Source: Peptococcaceae bacterium CEB3 (GTDB lineage Bacteria > Bacillota > Desulfitobacteriia > Desulfitobacteriales > Desulfitobacteriaceae). Taken from it: a stretch of DNA of 41,981 nt. Shown here in pieces: positions 1 to 41,981 of the stretch; the stretch's first letter is position 1, and the number at the start of each line of letters is the position of its first letter. The position numbers and the translations under genes were made by a program. The stretch is taken from NCBI GenBank assembly GCA_001029295.1, contig LDXJ01000032.1, positions 331-42,311 on the forward strand. The letters run 5' to 3'. The notes under the pieces are model-generated. The model saw only the letters and a program-made list of their open reading frames with translations, was not told the DNA's origin and did not search any database.

Positions 1-186
1 TCTCCATCCAAGGTGATACTCGTCAAAAGTGCAGAAAAAATGCAGGCCTACACCAAGGGACACTTGCGACCATTTAGAGAAAATGACAGGTTGGAGAGAA
101 GAAATACCCTCCTGCACCACGAAAATATGCGCTATTTTCTATGGATATTCCGGATTTTGAGAAACACAGGATCCATGAACTGGTAA
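1..186 (+). other. Open 3' end of a possible truncated frame
   Basis: Frame 1 is open from the window edge to a TAA at 184-186 (61 codons). The translation is basic and ends in an aromatic-rich stretch. I recognise no family and see no start or ribosome site inside it. It could be the tail of a gene that begins outside the window or simply a chance open frame in AT-rich DNA. Confidence 0.15.
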
Positions 187-288
187 AATCAATTTGAGCG
201 TACAATTAAGAGCGGGTCGGCCTACTATATCTTTAGACTTTTAGCACTGGAATCAGTAGATGATAGCCAACTTCTATTCGCGGTTATC

Positions 289-654
289 ATGGCGAGATAT
301 GAAGGAAAATGGATATTTGTAAGGCATAAAAATAGAAGTACGTGGGAAATCCCAGGTGGACATAGGGAAGAAAATGAAAATATAAATATTACTGCGTCAA
401 GAGAATTAATTGAAGAAACCGGAGCCGAGGATTTTAGTATTGTCCCTGTATCGTTTTATTCAGTTGACACGGGAGAAGCAGTGACTTTTGGACAATTGTT
501 CTATGCAGATGTAGAATCCCTTGGAGAATTACCGGATTATGAAATAACTGAAATCAGGCTATTTGATAGTATACCTGAAAGCTTAACATACCCTTTAATT
601 CAACCATATCTATTTAAGAAAATTGAGGGATTCTGCGGATCAAATAGAAGCTAA
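289..654 (+). CDS. Nudix hydrolase, 5' end probably damaged
   Basis: A small Nudix-family protein, 121 residues from the ATG at 289. Nudix enzymes hydrolyse nucleoside diphosphates linked to another group and are cytoplasmic housecleaning enzymes. The full Nudix box is visible: G24, E30, R38-E39-L40, E42-E43 and G45. The following strand and the YPLIQPYLFKK tail match the short 8-oxo-dGTP-diphosphatase-like group. Family members usually carry about 20 more N-terminal residues. Here the same frame continues upstream as recognisable family sequence (VDDSQLLFAVI, about 256-288) back to a TAA at 184-186, but contains no ATG, GTG or TTG start. The ATG at 289 is therefore probably an internal methionine, with no ribosome site in front. 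Either a rare start is used or the gene has lost its 5' end. The region is much more AT-rich than the genes that follow. The substrate cannot be predicted. Confidence 0.75.
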   Translation: MARYEGKWIFVRHKNRSTWEIPGGHREENENINITASRELIEETGAEDFSIVPVSFYSVDTGEAVTFGQLFYADVESLGELPDYEITEIRLFDSIPESLTYPLIQPYLFKKIEGFCGSNRS

Positions 655-913
655 TTCTTATTCTCATGTCAACCAATACCGGCTATATTGCGGCTTATAT
701 CCCCGATACCCAATCACCCCGTCAGTTGCGCCTTGCTAAGTTCAAGCAAGGAAATAAGAGTTCCCCGGCCTGCCGCGGGAGAGTAAGCTTGCGCTTTGCC
801 CCGAGCGCTGTTAAAATTAGGAAAGGGAAAATCTCCTGGAAAAGCGAGTGTCGTTCCCTGACAAGAAAGACGCAGCTTAACGAGCGATGACGATTTCGAG
901 AGGGGAAAAGAAA
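655..913. other. Intergenic region without a convincing gene
   Basis: About 260 bases between the Nudix gene and the M48 protease. The only structure I see is a hairpin at 731-751 (CCTTGCT / AGCAAGG, 7-base loop) with no T-run. Short open frames here have no ribosome site and no family resemblance. Base composition changes from AT-rich to GC-rich across this stretch. Confidence 0.5.
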
Positions 914-2143
914 ATGGAGCGAGGGGCATCGGCGCAAAATGTTTTTTGGCTGGGGCTGATGGTTGTTGCGGGGATCTTTGCTGTTCTGTACCTCAAAAGT
1001 TCAGTCTTTCCGGGACCGGTTGATCCGGCGGTTCTCAAGTATTTTTCCCCGCAACTGGTTAAGAACGGCCGGGCTTACAGCCAAGTGCCCAGGATTTTGT
1101 ACATCATGGGCTTTCTCTTTCAGGCCGGATTTTTGGTTTGGTTTGTCTTCGGCGGCCGCGCCCGGCGCTGGGAAGATTGGTTGATGGCGCGCACAGGCCA
1201 TAATTACTGGGGCAGCGTCTTTTTATTTTTTCTCACGGTCTGGCTAATCCTGACTTTGCTGAACCTGCCATTCACCTTTTACAACAGTTACATATGGCAG
1301 CATCGCTGGGGTTTTTCGACAGAATCCCTGCCGGCCTGGTGGTCGGATTATTTCAAGAGCACAGCCCTGGATTTTCTCTTGTCCGCGGCTGCGGTTTTTA
1401 TCGTATTCTGGGTGCTGAATCGTTGGACGAGGACCTGGTGGCTCCTTGGGGCGATCCTGTTCGGTCTCTGGCTGATTGTTCAGGACGTTCTCTGGCCGGT
1501 CGTCGTTGCACCCCTGTTTAACCACTTTCGTCCCGTTGAAAATCCGGCCATTACCAGCATGGTCCATGACCTCTCGCTCAAATCCGGTGTTCCCGTCAAA
1601 GACGTGCTGGTCATGGATGCCAGCCGGCGCACGACGAAAGTCAACGCTTACTTTACAGGCATGGGTAAAACCAAGCGCATTGTCCTATATGATACCCTTC
1701 TGAAATTCCCCTTGGACGAGATCAGAGCGGTGGTGGCGCACGAGATGGGGCACTGGCAGAAAAGGCATGTCTTGATCGGTACCTTGTTAGGCATTCTGGG
1801 CGGTTTTATCGCCTGGCGCTTACTGGCCTTTGCCCTCCACCCGTGGTATTCGGGTGCGGGACGGGCTGCGCCTCAGGTTTGGGCCGTCATTCAGCTTTTT
1901 TTTCTTTTGGCGCTGTTTGTCACCAATCCGGTTCAGAATGCCATCTCGCGGGAGATGGAACGGCAAGCCGACCAGGTATCTCTTCAGCTCACCCAGGATC
2001 CGCAGGCGGAGGTTCGTCTGCAGATTGACCTGGCGAAGCAGAACTTGACTGACTTTTCCCCGCCGCCGTTCATTGTCTGGTTCAGCTACAGTCATCCTAC
2101 TCCTCTGCAAAGGATTGAGGCCATGCAGGGAGCCCAAAAATGA
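914..2143 (+). CDS. M48-family (Ste24/CAAX-type) integral membrane zinc metalloprotease
   Basis: A 409-residue membrane metalloprotease. The zinc site is HEMGH at residues 276-280 (H276, E277, H280), and the third ligand E349 lies in the ExxAD motif of the segment SREMERQADQ. Several hydrophobic segments (about 11-28, 60-80, 100-120, 150-200, 285-310, 322-340) make the multi-pass fold typical of Ste24-type proteases, and the length fits the family (about 400-430). A methionine nine codons upstream (887) lacks a ribosome site. The ATG at 914 has GAGAGGGG about eight bases before it, so I chose 914. Bacterial members are thought to act in membrane-protein quality control or peptide maturation. 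No specific substrate is suggested by the neighbours: the next gene is on the opposite strand and convergent. Confidence 0.9.
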   Translation: MERGASAQNVFWLGLMVVAGIFAVLYLKSSVFPGPVDPAVLKYFSPQLVKNGRAYSQVPRILYIMGFLFQAGFLVWFVFGGRARRWEDWLMARTGHNYWGSVFLFFLTVWLILTLLNLPFTFYNSYIWQHRWGFSTESLPAWWSDYFKSTALDFLLSAAAVFIVFWVLNRWTRTWWLLGAILFGLWLIVQDVLWPVVVAPLFNHFRPVENPAITSMVHDLSLKSGVPVKDVLVMDASRRTTKVNAYFTGMGKTKRIVLYDTLLKFPLDEIRAVVAHEMGHWQKRHVLIGTLLGILGGFIAWRLLAFALHPWYSGAGRAAPQVWAVIQLFFLLALFVTNPVQNAISREMERQADQVSLQLTQDPQAEVRLQIDLAKQNLTDFSPPPFIVWFSYSHPTPLQRIEAMQGAQK

Positions 2144-2219
2144 AGGGGTGAAGGTGAAGGGCTGTAAAGATGAGGGGTGAAGGCGCGGGGGATCAAGGCT
2201 GAGACCAGTGGCGAAAGGA

Positions 2220-2954
2220 TTAGGGGATAATTTTCTTAAGCACAAACATTCCCGCCTTGCGCGCCAGGGGCAGGCCTATCCGTTTCAAAAGAGGTATTCC
2301 CACATGACGGGCCAACGGCGGTCCGAGGCGTTTGGCAAGGGGTGTGCCCAACCGACGGGCCACAGGAGGTCCAAACCGACGGGCCATAGGAGGTCCAAAC
2401 TGGCGCAACAACGGCGGTCCGTATTGCTTCGCAAGGTAGAGGCCGGTTTCCTGCCAGGTGGAGCCGCCAGCCAGCAGACTTTCGAGAGAGGGCTCCCGAG
2501 AGGAGGTTGAGGGGAGTATTTCTTCAACCGGCGCGGGGGAGAGTTTGGCGGCTTGGGGCTCGGGGGCACGGAAGCGGGGAAGCTTGCGGGCCAAACGGCC
2601 GCGGGGTCCGAAGTTGGGGGGGAGAAAAGGAAGGGGAAGAGGCAAGGGCAGGGTTTGTGCTTGGGATGCACCTTGGTGTGGGACGGTAGAGAATGGCGCG
2701 GGAGATGTTCCCGACTTCAGCGGCGTTTGCGCTGCTTCTGCGGGATTTGTGAACTGAGGTTTGGGGTTGGCGGTTGAGGGCGTCTGGGAATTCGAGGCCG
2801 GCAGACCGTCAGAAGCTGAGGCCGGTAGACCGTCAGAAGCTGGGGCAGGCCGGAAAGAAGCGGCTGGCGGCCGCAGGGGACGCATTCTTCCAGGCAGGCC
2901 GCCCAAGGACTGCGAGCCGGGTTTCATTTCGCGTTCGTAAGCAAAGGTTGGCAT
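2220..2954 (-). CDS. Proline-rich protein with nine C-terminal octapeptide repeats, unknown function
   Basis: A 244-residue protein I do not recognise. It has a very good ribosome site (GAGGAGGG, six bases before the ATG at 2954), so it is very likely translated. Residues 1-165 are Pro/Ala/Ser-rich and low complexity, with a duplicated ASDGLPAS segment and a run of alternating Leu-Pro near residue 105. Residues 171-242 are nine consecutive 8-residue units with consensus G-P-P-L-A-R-R-(L/F), ending in two residues, I-P. Each unit has a glycine, one or two prolines, two hydrophobic and two basic residues, so the tail is strongly cationic and regularly amphipathic. There is no signal peptide, no transmembrane segment and no cysteine. 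It stands alone, convergent with the protease and upstream of the crcB operon on the same strand. Possible roles include binding membranes, nucleic acid or the spore surface, but nothing in the sequence decides between them. Confidence 0.8.
   Translation of the reverse strand: MPTFAYEREMKPGSQSLGGLPGRMRPLRPPAASFRPAPASDGLPASASDGLPASNSQTPSTANPKPQFTNPAEAAQTPLKSGTSPAPFSTVPHQGASQAQTLPLPLPLPFLPPNFGPRGRLARKLPRFRAPEPQAAKLSPAPVEEILPSTSSREPSLESLLAGGSTWQETGLYLAKQYGPPLLRQFGPPMARRFGPPVARRLGTPLAKRLGPPLARHVGIPLLKRIGLPLARKAGMFVLKKIIP
2229..2444 (-). repeat. Nine tandem 24-bp units encoding octapeptide repeats
   Basis: The 3' part of the proline-rich gene consists of nine 24-bp units in frame. In coding order they are GLYLAKQY, GPPLLRQF, GPPMARRF, GPPVARRL, GTPLAKRL, GPPLARHV, GIPLLKRI, GLPLARKA and GMFVLKKI. 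The DNA has diverged more in the outer units than in the central ones, as expected for an old tandem expansion with recent central duplication. Confidence 0.9.
2794..2841 (-). repeat. 24-bp tandem duplication in coding sequence
   Basis: Two 24-bp copies (2794-2817 and 2818-2841) differing at one base. They encode a repeated eight-residue segment (ASDGLPAS) in the N-terminal half of the proline-rich protein. Confidence 0.9.
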
Positions 2955-3118
2955 GAATATCCCTCCTCAGGTTAAAACTGGGCTATTTGGCATATTTTAT
3001 GTCGAACCCGAGGGAGGGGTGACGCAATACCGATTTCGCCCGAGGCCGCCTAGCCGCAGAGGTAATGGGCAGAGTCTCCTAGCGGCTCGACAGAAGCAGC
3101 GGGCGAACCCATACGCCG

Positions 3119-3448
3119 TCACTCTTTTCCGTGTTTATGAATTTGCACATCTGTGCTGAAGACCAGGCCTTTGGGAACTATCCGGCATATTTCGGGAATG
3201 ATGGCCTCGATTTTCTCGCTGCGGTCCACGACCTCGAGTACAATGGGCAGATCCGAAGAAAGTTCCAATAACCGGGCGGTGTGTAAGATGTTGTCTTTCC
3301 CGTATCCCTCAATCCCCCGCGAAGCCGTTGCTCCGCCGATGCCCTTCTCTTTTAGCCAGCGAATCAGATATTGGTAGAGTGGTTTGTCCCGATAACGTTC
3401 GCTTTCCCCAACATAGATTTTTAGGAGTTTTCCTTGGAAAGCCATCAT
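3119..3448 (-). CDS. DUF190 family protein (PII-like, CrcB-associated)
   Basis: A 109-residue cytoplasmic DUF190 protein. The family signature is visible: an N-terminal LLKIYVGESERYRDKPLY segment, then GGATASRGIEGYG, and the C-terminal segment VEVVDRSEKIE-like (here VLEVVDRSEKI) with a final strand. DUF190 proteins have a PII-like ferredoxin fold and are commonly encoded next to crcB. Their role in fluoride resistance is presumed regulatory but is not settled. It lies 35 bases after crcB on the same strand, so both probably come from the fluoride-riboswitch transcript. Two adjacent ATG codons (3448 and 3445) follow a GGAGGG site. The second has the better spacing. Confidence 0.92.
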   Translation of the reverse strand: MMAFQGKLLKIYVGESERYRDKPLYQYLIRWLKEKGIGGATASRGIEGYGKDNILHTARLLELSSDLPIVLEVVDRSEKIEAIIPEICRIVPKGLVFSTDVQIHKHGKE

Positions 3449-3483
3449 GTAACCCTCCCTTTCGACAAATTTGGATTTACGGT

Positions 3484-3858
3484 TCAGATGAGCCTGGCCA
3501 GTCCGACACCTAAGGCAGTGCCGATAAAACCAACGGCAATGCTCAATACAGTATATAGGCCAGCTGTAAAAAAACTTCCGTTTTCCAAGAGGGTGATCGC
3601 TTCAAAACTGAAAGTGGAGAAGGTTGTGTAGGCGCCGATGAACCCAATGCCGATGCCGAGTCGCACGGCCGGACTGACTGTCAGGCGTTCGATGAACAAA
3701 ACATTGAGGAAACCCAGCAGAAAAGCCCCGCTGATGTTGATGATAAAGGTTCCCAGGGGGAAGCTCTGGTTCCAGCGGTTGCTGATAAATACGCCCAGCC
3801 CATAGCGCGACATGGCACCTAGTGCTCCTCCTAAAGCGATCGCCAAGATGTTTAACAT
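3484..3858 (-). CDS. crcB: Fluoride ion channel CrcB/Fluc
   Basis: A 124-residue, four-helix Fluc-type channel that exports fluoride passively across the cytoplasmic membrane. Family motifs are present in order: GGALGAMSRY near residue 10, GTFIINISGAFLLGF near 37-51, and GFIGAYTTFSTFSFE near 73-87, which contains the TTFSTF phenylalanine/threonine track. Length is normal for the family. A ribosome site AGGAGG sits about ten bases before the ATG at 3858. The gene is the first of a two-gene operon with DUF190 and lies behind a fluoride riboswitch with an intrinsic terminator, so expression is expected to rise with fluoride. Fluc channels work as antiparallel dimers. The single copy here implies a homodimer. 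Confidence 0.97.
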   Translation of the reverse strand: MLNILAIALGGALGAMSRYGLGVFISNRWNQSFPLGTFIINISGAFLLGFLNVLFIERLTVSPAVRLGIGIGFIGAYTTFSTFSFEAITLLENGSFFTAGLYTVLSIAVGFIGTALGVGLARLI

Positions 3859-3918
3859 TTCTCTTTAAACCTCCTAAAATCCTTTTCCTTTTCTCTCTCT
3901 GAGTTTAAAAATTTGATA

Positions 3919-3948
3919 TAGTTATAACCAAAATAGTTATAACCAAAA
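3919..3948. repeat. 15-bp tandem repeat in the crcB leader
   Basis: Two perfect copies of TAGTTATAACCAAAA (3919-3933 and 3934-3948) lie between the riboswitch terminator and the crcB start. Each contains the small palindrome GTTATAAC. It could be an operator or a chance duplication. Confidence 0.8.
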
Positions 3949-4010
3949 CGGTCAACAGGATCGGGAGTATTGATAAAATGAGATTGGGAACGAAAACAGG
4001 GTTGAGAACG

Positions 4011-4041
4011 AAAAGACTCCTACTGTCTTGAACAGTAGGAG
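4011..4041 (-). terminator. Intrinsic terminator of the fluoride riboswitch
   Basis: On the minus strand CTCCTACTG pairs with CAGTAGGAG (forward arms 4017-4025 and 4033-4041, 7-base loop), followed by TCTTTT. The upstream arm is also the 3' part of the aptamer, so ligand binding should compete with terminator formation, the standard on-switch layout of this riboswitch class. Confidence 0.9.
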
Positions 4042-4080
4042 CCATCAGCCTTTGTCGGCACTAAGCGAGCCCCATCGCTA
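4032..4080 (-). promoter_or_regulatory. Fluoride riboswitch (crcB motif)
   Basis: Read on the minus strand, the element begins AGCGATGGGGCTCGCT and continues to GGCTGATGGCTCCTACTG. Both blocks match the crcB-motif aptamer: a GCGATG helix-loop, then the conserved GGCTGATGGC junction followed by the strand that closes the first helix and pseudoknot. It overlaps an intrinsic terminator and precedes crcB and DUF190, the classical targets. An extended -10 candidate (TGGTAACAT, minus strand, about 4095-4087) would start the transcript right at the aptamer's 5' end. Identification is by recall of the motif. A covariance-model search would confirm it. Confidence 0.92.
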
Positions 4081-4149
4081 GGTGATATGTTACCAGAAGT
4101 AATGTATTCCGGTGTCATGAACTCCGGCGCGACCAGACGCCGCAGGCGG

Positions 4150-4226
4150 AGTCCGTTACAACAGGTGAAGTCCGGTACAACAGGCGCATTTCAGTACAAG
4201 AAGCGGATTCCAGTACAAAATTATAA
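4150..4226. repeat. Degenerate 19-20 bp repeats upstream of the MFS gene
   Basis: Four imperfect units (about 4150-4168, 4169-4188, 4189-4207, 4208-4226) share the core TCCGGTACAA or a close variant. The rest of the 3949-4400 interval, beyond the riboswitch, shows no gene. The repeats could be operator sites for the MFS gene or another relic of tandem duplication. Confidence 0.5.
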
Positions 4227-4400
4227 CCGGACTGGCGGAGAATAGCAAGGAGCCGCGCTCACTTACTCACGATCTTATCTAAAGGGTGGTAACTGTTCAG
4301 GGGTAGACTGATGAAGTCAACTCCAAACAGTGAGCTACCGGGTATATGATGCGGAGCTAAAAACGCCTGAAAGAGTTAAAACCAGAAAAAGGGTGAAAAG

Positions 4401-5543
4401 TTGTACAACATCGTCGTTTTGGGCATAGTAAGTCTTCTCACGGACATCAGCACGGAAATGGTTTATCCTTTACTGCCAATCTTTCTCACCGCTACCTTGG
4501 GCGTCAGTCCGGCCATCCTCGGCGTGATTGAAGGAATGGCGGAAAGTTTGGCCAGCTTGTTAAGGGTCTTTTCCGGTTACATCGGGGATCGGACGAAACG
4601 CAAGAAGGAACTTACAATTGCTGGCTACGGCAGTTCAACCCTGGGTAAGGTATTTCTCTTTCTCGCCGGTTCGTGGGGTATGGTTTTGCTGGCTCGGGTG
4701 GTCGATCGACTGGGTAAAGGTATTCGGACGGCCCCCCGTGACGCCCTGATCGCGGATTCGGCTCAGGCGGCCGGGCGGGGCCGGGCTTTTGGGCTCCATA
4801 GGGCTATGGATACTTTTGGGGCGGCGGCAGGGGTCGCGATATCCTACCTGCTGTTAACGAAGACATCCTCCGTAAGTGATGCCGTATCCTTTAAACGAAT
4901 TTTTCTTCTTTCGATGATTCCCGCCCTTCTGGGGGTATTCGTTCTTTTATGGGTACATCCGGTGAAAAAGGCCAAAGTAAATGTGAGTTTCACTTTCTCC
5001 TGGAGTCATTTGGACAAACGGCTCAGGGCTTTCCTGGTCCTGGCCTTCATCTTCGCGCTCGGGAATTCGTCCAACCAGTTTTTGCTCCTCCGGGCCAGCC
5101 GACTGGGGGCGGGCGTGCCTGTGGTCGTCCTAATGTATTTGGTGTACAATTTAAGTTACGGTCTCTTGTCCTACCCAGGCGGGCACATCTCGGACAAATT
5201 TGGGCCCAAAAGAATTCTGGTGGTGGGCTACCTGATTTATGGCGTGGTCTATTTTGCTTTTGCCCGGGTCACGCGGCTTTCCAGTCTCTGGCTTCTCTTT
5301 ATTGTCTACGGTTTCTATACCGCGTTCACACATGGAGTGGAGAAAGCGTTACTGGCTGACATCGCTCCCGTAAATTTGCGGGGGACGGTGCTGGGTCTGC
5401 ACGCGGCCATAGTAGGGGTCGCTTTGCTTCCCGCGTCTCTTCTGGCGGGTTTTCTATGGAATACGTTCGGTGCGCCGGCGCCTTTTTTCTTCGGCAGTGC
5501 TATGGGTTTCGCTGCTGCCATAGGCCTTCTTATCATTCTGTAA
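4401..5543 (+). CDS. Major facilitator superfamily transporter
   Basis: A 380-residue, 12-helix MFS permease of the inner membrane. The segment GYIGDRTKRKKELTIAGY is the loop 2-3 MFS signature (G-x-x-x-D-R-x-x-R/K), and the related half-signature GGHISDKFGPKR appears in the second half. RLGKGIRTAPRDALI after helix 4 is typical of the subgroup of uncharacterised MFS proteins seen in Clostridia and archaea. It starts at TTG with AAAGGGTG upstream at normal spacing. No other start fits. It is divergent from the fluoride operon and separated by about 320 bases, and is followed by its own terminator, so it is probably a single-gene unit. The substrate is unknown: the context (fluoride export, regulator) might suggest efflux, but that is speculation. 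Confidence 0.88.
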   Translation: MYNIVVLGIVSLLTDISTEMVYPLLPIFLTATLGVSPAILGVIEGMAESLASLLRVFSGYIGDRTKRKKELTIAGYGSSTLGKVFLFLAGSWGMVLLARVVDRLGKGIRTAPRDALIADSAQAAGRGRAFGLHRAMDTFGAAAGVAISYLLLTKTSSVSDAVSFKRIFLLSMIPALLGVFVLLWVHPVKKAKVNVSFTFSWSHLDKRLRAFLVLAFIFALGNSSNQFLLLRASRLGAGVPVVVLMYLVYNLSYGLLSYPGGHISDKFGPKRILVVGYLIYGVVYFAFARVTRLSSLWLLFIVYGFYTAFTHGVEKALLADIAPVNLRGTVLGLHAAIVGVALLPASLLAGFLWNTFGAPAPFFFGSAMGFAAAIGLLIIL

Positions 5544-5585
5544 TGTGCCGCATACCAAGATTTCTGTCAAATTTGTGACAAAGGT

Positions 5586-5611
5586 CCCTGCCCCGAAGGC
5601 AGGGATTTTCT
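5586..5611 (+). terminator. Intrinsic terminator after the MFS gene
   Basis: CCCTGCC (5586-5592) and GGCAGGG (5598-5604) form a 7-bp stem with a 5-base loop, followed by ATTTTCTT. Confidence 0.85.
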
Positions 5612-5707
5612 TATGTATTATGGAAAATATGGAAGTAGTGAGGTTGTGCGTTTCGTTTTTAGAGTGCATGTTCAGCGCGTAGGGCGAACACAGGAGGTAG
5701 GGCTGTT

Positions 5708-7039
5708 ATGGCAAATCTTCTGGGGGACTACTTGGCCCGCAAGGGATTGTCGCAGGCGGAAATAGCTAGGCGCGCCGGAGTGAGCAAAAGTTATCTGTCT
5801 ATGCTCGCCCATGGTCAGAGGCGGTCCCTGAATCCCCTGATCCTTGAAAGACTTGCCCGAGAACTGGGTCTGGCGCCCGCGGAACTGGAGAGCCTTCTCT
5901 GCCACGGCTCTGAGACCCAGCCTACCCGATCCGGGGCTGGCTCGGGGAAGGGTACCGATGAGAGCAGCTTGGCGCCTTTTTACCAAGCCTTAGAACAAGC
6001 TCTGCGTGCTGAGCATGCCAACAAGCGGGATGAGGTGGAAAGGGTCTGCCGGGTAATTGCCGGGATGGATCAAGGGCCGGTGCCCCTAAGGCGGAACTTC
6101 TTGTGCTGGCATGAGGCTCTGAAATTAGCCTGGCAGAATCGTTTTGACCAGTCCCTGGCGGTTCTCAGGGAAGCTGTGGATTTTAAACCTACATCCCCCT
6201 TGGAAAGACGGTTTAAAGCAAACATTATCGGAGATATCGGGGGGGTCCAGGTGGTTCGGGGAAATTATAGGGAGGCGTTGAAAAGCCTGAGGTTAAGTCT
6301 GATTCTTTGGGGGGACGGGGAACAGGGGGCGATGGTGAACCTCAACCTGGGCACTCTCTTCCGGAGAATGGACAACTTCGCGGAGGCCATCAAGTCCTAT
6401 GAAAACGCGGTTTTGATGGGCTCTCCTTCTCTCAAGCTGCTCGCGTATGCCGGACTGGGCCAGGTCAGCCTGGACCAAGGGCGCATGAACGAGGCACGGA
6501 AATATCTTCTGAAAGGGTATGCGCTGTCCAGAAGCCTGAGGGACGATCCGCACCGGGCGGACATCTTGTGCAACCTGGGAAAATACTACAAGGAAACGGG
6601 TAAACTAAGCCGGGCCGTATATGTGCTAAGAAAGGGTGTGGAAATTGCCTCCGCTGATGGCAACACTAGGACAAAACTTTACGTCTTGGCCGAACTGGCG
6701 GATATCTATCTGGTTAACGGTCGCATCAGGGAGGCGGACCGAATCTTGGCCCGGATTGAAGAAGATTCCGCCGCGGACGGGGGAGATGTTCTCCTGGCCG
6801 GGCCCTGTCTTACAGCCCTCGCCAAGAAGGGCCTCTACCTGGGGCAAATTCAACAGTCCCTGCTCGTGCTCAACAGATGTTACCAGATTTTGTCCAAGTT
6901 TGCTCCCACTGCCGAATTTGAGACCTGTTGCGATCTTCTGCGGCAAGCGTATCTCCGCTTGAGAAACCCGCAAGAAGCCGCGTTTTTTGCCGGCGAAGTG
7001 AAGCGCGCGCGGAAGGTTCTCAAGCGCCGAACTTGGTGA
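5708..7039 (+). CDS. XRE-type helix-turn-helix regulator with C-terminal TPR domain
   Basis: A 443-residue cytoplasmic regulator. Residues 1-65 are an XRE/Cro HTH: LSQAEIARRAGVSKSYLSML carries the recognition helix and HGQRRSLNPLILERLARELG completes the fold. After a linker (about 66-90), residues 95-435 are a run of TPR-like helical hairpins, with recognisable Gly/Ala-Tyr signatures such as GNYREALKSLRLSL, NFAEAIKSYENAVLMG and GKLSRAVYVLRKGVEIA. This HTH-plus-TPR plan is that of RNPP and related peptide-responsive regulators (PlcR, Rgg, AimR) as well as many uncharacterised regulators. An excellent AGGAGGT site lies nine bases before the ATG. A 37-residue hydrophobic peptide gene with its own promoter begins 84 bases downstream, as in peptide/receptor pairs, so peptide control is a reasonable but unproven idea. 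Confidence 0.88.
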   Translation: MANLLGDYLARKGLSQAEIARRAGVSKSYLSMLAHGQRRSLNPLILERLARELGLAPAELESLLCHGSETQPTRSGAGSGKGTDESSLAPFYQALEQALRAEHANKRDEVERVCRVIAGMDQGPVPLRRNFLCWHEALKLAWQNRFDQSLAVLREAVDFKPTSPLERRFKANIIGDIGGVQVVRGNYREALKSLRLSLILWGDGEQGAMVNLNLGTLFRRMDNFAEAIKSYENAVLMGSPSLKLLAYAGLGQVSLDQGRMNEARKYLLKGYALSRSLRDDPHRADILCNLGKYYKETGKLSRAVYVLRKGVEIASADGNTRTKLYVLAELADIYLVNGRIREADRILARIEEDSAADGGDVLLAGPCLTALAKKGLYLGQIQQSLLVLNRCYQILSKFAPTAEFETCCDLLRQAYLRLRNPQEAAFFAGEVKRARKVLKRRTW

Positions 7040-7065
7040 ACGCTGGAAATTCGACTGAATATGCG

Positions 7066-7096
7066 TTGTCCTCTTCTGAAAATTCGCTATTATAAT
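7066..7096 (+). promoter_or_regulatory. Promoter candidate for the 37-residue peptide
   Basis: TTGTCC (7066-7071) is followed by TATTAT (7088-7093, spacer 16) or TATAAT (7091-7096, spacer 19), with a Shine-Dalgarno AAGGGGGTGAG and an ATG just downstream. Confidence 0.55.
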
Positions 7097-7122
7097 ACAA
7101 ATATAGAAAGGGGGTGAGGCAA

Positions 7123-7236
7123 ATGTTCACGCGAGGAAAAACCGGGGCATTCAGCTGGGCTATAGAGCTCCTGGCTCTCGTCTTCGTGGTGACTCCGGCG
7201 ATGGATCCGATCAAGCTGATTCACTTCTTTGCCTGA
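7123..7236 (+). CDS. 37-residue hydrophobic peptide, possible signal or leader peptide
   Basis: A short gene, ATG at 7123 to TGA at 7234-7236, with a strong ribosome site (AAGGGGGTGAG) and a promoter-like sequence just before it. The product begins with a basic segment (MFTRGKTGAFSWA), has a hydrophobic core (IELLALVFVVTPAM) and ends DPIKLIHFFA. It lies directly downstream of the XRE-TPR regulator in the same orientation. The basic-hydrophobic-short tail plan is that of exported pro-peptides of RNPP systems, and equally of small membrane-active peptides or toxins. I recognise no homologue. Translation signals are better than expected by chance. Confidence 0.6.
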   Translation: MFTRGKTGAFSWAIELLALVFVVTPAMDPIKLIHFFA

Positions 7237-7358
7237 TGCCTACTCAATGACGAGGGTGCGGGGTGGTGAAAAACGGGGTTCGGTTGCCAAATGTCAAGCT
7301 GAATGCCCTAAGGAGCAAGAAACAATACCAGGGTTTCATGTGGGAAAAATAGTTGTAA

Positions 7359-7449
7359 TAAGGGCAAATCCATCGAAAGGTGGAGACGCAAAGCGTAGGG
7401 TCTAAGGTGCCACCGGCACTATGACAGCCTGGCTGCTACACTATCGGCA
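7359..7449 (+). promoter_or_regulatory. Cyclic-di-GMP-I (GEMM-I) riboswitch
   Basis: The element carries the hallmarks of the class: AAGGGCAAATCCATCGAAAG (helix plus GAAA tetraloop), GGAGACGCAAAGCG (the ACGCAAAGC core that contacts the ligand) and GGTCTAAGGTGCC, then the second helix with TATGACAGCCTGGCTGCTA. It is followed directly by a 12-bp terminator hairpin and then by a small membrane-protein gene, so it most likely senses the second messenger c-di-GMP and controls that gene by transcription termination. Identification is from recall of the consensus. The direction of control is not evident. Confidence 0.92.
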
Positions 7450-7488
7450 ATCAGACCTGCCCGCTCCGGAGGCAGGTCTGATTTGTCT
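7450..7488 (+). terminator. Expression-platform terminator of the c-di-GMP riboswitch
   Basis: ATCAGACCTGCC (7450-7461) pairs perfectly with GGCAGGTCTGAT (7471-7482) around a 9-base loop, followed by TTGTCTCT. It lies immediately 3' of the aptamer and just before the ribosome site of the next gene. Confidence 0.88.
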
Positions 7489-7506
7489 CTCAGGGAGGTG
7501 AAACCA

Positions 7507-7812
7507 ATGCTGGACTTCTATACGTACTCGTCTCTCGGCTCATTGACGGGAGCTGTCACAGCAACACTTCTCGTGGTGGAGTTTCTGAAAAACTTGGGGC
7601 CTTTCCGGCACCTGCCAACCCACTGGCTGGTGTTAGTGGTTGCTGAGGGAATCGTCGTAGGGACCGGTATCTTTGCGGGCCATTTTGCGTTGTCAGGTAT
7701 TCCGCTCTGCCTGCTCAACGGGTTGTTGGTGGCCGCCAGCGCCGCCGGGGGCTGGCACGTCGTTTCCGGTAATCTCTTTGGCGGTAAGAGGAGACACCAT
7801 GGGCTAAGGTAA
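7507..7812 (+). CDS. Small holin-like membrane protein under c-di-GMP riboswitch control
   Basis: A 101-residue protein with three hydrophobic segments (about 8-28, 40-60, 66-88) and a basic C-terminal tail (GGKRRHHGLR). The topology resembles small phage-holin-family proteins, but the sequence similarity I can judge by eye is weak. The ATG at 7507 has AGGGAGGTG seven bases upstream. An in-frame TTG at 7483 lies inside the terminator and is unlikely. The gene is the only one between the riboswitch and the strong terminator at 7829-7889, so it is the riboswitch's sole target here. Its role may relate to secretion, lysis or a sessile/motile switch, which is inference from the c-di-GMP link only. 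Confidence 0.75.
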   Translation: MLDFYTYSSLGSLTGAVTATLLVVEFLKNLGPFRHLPTHWLVLVVAEGIVVGTGIFAGHFALSGIPLCLLNGLLVAASAAGGWHVVSGNLFGGKRRHHGLR

Positions 7813-7828
7813 GTGCACGAGTGCGATC

Positions 7829-7889
7829 TCGGCTTTTGCTATCGCCTCTTTGCTCCTTTGGAGCAAGCGCAGCATAAGCCGATTTTTTT
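7829..7889 (+). terminator. Long intrinsic terminator
   Basis: TCGGCTT (7829-7835) pairs with AAGCCGA (7876-7882), with inner pairing TTGCTCC/GGAGCAA near the loop, followed by seven T. It ends the riboswitch-controlled unit. Confidence 0.88.
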
Positions 7890-7992
7890 GTCCTATCTAA
7901 TTTCCTATTTTTTTCAGGGGTGGTTTCGGCCGGGTTAAGTGGAATTTTGGCTGATTCGTGGTCTGATTGAAGACGGCGGCCGCGGCAGCTTC

Positions 7993-7998
7993 TATAAT
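7993..7998 (+). promoter_or_regulatory. -10 candidate for the kor-suc operon
   Basis: TATAAT at 7993-7998, with TTGAAG 20 bases further upstream. The spacing is long, so only the -10 is offered. A tandem ATAAGATTGAA pair follows in the leader. Confidence 0.4.
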
Positions 7999-8061
7999 AA
8001 GATTGAAAAATAAGATTGAATTAGGACTGAAGGAGCGGGAAAAAAGGGAGATGGCATAACA

Positions 8062-8277
8062 TTGGTCAGAGTAACGGAAAATACTCAGGTAATTGTCAAC
8101 CATGATTGGTGTAAAAAATGTGGCGTTTGCATTGCCTTCTGTCCCAAAAAAGTGCTGGAGAGCGACGAACTGGGCCGGGTTGTGGTGGCTAGGCCGGAGG
8201 AATGTATTGCCTGTAGAATATGTGAACGGCTCTGTCCGGATTTCGCGATTAACATTGAGGTGAGCAAAGATGAGTGA
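8062..8277 (+). CDS. korD: 2-oxoacid:ferredoxin oxidoreductase delta subunit (2x[4Fe-4S] ferredoxin)
   Basis: A 71-residue ferredoxin-like subunit with two 4Fe-4S motifs: CKKCGVCIAFCP around residues 17-28 and CIACRICERLCP near 51-62. Fused or separate ferredoxin subunits of this kind pass electrons from the thiamine-diphosphate subunit to external ferredoxin. Translation starts at a TTG (8062) with GGGAG 11 bases upstream. No ATG in the frame precedes the first cysteine motif. It overlaps the alpha-subunit gene by 8 bases, the usual delta-alpha-beta-gamma order for anaerobe 2-oxoglutarate or branched-chain 2-oxoacid enzymes. Confidence 0.92.
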   Translation: MVRVTENTQVIVNHDWCKKCGVCIAFCPKKVLESDELGRVVVARPEECIACRICERLCPDFAINIEVSKDE

Positions 8278-9388
8278 GGCCCGTTTGATGCAGGGAAATG
8301 AAGCCTGCGCTGAAGGAGCGCTGGCGGCGGGAGTGCGGTTTTTTGCCGGTTACCCGATTACCCCGTCGACAGAAATTGCGGAGATCATGGCGGAGAAACT
8401 TCCCCTGGTGGGGGGCACCTTTATCCAAATGGAAGATGAGATCGGCAGCATGGCCGCGGTTATCGGGGCATCGCTTACCGGAGCGAAAGCCCTGACGGCG
8501 ACCAGCGGCCCTGGGTTTTCCCTCAAACAGGAAAATATAGGCTTTGCCATCGCCACCGAAGTTCCCTGTGTTGTCGTCGATGTGCAAAGGGCCGGCCCCA
8601 GCACCGGGCTCCCTACCTCCCCGGCTCAGGCGGATGTTATGCAAGCCCGCTGGGGAACCCATGGGGACCACCCGGCGATCGTTTTGTCCCCTTCGTCTGT
8701 CCAGGAATGCTATGAACTTACCGTTCAAGCCTTTAATTTTGCTGAAGAATTTCGCACGGCCGTCATCATGCTGATGGATGAAGTGGTCGGCCACCTGCGG
8801 GAAAAGGTGGAACTGATAGAGAATCTCCCCATTGTCAACCGAAAAAGGCCTTCGGTACCGCCGGACCGCTATATCCCGTACGAGAACAATGAAAGCCGGA
8901 TTCCGGACATGGCCAATTTCGGTGAGGGGTATCGTTACCATGTCACAGGGTTAACCCACGCGGAGAACGGACTTCCCACCGGTAAGCCGGAAGTCGCGGG
9001 CAAATTTTTGGCCAGGCTGACCAGTAAACTCGACCTCTATCTGGACCGGATTCAGCTCTGGGAAGAGGCGGAGCTCTCTGATGCCGATCTGGTCGCTGTG
9101 GCCTATGGCTGTACGGCTCGTCCCGTTCGTGAGGCGATCACTGCCGCCCGCCGTGAAGGGCTGAAAGTGGGACTGTTCCGGCCGATCACCATTTGGCCTT
9201 TTCCTGCCGGCCAGATAGCTAAGCTGGGCGGACGGAGCTTTCTTGTTCCCGAAATGAATAATGGTCAGCTGGTGGGTGAAGTGGAGCGCGTCTTCGGACC
9301 GAAAAATGTCCACCGTTATAACCGGATAGACGGGGAACTTATTACCCCGAGTGAAATCCTAGAAAAAATCCGGGAGGTTATGGCGTAA
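8270..9388 (+). CDS. korA: 2-oxoacid:ferredoxin oxidoreductase alpha subunit
   Basis: A 372-residue alpha subunit (pyrimidine-binding and domain II region) of a CoA-acylating 2-oxoacid oxidoreductase. Evident landmarks are GNEACAEGALAAG, the conserved GYPITPSTEIAE, and TSGPGFSLKQENIGFA near residue 80, typical of KorA/VorB proteins rather than pyruvate enzymes. The C-terminal half contains the swivelling domain (VAYGCTARPVREAI, FRPITIWPFP). It overlaps korD by 8 bases and shares its last base with the beta-subunit start, so the genes are translationally coupled. The downstream succinyl-CoA ligase genes make 2-oxoglutarate the likely substrate, giving succinyl-CoA, CO2 and reduced ferredoxin. 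Confidence 0.94.
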   Translation: MSEARLMQGNEACAEGALAAGVRFFAGYPITPSTEIAEIMAEKLPLVGGTFIQMEDEIGSMAAVIGASLTGAKALTATSGPGFSLKQENIGFAIATEVPCVVVDVQRAGPSTGLPTSPAQADVMQARWGTHGDHPAIVLSPSSVQECYELTVQAFNFAEEFRTAVIMLMDEVVGHLREKVELIENLPIVNRKRPSVPPDRYIPYENNESRIPDMANFGEGYRYHVTGLTHAENGLPTGKPEVAGKFLARLTSKLDLYLDRIQLWEEAELSDADLVAVAYGCTARPVREAITAARREGLKVGLFRPITIWPFPAGQIAKLGGRSFLVPEMNNGQLVGEVERVFGPKNVHRYNRIDGELITPSEILEKIREVMA

Positions 9389-10194
9389 TGTTCAGCGAGA
9401 TTTCCGAGTATTTCCGAACGGAAGCCCTTCCACATATCTGGTGCCCAGGCTGCGGGATTGGGACCGTCATGCAGGCTCTGGTTCGGGCTATCAAGACACT
9501 CCAGCTCGATCAAAATAACGTCGTCGTGGTTTCCGGTATCGGTTGTTCCTCCCGCATGACCGGTTATCTGGATTTTAACACTCTGCATACGACTCACGGG
9601 CGGGCCTTGGCTTTTGCTACCGGCATCAAGGCGGCCAAACCGGAACTCGATGTCTTCGTCGTTATGGGTGATGGGGACGCGGCCGCCATTGGAGGGAATC
9701 ATTTTATTCACGCGGCCCGGCGCAACATCGACTTAACGGCTATCGTCATCAATAACAGTATCTATGGTATGACCGGGGGGCAAAGCTCACCTCTCACACC
9801 CCACGACAAAAGGGCGACCACCTCACCTTACGGCAACCTGGAAAGGCCTTTGCAGCTTTTGGCTGTGGCCCAGGCGGCTGGGGCCACTTACGGTGCCAGA
9901 GCGACCACCTATCATAACCAACTCCTAACAAAAGTGATCATTGACGCCTATAATAATCCCGGTTTTTCTCTGGTTGAAGCGGTTTCCCAATGTCCGGTAT
10001 CCTACGGAAGAAGGAACAAATTCAAGACCCCGGCGGACATGCTCCGCTGGCAGAAAGAGCACGGGGTCATGAAAGGCCACAAGGAGATCGGGGACGAGGA
10101 ATTCTTTATCGGGGAGATCTTTCGGGCGCAAGCTCCGGAGTATACCCGGGAATACGAAAAGCTGCGTCAACGGCTGCAAAGGGGGCAACGCTAA
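9388..10194 (+). CDS. korB: 2-oxoacid:ferredoxin oxidoreductase beta subunit (thiamine diphosphate binding)
   Basis: A 268-residue beta subunit. It carries the N-terminal cluster-ligating segment HIWCPGCGIG, an SGIGCSSR segment, and the thiamine-diphosphate/Mg motif GDGDAAAIGGNHFIHAARRN followed by VINNSIYGMTGGQ. The pattern with SPLTPHDKRATTSPYGN matches KorB-type enzymes. The start ATG overlaps the korA stop (ATGGCGTAATG context) and the gene ends in TAATG with the gamma subunit. It forms the catalytic half of the complex with KorA. Confidence 0.94.
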   Translation: MFSEISEYFRTEALPHIWCPGCGIGTVMQALVRAIKTLQLDQNNVVVVSGIGCSSRMTGYLDFNTLHTTHGRALAFATGIKAAKPELDVFVVMGDGDAAAIGGNHFIHAARRNIDLTAIVINNSIYGMTGGQSSPLTPHDKRATTSPYGNLERPLQLLAVAQAAGATYGARATTYHNQLLTKVIIDAYNNPGFSLVEAVSQCPVSYGRRNKFKTPADMLRWQKEHGVMKGHKEIGDEEFFIGEIFRAQAPEYTREYEKLRQRLQRGQR

Positions 10195-10760
10195 TGTCGA
10201 GAGAACAGGTTCTACTCACAGGTACTGGGGGACAGGGGCTGATTCTCGCTGCCATTATGCTGGCGGAAGGGGCGGTCTTGGCCGGGCATAATGTCGTTCA
10301 GTCCCAAAGCTATGGGCCGGAGGCCCGTGGCGGCGCCAGCAAAGCTGAAGTGATCATCAGTGACGAGGAAATTCACTATCCCAAAGTCCAATATCCCGGC
10401 CTGGTCCTGGCTATGAGTCAGGAGGCTTACAGAAAATACGGTCTAAATCTGGATGAGGAAGCCATTCTGGTCGTCGACAGCACATATGTACTGGAAGTGA
10501 AGCCCAGAAAGAAAAATTTCTACGCTTTCCCGATTACGCGGATTACCCGGAGCCGTCTGGGCGGTGAACAAAGTGCCAACGTAGTGGCTTTGGGAGTAGT
10601 GGCAGCCTTGGGAAATTTGCTGACCCGGGAACAAGTGAGGCAGGCTGTCTTGAACCGGGCTCCCAAGGGGACGGCGGAGCGCAATCTCGAGGCATTGGAA
10701 ATCGGCTGGCAGCTGGGTATGGAAGCCGAAATCCCGGCAGATAATAGGAATGCCGGCTGA
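10194..10760 (+). CDS. korC: 2-oxoacid:ferredoxin oxidoreductase gamma subunit
   Basis: A 188-residue gamma (catalytic domain) subunit. GTGGQGLILAAIMLAEGA at the N-terminus and SQSYGPEARGGASKAEVIIS are the family signatures, followed by the NFYAFPITRITRSRLGGEQSAN-region typical of KorC. The ATG at 10194 overlaps the beta-subunit stop by one base and has an adequate upstream purine-rich site inside korB. The frame is open further upstream but that part is a shadow of korB. It completes the delta-alpha-beta-gamma set. Confidence 0.94.
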   Translation: MSREQVLLTGTGGQGLILAAIMLAEGAVLAGHNVVQSQSYGPEARGGASKAEVIISDEEIHYPKVQYPGLVLAMSQEAYRKYGLNLDEEAILVVDSTYVLEVKPRKKNFYAFPITRITRSRLGGEQSANVVALGVVAALGNLLTREQVRQAVLNRAPKGTAERNLEALEIGWQLGMEAEIPADNRNAG

Positions 10761-12411
10761 CAGGGGTGAGCACGTGAATTGGCGCAAGGATGAACCCACA
10801 CGCCCAAACGCGGAGCAGACAGACGTGGCGCAGGCATCAATCAGGCTGACAGCGGGAGGGGCCGCGGGCACATCGCCAAGGCAGACAGACGTGGCGCGGG
10901 TGCTGGCTTCGGTTCTGTTGGACGAGTGGGGAGGTCCACGCAGCCCCTTGGCCTTGTCCTATATTCGGAATGTGATTATTCCTAATCTAGCACACTGTCT
11001 GGTTCGAAACGCCGACCTCTGGCAGAATCCGACCTTTACGGACATTGTCGCTTGGAAATTTAAGGCCCAATATGCGTTCCCTCAAGCAGTAGTTGACAGT
11101 CTGACCACGGATCTCATGACGGCTGTGCTGCGCACGGGCTGTCCGGCCCAAAACAGCAACTCATGGGAGCCTTGGCGCCGAATTATGCGCGCCCACCTGG
11201 CAGGAAAATCCCTCGTGGATGTCGAAGAAGAAATTGGTTATCCGGTGGCTTATTCGAACTTGCTCCTGCTAAGCTTGAAGAAGTTGTGCCACTACCTCGG
11301 CCAAACCGGGGCAAGTTACCAGGATTGTTTGCTCCAGCCGGAACTGCGGGAATGCGGGCCCGAGCAGCTTCGCTTCCTTTACTCGTTTCACCGGGCTCTG
11401 ACGACCGAACCGTTGTACAAAGAGAAGCTGATTCTCGAGCAGGTGAGCGTAGAACTGGAAGTGCCGCTGCCGATCTCCGGCCTGGTGGATCTTTTGCGGG
11501 CCGTATTGGTCAGGGAGGGGTCTGAAGGGCCTGAAGGGCCTTCGGATGAAGCCGCTTTAATCTCTGTCCTACGGGAAGGAGCAGAGGTATTTAACCAATC
11601 TCGGGAAAGTGGGGCACGGGTGACCGAACGAGAAATTCTCTCAAGTGTCATCCGGGGGCTGATTAAGCTGGATTTTCTTGCACAGGACCGGTCGGGGGGG
11701 CTCAGACTCACGGGGAGAAGTGCCGCTGTCATCGCGCCTTTTGTAATTCCCGAACTGCTCGCCCAACTTCAGGCCGCCGGCCTGAAGCGGGAGGAGGCAA
11801 GACGAATACTCCTCAGGTTAAATCCCGGCGTTCTGCTTCCGCTCCTGCGGAGGGTCAAGCAGGAATTTCCCGCGGAAGTCTCTTGGGAGCTTTTTCGGGC
11901 CGTATATCAAGAGTCCGACCGGCAAATTGATTTATACATCATCGAGTCTGCAGCGAAATATGAAGAGGCCGTCGTTTTGTTACTTGAGGCCCTGCAAGCA
12001 GAAGACAGTTTGGTCCGGGCCAAAGCCTGCCAGGCGCTGAGGTGTTGGGCGATCTTAAGAAAGCAGGGGAATGAGGCTATTTCGCCGGAGGCGGAAGAGA
12101 GATGTTTAGGCGGCAGAGAGGCTAGGATCCCGGAGAAGCCGGAGGAGATGTGTTCAAGCGGCAGGGAGGCCGGGATCCCGGAGAAGCCGGAAATTGTCTC
12201 GGCCCTGGTACGGACTTTGGCTGACCCTGTGGCCCAGGTTCGGGAAAGGGCGGCCCAGGCCTTGGGAGATATCGGTTCGCCGGAGGGATTGGAGGCTTTG
12301 AGTAAGGTCGCGGAGGATATGTATGAAAGTCCGAACGTGAGGGGACGGGCGCGGGAAGCTTGGCGCAGAATTTTAAGCGCAGTGGTTTCGACTAAACGAA
12401 GGGAGAGATGA
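10750..12411 (+). CDS. HEAT-repeat domain protein inside the kor-suc operon
   Basis: A 553-residue soluble protein I recognise only in part. Residues about 455-545 contain HEAT-like helical repeats (EIVSALVRTLADPVAQVRERAAQALGD-type, then EGLEALSKVAEDM), and a further helical pair near 395-430 (EEAVVLLLEALQAEDSLVRAKACQAL-type). The N-terminal 350 residues are predicted helical without a known motif. It overlaps korC by 11 bases and shares ATGA with the sucC region, so it is embedded in the operon. Such a position suggests a scaffold or maturation factor for the oxidoreductase or ligase, but this is inference. Three duplications are visible: QTDVA at residues 23 and 45, EGPEGP near 258, and a 16-residue unit at 449-480. 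A GTG at 10774 is an alternative start. Confidence 0.75.
   Translation: MPADRGEHVNWRKDEPTRPNAEQTDVAQASIRLTAGGAAGTSPRQTDVARVLASVLLDEWGGPRSPLALSYIRNVIIPNLAHCLVRNADLWQNPTFTDIVAWKFKAQYAFPQAVVDSLTTDLMTAVLRTGCPAQNSNSWEPWRRIMRAHLAGKSLVDVEEEIGYPVAYSNLLLLSLKKLCHYLGQTGASYQDCLLQPELRECGPEQLRFLYSFHRALTTEPLYKEKLILEQVSVELEVPLPISGLVDLLRAVLVREGSEGPEGPSDEAALISVLREGAEVFNQSRESGARVTEREILSSVIRGLIKLDFLAQDRSGGLRLTGRSAAVIAPFVIPELLAQLQAAGLKREEARRILLRLNPGVLLPLLRRVKQEFPAEVSWELFRAVYQESDRQIDLYIIESAAKYEEAVVLLLEALQAEDSLVRAKACQALRCWAILRKQGNEAISPEAEERCLGGREARIPEKPEEMCSSGREAGIPEKPEIVSALVRTLADPVAQVRERAAQALGDIGSPEGLEALSKVAEDMYESPNVRGRAREAWRRILSAVVSTKRRER
12094..12189 (+). repeat. 48-bp in-frame tandem duplication
   Basis: Two 48-bp copies (12094-12141, 12142-12189) encode EERCLGGREARIPEKP and EEMCSSGREAGIPEKP. 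They form a linker-like insertion between two helical repeats of the HEAT protein. Confidence 0.92.
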
Positions 12412-12416
12412 AGCGC

Positions 12417-13532
12417 GTGAAAATGTTTGAGTACATGGGCAAGGAACTTTTTCGGCAGTTTGGGCTGCCCGTGCCCCTGGGAAAAATGGTGAGGAGCCCC
12501 GAGGAAGCCGCCGCGGCCGCTCGTGAAATCGGTGCTCCGGTCGTGGTTAAATCCCAGGTCCTCTCCGGGAAGCGGGGAAAGGCGGGGGGGATCAAGTTTG
12601 CCGATAATCCGGAAGAGGCGAAAGCGGCAACTGCGGAGCTTCTGGGCCTCACCATCCAAGGCCTCCGGGTTGAAGCGCTCCTTGTCGAAGAAAAACTGAA
12701 AATTGACAAAGAACTTTATCTTTCCCTGACCATTGACGGGGCGGCCAAAAAACCGGTGCTCATCGCTTCGGCCCAGGGTGGGATGGAAATAGAGGAGGTC
12801 GCCGCGGAGCATCTGGTCAAGATGCATATTGATCCGGAATTGGGAATGCAGGACTTTATGGCTCGCGATGTGGTCAGAAGGATGGGTATTGAGCGCACGA
12901 GCCCGCACAGTCAGGAATTGGTCACAATCATAAAGACCCTATACAAAATCCTCACGGAAAAAGACGCGGAGTTGGTCGAAATCAATCCGCTTGTTTTTAG
13001 CGGAGATAGGGTAATCGCCGCGGACGCCAAAGTTACAATTGACGAGGAAGCCCTCTATCGCCAACCGAATCTTCCCCAAGTGGCGGAGAGAACGGCTACG
13101 GAAGAGGCGGCTCACGCTCTGGGCCTCTCTTTTGTCGAATTAGACGGTGACATAGGGGTTATGGCCAATGGGGCTGGGATCACAATGGCGACATTGGATA
13201 CGCTGACTTTTTACGGGGGAAAACCGGCCAATTTCTTGGATGCCGGAGGGGGCACGGGCGAGGAAGGAACGGCTAAAGCTTTGGAACTCATCCTCTCGCG
13301 CAACCCCAAGTCCATTTTCATTAATATCTTCGGGGGCATCACCCGCTGTGACGATGTGGCTAGAGCTTTCGCCTCAGTCAAGAAGAAGCGCGGGATTCCG
13401 GTTCCGGTGGTGGTGCGGCTGGTCGGAACCAATCAGGAAGAGGGCCGGGCGATTCTGCGGGAGGTCGGCATCGAGGCTTATGACTTCATGCAGGAAGCGG
13501 CGCAAAAGGCCGTCGAGCTGGCTAAATCGTAA
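12417..13532 (+). CDS. sucC: Succinyl-CoA ligase [ADP-forming] beta subunit
   Basis: A 371-residue ATP-grasp subunit that binds nucleotide and CoA-side substrates and works with SucD to convert succinyl-CoA, ADP and phosphate to succinate, CoA and ATP. It begins MKMFEYMGKELF, the standard SucC start. VVKSQVLSGKRGKAGGIKFA, ELVEINPLVF and the C-terminal NIFGGITRCDDVA are family landmarks. I chose the GTG at 12417: GGGAGAG lies nine bases upstream and the resulting N-terminus aligns with the family. An ATG at 12408 would add three residues but has no room for a ribosome site. Length is slightly below the E. coli protein (388). Confidence 0.95.
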   Translation: MKMFEYMGKELFRQFGLPVPLGKMVRSPEEAAAAAREIGAPVVVKSQVLSGKRGKAGGIKFADNPEEAKAATAELLGLTIQGLRVEALLVEEKLKIDKELYLSLTIDGAAKKPVLIASAQGGMEIEEVAAEHLVKMHIDPELGMQDFMARDVVRRMGIERTSPHSQELVTIIKTLYKILTEKDAELVEINPLVFSGDRVIAADAKVTIDEEALYRQPNLPQVAERTATEEAAHALGLSFVELDGDIGVMANGAGITMATLDTLTFYGGKPANFLDAGGGTGEEGTAKALELILSRNPKSIFINIFGGITRCDDVARAFASVKKKRGIPVPVVVRLVGTNQEEGRAILREVGIEAYDFMQEAAQKAVELAKS

Positions 13533-13553
13533 CTTATGGGGGGAGGTTCTAAG

Positions 13554-14432
13554 GTGGCTATTATTGTTGACGAACATACGAACGTCATCGTTCAGGGCAT
13601 CAGCGGTAAACAGGGACTTTTTCATACTCGGCAAATGCTGGAGTATGGTACCCGAATTGCAGCCGGCACGTCGGCCAGCAAAGCCGGCAGCATTCTGGAA
13701 GGGGTACCGGTATATGACAGCGTCCGGGCGGCCTGCGAACAGCACCGCATCGATGCCTCCGTGATATTCATACCGGCCGCGGGAGCTAAAGACGCGGTCT
13801 TGGAAGCGCTGGAAGCCGGGGTCAAGGTGGTTGCCGTGATTACCGAACATATTCCGGTGCATGACGAGATAGCCATTGTGGCTTATGCGAAACGCCGGGG
13901 CGCCACGGTTATTGGGCCCAACACCTTTGGTATAGTATCTTCCGGCAAAAGCAAGTTAGGTATTCCTCCCAACCGGTTTTTCGTCCCGGGACCGGTGGGG
14001 GTTGTGGCGCGATCCGGCACTCTCTCCTACGAAATTGTGGGGAACTTAACGGCTGCGGGTCTCGGTCAATCCACCGTCGTCGGGATGGGCGGAGACCGGG
14101 TGGTCGGTTTAACTTTCGTGGACGTGCTGCAGAAATTTGAAGAGGATCCTTTGACTGAAGCGGTGGTCCTAATCGGGGAAATCGGCGGCAACGCGGAAGA
14201 AGAAGCGGCGGAGTATATCAAAGGAATGAAGAAGCCCGTGGTGGCTTACCTAGCCGGGAAAAGCGCCCCTCCCGGAAAACGGATGGGACACGCGGGGGCC
14301 ATCGTTGAGCGGGGAATGGGGACGTACCAGGGCAAAGTGGAAGCTCTGACAGCCGCCGGGGTCAAAGTGGCGAGTGTTCCCTGGGAAGTCACGGGTTTAC
14401 TGAAAGAAGTTTCGGTGAAACCATCTCGTTAA
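13554..14432 (+). CDS. sucD: Succinyl-CoA ligase [ADP-forming] alpha subunit
   Basis: A 292-residue alpha subunit. The CoA-binding Rossmann domain opens with [17 protein letters not shown]. The phosphorylated histidine is H246 in [10 protein letters not shown], the same number as in E. coli Suc[15 protein letters not shown] near 209-222 contributes the second loop. GTG at 13554 is preferred over the ATG at 13536 because GGGGGAGG sits seven bases before the GTG and the N-terminus then matches the family. It ends the kor-suc operon and catalyses substrate-level ATP formation after 2-oxoglutarate oxidation. Confidence 0.95.
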
Positions 14433-14481
14433 CTGCGCAAACGGCGCAAACAGGGACCTCCTTGACCGCCGTTTGGCGGAT

Positions 14482-14530
14482 GGTATATGGTATAATGTAA
14501 GGCAGCCTTCTCATAAAGACTGCCTTTTTT
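14482..14530 (+). promoter_or_regulatory. Extended -10 promoter followed by terminator-like hairpin (leader of lytS)
   Basis: TGGTATATGGTATAATG (about 14482-14497) is an extended -10 (TGGTATAAT). Immediately after it, AAGGCAG (14499-14505) pairs with CTGCCTT (14520-14526) and runs into TTTTTT. The hairpin can terminate the kor-suc operon. If the -10 is used, the start would fall at or inside it, so the promoter may instead be a chance match. A second inverted repeat (CCACGG / CCGTGG, about 14578-14616) precedes the lytS start. Confidence 0.6.
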
Positions 14531-14648
14531 GGCTGGGCGGAAAGTGTCGGTCCGCGGGCGTTAGAAAAACGTTTGTACCACGGTTCAGTGGAACCCAAAA
14601 ACGGCTTTAGCCGTGGGGGGATGTCAGAGACGAAACGGAAGGGTAGCT

Positions 14649-16121
14649 TTGGCGAACAATGCTTTTCTCCTTTTTCAGATCGTTCAGAATGTCAGTGTCC
14701 TAGGCATGGCGGCGTTCTTAATAGCCCGGGTGCCGGCGGTGCGCGGGGCCTGGATCGGTTCGACCGGCAAACTTTCGCAAGATCCGGATTCCCAAGTTTC
14801 AACTGGGGGCGGCGCCCGGAGCGGTGCGCGCCGGGACTTGCCCCGTAAGATCGCCTTGGGGGTACTTTTTGGCATCTTGTCCGCTGCGGGGAATTGGCTC
14901 AACCTAGCGTCAAAGTACGGGTTTCTGACGAATGCCCGTCAAATCATGGCGGAAGTGGGCGGACTTCTGGGCGGGCCGCTCACGGGCTTGCTCGCCGGTG
15001 TTTTGGGTGTGCTGCCCCGCGTTCTGGATGCCCTGCCCCGCCTGTTGGGGAACGGCAGCGGCATATGGGCTGCGGTCATAGCCAATATGGCAATGGGTGT
15101 GATCGGCGGCTTGTTCGCGCGGAAATTCCGCTTTCACAAAATGGATCTGCAATTGGCGGCTTTGACCGGCTTTTTGGGTGAGTGTGTTTTGATGGCCTTG
15201 ACCCTGGGATTTTCGCAGCCATTTGCGGCGGCCTGGCACTCAGACGAGAAGATCGCCCTCGCCCTTCCGGCCGTTCTCCTGCACAGTTTGGCCCTGCTTT
15301 TTGTTGTGTACGTTCTTCGCGACGTAATAGGCAAGCAGGGTGAGATGCCTTCGAGCAAGCAACAGCTTCTAGCCTCTCAGGCAGCCGGAGGCCCGGTGCG
15401 GGATGGTCAAAGCGAGGTCGAGGAGAAACAACTTCTGTTATTACAGACTGAATACCGAATGCTGAGGGCCCAGGTCGATCCCCATTTCTTTTTCAATACC
15501 TTGAGCACAATTCAGGCTCTTATCAGCACGGATCCGGACAAGTCAATTACCCTGATTAAGAACCTGGCGAGTTTCTTTCGCAAAACACTGAATCCCGAAC
15601 GGGAGGTCGTGACCCTCAAGGAAGAGCTGGAAACGGTGCGCAACTACATTCGGATCGAAAAAGTGCGTTTTGGCGACAGGATTAACCTGGTGGAAACCTT
15701 GCCGTCTGAGCTTTTGGGTTGCGAGATTCCCGTTTTTTCCTTGCAAATCCTGGTTGAAAATGCCGTCCGTCACGGCCTCAGTTTGAAGAAAGGGAATGGC
15801 ACGGTCCAGATATCCGGCTGGTCAGATGAAAGTAGTTGGTACCTCAATGTCGAAGACGACGGGGTGGGGATGTCGGAAGAACAGCTGGAAAAGGTGAGAC
15901 AGGGCGAAGCGGTCCCTGCGGAGCGAGAAAGCGGGATTGGGCTTTTTAACGTTCGTAAGCGTATCCAGACGATCTACGGGAGCGACTTCGGCTTAAAAAT
16001 ACAAAGTCAATGGCATAAAGGGACTTCCGTTACTGTGAGATTTCCTCTTCATATCGGGGAGTTTTCGGCGACACGCATCCGGGAAGCGGACAGAAAGGAA
16101 GGCAGCCATGAAAAAACTTAA
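14649..16121 (+). CDS. LytS-type sensor histidine kinase
   Basis: A membrane histidine kinase, 490 residues from the TTG at 14649. The N-terminal third is a 5TM-LYT sensor: hydrophobic helices with the diagnostic GFLTNARQIMAEVGGLLGGP and VLGVLPRVLDALPRLLGNG segments. The kinase core has the H-box LRAQVDPHFFFNTLSTIQAL, the N-box ILVENAVRHGL and the ATP lid DDGVGMSEEQ with GIGLFNVRKRIQ. No GAF domain appears between the membrane part and the kinase, unlike LytS itself, so the protein is closer to YpdA/short forms. GGAAGGG precedes the TTG by five bases. A GTG at 14613 without ribosome site would add 12 residues. It overlaps the LytTR regulator gene by 14 bases. The stimulus is unknown. Relatives sense pyruvate or membrane potential. 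Confidence 0.92.
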   Translation: MANNAFLLFQIVQNVSVLGMAAFLIARVPAVRGAWIGSTGKLSQDPDSQVSTGGGARSGARRDLPRKIALGVLFGILSAAGNWLNLASKYGFLTNARQIMAEVGGLLGGPLTGLLAGVLGVLPRVLDALPRLLGNGSGIWAAVIANMAMGVIGGLFARKFRFHKMDLQLAALTGFLGECVLMALTLGFSQPFAAAWHSDEKIALALPAVLLHSLALLFVVYVLRDVIGKQGEMPSSKQQLLASQAAGGPVRDGQSEVEEKQLLLLQTEYRMLRAQVDPHFFFNTLSTIQALISTDPDKSITLIKNLASFFRKTLNPEREVVTLKEELETVRNYIRIEKVRFGDRINLVETLPSELLGCEIPVFSLQILVENAVRHGLSLKKGNGTVQISGWSDESSWYLNVEDDGVGMSEEQLEKVRQGEAVPAERESGIGLFNVRKRIQTIYGSDFGLKIQSQWHKGTSVTVRFPLHIGEFSATRIREADRKEGSHEKT

Positions 16122-16866
16122 GGTTTTCATCGTTGATGACGAGGTGATCATGTGTGAGGCCTTGGCGCGCTTACTGGAGCGGATACCGGATATTGAAGTG
16201 AGCGGGATTTACCATGACGGAGACGAGGCCTTGCCCATGGTCGAAAGACTTAAACCGGATCTTGTCTTCCTGGATATTCGCATGCCGGGGCTCAGCGGTA
16301 TGGAAATGGCGGAGATTTTAAAACAGAGAGAAGATTCGCCGGCCATTGTCTTTGTCACGGCTTATGACGAATTTGCTCTGAAAGGGTATGAGGTCGACGC
16401 CTTAGACTACATCCTGAAACCGTTCGAACAAGCCGATCTGGAACGCGTGTTGCGCAAAATGAGGAAAGTTCAGTTGCTGAACGCGTCCGAAGCCCCCGAA
16501 GCTGCTCCGGAACGAGTGGCGAACGATCATCCCCAGAGATTCTGTGCTTATGACGGTGAGATGATGATTGTCCTCGACAGTCAGACGATCCAAGTGTTTT
16601 ATGCCGAGGGGGGTGAGGTTTTTCTGCTTACATCCGCCGGAGAGAAGTATGTGTTAAAGCAGACGCTGCAGGAAGTCGAGCAGAAGCTGGATGACCGGCG
16701 ATTTTTCCGTTGCCACCGAAACTACATTGTTAACATGGATTTCGTCAAAAAAATTTCCCCGGGGTTTAACCGGGGGTATCTGCTCACCTTGCAAGGGAAG
16801 ACTTCTGTGGAGGTGCCTGTGAGCCGCGCTCACACAAAAGAGTTGGAGCAATATATCTACTTTTAA
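16108..16866 (+). CDS. LytR/AlgR-type response regulator
   Basis: A 252-residue regulator with a receiver domain (acidic pair D10/D11, phospho-acceptor D56 in LVFLDIRMPG, conserved lysine in DYILKPFEQAD) and a C-terminal LytTR DNA-binding domain (VLKQTLQEVEQKL, FFRCHRNYIVNMDFV, VPVSRAHTKEL). LytTR regulators bind paired 9-10 bp sites upstream of transporter or cell-surface genes. It overlaps the kinase gene, so the two are one unit, presumably coupled in translation. No obvious target such as cstA or lrgAB is adjacent, so the regulated gene may lie elsewhere. Confidence 0.95.
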   Translation: MKKLKVFIVDDEVIMCEALARLLERIPDIEVSGIYHDGDEALPMVERLKPDLVFLDIRMPGLSGMEMAEILKQREDSPAIVFVTAYDEFALKGYEVDALDYILKPFEQADLERVLRKMRKVQLLNASEAPEAAPERVANDHPQRFCAYDGEMMIVLDSQTIQVFYAEGGEVFLLTSAGEKYVLKQTLQEVEQKLDDRRFFRCHRNYIVNMDFVKKISPGFNRGYLLTLQGKTSVEVPVSRAHTKELEQYIYF

Positions 16867-16891
16867 GTTGCCACTACATCTTAAACGTTGC

Positions 16892-17671
16892 TCAGGATTG
16901 AATCGCGGCGGGTGAATCGGGGAAACCGACATAGGCATCCATACAGTAACTGGAATAATACTGATAAGGCATCCAAAAACAGCCCCTGAACTCCTGGGGA
17001 AGTTTGATGCCCCAATCCGCACCCCATTGGTTCAGGACAAGAACCAGTTGCTTGGTCGGATCGTAGCCGATGGCATTAACCGCGTGTCCGCCGAGTTCCT
17101 GAGAATCCTGAGCGGGCATGGGCAGCAGGCCTGTCTTTGCCACTTCCGGCGACTCGAGTTCACTGAAGACGGTAAAACCGAACAAGACGGGATGGCCATT
17201 AGTCAGGGCATCCAGGGTGTCGGCTAATACAGTATCCGGATTGACTTTCTGCACCTGTCGGCGACTCAGTCTCAGCGAACGTTTCCAATCGTTCGGCGGA
17301 GGGTCGACGGCGAAATCCTGAGGGGTATAAGGATCATCTCGTTCCGGCATAACTCCGTATTTCTCCAATACACTCAGCGCATCCTCCAGGCTCGCCCCCG
17401 AATCTTGGTTAACTGTGTTTTCCATTTTCCGTTCTTCGTAATACTGAGCTTGTTCGCTGGGATTCAGCCAGGGTAGTCCGGCATGTCTCCTTAGGGCCCC
17501 GCGGAATTGGAGCGAGGCGAAAGCCGAACAAGAGCCTTCCTCCCCCTGGTTTTCGATGGCTCCATAGAGATCCCTCAAGCCGACCAGGGTATCAGACAGC
17601 GGTTGTCCTGAATTCTGATAGGTCGCGTAGGGTGTCGGAGCTGCCGATTTCAAAAGTAAATACTTTGGCAC
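16892..17671 (-). CDS. Papain-family (C1) cysteine peptidase
   Basis: A 259-residue C1 peptidase-like protein. The oxyanion glutamine and catalytic cysteine lie in ENQGEEGSCSAFASLQ (Q42, C48), the histidine in GGHAVNAIGYD and the asparagine in VLNQWGADWG. The triad order C-H-N is complete, so it should be active. There is no signal peptide and no pro-domain, so it is probably cytoplasmic or released by lysis, like the bacterial C1 homologues seen in Clostridia. GTG at 17671 has AAGGGG nine bases upstream. The ATG three codons earlier abuts that site. It is convergent with the LytTR gene and divergent from the hydratase. Confidence 0.85.
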   Translation of the reverse strand: MPKYLLLKSAAPTPYATYQNSGQPLSDTLVGLRDLYGAIENQGEEGSCSAFASLQFRGALRRHAGLPWLNPSEQAQYYEERKMENTVNQDSGASLEDALSVLEKYGVMPERDDPYTPQDFAVDPPPNDWKRSLRLSRRQVQKVNPDTVLADTLDALTNGHPVLFGFTVFSELESPEVAKTGLLPMPAQDSQELGGHAVNAIGYDPTKQLVLVLNQWGADWGIKLPQEFRGCFWMPYQYYSSYCMDAYVGFPDSPAAIQS

Positions 17672-17927
17672 TTTGAACATCCCCTTTCGCTCTTTGCTCT
17701 TCTCTTACAAGCTCTCTCATTACAAGAGTATGATGGTTTGTCCGCCGATGTGAGTATTCTATATTTTCGGGCGATATCCTTCTTTTGTAAACGAGGTTTT
17801 TGCGGGCTGCCCGGCGCAGAAAAAGTTAGTGAAATCCCCGGGATTTTGTGCCATAATGATAAAGTGTTTCCGACATAAGTTTAGGTAATTTTATAGGTAA
17901 TTTTTAGGTAGCTTTAACGGAGGTGCA

Positions 17928-20495
17928 GTGCCGGACATGGTTCGTCTGATCGGAAGCGGTGTTTACCTTGTCAAAGGGACAAAAGTTTTGCAACCTCAGG
18001 GCTCTCAGGTTCCAGATGCGTTGCAAGGGCATCGGGTTGAGACAGAAGAGTTGGGTATTAACCCGGCAAGCCTGGATCCCGCTGCGGCTCGGAAAAACAC
18101 CATCTCCTACCATATTCTCTCCGCGCATAATGTTGCCAATGACTCTTCAACTTCAAACGCCAGGGAGACCCTGAAAATACGTTTCGACGCTTTGGCTTCA
18201 CATGATATCACCTATGTCGGGATTGTCCAAACGGCCCGGGCCAGCGGACTGAAGGAGTTTCCCCTTCCTTACGTGCTGACGAATTGTCATAATAGCCTTG
18301 GCGCCGTCGGCGGTACGATCAATGAAGACGACCATGTCTTCGGGCTTTCCGCTGCGCAAAAATACGGGGGCATTTACGTTCCCGCCCATCAGGCAGTCAT
18401 TCATCAATACATGAGAGAGATGATGGCTCGCTGCGGCAGTATGATCCTGGGCTCGGACAGTCACACCCGTTATGGGGCTCTGGGTACGATGGCGGTCGGG
18501 GAAGGGGGACCGGAACTCGTCAAACAGCTCTTAGAAAAAACTTACGATATTTCCTACCCCGAGATCGTTGGCGTCTATCTCACAGGTAAACCCCAGCCGG
18601 GAGTCGGGCCGCAGGACGTGGCCTTGGCCCTTATCGCCGCGGTCTTTAAAAACGGCTTTGTTAAAAATAAGGTCCTTGAGTTTGTGGGTCCGGGTATCGC
18701 GAACCTATCGATGGATTACCGCAACGGCATCGATACGATGACGACGGAGACCACCTGTTTGAGTTCGATTTGGCTGACCGATGAAAAGGTCAAGGAGTAT
18801 TTCCGGATCCACGGCAGGCCGGAAGGGTATGCCAGGTTAGAGCCCGGAGAAGTCGCTTACTACGACGGAATGGTTGTGATTGACATGGAAAAGGTTGAGC
18901 CCATGATCGCTTTGCCTTTCCATCCCAGCAATGCTTACCCTATTTCCGAACTGAACCGGAATGCTCATGAGATCCTGGCGGCCGTTGAAGAAGAAGGGCT
19001 AAGACAGCTGGACAATCCTGCCCTGCGATTTTCTCTCCCGGATCACCTTGTCGGGGGAAGGTTGACGGTGGACCAGGCTGTCGTGGCCGGCTGTGCGGGC
19101 GGTACCTTTGAAAACCTGGTTCAGGTGGCAGACATTGTCGATCATCACACGATTGGAAACGGAGCTCTGTCCTTTAGCGTTTACCCGGCCAGCCAGCCGG
19201 TTTATCTGCAACTGGTCGAAAACGGTGCCGCAGCCAAGATGCTGCGGGCCGGCGTAACCGTCAAGACAGCTTTCTGCGGGCCTTGTTTCGGGGCGGGGGA
19301 TGTGCCGGCTAACGGCAGCTTGAGCATCAGACATACCACGCGCAATTTTCCCAACCGGGAGGGGTCAAAACCGGGCGAAGGTCAGATAGCGTCGGTCGCT
19401 TTGATGGATGCGCGCTCCATCGCCGCCACGGCCATCAACGGCGGACGTTTAACTCCGGCTACGGAACTGGGTTTGCCGGCTCCGGTTGAACCTGAGCCGT
19501 ATGAATTTGAGCGGGAGATCTATGCTCACAGAGTGTATCAAGGGTTCACCAGTCCCCAACCGGAACATGAGCTGCGCTTCGGACCCAATATCGCGGATTG
19601 GCCCAGGATGTCCCCGCTTCCAGAAAACCTGCTCTTACAAGTCGCCGCAGTGCTGCACGATCCGGTGACAACCACCGACGAACTCATTCCTTCCGGTGAA
19701 ACGTCTTCTTACCGTTCGAATCCGCTCAAACTGGCCGAGTTCACCCTGTCGAGGAAAGACCCGGGCTATGTAGGCCGGGCCAAGCGGGTTAAGGCCTTGG
19801 AACTGGAACGGAGGCAGTTTGTAGCAGGGCGGGTTGCAGCCGGACAGGCTCCGGTCGGACAGGCTCCAGTCGGACAGGTTATAAGCTCCGAGACTGTGGC
19901 CAAGAAGATGGTGAACGACGAAGTTGTTAGCGGTCAAGATGTATTGGATCCGGATGTGACCGGTCAGGTCAGAGTCGAGGTGACCGCGGGGAAAGTCGCA
20001 ACTGGAAAACCTTCAGAGGCGAGAATTTCCGACAACTTGAGAGAAGTTTGTCTAAAAGTGCTGGAAAACTGCTCCACTTCTTTCAGCGATTTGAGCTCCC
20101 TGTTGGCAAGCACGGGAATTGGGACGACGATTTACGCCATAAAGCCGGGTGACGGCTCTGCCCGGGAGCAGGCCGCCTCCTGTCAGAAGGTTTTAGGCGG
20201 GTGGGCCAATATCGCTGGCGAATATGCCACCAAACGCTATCGCAGCAACCTGATCAACTGGGGGATGTTGCCCTTTACGGTGGACAGCGCCGTGGGCCTT
20301 ACTCTCAAGGTGGATGATTTCATTTTTATTCCGGATATTCGGGATAGGGTCAGCCGCGGTGAGGAGGTAATACCGGCCGAACTCATAAGTTCCACCGGAG
20401 TCAAGCCCATTGAGCTGTGGCTAAGAAACTTGACGACCGATGAAAGGGAAATCATTCTTAAAGGTTGTTTGATCAATTATTATGTGGGTGAGTGA
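17928..20495 (+). CDS. Aconitase-family hydratase (YbhJ-like)
   Basis: An 855-residue member of the aconitase superfamily, closest by pattern to the YbhJ-type hydratases. Recognisable blocks are [30 protein letters not shown], the cluster region [13 protein letters not shown] and [16 protein letters not shown] (C-x-x-C), and the C-terminal swivelling domain from about 700. Cluster cysteines are retained, so hydratase/isomerase chemistry is plausible. Whether it acts on citrate is not certain. Residues about 625-705, between the main and swivelling domains, are a low-complexity insert with a 15-bp triplicate. GTG at 17928 is four bases after GGAGG. An ATG at 17937 is the alternative. It stands alone behind a leader with repeated TAGGTAATTT elements. 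With the kor-suc operon it may supply the oxidative TCA branch. Confidence 0.85.
19839..19883 (+). repeat. Three 15-bp in-frame tandem copies
   Basis: The units encode [10 protein letters not shown] and VGQVI (residues 638-652) in the inter-domain insert of the aconitase-like protein. The second unit differs from its neighbours by one to a few bases. Confidence 0.9.
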
Positions 20496-20606
20496 GCGCA
20501 CAAGCACGGCAGTCACGGCAGTGTGTGAGTGAATGTGGCGAGAGCCTATCCGGCCAATTAAGTGGGATGACAGCGCCGGTTTACGCTAGGAAAGTGAAAA
20601 AGAAAA

Positions 20607-20648
20607 GGCAACGCGGAGAGCCCTCTCCCGAAGGCTGTCTGCGTTGCC
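20607..20648 (+). terminator. Hairpin after the hydratase gene
   Basis: GGCAACGC (20607-20614) pairs with GCGTTGCC (20641-20648). The inner bases can also pair (GGAGAGCC region with GGCTGTCT). There is no clear T-run, so it is a possible terminator or mRNA 3' end structure. Confidence 0.45.
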
Positions 20649-20741
20649 ATGTTCTAAGCTATTTTGTCCGTTAGTGCCAATGCCGGGGGTGCAGCATGTT
20701 AGGTCTTAGTACATGTAGGGTTTTAGTAAATGATGAAACAC

Positions 20742-20782
20742 AAGAGCAAGTAGCCTACCTTGCACAGAGCTACTTGCTCTTT
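20742..20782. terminator. Probable bidirectional terminator hairpin
   Basis: AAGAGCAAGTAGC (20742-20754) and GCTACTTGCTCTT (20769-20781) form a perfect 13-bp stem between the convergent hydratase and acyl-CoA ligase genes. Confidence 0.7.
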
Positions 20783-20817
20783 CCCCAAACGACCGCCCAT
20801 CGGCGGCTGGTTGTACA

Positions 20818-20850
20818 ACCGGGATGTTGGTAGCATCCCGGTCTATTTTA
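20818..20850 (+). terminator. Intrinsic terminator between convergent genes
   Basis: ACCGGGATG (20818-20826) pairs with CATCCCGGT (20834-20842) around a 7-base loop, followed by CTATTTTA. From here to 20942 there is only a 10-bp direct repeat (ATCAGGGTT, twice). Confidence 0.75.
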
Positions 20851-20941
20851 TGTCTTGGTCCACATTTTTATTATAACGTTTTCCTTAGCCAAGTTCACGG
20901 TCACCATGATCAGGGTTATCAGGGTTATCACTATGTCACAG

Positions 20942-22539
20942 TCAGTGCCCAGCCAGACCACCCCAGCCGGCACGCAGGACGTGTTTGAGGATTTTTCCCG
21001 AGGCATTTCTGGGTAAGGTGTCGACGATCTCAACCAGACGAGGAATTTTATAGTCAGCGAGTTTGCCTCGGCAGAAGTCACGTATGGCTTCAGGAGCAAG
21101 CGTTTCTCCCTGGCGGAGTACCACCATGGCCAGAACGCTTTCGCCCCAGTCAGGATGAGGGACCCCGATGACGGCGACATCCGCGATTTGGGGGTGCATA
21201 CTCAGGACATCCTCTATTTCTTTAGGGTAGACGTTTACGCCGCCGGAGATGATCATGTCCTTCTTGCGATCCAGGATCCAGAGGTAGCCGTCGGCGTCAC
21301 GGCGGGCAATGTCCCCGGTGTAGAGCCAGCCGTCACGCAAGGTTTCACGCGTGGCTTCGGGGTTGCCGTGATACCCCAGCATGACACTTTCGGAGCGGAT
21401 GATAATTTCACCGGCTTCATCCGGAGCAGTGTCGTGCCATCAGCCCGGACCACCCGGATTTCAGAGTTGCCCGTGCCGCGGTTGCCAATACTTCCGGTTT
21501 TCGGGCCATGTTCATGGGGACGGAGGGCCGAACCGTTGGGTCCGGCCTCTGTTAGGCCGTAAACGCCCATCCATCGCCCAGACAGGGCTTGCTGCCATTT
21601 TTGGATTTGTTCAGTACTGACCGACGCACCCCCATAGATCCAGAGCTTCATTGAGGAGAGATCCCATTCCTTTAAGTTGGGCATCCGGGATAAAAGCTGG
21701 TAAACGACCGGAGCTCCGAAGAAATGGGTGGTCTTTTCCTGGGAGACATACCTGAGCAGGACATCCGGGGCAAAGTCACCCAGGGTGACACTTGCGCCCG
21801 CCCAAAAAGCTCCCCAGAGAAAAAGGTTGAGCGGGGCGGAGTGGGTGAGGGGCATGAGGATGAGGCAGTTGTCACCGGCGTAGATCCCTGCTTCATAGGC
21901 CATGATCTTGGCTACGGACAGGACGGCCTCATGGGACAATCTGACTCCTTTGGGTTTGCCCGTGGTGCCGGAGGTGTAGAGGATTTCGGCGGTCTCTGCC
22001 GCAGCAGGGAGTGTCTCGGCGAGTTGGGGCGGTACCGTTTGCTGCCTTGTTTCCGGTATAGAGTCGGGGTCTGGGGCGGGGCTGAAGTCGGCGCTGAGGT
22101 TGGCGTTGGGGTCGGCACTGAAGTCGACACTGAGGTCGGCGCTTAAACCTGCGCTGAGGTCAAATGTGTGGACTCCGCTCCGTGAGAGTTCAGATGCGAT
22201 CGGGCTGAATTCTTCCGCAAAGAGGAAAAATTCCACTTCCGCGTCGGCGAGAATACCGGAGATTTCGCGGGTTGTCAGCCTGACATTCAGGGGAACGATT
22301 ACGGCCCCGAGTGAGGTCGCCGCCAGGAAGCCGAGCACGAATTCCGGTTTGTTGGTCGAGAAGAGGGCGACGGCGTTTCCCGACCGCACACCCGCGGCTC
22401 GGAGCCGGGTGGCCAGTTGGGTTGCTTCCGTATAGAGGTCAAGCCAAGTGTAGGCCCGGGAGCCCGCCGGATAGCGGAGGCCGGTCTTATTGGCGTAATT
22501 CAGGGCGTTTCGCTCAATAACGCGCCAGAGTGTATCCAT
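20942..22539 (-). pseudogene. Acyl-CoA ligase (AMP-forming), interrupted by a frameshift
   Basis: An AMP-binding acyl-CoA synthetase, about 532 residues if repaired. The N-terminal part (22539 to about 21434) carries ILYTSGTTGKPKG (P-loop) and GVYGLTEAGPNGS. The C-terminal part in another frame carries DGWLYTGDIARRDADGYLW, RKKDMIISGGVNVYPKE and the catalytic-lysine motif PRNASGKILKH. The two frames join near 21434: upstream reads RADG and downstream reads DTAPDEAGEI, consistent with loss of one base. All core motifs survive, so the break may be recent or a sequencing error. An extra Ser/Asp/Leu-rich insert (about residues 127-157) has tandem repeats. The gene lies downstream of the acyl-CoA dehydrogenase and probably activates the acid that enzyme oxidises. 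Confidence 0.85.
22070..22165 (-). repeat. Low-complexity tandem repeats in the ligase gene
   Basis: Degenerate 12-15 bp units rich in GCTGAGGTCGGC (forward strand) encode alternating LSAD/FSAD-type units just before the P-loop motif of the acyl-CoA ligase. This position is normally a short loop in the family. Confidence 0.75.
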
Positions 22540-22556
22540 AGCCGTCGTCCTTTCTC

Positions 22557-22589
22557 TCCTAAAAACATAATAATATGTCTCTTTTAGGA
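22557..22589. promoter_or_regulatory. Nested inverted repeat upstream of the acyl-CoA ligase
   Basis: TCCTAAAA (22557-22564) and TTTTAGGA (22582-22589) flank an inner pair ACATA / TATGT. On the minus strand it precedes the ligase start by about 18 bases, and its 3' arm holds the AGGAG of a Shine-Dalgarno, so it may be an operator or an RNA hairpin that hides the ribosome site. Confidence 0.55.
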
Positions 22590-22746
22590 TATTTCCCTCG
22601 ATACCTTGCTTATGGGTTTGTGGGGTAGTCCCAGTGCTTTGGGTCCGTTGTGTCTCTTTGGGAAACTTCCCTGGAGACTCCTGAGTTTAAGGTTGTTTTG
22701 TCCTTGAACCCCCAGCCTCTTAGCCAGAAAGGCAGGCCAAGGAGGG

Positions 22747-23985
22747 TTACTCGTAGATTTTCTCCTCACTCAGGTCCGCGTTTTCGGCATCGTTCTCGCT
22801 GGACCTCTTGTTGTTGGGAGCGGCAGCTATTTCTTTGTAATATTCATGTTGGATGATGAGGTCCATGATCTCATTCGTGCCGGTCCAGATCATAATCAAG
22901 CGGGTATCGCGCAAGAGACGCTCAATGGGGTAAACATTGGTATAGCCAATCCCCCCCATGATCTGCATGGCATCGTTGACCACGGCCCAAGTCGTGTCTG
23001 TGGCAAATTTCTTCGCTTCTGAGACCAGGCGGCGGGCCAACGATGGGGAGACACCGCCGTCAACCGCGCGGGCGGCGGAATAGACCAAGGAGCGGGCCGC
23101 GTCCAGTCGGGTAAGTGAGTCGGCAATTTTGAAGCTGACGGCCTCAAAGTCTTTGATTTTGTGGCCGAAAGCTTTGCGCTTGGTGCTGTAGGCAGCGGCC
23201 ACGTCCAAAGCGGAGCGGGCCATGCCCAAAGCCCCGGCGGCACTGGTCAAGCGTTCTGGGATCATCATCTGATAGAAGATTTTTGCGGCTTGCCCCTCTT
23301 GCCCCAGAAGATTTTCCTCAGGGACCCGTACATTTTTAAAGATCACCCGACCGGCTCCACCACCTCGTGTACCCATAAGCCCGTAGACGTGGGCAACTTC
23401 GACTCCGGGTCCGCGTTCGACGATAAAAGCACTCATGCTCTCATGTGGTTTGCCTTCCGGGTTGGTGTTGGCGTAGACCATAAAATAATCGGCACCTTCA
23501 GCCCCCACAACAAAGCGCTTCTGTCCGCTCAAAATGTAGCTGCCCCCGTCCCGCCGGGCAACCGTCGTAGCTCCGAAAAAGTCCGAGCCGCCGCGGGGTT
23601 CGGTCAAGGCCTCAGCCGTATACAATTTTCCGGCAAGAGTGGGTTTAAGGTAGCGTTCTTTCAGGTGCTCCGAGCCGAATTTGGCAAGAGCTTCGCCGAC
23701 GATGGAGGGGAGAGAGTAAAGACAGGCTAAGCTGGTACCCAGGACCCCGACTTCTTCGAGGACGGCCACTTCCTCCAGCCAGTGGAGTCCGCGCCCGCCG
23801 TAAAACTTGTCAAAGCGCAGGCCTAAAAGGTTTGCGTCTCCCAAGGCCCTGAGGTAATCTGGGGGGTAAGTGACCTTCTCGGCGTCCATATCCAGAATCA
23901 GTTGCCGGGGGACTTTCTCCCGGACGAATGCGGCGGCTTCTTGCTGCAAGGTTCTTTGCGTATCAGTCAAAAGGAAATCGAACAT
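22747..23985 (-). CDS. Acyl-CoA dehydrogenase
   Basis: A 412-residue flavoprotein of the acyl-CoA dehydrogenase family. [18 protein letters not shown] is the flavin-binding signature in the middle domain, and [20 protein letters not shown] is the C-terminal helical signature. At the usual catalytic-glutamate position of MCAD-type enzymes (YEGT) this protein has WTGT, so that residue is threonine. A glutamate is present in [12 protein letters not shown], at the helix-G position used by isovaleryl-CoA and long-chain enzymes. This suggests an isovaleryl/branched-chain-like active site. A GGAGGAG site lies ten bases before the ATG. It is followed, 207 bases on, by the acyl-CoA ligase and preceded by a LiuR-like regulator, so it probably serves branched-chain or fatty acid oxidation. 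Confidence 0.92.
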
Positions 23986-24356
23986 GATTCAATCTTCTCC
24001 TCCTTGTCCAAGTTTTCTTACGAAAATGTCCTTGTGCATTTTCATTCTACTTTGCGAACGGATAGTTCATGATTGTTTCTTTACAGTCGAGCTCCGGAGC
24101 CCGTCAAAAGAATCCGGTGAACCGTTGCGGGGTGCGAACGACGAAGGCTCGATTTGACCGAAAGGTGCTGCGAGTTTTCGGGGTGATTGTGGACCTTCTC
24201 CGCGGTAGTGGAGTTTGTCGGTGTCCGATACGCTTGGGTCGCCCAGCTACGCCGGGATCGCTTCAGCATGCCCGGGTGGGCAGGGTGCGTCCGGGTCGCC
24301 CCGGCATGACCGAGTTGACGCTGTACGCCCGGGTTGCTTGGGTACACGTTGGTTCT
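23986..24356. other. Gap with GC-rich imperfect repeats
   Basis: About 370 bases between the acyl-CoA dehydrogenase and the MerR-type gene. The segment 24215-24345 is GC-rich, with repeated GCCCGGGT / CGCCGGG-like cores (for example near 24269, 24292 and 24327). Open frames on both strands here have skewed composition and no ribosome site, so I do not call a gene. A promoter for the dehydrogenase is not evident. Confidence 0.4.
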
Positions 24357-24782
24357 CTAAGGCTGTTTTGCTTGCCCTGCGGTGCTTTGGCTCTTGAGTT
24401 CGTCCAGCTTGGCGCAAAACTTTTTGTGATAGTCCAAAAGTTCTTCCCGGATCAGGATGAGTTCTTGGATCTTTTCCTCAATTTCTTGGAGGCGCCGTTT
24501 GCCATAGGCCACAGTGCGTTCGAGTTGGAGGCGCTCGCTGCGGTCCTCATCATAAAGGTCGATCATTTCTTTGATTTCTGCCAGGGAGAAACCCAGCTTT
24601 TTGCCGCGAAGAATGAGTTTTAGGCGAGTCCTTTCCCGCGGGCCGTAGAGCCGCTGGTTCACTTTCTCCTGATTGAGCGGGGTGAGCAGTCCCACTTCTT
24701 CGTAATAGCGGATGGTCCTGGGGGTGAGCATGAACTCTTGGGCAAGTTCGGAAATGGTCATTGGTAGTTGGTGTTTGCTCAA
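24357..24782 (-). CDS. MerR-family regulator, LiuR-like
   Basis: A 141-residue regulator. The N-terminal winged HTH (MTISELAQEFMLTPRTIRYY, EEVGLLTP) is followed by YGPRERTRLKLILRGKKLGF and LAEIKEMIDLYD, then a long coiled coil (about 85-130). This combination is the LiuR type that controls branched-chain amino acid and fatty acid oxidation genes in many bacteria. I chose the TTG at 24782 because GGAAAGGGGA lies eight bases upstream. The ATG seven codons later has no site. No metal-binding cysteines are present. It is first in a minus-strand cluster with the acyl-CoA dehydrogenase and ligase, and an inverted repeat of LiuR type (24910-24925) lies upstream. Confidence 0.9.
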   Translation of the reverse strand: MSKHQLPMTISELAQEFMLTPRTIRYYEEVGLLTPLNQEKVNQRLYGPRERTRLKLILRGKKLGFSLAEIKEMIDLYDEDRSERLQLERTVAYGKRRLQEIEEKIQELILIREELLDYHKKFCAKLDELKSQSTAGQAKQP

Positions 24783-24909
24783 AAGCCGGATCCCCTTTCC
24801 TGATTGTTGCCTTCCGGTCAAGCCGGCAGCCGCCGGATGCCGGTGATGGGCTGGATGTCTCGAAGGGGTAGACAAGTGGCTTCTAGAGATAAGAATATTC
24901 TGCCACCAG

Positions 24910-24925
24910 TTAACGTAAACGTCAA
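24910..24925. promoter_or_regulatory. LiuR-type operator and minus-strand promoter
   Basis: TTAACGTAAACGTCAA is an inverted repeat of TTNACGT around two bases. On the minus strand TTGACG (24925-24920) is followed 19 bases later by GAATAT, the long spacer expected for a MerR-controlled promoter, with the palindrome overlapping the -35 and the spacer. It faces the merR-dehydrogenase-ligase cluster. The LiuR motif match is from memory. Confidence 0.65.
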
Positions 24926-25013
24926 GAGAAAAATATGGAGATGGAGCGCGACAACAAAAATAACCTTGACTCAAAGACTCAAAAAGCGCACAGTAGGAAA
25001 GCCAACCAGAATG

Positions 25014-25022
25014 TGGTATACT
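25014..25022 (+). promoter_or_regulatory. Extended -10 candidate for the aldolase gene
   Basis: TGGTATACT about 115 bases before the aldolase ATG, without a convincing -35. The interval 24926-25136 is otherwise AT-rich, with a tandem GACTCAAA pair at about 24968-24983. Confidence 0.45.
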
Positions 25023-25136
25023 TTGGGTAATGTTTTGATGTTCTCGGACCAAAGCAGGCGTGGAAAAGCAGGCGCAGGCAGGGAACCATGGATAGGCTGC
25101 CATGGATCCGTTAGTTCAACCAAAGGGGGATATGAC

Positions 25137-26024
25137 ATGGATAGCAAGCAAGCGGAGAGAATGCGTCACGGGAAGGGGTTTATTGCAGCGCTGGATCAAA
25201 GCGGTGGCAGCACCCCTAAAGCATTGGAACTGTATGGGATACCTAAGGATTCATACTCTGGCGAGGAGGAAATGTTCAATCTCGTCCATGCCATGAGGAC
25301 CCGGATCATCACCAGTCCGGCCTTCACGTCCGAGTACATATTGGGCGCGATTCTTTTCGAACAGACTATGGACCGCTCCATTGAAGGCATGCTGACCGGT
25401 GATTATCTCTGGAAGAAGAAAGGGATCCTTTCTTTTCTGAAAGTGGACAAGGGGCTGACCCCGCTCAGTGACGGTGTGCAGATGATGAAACCCATCGCTG
25501 ATCTGGATGATCTGCTGAAGCGAGCGGTTGAACGCAAGATATTTGGCACGAAGATGCGCTCTGTAATCAAGAGTGCAGACTCCACAGGCATCAAACGGAT
25601 TGTCGATCAGCAGTTTGAATACGGTCAGCGGATTGCCGCAGCCGGACTCGTTCCAATTATCGAACCGGAGGTCGACATCTTCGGCACCGATAAGGCAGAG
25701 TCGGAGCGGCTGCTCAAGGCCGAAATCTTCCGGCATCTGGATGTTTTGCCTGAGGGTGTCACCGTCATGCTGAAGCTTTCGGTCCCGACAGAAGCCAATT
25801 TCTACTCAGACCTCATCGCCCATCCCCGCGTCCTGCGTGTGGTGGCGTTGTCCGGCGGCTACAGCCGGGATGAGGCGAGTCAGAAGTTGGCACTTAATCA
25901 AGGTCTAATTGCGAGTTTTTCCCGCGCCCTCTCGGAAGGCTTAACCGCCACGCAGTCTGACGCAGAGTTTAATGCCGTGCTGGCTGACTCTATCCAAAAG
26001 ATCTACCAGGCATCCATTACCTGA
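25137..26024 (+). CDS. Class I fructose-bisphosphate aldolase
   Basis: A 295-residue class I (Schiff-base) aldolase of the short bacterial type also found in Staphylococcus. It splits fructose 1,6-bisphosphate to dihydroxyacetone phosphate and glyceraldehyde 3-phosphate in the cytoplasm. Landmarks are [43 protein letters not shown] (the Schiff-base lysine) and [20 protein letters not shown] lies six bases before the ATG at 25137. The frame is open far upstream, but that part shows no aldolase sequence. It is divergent from the LiuR-like regulator and probably monocistronic. Confidence 0.95.
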
Positions 26025-26113
26025 ACTTGGCTTAACCCTGTGCGGTACAGGCACTGGTCCGTACGCGAAAAGTGGAGCCACGCCAGGAGAAGGGGGGAAG
26101 AGGGGAAGTACCA

Positions 26114-26147
26114 GTCCCCTTTTGGAGGAAGTCCCCTTTTGGAGGAA
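26114..26147. repeat. 17-bp perfect tandem duplication
   Basis: GTCCCCTTTTGGAGGAA occurs twice back to back (26114-26130, 26131-26147). Flanking CCAGT/ACTGG can pair around it. Confidence 0.9.
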
Positions 26148-26186
26148 ACTGGTATCTCTTTATTGCGAAGACCTCCCTTCTTGGGG

Positions 26187-26313
26187 TATAATAAATCAAC
26201 GAACCCGAGGTGCCCTAAACGCCTTATTCCTAAGTACAGCGGACCGCACAAATTGGGCGACCGGATCATAAGGACTGGAAAAGTAGCTGATTTCGAAAGG
26301 TTGGCTACTTTTT
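26187..26313 (+). promoter_or_regulatory. Promoter, about 85-nt leader and terminator-like hairpin (possible attenuator)
   Basis: TATAAT at 26187-26192 (TTGCGA 18 bases upstream) would start a transcript near 26200. AAAAGTAGC (26279-26287) then pairs with GCTACTTTT (26304-26312) and runs on in T. The hairpin lies between this promoter and the fusion gene 125 bases downstream, so it may attenuate that gene. No riboswitch class was recognised in the leader. Confidence 0.5.
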
Positions 26314-26345
26314 GGTATATTTCGTATATTCTCTCTTCTTGTCTG

Positions 26346-26365
26346 CTCATCTCATCTCATCTCAT
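26346..26365. repeat. (CTCAT)4 microsatellite in the leader
   Basis: Four perfect CTCAT units in a pyrimidine-rich leader upstream of the fusion gene's ribosome site. Confidence 0.9.
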
Positions 26366-26437
26366 CTGTTTCAGTTTCTTTTCTTCTCCTCGCCGCTCTT
26401 ATCTGCTCCCCTACTTTTCTGGCTGGAGGTCATGGTA

Positions 26438-28879
26438 ATGAACGACAAAGTATACTTCTTATCAAAAGTCGACTTCTTATCTGCCCTCAATGGCCAGGAA
26501 CTGGTGGAACTGGCAGAAGACTTTCAGTGGCATGAATATGAACCAGGCCAGGACATCATCCAGCAAGGTGAAACACAACATCACTTTTACGTGCTCGCTG
26601 AGGGGCATGCCGAATCCCTCGTCGGCAAACAGGGGTACACCTCGTGGCAGGTGAATTCCTTCGGACCCGGTGAGGGTTTTGGCGAGCTCGCTCTCTTTAC
26701 CGGGAAAGTCGCACCCACCACAGTTCGTTCTCAAGGTCAATGCCGGGTGTTGTCCTTAGATAGTGAGCACTTTGCCCGCATGTTGGTCCGTTGGCCCAAG
26801 CTCTATCCCGGTTTTACAGAAAAACTGTCCCATAGTGTCAACAAAGTCAACTATGCGGTTTGGGATGCCAGGTATAAGGAATTTCTGCGTTCCGCCTTGC
26901 AACTCACCCGCAATGAAGACCGCTTTTATGGTATCTGGGGCAGTGCGCGTACCAGTCAGGAAATCGAGAAGAAAATCGATGAACTCGTCCAAGGCAGGGA
27001 ACATTTGCTGTTATTCGGTGAGCGGGGTACCGGTCGCCAACAGTTGGCCTGGCATATCCATAAGCGACTGTCTGGCGGATCAACTCCTTTCGCCGTGGTG
27101 GATGGAAGGCAATTTGACCGGGAATGGGGCAACATAATGTCGGAGGCCAGTCCCGCGGATCGGCCCACCTTACACGGGAACAGTCTGTTCGACCTGGCTG
27201 AAGGCGGAACGCTGGTCGTCAAAGAGATTCATAAAATCTCTGCCCGCACTCAGTTGATTCTTGCCGAAAGCATACAAAACCTGGATGGAAAATGCTTTAT
27301 TGTTGGTACAGTGGAAGGAGATCTCTCTCTGTCCACATCCGACCTGGTACCTGAGTTACGTGCATGTTTTCAGCAAACCTATACGCTTGCCCCCCTTCGC
27401 CAACGCAAGCGCGACATCCCGATTATTATCCAAGGCGTTTTAGAAAAGCTGGGCAAGAAATTCAACCGCCCGGTCCCGACCATTCATGCCGAAGTGATGA
27501 AGCTGCTCCTGTCGCACGACTATCGTCAAGGCAATGTCACGGAGCTGTTGCAGGTGATTGAACGCGCTTTCTTCCTGGAAGACTCTGACGAAATTGGCTT
27601 GGAACAAATCTTCTTGGGTCCGACAGCTCAAAGAAATGGCAGCAGCGTTAATCTCCTCTTCTGGGGCGTTCTCATGAAGACCATTAGAGACGGCCGCCTC
27701 GTTCTTTGGGGTCAACGCCTTACCACCGCCATCTTCTACGGCTGTATTCTACTTTTACTCTTCTCACCTCACAGTGGCGTGGGCGTGAAAGTCCTTGCCA
27801 TTATTTGGGGCCTTTGGTGGCCGGCTTTAGCCATTGTCTCCCCCATTTTGGGCCGCGTCTGGTGCACCGTGTGCCCGTTCGCTTATGTCATGGAGTTGTT
27901 GCAGCGCAAGGTACATTTAAACCGTCCCGTGCCGGATGTCCTGGTTAAGTACGATTACCTTTTCATTACTTTCTTGTTTCCTCTGGTCTTCTGGATTGAA
28001 ACCGTTACGCAGATGCGCCTTCACCCCGGATCTACCGTCATTCTGCTCTTGAGCATACAGATTGCGGCCTTTGCCTTTGGTACCGTCTTCACGCGTCATA
28101 CCTGGTGCCGGCATCTATGTCCGCTGGGCGGATTTATCGGTCTGGCATCCATTGGGGCCCTTTTTGAAATCCGCTCTGACACGACCCTGTGCCTGAATAA
28201 ATGTACGACCCACGAATGCTACAAAGGCACGCAAACCCTGACCGGATGCCCCATGTCCCAACACCTGCCCTATCTCGATAACAACCTTGCTTGCAAGCTT
28301 TGTTTCCATTGTGTACGCAATTGTCCGAACGATGCCGTTGAACTTAACCTAAGGGTTCCCGGCCGGGAAATTTGGCATCTGGTCCGGATCAATCAAGGGT
28401 ATGCCATGTTCATCGGAGTTACCCTGGCCATGGTATTTCCGCTGATATATTTTCAGTATGTGCGCCCTGTATGGACACCTATCAAGTGGCAAATTGACTT
28501 CTCCGTCGTTTACTGGGCCACCGTTTTGTTAGCAGCCGTTCTAAGCAAATTAATCGCCCAACCCTTTAGAACCAGGGCTGCTTCGCGCCGCATCAAACTG
28601 ATGTTTGCCCTTATCCCCTTAGCCATTTCCCTACACGTCCTTTATCAATTACGCTTTATCCCTGGGGGGGCTTCGCTCTTAATCGGTCTGGCCTGGCGGG
28701 CGACTCACAGAATAGCCCACAGCGTTTTCGTTCCTTCTTACAGGGTGGGCCAAGTGCTGGTTGCAACAATCGGTTTCCTCCTGACGGCCTTTTCTGTTCT
28801 TATGGTATTAGCGCGACACCGCGATCACGGACCCAAAGTACGCGTTAACACCCCACAAAGTCACCATCCGCCGCAATGA
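26438..28879 (+). CDS. Membrane fusion: CRP-like sensor, degenerate NtrC-type AAA+ and NapH/NosR-type polyferredoxin
   Basis: An 813-residue protein with three parts. Residues 8-125 are a cyclic-nucleotide-binding-like beta-roll (GEGFGELALFTGK, 78-90), but the phosphate-binding arginine expected after it is absent (VAPTTV). Residues 160-395 align with the sigma-54 activator AAA+ domain: GERGTGRQQ (194-202) replaces Walker A GxxGTGK, GGTLVVKEI (256-264) replaces Walker B, PLRQRKRDIP (319-328) is kept, and QGNVTELLQVIERA replaces the sensor II NVREL. No GAFTGA loop or C-terminal HTH exists. From about 430 it is an integral membrane domain with several helices and cysteine motifs CTVCP (476-480), CRHLCP (557-562), C585/C589/C594/C604 and CKLCFHCVRNCP (619-630). 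ATG 26438 has GGAGGT seven bases upstream. It precedes the ttr-like regulators and is probably a redox or electron-transfer sensor. Confidence 0.88.
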   Translation: MNDKVYFLSKVDFLSALNGQELVELAEDFQWHEYEPGQDIIQQGETQHHFYVLAEGHAESLVGKQGYTSWQVNSFGPGEGFGELALFTGKVAPTTVRSQGQCRVLSLDSEHFARMLVRWPKLYPGFTEKLSHSVNKVNYAVWDARYKEFLRSALQLTRNEDRFYGIWGSARTSQEIEKKIDELVQGREHLLLFGERGTGRQQLAWHIHKRLSGGSTPFAVVDGRQFDREWGNIMSEASPADRPTLHGNSLFDLAEGGTLVVKEIHKISARTQLILAESIQNLDGKCFIVGTVEGDLSLSTSDLVPELRACFQQTYTLAPLRQRKRDIPIIIQGVLEKLGKKFNRPVPTIHAEVMKLLLSHDYRQGNVTELLQVIERAFFLEDSDEIGLEQIFLGPTAQRNGSSVNLLFWGVLMKTIRDGRLVLWGQRLTTAIFYGCILLLLFSPHSGVGVKVLAIIWGLWWPALAIVSPILGRVWCTVCPFAYVMELLQRKVHLNRPVPDVLVKYDYLFITFLFPLVFWIETVTQMRLHPGSTVILLLSIQIAAFAFGTVFTRHTWCRHLCPLGGFIGLASIGALFEIRSDTTLCLNKCTTHECYKGTQTLTGCPMSQHLPYLDNNLACKLCFHCVRNCPNDAVELNLRVPGREIWHLVRINQGYAMFIGVTLAMVFPLIYFQYVRPVWTPIKWQIDFSVVYWATVLLAAVLSKLIAQPFRTRAASRRIKLMFALIPLAISLHVLYQLRFIPGGASLLIGLAWRATHRIAHSVFVPSYRVGQVLVATIGFLLTAFSVLMVLARHRDHGPKVRVNTPQSHHPPQ

Positions 28880-28902
28880 CGACGGCCCCACCCCTTTTAG
28901 GA

Positions 28903-28941
28903 GGAAAGATCCTCCGAAGATGAACTTCGGGGGATCTTTCC
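28903..28941. terminator. Long hairpin after the fusion gene
   Basis: GGAAAGATCC (28903-28912) pairs with GGATCTTTCC (28932-28941), and CCGAAG/CTTCGG extend the stem to about 16-17 bp around a 4-5 base loop. There is no T-run on the plus strand. Confidence 0.6.
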
Positions 28942-29024
28942 GGCCCAAGCAGAGATCTTTCACCAGTCCGCCGAGAAGGAGGAATTGTGAAACCGGAAGG
29001 AAATGGCAGCCTTTTTGTGGTATG

Positions 29025-29033
29025 TGGTATAAT
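29025..29033 (+). promoter_or_regulatory. Extended -10 promoter and structured leader of the sensor operon
   Basis: TGGTATAAT at 29025-29033, part of GGTATGTGGTATAATG, nearly identical to the sequence before lytS. The 115-base leader to 29152 contains a hairpin CCTCAGCGCC / GGCGCTTGAGG (about 29076-29101). Confidence 0.6.
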
Positions 29034-29151
29034 GGAAATTGGAGAACATATTTGAAACTTGGATTTAGGCTGCACTCGTGCAAATCCTCAGCGCCTTGGT
29101 GGCGCTTGAGGCTAACAAAACCTGTGCCAAAGAAAGGAAAGGACGACCGAC

Positions 29152-30153
29152 GTGGCAAGAACAAAACGGAGAAGACAAACGCTGAGAACAGCCTTCTCAA
29201 CGCTGAGAACAACCTCCTCAAGGGTTTGCCAAGGCAAAGTCGCCCTGTTGGGGCTGCTGCTTCTCTTATCCTCGACACTCCTCACGGCTTGCGCTCAAGC
29301 TCAGGCGGTGCCGCGAGTGTCTTTGCAGGGGCCTATGAGTACTGCGCTCGGAGCGGGGAAAGCCACCGAGAAAGATCCGGTCAGGGTCGTCCTGGCTTCC
29401 ATCACCTCGCCCCAGGAATCACGGGTTTATTACGACGCCATGCTCAACTACCTGGGCCGACAGTTGGGTCGGCCCATAGAGATTATCCAGCGGAAAACTT
29501 ACGCGGAAGCGAATGACCTGGTGCGGGCGGGTTCAGCCGACGTCGCCTTTGTCTGTACTTATGCTTATGTCGCCGGGCACGCGGAATTCGGGATGGAGCT
29601 TTTGGCGGCTCCGGTGATCCATGGACAGACGATCTATCACGCCGACGTCATTGTGAACAAAAACAGCAGTATCACCTCTTTTTCCCAGCTGCGGGGGAAG
29701 GTCTTTGCTTTCACCGATCCCATGTCCAATACGGGGACTATGTATCCCCTTTCTCTGGTGAAGGCTCTGGGCTCCACCCCTGACAAGTTCTTTGCCAAAT
29801 ACTTTTATACTTACAGCCATGACTACGCAATCCAGGCGGTGGCGGACGGCTTGGCCGACGGGGCCTCCGTAGACAGTACCGTCTATGATTACCTGCGTGA
29901 CAGCAATCCTTCTCTGGTGGCCAAAGTAAAAGTGATTCAGGTTTCGCCGCCCTATGGGATGCCGCCGGTTGTCGTACGCGCGGACCTGGATCCACACCTG
30001 AAGGAAAAGATTCAAACGATCCTCCTCCGGATGAATAAGAATAGCTCGGGCAGAGCAATTCTGGCCAAATTGCATATCGAGCGTTTTGTTACTGTCAAAG
30101 ATTCCCTCTATGACAGTGTGCGCGCCTTAGCCAAGGCGGCGGGTGCTCCATGA
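29152..30153 (+). CDS. PhnD-like substrate-binding lipoprotein (sensor component)
   Basis: A 333-residue exported lipoprotein. A basic N-terminus is followed by a hydrophobic stretch (VALLGLLLLLSST) and a lipobox LLTAC, so it is probably anchored outside the membrane. The body matches the phosphonate-binding-like fold: PRVSLQG..., GRPIEIIQRKTYAEANDLV, SADVAFVCTYAYVAG, and SLVKALGSTPDKFF. There is no permease or ATPase gene nearby. Instead a histidine kinase gene overlaps it by four bases (ATGA). TtrS-type tetrathionate sensors carry the same PhnD-like domain fused to the kinase. Here it seems to be a separate protein. The GTG start has AGGAAAGGA upstream. A 21-bp duplication (29180-29221) lies in the signal-peptide region. 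Confidence 0.9.
   Translation: MARTKRRRQTLRTAFSTLRTTSSRVCQGKVALLGLLLLLSSTLLTACAQAQAVPRVSLQGPMSTALGAGKATEKDPVRVVLASITSPQESRVYYDAMLNYLGRQLGRPIEIIQRKTYAEANDLVRAGSADVAFVCTYAYVAGHAEFGMELLAAPVIHGQTIYHADVIVNKNSSITSFSQLRGKVFAFTDPMSNTGTMYPLSLVKALGSTPDKFFAKYFYTYSHDYAIQAVADGLADGASVDSTVYDYLRDSNPSLVAKVKVIQVSPPYGMPPVVVRADLDPHLKEKIQTILLRMNKNSSGRAILAKLHIERFVTVKDSLYDSVRALAKAAGAP
29180..29221 (+). repeat. 21-bp in-frame tandem duplication
   Basis: Two copies (29180-29200, 29201-29221) differ at two bases and encode the repeated (L)RTAFST / LRTTSS segment in the n-region of the lipoprotein signal peptide. Confidence 0.88.
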
Positions 30154-31712
30154 CGGGGCGAGTGCAGGCAACACTGCGCCGTATGGTGAAGTTCTTATTT
30201 AATCTGGTCGGCCTGCGTTTTAAAGTCATGGGCATCATCCTCCTCGTGGTTTTGATTTTTGGCGGGATAGCTGTTTGGCAAGTCAGACAATCAGCCGTCG
30301 CGACTTTCCGCCGGCAGTTGGATAATCAGGGAATTTCCGCGGCTCAAGATGTGGCGGCGAGTAGTGTCGATTATATCTATACAAACAATGTTTTTGGACT
30401 CTATCAGCTGGTACAAGAGACTCTAAAATACAACCGGGATGTGCGCTATGTCTTTATCCTCAGCCCCAACGGACGGGTACTGATCAGTTCTTTCGGTCAA
30501 GGGGTTCCCGTGGAACTCCTAACGGCCAACCGGGTAGACCCATCTGAGCGCGATCACCTTCAGCTGCTGAGGACGGGTGACGGCTTGATTCACGATGTCG
30601 CTGTGCCGGTGGACGAAGGGCGGGCCGGGACGGTTCGCCTGGGGCTTTCGGAGAAAACCCTCTGGCTCACCGTGGGAGGTCTTATCCACCGCTTGCTCCT
30701 CACAGTTCTTGTGGCAGCTTGTCTGGGTTTGTTGGCGGCCTGGGTGCTCACAGTCCTGCTCAGCCGTCCGATTCTGGCGCTGGCCCGGGCGGCCCGCTCC
30801 ATTGGCGAAGGCAATCTGGAGTGTAGGGTGTCTTTGGACTGGGCTCAGGATGAGATCGGACAGCTAGGCTTGACTTTCAACCAGATGATGGATAGTCTGC
30901 AGGATTATCACCAAAAAGTCCGCGCCTTCAGTCGGGAACTATTGGAGCGGAACAAGGAATTGCAACGGGTTTCGGAAGAGCTTAAACGTAAAGAAGAACT
31001 GCGCTCCTACCTCTTGGGTCGTCTGATCACGGCCCAAGAGGAAGAGAGACACCGCATCGCCCGTGAGTTGCACGATCAGACGAGTCAATCCCTTACCTCT
31101 CTCATGGTGGGCTTAAAGAATGCGGAGGCCGCGCCGGACATGGCGGCTGTGCGCCGAAATATCGCGGAGCTTCGCGCTAGGACGGACGGGATCTTGGAAG
31201 AAGTGCATAACCTGGCTCTCGAATTGCGTCCGCGAGTTCTGGATGACCTAGGCTTGCCGGCCGCCTTGCAGCGCTATTGCCGGGAGAGCGCCGAACGTTA
31301 TGGTCTGGATATTGATTTGCACTTGGATGGCTTTGCCGAGGGAGAGCGCATGTCACCGGAACTGGAAAATACCCTCTTTCGGGTGATCCAGGAGGGAATT
31401 ACCAACGTGGCTAAGCACGCCCGGGCCAAGAATGTCAGTGTCATTCTGGAGCGCAAGGAAAACAGAGCATTAGTGATCGTCGAAGATGACGGTTGTGGGT
31501 TTGAGCCTGACCGCATGAGGACGGCGTCGTCGGCGGCGGCGGAAAGAAAGCTGGGCCTCTTTGGCATGCAAGAGCGCATCGCTTTGGTCGAGGGGCGTAT
31601 GACGATTGAGTCTGAGCCGGGTGGAGGAACGACCTTGTACTTTGACGTGCCTGTCGCGAAAAATGAAGGAGGGAAACAAGGTGACGAAGATCCGAATCCT
31701 GTTGGCGGATGA
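30150..31712 (+). CDS. NarX/NarL-family sensor histidine kinase
   Basis: A 520-residue membrane kinase. Transmembrane helices at about 24-44 and 178-204 bracket an extracytoplasmic domain of about 130 residues (PAS-like, with VRYVFILSPNGRVLIS). A HAMP domain (about 205-255, SRPILALARAARSIGEGNL) leads into HisKA_3 with the phospho-acceptor H308 in EEERHRIARELHDQ and a HATPase_c domain (FRVIQEGITNVAKHA, EDDGCGFE, LGLFGMQERI). The start ATG overlaps the lipoprotein stop, and its 3' end overlaps the regulator start by 32 bases, so the three are coupled. It likely reads the state of the PhnD-like protein. Confidence 0.93.
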   Translation: MTGRVQATLRRMVKFLFNLVGLRFKVMGIILLVVLIFGGIAVWQVRQSAVATFRRQLDNQGISAAQDVAASSVDYIYTNNVFGLYQLVQETLKYNRDVRYVFILSPNGRVLISSFGQGVPVELLTANRVDPSERDHLQLLRTGDGLIHDVAVPVDEGRAGTVRLGLSEKTLWLTVGGLIHRLLLTVLVAACLGLLAAWVLTVLLSRPILALARAARSIGEGNLECRVSLDWAQDEIGQLGLTFNQMMDSLQDYHQKVRAFSRELLERNKELQRVSEELKRKEELRSYLLGRLITAQEEERHRIARELHDQTSQSLTSLMVGLKNAEAAPDMAAVRRNIAELRARTDGILEEVHNLALELRPRVLDDLGLPAALQRYCRESAERYGLDIDLHLDGFAEGERMSPELENTLFRVIQEGITNVAKHARAKNVSVILERKENRALVIVEDDGCGFEPDRMRTASSAAAERKLGLFGMQERIALVEGRMTIESEPGGGTTLYFDVPVAKNEGGKQGDEDPNPVGG

Positions 31713-32355
31713 TCACATGGTTCTGCGCAGTGGCTTAAAACTCATGTTAAATGCCCAGGAGGATATGGAAGTGGTGGGAGAAGCCGGTGAAGGGCAGGAA
31801 ACTCTGGCGCAGACGGACCGCCTCCGGCCGGATGTCCTCCTTCTGGATCTGAGCATGCCGGGATTCGATGGGCTGCAGGTCCTGGAAACGCTGGCGGCTG
31901 GCCATCCCAACCTGAAAGTTCTGGTGCTGACAATGCACGACGATGAGGAATATGTGAAGAGGGTTCTATCATTGGGAGCCTGCGGCTATATTCTGAAAAG
32001 GGCCGCCGATGTGGAACTCCTGGCGGCTATTCGGACAGTGGCTCAGGGGCGGACTTTCGTGGACCAGGCTTTAAGCGGGATTTTGGTACGCCAGGCTTTC
32101 CCGCCGCCTGACATCAAACAGAACCAGACCCAGGCGGAAAGCCTGAGTGAACGGGAACGGGAGGTTTTGAAATTGGTGGCCATGGGGTATACCAACCGTC
32201 AGATCGCCGAAAGCCTGGTTATCAGTATTAAGACGGTTGAGAGCCACAAGGCCCATGTAAAGGATAAGCTTGGTTTGAAAGGGCGCTCCGAGTTGGTTCG
32301 CTATGCTGTTCAGCATGGTTTTCTGCCCGCCGGGGAGGCTCAGGGGCAAAGGTGA
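31681..32355 (+). CDS. NarL/FixJ-type response regulator
   Basis: A 224-residue regulator. The receiver has D10/D11, the phospho-acceptor D56 in VLLLDLSMPG and the lysine in GYILKRAAD. The C-terminal GerE-type HTH is LSEREREVLKLVAMGYTNRQ and SIKTVESHKAHVKDKL. GTG at 31681 follows GGAGGG at eight bases. It ends the lipoprotein-kinase-regulator operon with a terminator directly behind and lies just upstream of the reductase genes, whose leader has a 17-bp direct repeat that is a natural candidate binding site. Confidence 0.95.
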   Translation: MTKIRILLADDHMVLRSGLKLMLNAQEDMEVVGEAGEGQETLAQTDRLRPDVLLLDLSMPGFDGLQVLETLAAGHPNLKVLVLTMHDDEEYVKRVLSLGACGYILKRAADVELLAAIRTVAQGRTFVDQALSGILVRQAFPPPDIKQNQTQAESLSEREREVLKLVAMGYTNRQIAESLVISIKTVESHKAHVKDKLGLKGRSELVRYAVQHGFLPAGEAQGQR

Positions 32356-32423
32356 AGTCCCAAAGGAGCTATCCCTCCCCTTTCGCTCCGGGGGCCAAGG
32401 AACATAGATGACACCCTTTGATC

Positions 32424-32462
32424 AAAAACCCTGATGGCTAAATCGCGCTATCAGGGTTTTTC
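32424..32462 (+). terminator. Intrinsic terminator of the sensor operon
   Basis: AAAAACCCTGAT (32424-32435) pairs with ATCAGGGTTTTT (32450-32461) around a 14-base loop and ends in the T-run. Confidence 0.92.
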
Positions 32463-32536
32463 CCTGATCTGAAGGCAGACAAAGTTACAGGAACCGCCGG
32501 ATTAAAATTCACGATGAAATTCCTTACAATTAAAAA

Positions 32537-32575
32537 TCATAGGAGCGATAGCAAAAACTCATAGGAGCTATAGCA
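32537..32575 (+). promoter_or_regulatory. Two 17-bp direct repeats upstream of the reductase operon
   Basis: TCATAGGAGCGATAGCA (32537-32553) and TCATAGGAGCTATAGCA (32559-32575) differ at one base and are 22 bp apart, two helical turns, so both face the same side of DNA. They are 103-141 bp before the first reductase start and probably bind the NarL-type regulator. Two hairpins follow in the leader (32587-32597 and 32599-32628). Confidence 0.7.
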
Positions 32576-32677
32576 TCCGGGGATATGCCACCATGGCAGA
32601 TGGGGATGAGCGCACTGAGATGCCCATCAGGACCGTTTAACCATTTTTCGATATTTAAATGAGGAAGGTGATTAAAG

Positions 32678-33712
32678 TTGGCGGAAAATGAAAGACCTGC
32701 TCAAGAGAAAGAGGGCAGAACTCCAGATCGGCGGGGATTTCTGAAAAAGGCTCTTACTCTGGGCGGGGTGTTAGGAGCTGCCGGTGCGTTCGGTGCTCTG
32801 GGTATCGGCAAGGCCCTGGCCGCGGGGCGGGCGGGAGAGGAAAGTCAGCCCGGCGGGATGCTCCAGGCTGACGGTGAGGCTTTAACTTGGCAAGGCTACG
32901 CTGACCCGAATCTCAACAAGGGAGACGGCTGGCAGGATTGGAGCCGCCTGTTGAACCCGGCCAAACTGCCTATTTACCATGATAATTTCGCTCAGATCAA
33001 GGCCGCGCGGCCGAAACACCATTGGGTTCTGGTGGTCGATCTGCGCAAATGCACCGGCTGCCAATCCTGTGTCGTCGCCTGCAAAAGCGAGAACAACATT
33101 CCTGTGGGAAATTACCGTACTTGGGTGGACGTGGGCCAAGTCGGCAAGACCGTGGCAGCCGCCGGCGGGGATGTGGTTACAGATGAGGGGAGTTATGTGC
33201 AAGAAGTCAAAGTGCGCAATATTCCCAAGCTCTGTAATCACTGTGACAATCCCCCCTGTGTCACCGTCTGTCCGGTTAAAGCTACTTTTAAGCGTGCCGA
33301 CGGTCCGGTGCTCGTCGATCCACGCCTCTGCATCGGTTGTGGGACCTGTGTCAATGCCTGTCCTTACGATGCCCGTTACCTTAACCCGATTTCCCATACC
33401 GCGGACAAATGCACATTGTGTGTTGAACGCATAGATGCCGGACTGCTTCCGGCCTGTGTCACGACCTGTGTCGGCCGGGCCCGCGTTTTTGGGGACCTGC
33501 TCGACCCTAAGAGCGAGGTTTCGCAACTCTTGGCCCATTACCCGGCTGAGGTGCGTAAACCTGAAATCGGCACTAAACCACAGGTTTTTTACATCGGACT
33601 GAACGGGGAACTGGCGACGGCCGACAATCCGGCGAGCCAGCGCCTGATTTACACCTACACCATGAATACCAATTCAACGGCTTATCAAAAGCTGAATTCT
33701 CCCCGCAAGTAG
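32678..33712 (+). CDS. Tat-exported four-cluster ferredoxin subunit (TtrB/SrdB-like)
   Basis: A 344-residue iron-sulfur subunit. The N-terminus has a Tat motif (DRRGFLKKA, arginines 18-19) and a hydrophobic h-region, so it is moved folded across the membrane. Four cluster motifs follow: CTGCQSCVVACK; CNHCDNPPCVTVCP; CIGCGTCVNACP; and CTLCVER...CVTTC. This is the PsrB/NrfC/TtrB plan, passing electrons from the membrane subunit to the molybdenum enzyme. It begins at TTG 32678 with GAGGAAGG upstream. It is the first gene of a B-C-A reductase operon. Confidence 0.92.
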   Translation: MAENERPAQEKEGRTPDRRGFLKKALTLGGVLGAAGAFGALGIGKALAAGRAGEESQPGGMLQADGEALTWQGYADPNLNKGDGWQDWSRLLNPAKLPIYHDNFAQIKAARPKHHWVLVVDLRKCTGCQSCVVACKSENNIPVGNYRTWVDVGQVGKTVAAAGGDVVTDEGSYVQEVKVRNIPKLCNHCDNPPCVTVCPVKATFKRADGPVLVDPRLCIGCGTCVNACPYDARYLNPISHTADKCTLCVERIDAGLLPACVTTCVGRARVFGDLLDPKSEVSQLLAHYPAEVRKPEIGTKPQVFYIGLNGELATADNPASQRLIYTYTMNTNSTAYQKLNSPRK

Positions 33713-33902
33713 GTTCAAATCTTTACAGATATTCTTAAATAGTATTCCGGTCATAAATGTGGTTGATTGGCCGGGTTCACTTGTAGGATTCCCTAAGGAT
33801 GATGGTGTTCGGGATAATCAGTGCTTCCTGTAAGATTGCTTCCCGTAGGAGATGGTTCACTCCTTAGATTCCCCCAAAATTTGCGACAAGGAGAGGAAAG
33901 GC

Positions 33903-35096
33903 ATGGGACTGGAACAGGTTTATTGGACTTTGCCCATCGTGGCATATCCCTATATTTCCGGGTTGATAGCGGGTTCGTTTATCGTTGGCTCCCTGTCCAA
34001 AGTATTTGGACAAAAACAGTATGAGCCCTTGGCCAAATTATCCTTGCTTGTAACATTCGCCTTTATCTTATTTGCCCCGGTGGGTCCACTGGCAGACGCC
34101 CAACAGCCCTCCCGCTGGTGGGAACTCTTCACCCGGCCCCACCTTCCTTCAGCGCCGATGGGTCTTTTTACGATGATTTGGACGGCGTATCTGCTTTTGG
34201 TTCTGGTGGAGATGTATTTGGCCTTCAGGGTGGATTTCTGTCAATTGGCCGCGGTTGAGACCGGCTGGCGAGCCAGACTGTACAGGGTGCTCGCCCTGGG
34301 TTCCACGGACACCTCCGAACAGCGGCAGGCCAAGGAGCACACATGGCTCGTGGGTTTAGCCGGAGTGGGAATTTTTCTGGCCTTTGCTTTCCACGGTTAC
34401 ATCGGCTTTATCTTTGGAGCGATCAAGGCCCGTCCACTGTGGCATAATGCTTTGATGATGCCGATGTTTATCACTTCGGCCATTCTCTCCGGTATTGCTC
34501 TGATGATTGTTGTCTATACCCTGGTGTTCCGTTATTTTTCCCGGGAGCAGAGAGTCGACGCTAACCTGACGAGCGGGTTAATGAAGATTATGCTCTGGGT
34601 CATGTTTGTCGATGTGTTTTTCGATATTGTCGATGTCCTGAACTCCGCCCCCGCAGCTTATGCGAATGCGGCGACCAGCCAAGGGTTTGCTCAGGTCTTC
34701 CTACACGGCCCCTTGACAGGAGCGTTCTGGTTCGGGCAAATCGGACTCTTAGTCCTGGCTTTGATCCTGGCCCTGCTGCCCAAAGTTCGGCGTTCACCTT
34801 CGGCCGCTTCTCTGACTTCCCTACTCGTGCTCGTGAGTGTTTTCTTCATGCGGTACAATGTCGTTATTGGCGGGCAACTCCAAGCGAAAGCATCCCAGGG
34901 CCTCGTCCTCTATACGCCGGCTCTGTTGGGGAGAGGTTCGGTCCAGGTGGTTTTCGGAATGTTTATGCTCATTCTTTTTGTCTTTTTGGTTGTCATGAAT
35001 GTTTTTCCTTGGGATGATGGGGCGCTCAGGCAGAGATTAGCGTCAGGGAATCGCCCTGGGGTCACGGAAAAGCCGGTGAATGCAGCCGGGCGCTAG
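33903..35096 (+). CDS. NrfD/PsrC-type membrane quinol-oxidising subunit (TtrC/SrdC-like)
   Basis: A 397-residue polytopic membrane protein with about nine hydrophobic helices, matching the NrfD/PsrC family that anchors iron-sulfur subunits and oxidises menaquinol. The ATG at 33903 has AGGAGAGG six bases upstream. The frame is open for 17 codons more but with no site. The 190 bases between ttrB-like and this gene hold no other gene. It forms the middle gene of the B-C-A order seen in tetrathionate and selenate reductase operons. Confidence 0.9.
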   Translation: MGLEQVYWTLPIVAYPYISGLIAGSFIVGSLSKVFGQKQYEPLAKLSLLVTFAFILFAPVGPLADAQQPSRWWELFTRPHLPSAPMGLFTMIWTAYLLLVLVEMYLAFRVDFCQLAAVETGWRARLYRVLALGSTDTSEQRQAKEHTWLVGLAGVGIFLAFAFHGYIGFIFGAIKARPLWHNALMMPMFITSAILSGIALMIVVYTLVFRYFSREQRVDANLTSGLMKIMLWVMFVDVFFDIVDVLNSAPAAYANAATSQGFAQVFLHGPLTGAFWFGQIGLLVLALILALLPKVRRSPSAASLTSLLVLVSVFFMRYNVVIGGQLQAKASQGLVLYTPALLGRGSVQVVFGMFMLILFVFLVVMNVFPWDDGALRQRLASGNRPGVTEKPVNAAGR

Positions 35097-35276
35097 GCCT
35101 CATGAGAGACCGAAGGTAGTTTGAAACTAGACTAAAGATAGACTGAAGAATGTTAACTCACTGGATCTTCTCCAGAGGAAGATGTTCAAAATCCTTGCTC
35201 GTGGAAACAGGTCTTTTGACGGGCGATGTCGGCCGCCCTGAGTAAGCAAAGCGGAGACAAACGGAGGGAAGTAGCG

Positions 35277-38200
35277 ATGAGCGATACTCTGAATATGCAA
35301 AGACGGACGTTTTTGAAAGGTGTGGCCTTAGGCGGTTCCTTGCTGGGAGGGCTGTGGGGCAGCATGCCCTGGCTGCCCGACGTAGTGAAGCAGCGCGGCC
35401 AATATGTCTACCCGCAGCGAGTCGAGTCCTGGCCTGGGGTAGATGTGCGCTATTCGGTTTGCCGGCAATGCCGTTCCGACTGTGGCCTGGAGGCCAGGGT
35501 GTTTAACAATGTCCTTTTGAAATTGGACGGAAATCCTTACCACCCCAACTCGACGGAACCGCAACTTCCTTATGCCACGGATCCTCAAGAAGCCGTGCGG
35601 GTAAAAATTCCCCACTCGATCTGCGCTCGCGGGCAGGCGGGAGCCCAGACTCTCTACGATCCCTACCGGGTTCTTCAGCCCTTGAAACGGATCGGACCGC
35701 GAGGCTCAGGCAAATTCAAAACGATCTCCTGGGAACAGTTGATCGAGGAGACGGTCAACGGCGGGCTTCTCTTCAAAGATGTACCGGGGGAAGAGAAACG
35801 CCGGGTGGAAGGGTTTGCCCAGCTTTGGAACCAAGGCCGGGGACGGTTCACCCCGGCAGACCCGGCTCACCCTGACATGGGTCCCCAGACCAACGAACTG
35901 GTCATGTACTGGGGACGGGCTGAAGTGGGTCAAAATACGTTTATCCAGCGTTTTGCCACCGCTTTCGGCAGTGTCAACGCCCTGCCGCATGTGGGGATCT
36001 GCGAGTTAAATCACCACGTGGCTACGCAGCAGTCCTTGAACGGTGCGGTAGCCATGTTAAAACCGGATATCGCCAACTCAGAATTCATCATTTGGTTTGG
36101 GGCCGGAATCTATACCGCTAATTTTCCTATGCAGGCTTTGGCCCGGAAGATTGCGGCCGCCTCGTCCAAGGGTCTGAAGTTCGTTCTGGTGGATGTTTCG
36201 GCCACGGCGGGCGTGGCCCACGCGGACCGTTTCATTACAGTAAAACCCGGCGGAGACGGTGCCCTGGCTATGGGGATGGTTCGCTGGATTCTGGAGAATC
36301 ACCGCTATGACAGCCGCTTCCTGATGAATACCACGTTGAAGGCGGCTCAGGCTCAGGGGGAGCCGAACTATGCCAATGCCGCCTACCTTGTTATCAGCGA
36401 TCCCTCTCATCCTAAAGCGCACAAATTTGCCCGGGCGGCTGACGTTGGACTGGCGGCTGCCGGTTCCGCCGACGCCGATAAATATGTGGTGGTTGACGCG
36501 GGTGGTCAGGCAGCCGTGTTTGATACGGTGGCTCAGGGTCTCCTCTGGCCTCAGGGGGATTTGGAAGTAAAACCGGTGACGGTGGGCGGGGTGAGCTGCC
36601 TGACAGCTATGCAGATTCTCTACCAAACAGCGCAGGAGCATACTTTGGCGGACTATGCCAAACTCGCCGGAGTGAGCACCCAGGTGATCACCGAATTGGC
36701 CCGGGAGTTCACATCTCACGGCAAGAAAGCAGTGGCCGATTTTTACCGGGGGCCTGCTATGCATACCAATGGGTTCTACAACGGGCGTTCGATCATGACC
36801 CTCAATTTCCTCATCGGCAACATTGACTGGGCGGGAGGATATATGGCGGGCGGAGGCACAGCCGATTTCATGGGGGCTAAACCCACCTCACCGTTCCACT
36901 TGGGCAAATGGCCCAACCAGCCCAAAGGTGTCCCAAATGGGGTCAAAATCTCGCGCGAAGGTGCTTTTTACGAGAAGACCACCTACTACAAGGAACTTAA
37001 AAATGAAGGCCGCTCTCCTTTCCCGGCCAAAAGACCTTGGTATCCCTTTGGCTTCGGTATTTGGCATGAAATCTTCGGCGGAATATGGGACGCGTACCCA
37101 TACCCCGCCAAAATCGTCTACCAGCACATGGGAAATCCGGCCTATTCGGCCCCACCCGGGATGGGTGGCGCGGACGACGAGAAACTGCCTTGGTTCCGCA
37201 TGATCAAAGACCTAGACAAAGTGCCGCTCTTTATCACGGACGACATCGTCCTTTCCGAGACATCCATGTATGCTGACTATATCGTTCCGGACAGTACGTT
37301 CCTGGAAGCTTGGGGAGCTTTGCCGGGATTTCCGACGACACCCACGTCTGTGATCGGGATCCGGCAGCCGATTGTCGATCCGTTGATGGCTAAGACGAAA
37401 GACGGACGGCCCATGTGCTTTGAAACGTATTATATTGATGTGGCCGAGAAGTTGGGGATGCCGGGCTTCGGCAAGAATGCCTTCATGGACGGGGGAAGCC
37501 TGCACCGGCGGGAAGATTTCTATTTGCGCATGATCGCCAACGTCGCTTATGATGCCGGCACTTATCTGCAGCTTGATTCCCTGGGGCAACCGGCCAAAAT
37601 GGGTCCTGTGCCTGATGCCACGGCCGCGGAAATGCAGAGCGTGGCCCGCTGGCAGAAGCAGTTCGGCTCTGTCTTGACTCCGGCCCAGTGGCGCAAAGTG
37701 GCCTATGTCATGGCCCGGGGTGGACGTTTTGAAGACTACGGGTTGGCTTACCTGGGGGATAAACCCGGTTGGCTCACTCATCGCTATGGCAGTGCCAAAA
37801 ACCTGCTGCAAATTTACAACGAGGGAGTGGGGAGCACTCACAACGCGATTAGCGGTGAGATTTTTCATGGTACGGGGATTGCGCTGCCTCAACGGACTTT
37901 GAAAGGGCGGCTGCTGGATGAGATTGATTCGTCAAAGGAATTCAATTTCCATCTGACGACGTACAAACTGCCGATTCATACCCAATCCCGGACGATCAAT
38001 GACCCGTGGCTGTTGGAACTTCTGGCGCAGAACTATATTGAACTCAATGACGCGGATGCCAAACGTCTGGGTATTGCGGACGGGGATTGGATTAGGGTGG
38101 CATCCGCCAGTTATCCCCGGGGGATTACGGGGAAGGTCCGCAGTCTCCCGGGAGTGCGGCCCGGTGTGGTCACGTTTACCAATTCCTTCGGCCATTGGCA

Positions 38201-38399
38201 TTATGGTTCAGGCAGTTGGCAGGTCGACGGCCAAACGCTTCAGGGGGACGACTCCCGCAACGGCGGGGTGCGGCTCAATCCGCTCATGCGTCTGGATCCG
38301 GATATGCAGGACGCCAGCGGCTGGGGAACGTGTCTGGAAGATCCGGTGGGCGGTGGGGCTTCGTATTTTGACACTAAGGTGAAGATCAGCAAGGTCTAA
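35277..38399 (+). CDS. Tat-exported molybdopterin oxidoreductase catalytic subunit (TtrA/SrdA-like)
   Basis: A 1040-residue catalytic subunit of the DMSO-reductase family. Tat motif QRRTFLKG (arginines 9-10). A 4Fe-4S site is formed by C62, C65, C69 and C116. GICELNHH (C242) is a plausible position for the molybdenum-ligating cysteine. The block GEPNYANAAYLVI and the length just over 1000 residues resemble tetrathionate reductase TtrA and the related selenate reductase SrdA rather than PsrA/PhsA (about 750). The ATG at 35277 has GGAGGGA nine bases upstream. An in-frame ATG at 35226 lies before this site. The natural acceptor (tetrathionate, selenate, or another sulfur or metalloid oxyanion) cannot be fixed from sequence alone. 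Upstream regulators of TtrS/TtrR type favour tetrathionate. Confidence 0.9.
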   Translation: MSDTLNMQRRTFLKGVALGGSLLGGLWGSMPWLPDVVKQRGQYVYPQRVESWPGVDVRYSVCRQCRSDCGLEARVFNNVLLKLDGNPYHPNSTEPQLPYATDPQEAVRVKIPHSICARGQAGAQTLYDPYRVLQPLKRIGPRGSGKFKTISWEQLIEETVNGGLLFKDVPGEEKRRVEGFAQLWNQGRGRFTPADPAHPDMGPQTNELVMYWGRAEVGQNTFIQRFATAFGSVNALPHVGICELNHHVATQQSLNGAVAMLKPDIANSEFIIWFGAGIYTANFPMQALARKIAAASSKGLKFVLVDVSATAGVAHADRFITVKPGGDGALAMGMVRWILENHRYDSRFLMNTTLKAAQAQGEPNYANAAYLVISDPSHPKAHKFARAADVGLAAAGSADADKYVVVDAGGQAAVFDTVAQGLLWPQGDLEVKPVTVGGVSCLTAMQILYQTAQEHTLADYAKLAGVSTQVITELAREFTSHGKKAVADFYRGPAMHTNGFYNGRSIMTLNFLIGNIDWAGGYMAGGGTADFMGAKPTSPFHLGKWPNQPKGVPNGVKISREGAFYEKTTYYKELKNEGRSPFPAKRPWYPFGFGIWHEIFGGIWDAYPYPAKIVYQHMGNPAYSAPPGMGGADDEKLPWFRMIKDLDKVPLFITDDIVLSETSMYADYIVPDSTFLEAWGALPGFPTTPTSVIGIRQPIVDPLMAKTKDGRPMCFETYYIDVAEKLGMPGFGKNAFMDGGSLHRREDFYLRMIANVAYDAGTYLQLDSLGQPAKMGPVPDATAAEMQSVARWQKQFGSVLTPAQWRKVAYVMARGGRFEDYGLAYLGDKPGWLTHRYGSAKNLLQIYNEGVGSTHNAISGEIFHGTGIALPQRTLKGRLLDEIDSSKEFNFHLTTYKLPIHTQSRTINDPWLLELLAQNYIELNDADAKRLGIADGDWIRVASASYPRGITGKVRSLPGVRPGVVTFTNSFGHWHYGSGSWQVDGQTLQGDDSRNGGVRLNPLMRLDPDMQDASGWGTCLEDPVGGGASYFDTKVKISKV

Positions 38400-38541
38400 G
38401 AGCGGCGAAGGTTAAGGGTCGGGATCAGCGAAGTTTTAGGGTCAAGGTCAGCAAAGTCTGAGGCACCAATTGATACGAGCCGTGACTTGAAGATCGTTGC
38501 AGGTAACAAAATGGTTCAGACGGGATGTAGGGGGGATGGAA
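38400..38541. repeat. Degenerate repeats between reductase and chaperone genes
   Basis: Imperfect units around GATCAGCAAGG (about 38384, 38423, 38447) are a continuation of the codons at the 3' end of the catalytic gene, as if its tail had been duplicated and then decayed. Confidence 0.5.
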
Positions 38542-39315
38542 ATGCTCAGCCAAATAAGCGCCACTTCTTCCGGTGGGAAGAAGGTTATGCCAGAGTCCGT
38601 TGCGGAAGAAATTGAAGTGTGTTCGGAAGAAAGTGAGGTATGTTCGGGAGAAATTGAATTGTGGTCAGGAAGGCGCTTTCTCTACGGTTTGGCCGCCGTG
38701 TTTTTAGGCAGGCCGCCCGCTCAGGAGTGGCTGGAACAAGTCATGTCCCCTCCTTTGCTGGTTGTGGCGGAGAGCTTAGGGATGCCCAGGATACTGGTGC
38801 ATGACCTGAAAAAAATCAGCGAGATCGTTCTGGACCCTTCAGAGCTTCCCCAATTTCTCGCCGACGCCCAAACGGAGTATGAGAGGTTGTTTAGGGTGCC
38901 TTTGAAAGGGACGATGGTGCCCTTAGGAGCCGGGGCGTATCTCCCGCGGGAGACAGATTTGAACCGGCGCCGGCTCATCGTGGAAGACTGGTATGCCCGC
39001 TTTGCTTTCGACTGGCGGGAGTATCTGTCCGGCACACCCGGTGTTTGGCCGAATGAGCCGGAACACGCGCTGTTGCTGCTGACTTTTCTGGCTATTATGG
39101 CTGACGAAGTGGTCACCAGTCTCACTGAAGCGGATGGGCTGGCGCCGGATCTGACTCTTGTCTGGCACGACGTCTTAAGATTAACTCAAGAATGGTTGCC
39201 GTTGTGCCTGAATCAGGTGGCAGACCGGAGCCAAAATCTGTATTACCGGACCTTGGCCCGCTTTACAGGCGAGGTTTTGGCGCGGGACGGAGGGGAGCTT
39301 CCCCGGGAGTCTTAG
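38542..39315 (+). CDS. TorD/DmsD-like molybdoenzyme chaperone
   Basis: A 257-residue, all-helical protein of the TorD/NarJ type that binds Tat signal peptides and helps insert molybdenum cofactor. Recognisable parts are LYGLAAVFLGRPP near residue 50, FLADAQTEYERLFRVPLKG and the C-terminal helices with EYERL and LTFLAIMADEV. Residues 22-42 are a tandem triplicate (EEIEVCS, EESEVCS, GEIELWS) in front of the domain, not a usual part of the family. ATG 38542 has GGGGGG six bases before it. An earlier TTG (38497) has no site. It is the last gene of the reductase operon. Confidence 0.85.
   Translation: MLSQISATSSGGKKVMPESVAEEIEVCSEESEVCSGEIELWSGRRFLYGLAAVFLGRPPAQEWLEQVMSPPLLVVAESLGMPRILVHDLKKISEIVLDPSELPQFLADAQTEYERLFRVPLKGTMVPLGAGAYLPRETDLNRRRLIVEDWYARFAFDWREYLSGTPGVWPNEPEHALLLLTFLAIMADEVVTSLTEADGLAPDLTLVWHDVLRLTQEWLPLCLNQVADRSQNLYYRTLARFTGEVLARDGGELPRES
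38605..38667 (+). repeat. Three 21-bp in-frame tandem copies
   Basis: Units at 38605-38625, 38626-38646 and 38647-38667 encode EEIEVCS, EESEVCS and GEIELWS at the N-terminus of the TorD-like chaperone. Confidence 0.9.
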
Positions 39316-39392
39316 GACAAGGGAGTGGCCCTGCTTTTTGGGCAAATTCGAGCCCCGTGGGAGATCCCCGGGGCTTCTGTCGCCGAGTCTTT

Positions 39393-40499
39393 TCATCCTC
39401 CGTTGGCGGTGCCTGGGGGGCGTCGGGGTCCAACCGACGGACTCTCCGGAAGAGAATGGATGGGATTTTTTTCCGCGAAATATTCAGTTGCACCTACGAG
39501 TACTCGATGCATATAATCGGAACCACCATGGCCCGAATTATCGATTAAATACAAGTCGGATAATGGATGATGCTTATGTATCGTCCAGGCAATACTTAAC
39601 TGTGAACTGATATCCAAGCGCCCCCTCACCATAACTAGAGGTATATCTTTAATTTTATTAAGGTTTCCTATGATATATTTATCTTCTAAAAACGCATAAT
39701 GCCCAAAATAATGTGTTACAAGCCTTGTGATACAAAGTCTAAAATGATCATCCAGATATCTTTCATTGTGATTTATATGATTTCCTAAACTTGTAAGACG
39801 ATCTTCCCATTTACACCATGCCCATGAAGCAGGCATATATACCGCAGGGTCAGAGGACGTCAAAAGTTTATTGTACGCTAAGGGAATATTATTGTCCGCC
39901 AATACATCTTTTATGGGGTAAAGAAAGGCATCGAACTCGCTCGGGAAAATATGCCCCATTCCCCATGTGAACCAGTCAACCTCCTGTTTTCTTGTTGTAG
40001 TAACGCCCCAAAGGATCATTTCTGTAACGCGGTCTGGATGCGTTATTGCATATGCCAGTGATAAGGTTGTGCCCCACGAACCCGCAAACAGCATACATCT
40101 GTCTATATTCAATTTGATCCTGATTTTTTCCATATCATGAATGAGATTCCTTGTGGTATTCGACCGCAAAGCAGTCTCTGTACTTCCGGCATTGGGCTGG
40201 CTTCTCCCGCACCCTCTTTGGTCAAATAATACAACACGATACAGACTTGGATTAAAAAACTGCCTCCAGTATGGAGTTGCTCCAGAGCCCGGTCCACCGT
40301 GTACGACCAGCACAGGCTTCCCGTCTGGATTTCCACATGTTTCCCAATAAATACGATGATCATCTCCGACTTCTATCTGTCCGGAATCGAAAGGTTGTAT
40401 ATCCTTATATAACGTTTTTTCCGACTTAATCGGATATAATTTGCTGAAGTTTTCTATAGGACTATTTTCCACAACGTTGCACTCCTGTTTTCCTTTCAT
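39393..40499 (-). CDS. pip: Proline iminopeptidase (alpha/beta hydrolase, S33)
   Basis: A 368-residue alpha/beta hydrolase. HGGPGSG near 68-74 is the oxyanion-hole motif, GSWGTTLSLAYA holds the nucleophile serine, VRGRLDISS the aspartate and DNSGHGG the histidine. This is the proline iminopeptidase family, which removes N-terminal proline from peptides in the cytoplasm. The gene is clearly more AT-rich than its neighbours, as expected for transferred DNA. The family normally ends near LVGATEYFA, but here about 25 more residues (including PSVGPRRPPG) come from GC-rich flanking DNA. The original stop seems to have been lost at the junction near 39455-39480. The start lacks a strong ribosome site in the 15 bases upstream. 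Confidence 0.88.
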   Translation of the reverse strand: MKGKQECNVVENSPIENFSKLYPIKSEKTLYKDIQPFDSGQIEVGDDHRIYWETCGNPDGKPVLVVHGGPGSGATPYWRQFFNPSLYRVVLFDQRGCGRSQPNAGSTETALRSNTTRNLIHDMEKIRIKLNIDRCMLFAGSWGTTLSLAYAITHPDRVTEMILWGVTTTRKQEVDWFTWGMGHIFPSEFDAFLYPIKDVLADNNIPLAYNKLLTSSDPAVYMPASWAWCKWEDRLTSLGNHINHNERYLDDHFRLCITRLVTHYFGHYAFLEDKYIIGNLNKIKDIPLVMVRGRLDISSQLSIAWTIHKHHPLSDLYLIDNSGHGGSDYMHRVLVGATEYFAEKNPIHSLPESPSVGPRRPPGTANGG

Positions 40500-41266
40500 T
40501 TAGCTTGAACTGACCGCAGAAATTGACCCTGTATTCCGCCGTCACACCACCCATTTTCATCCTCATCGACTACAGATACTTTATCTCGCGGCCTAATTTT
40601 ACTCTCTGGGTGGCCCTTTTGGCGGTTGACTTGCTGGGTCCGGCCAAAAGGACTTTAAACTTACACTAAGTTTACTACGCCAGCTAAGCAAAATCCTGCT
40701 GGTTTACAAACCAATAGGGCTATTTTTTCCCGTCCATTGTTATCCAAACGTAGGACTCCCGCTTCTACAAGTGGGAGTGGGTCCCACGTACCGTGCTTCG
40801 GTCGGGGTAGGCTCAGTCTTTGGCCGACATTGTCCACCGGACAATGTCGCCTTCGCCGCGAAGTATTTTTGAGGAAGTCCGTGAATGTGTTTCATCCTCG
40901 CAATAGCGACAGTTGGAGGAAATGAGAGAGAAGGCATTTCTAGAAGCAGGGCAGTCTAGAAGAGAACCAATCGCAGACGGGATGCCGCAGGGTGTCCCGT
41001 CTGGTCTAGGGGAGGTTTCTGTAAAAAGTTATTCGGGGGGCGGGTATGCAACCGGGATATGTAAAGGTTTAACCAAAGACAGCGTGTCATTGTTGCTTAT
41101 GAGAGCCAGTCATGCTTGCATGCTTCAGTTCTGCTGAAACATGCAAGAGATGGTTGTGGCAGGGGACACTGTGTTATAACCTGACTTTTACAGTTTGAAA
41201 AATGCGAAAAGCCCATAGGTGTTGAAACTACGGGCTTTTCTCTGATATGACCGTATTTGAATTTTG
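40500..41266. other. Gene-free stretch rich in inverted repeats
   Basis: No supportable gene. Hairpins include ACTCCC/GGGAGT (about 40752-40774), CGACATTGTCC/GGACAATGTCG (40825-40849), CTTCGCCGCGAAG followed by TATTTTT (40851-40870), CAGACGGGA/TCCCGTCTG (about 40975-41005), and CTTGCATG/CATGCAAG with an inner TTCAG/CTGAA (41115-41147). Such dense hairpins are typical of insertion-sequence ends or remnants. The minus-strand stretch 40500-40660 is open for about 50 codons without a start and is unidentified. Confidence 0.4.
41207..41239 (-). terminator. Terminator behind the transposase remnant
   Basis: AAAAGCCC (41207-41214) pairs with GGGCTTTT (41232-41239). On the minus strand it lies 28 bases after the transposase stop and is followed by CGCATTTTTC. 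Confidence 0.7.
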
Positions 41267-41981
41267 TTATGCTAAGGAGATATTCTTCAGGAACTTATTA
41301 AACACCTCCTGCCGAAAATAGATGTTGTAGCAATCTGTGTCGTACGTATCCTGAATTAACTTGTAGTCCAGCGCGATTTCATCTTCGTCCGAAAATGCCA
41401 GCGTATCCACAAGTTTGCCTTTCTTGTCACGGACCTTTTTGGAACGCGATCGCACCGCCGACATCGTCGAGGTGAATGATGCCGCCCTTCAAAACCTGAC
41501 ATGTCGCGACACCCAACGCTCTGGCTATACGCTCGGCTGACAGTGCCTTTTCGCCCATACGGTGCTGAATGATTCGAATGATGAGGAGCGCGACGAAGCA
41601 GATCTGGAAATGCGCACGGATATGCTCATTCTTGCGCACGAACACGGGTCTGGCATAAAAGTCTGTTTTCATAATCCTAAAGGACTCCTCTATCCGCCAA
41701 AGGCCGCCGTACACTTGGCGCATTTTCCGCTCATCATAGTCAAGTTCGCTAGTGATGATACAAAAATAGCCGTCATACATTGCGTCTTTCTCCGCCTTTT
41801 CCCAAATCCACGCTGCGCAGCTTTTTCGTATTCTCCAGAACCTCGCCGGTCTCCTTGTCAAAGATGTCTTCTCTTGTGTATTCGTCGACGCCTTTCTTAA
41901 TGCCATAGGCATTGTTTTTGACGGAACGCGCGGCCTTTTCAAGTTTTTCCTCCCGCTTGCGCCTCGCCATGTCGGCTTCGG
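41267..41981 (-). pseudogene. IS1634-type transposase, 3' part with two frameshifts, truncated by the window edge
   Basis: DDE transposase fragments of the IS4/IS1634 type in three minus-strand frames. From the window edge: EADMARRKREEKLEKAARSV and EDIFDKETGEVLENTKKL; then, after a shift near 41800, DAMYDGYFCIITSELD, YGGLWRIEESFRIMKTDF (the Y-x-x-x-x-x-x-E block), and GVATCQVLKGGIIHLDDVGG; then, after a shift near the A-run at about 41430, DKKGKLVDTLAFSDEDEIAL to the stop at 41267. Both shifts lie at or next to short homopolymers, so sequencing error is possible, but as given the gene is inactive. The N-terminal part lies beyond the window. Confidence 0.85.

Follow-up and report, generated by a model that had tools for sequence, protein, structure and literature searches.

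What does a protein do that joins, in a single chain, a CRP-like domain, an AAA+ domain of the kind used by sigma54-dependent activators and a membrane polyferredoxin domain, and do the parts that come from regulators still regulate? The question is raised by a gene of Peptococcaceae bacterium CEB3 that lies in the window, the whole stretch of 41,981 nucleotides analysed here (contig LDXJ01000032.1, positions 331 to 42,311 of the forward strand). An earlier note on this DNA had proposed that the regulator domains have been re-used as a non-enzymatic sensor or scaffold coupled to membrane electron transfer, next to a respiratory reductase island.

Domains and lost residues of the 813-residue protein

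The gene is a single open frame from ATG to stop (26438-28879, + strand; 813 residues), and its start codon matches approximately the start residue of most homologues (19 with assigned starts). Its features are collected in the table. Pfam recognises cNMP_binding (residues 32-116, 6.2e-16), Sigma54_activat (168-281, 8.9e-08), AAA_lid_14 (321-391, 7.4e-14) and Fer4_5 (454-497, 4.1e-10). A PDB search with the AAA+ stretch gives CapR as the best match (2.6e-14) and also finds NtrC1 (7.3e-13), FleQ and PspF, while a profile built from 20 homologues finds NtrC-family structures with its AAA+ part (best 9.3e-42) and structures of cyclic-nucleotide-binding domains with its N-terminal part. Of the three domains that had been read from the frame, the two regulator domains are thus confirmed by both kinds of search and the membrane domain by Pfam, and the concern that the middle region might not be AAA+ can be set aside. 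A single-sequence AlphaFold2 model (pLDDT 39.8, pTM 0.26) was unusable and nothing is drawn from it.

Features of the gene and its protein (positions in the window; residues numbered in the 813-residue protein)
Feature	Position	Strand	Remark
FesM-like gene, CRP-like + degenerate NtrC-type AAA+ + polyferredoxin membrane protein	26438..28879	+	813 aa
Ribosome-binding site GGAGG	26425..26429	+	8 nt upstream of ATG 26438, read from sequence
CRP-like cNMP-type domain, residues 5-130	26450..26827	+	cAMP-contacting Arg place is A92
NtrC-type AAA+ domain with lid, residues 160-395	26915..27622	+	catalytic residues lost
Walker A place GERGTGRQ	27017..27040	+	Lys to Arg (residue 200)
Walker B place LVVKEI	27212..27229	+	Asp to Lys (residue 262)
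Sensor II place T368	27539..27541	+	Arg in canonical activators
Membrane polyferredoxin domain, residues 420-653	27695..28396	+	predicted helices 1-4 and iron-sulfur ligands; Fer4_5, hydropathy
CxxCP, C476 and C479	27863..27877	+	
CxxxCP, C557 and C561	28106..28123	+	
Ferredoxin-type ligands C585, C589, C594, C604-P605 (CxxxCx4C...CP)	28190..28252	+	
Ferredoxin-type ligands CxxCxxCxxxC, C619-C629	28292..28324	+	
C-terminal membrane part, predicted helices 5-8	28397..28816	+	hydropathy; least conserved in most homologues
Strong hairpin 3' of gene	28903..28941	+	17-bp stem, no T run, fold -32.1 kcal/mol, z -5.96; possible transcript end ahead of next gene

The AAA+ domain has lost the residues that a bEBP needs. 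In alignments to CapR and two NtrC1 entries, GERGTGRQ falls on Walker A, LVVKEI on LFLDEI and GNVTEL on GNVREL, which places R200 at the Walker A lysine, K262 at the Walker B aspartate and T368 at the sensor II arginine, as had been read by eye; the acid next to the Walker B place (E263) is retained. The protein contains no GAFTGA-like string. The claim that the GAFTGA loop is lacking holds for the motif and fails for the segment, where a different sequence, shorter by a few residues, stands instead of a plain deletion: it measures 39 residues here, 26-43 across 30 aligned family rows, and 41-45 in 33 of the 34 activators of the same genome, out of 44, that could be measured (75 in the remaining one). 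In agreement with the absence of a DNA-binding helix noted before, a Pfam scan of the protein gave no DNA-binding domain. A few sigma54 activators likewise lack one. In the CRP-like domain, the phosphate-binding cassette (PBC) holds A92 at the place of the arginine expected of a cAMP-binding CRP-type domain; the loss of the cAMP-contacting residue, also noted before, is thus borne out.

The other sigma54-type AAA+ places of the same genome (5.3 Mb, 64 contigs) serve as a control. Searched with the 813-residue protein, the genome yields 44 other matches to the AAA+ part at E <= 0.001, and regular expressions find a GAFTGA-like string in 43 of them, a strict Walker A in 40, Walker B in 41 and sensor II in 41. 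All four patterns are present in 37 of the 44 and none in the 813-residue protein. Seven places fail at least one pattern: five (L002, L081, L085, L087, L093) retain the residues by eye and fail on the strictness of the pattern alone, one (L095) is a short frame starting within the AAA+ domain, and one (L088) is, like the 813-residue protein, truly degenerate: it retains the Walker A lysine and has lost the Walker B aspartate, GAFTGA and the sensor II arginine.

The hydropathy averaged over the phylum homologues, read by eye on a simple scale, indicates eight membrane helices and puts the N-terminal domains on the same side as the cysteine loops; the charge bias between the sides is weak. Binding of haem by the C-terminal helices was considered and rejected, as the histidine at 733 is not conserved.

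Conservation across the family

Homologues at E <= 1e-60 occur in 17 of 41 related genomes (own included) and in 14 of 398 genomes of the phylum, two sets that overlap, and the pooled searches give 30 distinct homologous loci. An open frame covers the full or near-full length in 28 of these; the other two (L022, L032) are interrupted by a stop or frame change and were left out of the residue counts. One locus (L029) is truncated by a contig end, and two (L018, L021) show stops in the search rows, yet have open frames that span residues 1-796 and 1-804.

Relatives outside the phylum were sought in plasmid records, in one single-protein scan of genome contigs and in one viral-contig scan. By tblastn, nine plasmid records are matched, seven of them over 24-35% of the query. 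The proteins P0003 (Pseudanabaena galeata) and P0004 (Aulosira laxa) are matched over 77% and 61%, the Pseudanabaena protein as one colinear piece over residues 17-645 (E 6e-48). The scan of genome contigs found no relative with the full layout and a single partial one, L025, a 703-residue protein of a Nitrospiraceae MAG; this has a related membrane iron-sulfur domain (Fer4_5, 28% identity over 455-665) but differs in its N-terminal part, which has a signal-like start, is probably periplasmic (by eye) and includes neither a CRP-like nor an AAA+ domain. The viral-contig scan gave no relatives. Synechococcus elongatus, a member of the control set, has a Fer4_5 match, recorded at the level of the genome and without a locus.

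Residues were compared in an alignment of 30 proteins, 28 from the phylum and the two cyanobacterial ones. The earlier count of at least 12 cysteines in ferredoxin-type patterns is now a count of 12, all invariant in 30/30 rows. The GAFTGA-like string, the Walker B aspartate and the PBC arginine, which would contact cAMP, are each found in 0/30. At the Walker B aspartate place the phylum rows have R (16), K (5), Q (4), N (2) or H (1), and the cyanobacterial rows N and E; an acid at place 263 is present in 26/28 phylum rows and in neither cyanobacterial row. The Walker A place holds arginine in 22/28 phylum rows, and lysine in the other six and in both cyanobacterial rows. Glutamine follows the arginine in 22/22 cases, so the replacement is maintained and is not drifting. 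At the sensor II place, one phylum row has arginine and one lysine. On a quick tree two Lys/Arg changes are needed at the Walker A place, and one is still possible. Sequencing error as the source of the losses is ruled out because the same losses recur in the homologous proteins, and the suspicion that intact Walker motifs elsewhere in the family might expose a mis-sequenced copy is answered by the same counts. The sequences support the view that residues essential to both sigma54 activation and ATP hydrolysis have been lost, and recurrently so, across a conserved family.

The layout is as constant as the cysteines. The Pfam order cNMP, AAA+, Fer4_5 is the same in 7/7 cNMP-AAA+ homologues scanned (five from the phylum, two cyanobacterial), in one of which (L034) the Fer4_5 match is below cut-off, and Pfam gave no DNA-binding domain in eight cNMP-AAA+ proteins scanned. 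G197, G199, H208, R323, K324 and D326 of the N-terminal cap domains are invariant across 20 rows. When each of 29 homologues is set against the 813-residue protein, 27 have their highest conservation among the three main parts in the membrane/iron-sulfur one (405-660), while in L010 and L030 the cNMP part exceeds it; the C-terminal helices have the lowest identity in most rows. The AAA+ part is 41-56% identical to that of the 813-residue protein in 25 of 27 phylum homologues (28% in L034, 33% in L033), and the cNMP part in the same 25 rows is 33-64% identical, a range that encloses the AAA+ values. This part-by-part conservation speaks against decay of the gene.

Neighbouring genes, quinone genes and FesM

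Downstream of the gene lie those for a PhnD-type binding protein (SBP, 29152), a histidine kinase (30150) and a LuxR-type regulator (31606), and farther downstream those for TtrB-, NrfD- and TtrA-like proteins (32678-38399). In a sister species of the same genus (G001, one contig), the flanks 20184-26037 and 29125-39456 are syntenic, in pieces of 82-87% DNA identity, and the ttr-like island is retained at 84-86% DNA identity, with the gene itself missing. Its place is taken by some 2 kb that include an IS200/IS605 pair (Y1_Tnp, OrfB_IS605), and a profile search of the sister genome gave AAA+-only or cNMP-only matches and no full-length copy. Around the homologues, TtrA, TtrB or NrfD relatives (E <= 1e-10) are absent from 29/29 other neighbourhoods of 6 to 20 kb, several of them limited by contig ends. 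Of the window genes to the right of 20000, those matched in these 29, besides the homologue, are an acyl-CoA ligase and the kinase, once each (27%). A TtrA-like enzyme (E <= 1e-150) is encoded in 7/17 carrier genomes and 7/24 non-carriers, which is chance (p=0.51). The ttr-like island is therefore an incidental neighbour of the gene, because the sister species has the island without the gene, the 29 neighbourhoods lack ttr relatives and co-occurrence is at chance level. Thus, of the original proposal, the non-enzymatic module is supported by losses that recur in the family, while the coupling to a reductase island finds no support. Shared neighbours are confined to a few loci, mostly of close relatives, and no neighbour gene conserved beyond close relatives was found that would name a donor or acceptor. 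A defence role was discarded, the PADLOC matches being read as shared domains.

The carriers tend to have genes for menaquinone synthesis. A loose marker (PF02621 below 1e-40 or menB over cut-off, counted by hand from tables) is found in 138 of the 398 phylum genomes (PF02621 in 104 after 33 weaker matches were dropped, menB in 36, both in two) and in 14/14 carriers (hypergeometric 2.3e-7). A strict marker (MqnC over cut-off or menB) is found in 134/398 (MqnC 99, menB 36, both one) and in 12/14 carriers (6.9e-5), the other two (G119, G189) having neither MqnC nor MenB over the cut-offs. These p values overstate the evidence because the 14 carriers fall in six families, and the quinone association is confounded by ancestry and genome size. 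What the markers show is that the gene goes with respiratory genomes; that its protein has a quinone as partner is not thereby proven, and no site for a quinone was recognised in it.

The nearest described protein is FesM, a type that we take to be defined by a cNMP domain, an NtrC-type AAA+ domain and a 4Fe-4S membrane domain in one chain; the 813-residue protein has these three domains in one chain and in this order. Xu, Liu and Zhao reportedly described FesM of Synechococcus sp. PCC 7002 in 2005 as predicted to combine a 4Fe-4S motif with an NtrC-like domain and a domain for cAMP binding; lacking the last of these, the protein is said to have failed to complement. A later paper places FesM in cyclic electron transfer around PSI, and cells that have lost it do not grow mixotrophically on glycerol (PMC9003380); the 2005 paper is cited in another cyanobacterial study (PMC9324425). 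Among the listed matches of the literature search, FesM appears as a protein for cyanobacteria only; searches for the fusion by domain words, and one with Desulfosporosinus, found no paper, and the match in PMC12265555 is to FeSMo. The cyanobacterial P0003 and P0004 are like the 813-residue protein in the order of cNMP, NtrC-type AAA+ and polyferredoxin domains, in their 12 cysteines and in having no GAFTGA, Walker B aspartate or PBC arginine. They differ in that they are 21-22% identical to it, retain the Walker A lysine (arginine in the 813-residue protein) and have a longer C-terminal end. The protein is probably of the same kind as FesM of PCC 7002, judging by the layout and by these two proteins, and the layout is not unprecedented, since cyanobacterial FesM-type sequences share it.

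Each part alone has other relatives. Membrane ferredoxins of the NapH/MauN type, with which NosR, CcoG and RdhC are presumably to be grouped, likewise have cysteine motifs at helix ends and ferredoxin-type ligands; the 813-residue protein differs in adding four predicted helices and a cytoplasmic cap. NapH is the nearest named membrane family for residues 470-640, at scores far below cut-off (NF007013, 40.2 vs 234 bits; TIGR02163, 34.1 vs 213.05 bits), and no nap genes were recognised among the downstream genes scanned. With NtrC-family activators (NtrC1, PspF, FleQ) the protein shares the AAA+ fold and lid, but their catalytic residues, GAFTGA loop and DNA-binding domain are absent from it.

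Possible function

That the protein is a membrane-tethered, sigma54-dependent activator that still works is barely credible. Its AAA+ domain is clearly homologous to those of NtrC1, PspF and FleQ, but GAFTGA, three catalytic residues and a Pfam DNA-binding domain are all missing, GAFTGA and the Walker B aspartate are missing from every aligned relative, and all four patterns are found at most other AAA+ places of the genome. The lost catalytic residues and the two broken loci of the 30 could instead mark a decaying gene in which the AAA+ part is being lost. Such decay is highly improbable, given 28 open loci, AAA+ identities within the range of the cNMP part and substituted Walker A residues that are themselves conserved. 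A role as accessory or maturation subunit of the tetrathionate-reductase-like island owes its appeal to the adjoining of gene and island in the window, from the SBP gene through to the TtrA-like gene; it is very unlikely, having been largely refuted already by the sister species, and the other neighbourhoods (some of them short), the chance co-occurrence and the 17-bp hairpin between the gene and the next one also count against it.

The protein could also be a redox-sensing signal protein, whose iron-sulfur membrane domain receives the signal and whose cap informs a second protein of the state of the quinone or ferredoxin pool, without electron transfer as its function. The descent of the cap domains from regulators, their retained fold residues (e.g. 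G197, G199, H208) and the differing gene neighbours from locus to locus are in keeping with this. However, the scanned proteins have neither GAFTGA nor a Pfam DNA-binding domain, 12 cysteines and a NapH-type membrane part exceed the needs of a sensor, and the FesM phenotype concerns electron flow (PMC9003380); a pure sensor thus seems unlikely. The reading that we favour, with about even confidence, is a FesM-like, quinone-linked membrane electron-transfer protein with a non-hydrolysing regulatory cap.

In a FesM-like electron-transfer protein of this kind, we infer that the 12 cysteines, probably on the cytoplasmic side, would bind two or three [4Fe-4S] clusters, which would carry electrons between the menaquinone pool and a cytosolic donor of low potential, either ferredoxin or NAD(P)H-linked. 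The host may have no photosystem, and the acceptor would then be menaquinone, not plastoquinone. The CRP-like and AAA+ domains would together make up a cap in the cytoplasm. This cap, which would have ceased to activate sigma54, is best read as a re-use of regulator domains as a non-enzymatic regulatory or structural module, and it could act as a ligand- or conformation-dependent gate, or as an oligomerisation platform, for electron transfer. In the clade of the window protein it would scarcely be capable of ordinary ATP binding or hydrolysis; that Arg-Gln is conserved at the Walker A place points to a structural role, such as a filled pocket. Lysine-bearing members may still bind nucleotide, with hydrolysis unlikely because the Walker B aspartate is missing.

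A wider view, speculative and rather unlikely as a whole, is that non-photosynthetic anaerobes have in their FesM-like proteins a hitherto unrecognised class of electron-transfer protein, one that links ferredoxin (or NAD(P)H) to menaquinone and is gated: a ring of CRP-AAA+ pseudo-enzymes would open and close the iron-sulfur path into the membrane, and cyanobacterial PSI cyclic flow would be one late use of an older device. A transcription-activator ATPase that has lost its catalytic residues and is kept to cap a membrane protein of electron transfer would be an unusual route of domain re-use. Photosynthesis masks the role of FesM in cyanobacteria, and carriers without light reactions would allow direct tests of donor, acceptor and ligand. 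A natural test of the importance of nucleotide binding is at hand in four genomes of one family that have two copies, each genome encoding one protein with the Walker lysine and one with arginine in its place.

Surroundings of the FesM-like gene and its site in the sister species

Ahead of the TtrB/NrfD/TtrA-like genes stand three separate genes, one for a binding protein of the PhnD type, one for a HisKA_3 kinase and one for a LuxR-type regulator. All three are kept in the sister genome G001 with 86-91% protein identity, and we take them to look like the TtrS-TtrR system in split form. The position in G001 that matches that of the FesM-like gene is occupied by an IS200/IS605 TnpA-TnpB pair. 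In the window, the stem-loop upstream of the FesM-like gene has T5 at the end of its 3' arm. The 272-aa frame that lies beyond the TtrA-like gene has a G001 counterpart of 73% identity and no match in Pfam and NCBIfam scans; its product is possibly a reductase chaperone.

Features discussed, with coordinates
Feature	Location	Remark
Stable stem-loop	window 26278-26313	5' of FesM-like gene; z -3.32
Short CTCAT tandem repeat	window about 26345-26367	presumed leader of FesM-like gene
PhnD-type, HisKA_3 and LuxR-type genes	window 29152-32355	three separate genes
272-aa frame	window 38497-39315	3' of TtrA-like gene
IS200/IS605 TnpA-TnpB pair	L113:5971-7400	sister genome G001
Degenerate activator L088	G000:C56:72200-74900	genome of the window
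Paralogue pairs	L026 + L038 (G246); L027 + L035 (G050); L028 + L036 (G136); L029 + L037 (G169)	
Nitrospiraceae protein	L025:1797-3908	related membrane iron-sulfur domain
Cyanobacterial FesM-type genes	L068:5857-9494; L069:5428-9119	plasmids

Degenerate activators and paralogues

A second degenerate activator, L088, is encoded in the same genome. It keeps the Walker A lysine, its Walker B aspartate is replaced (YFREI), its sensor II reads GNVEEL and it lacks GAFTGA; judged by eye, its C-terminal end looks like the usual DNA-binding helix. Four genomes, all of one family, each carry two FesM-like paralogues, one with the Walker A lysine and the other with arginine.

Caps and neighbours in distant relatives

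The Nitrospiraceae protein L025 shares a related membrane iron-sulfur domain with the FesM-like protein but differs in its N-terminal part, which is probably periplasmic. Since L025 pairs the related domain with another N-terminal part, different caps are used with the membrane module. On the cyanobacterial plasmids, a cysteine synthase gene lies directly 3' of both FesM-type genes, and close to that of Pseudanabaena there are in addition genes for DsrE, a rhodanese and a glutaredoxin, neighbours that hint at a sulfide-related role there.
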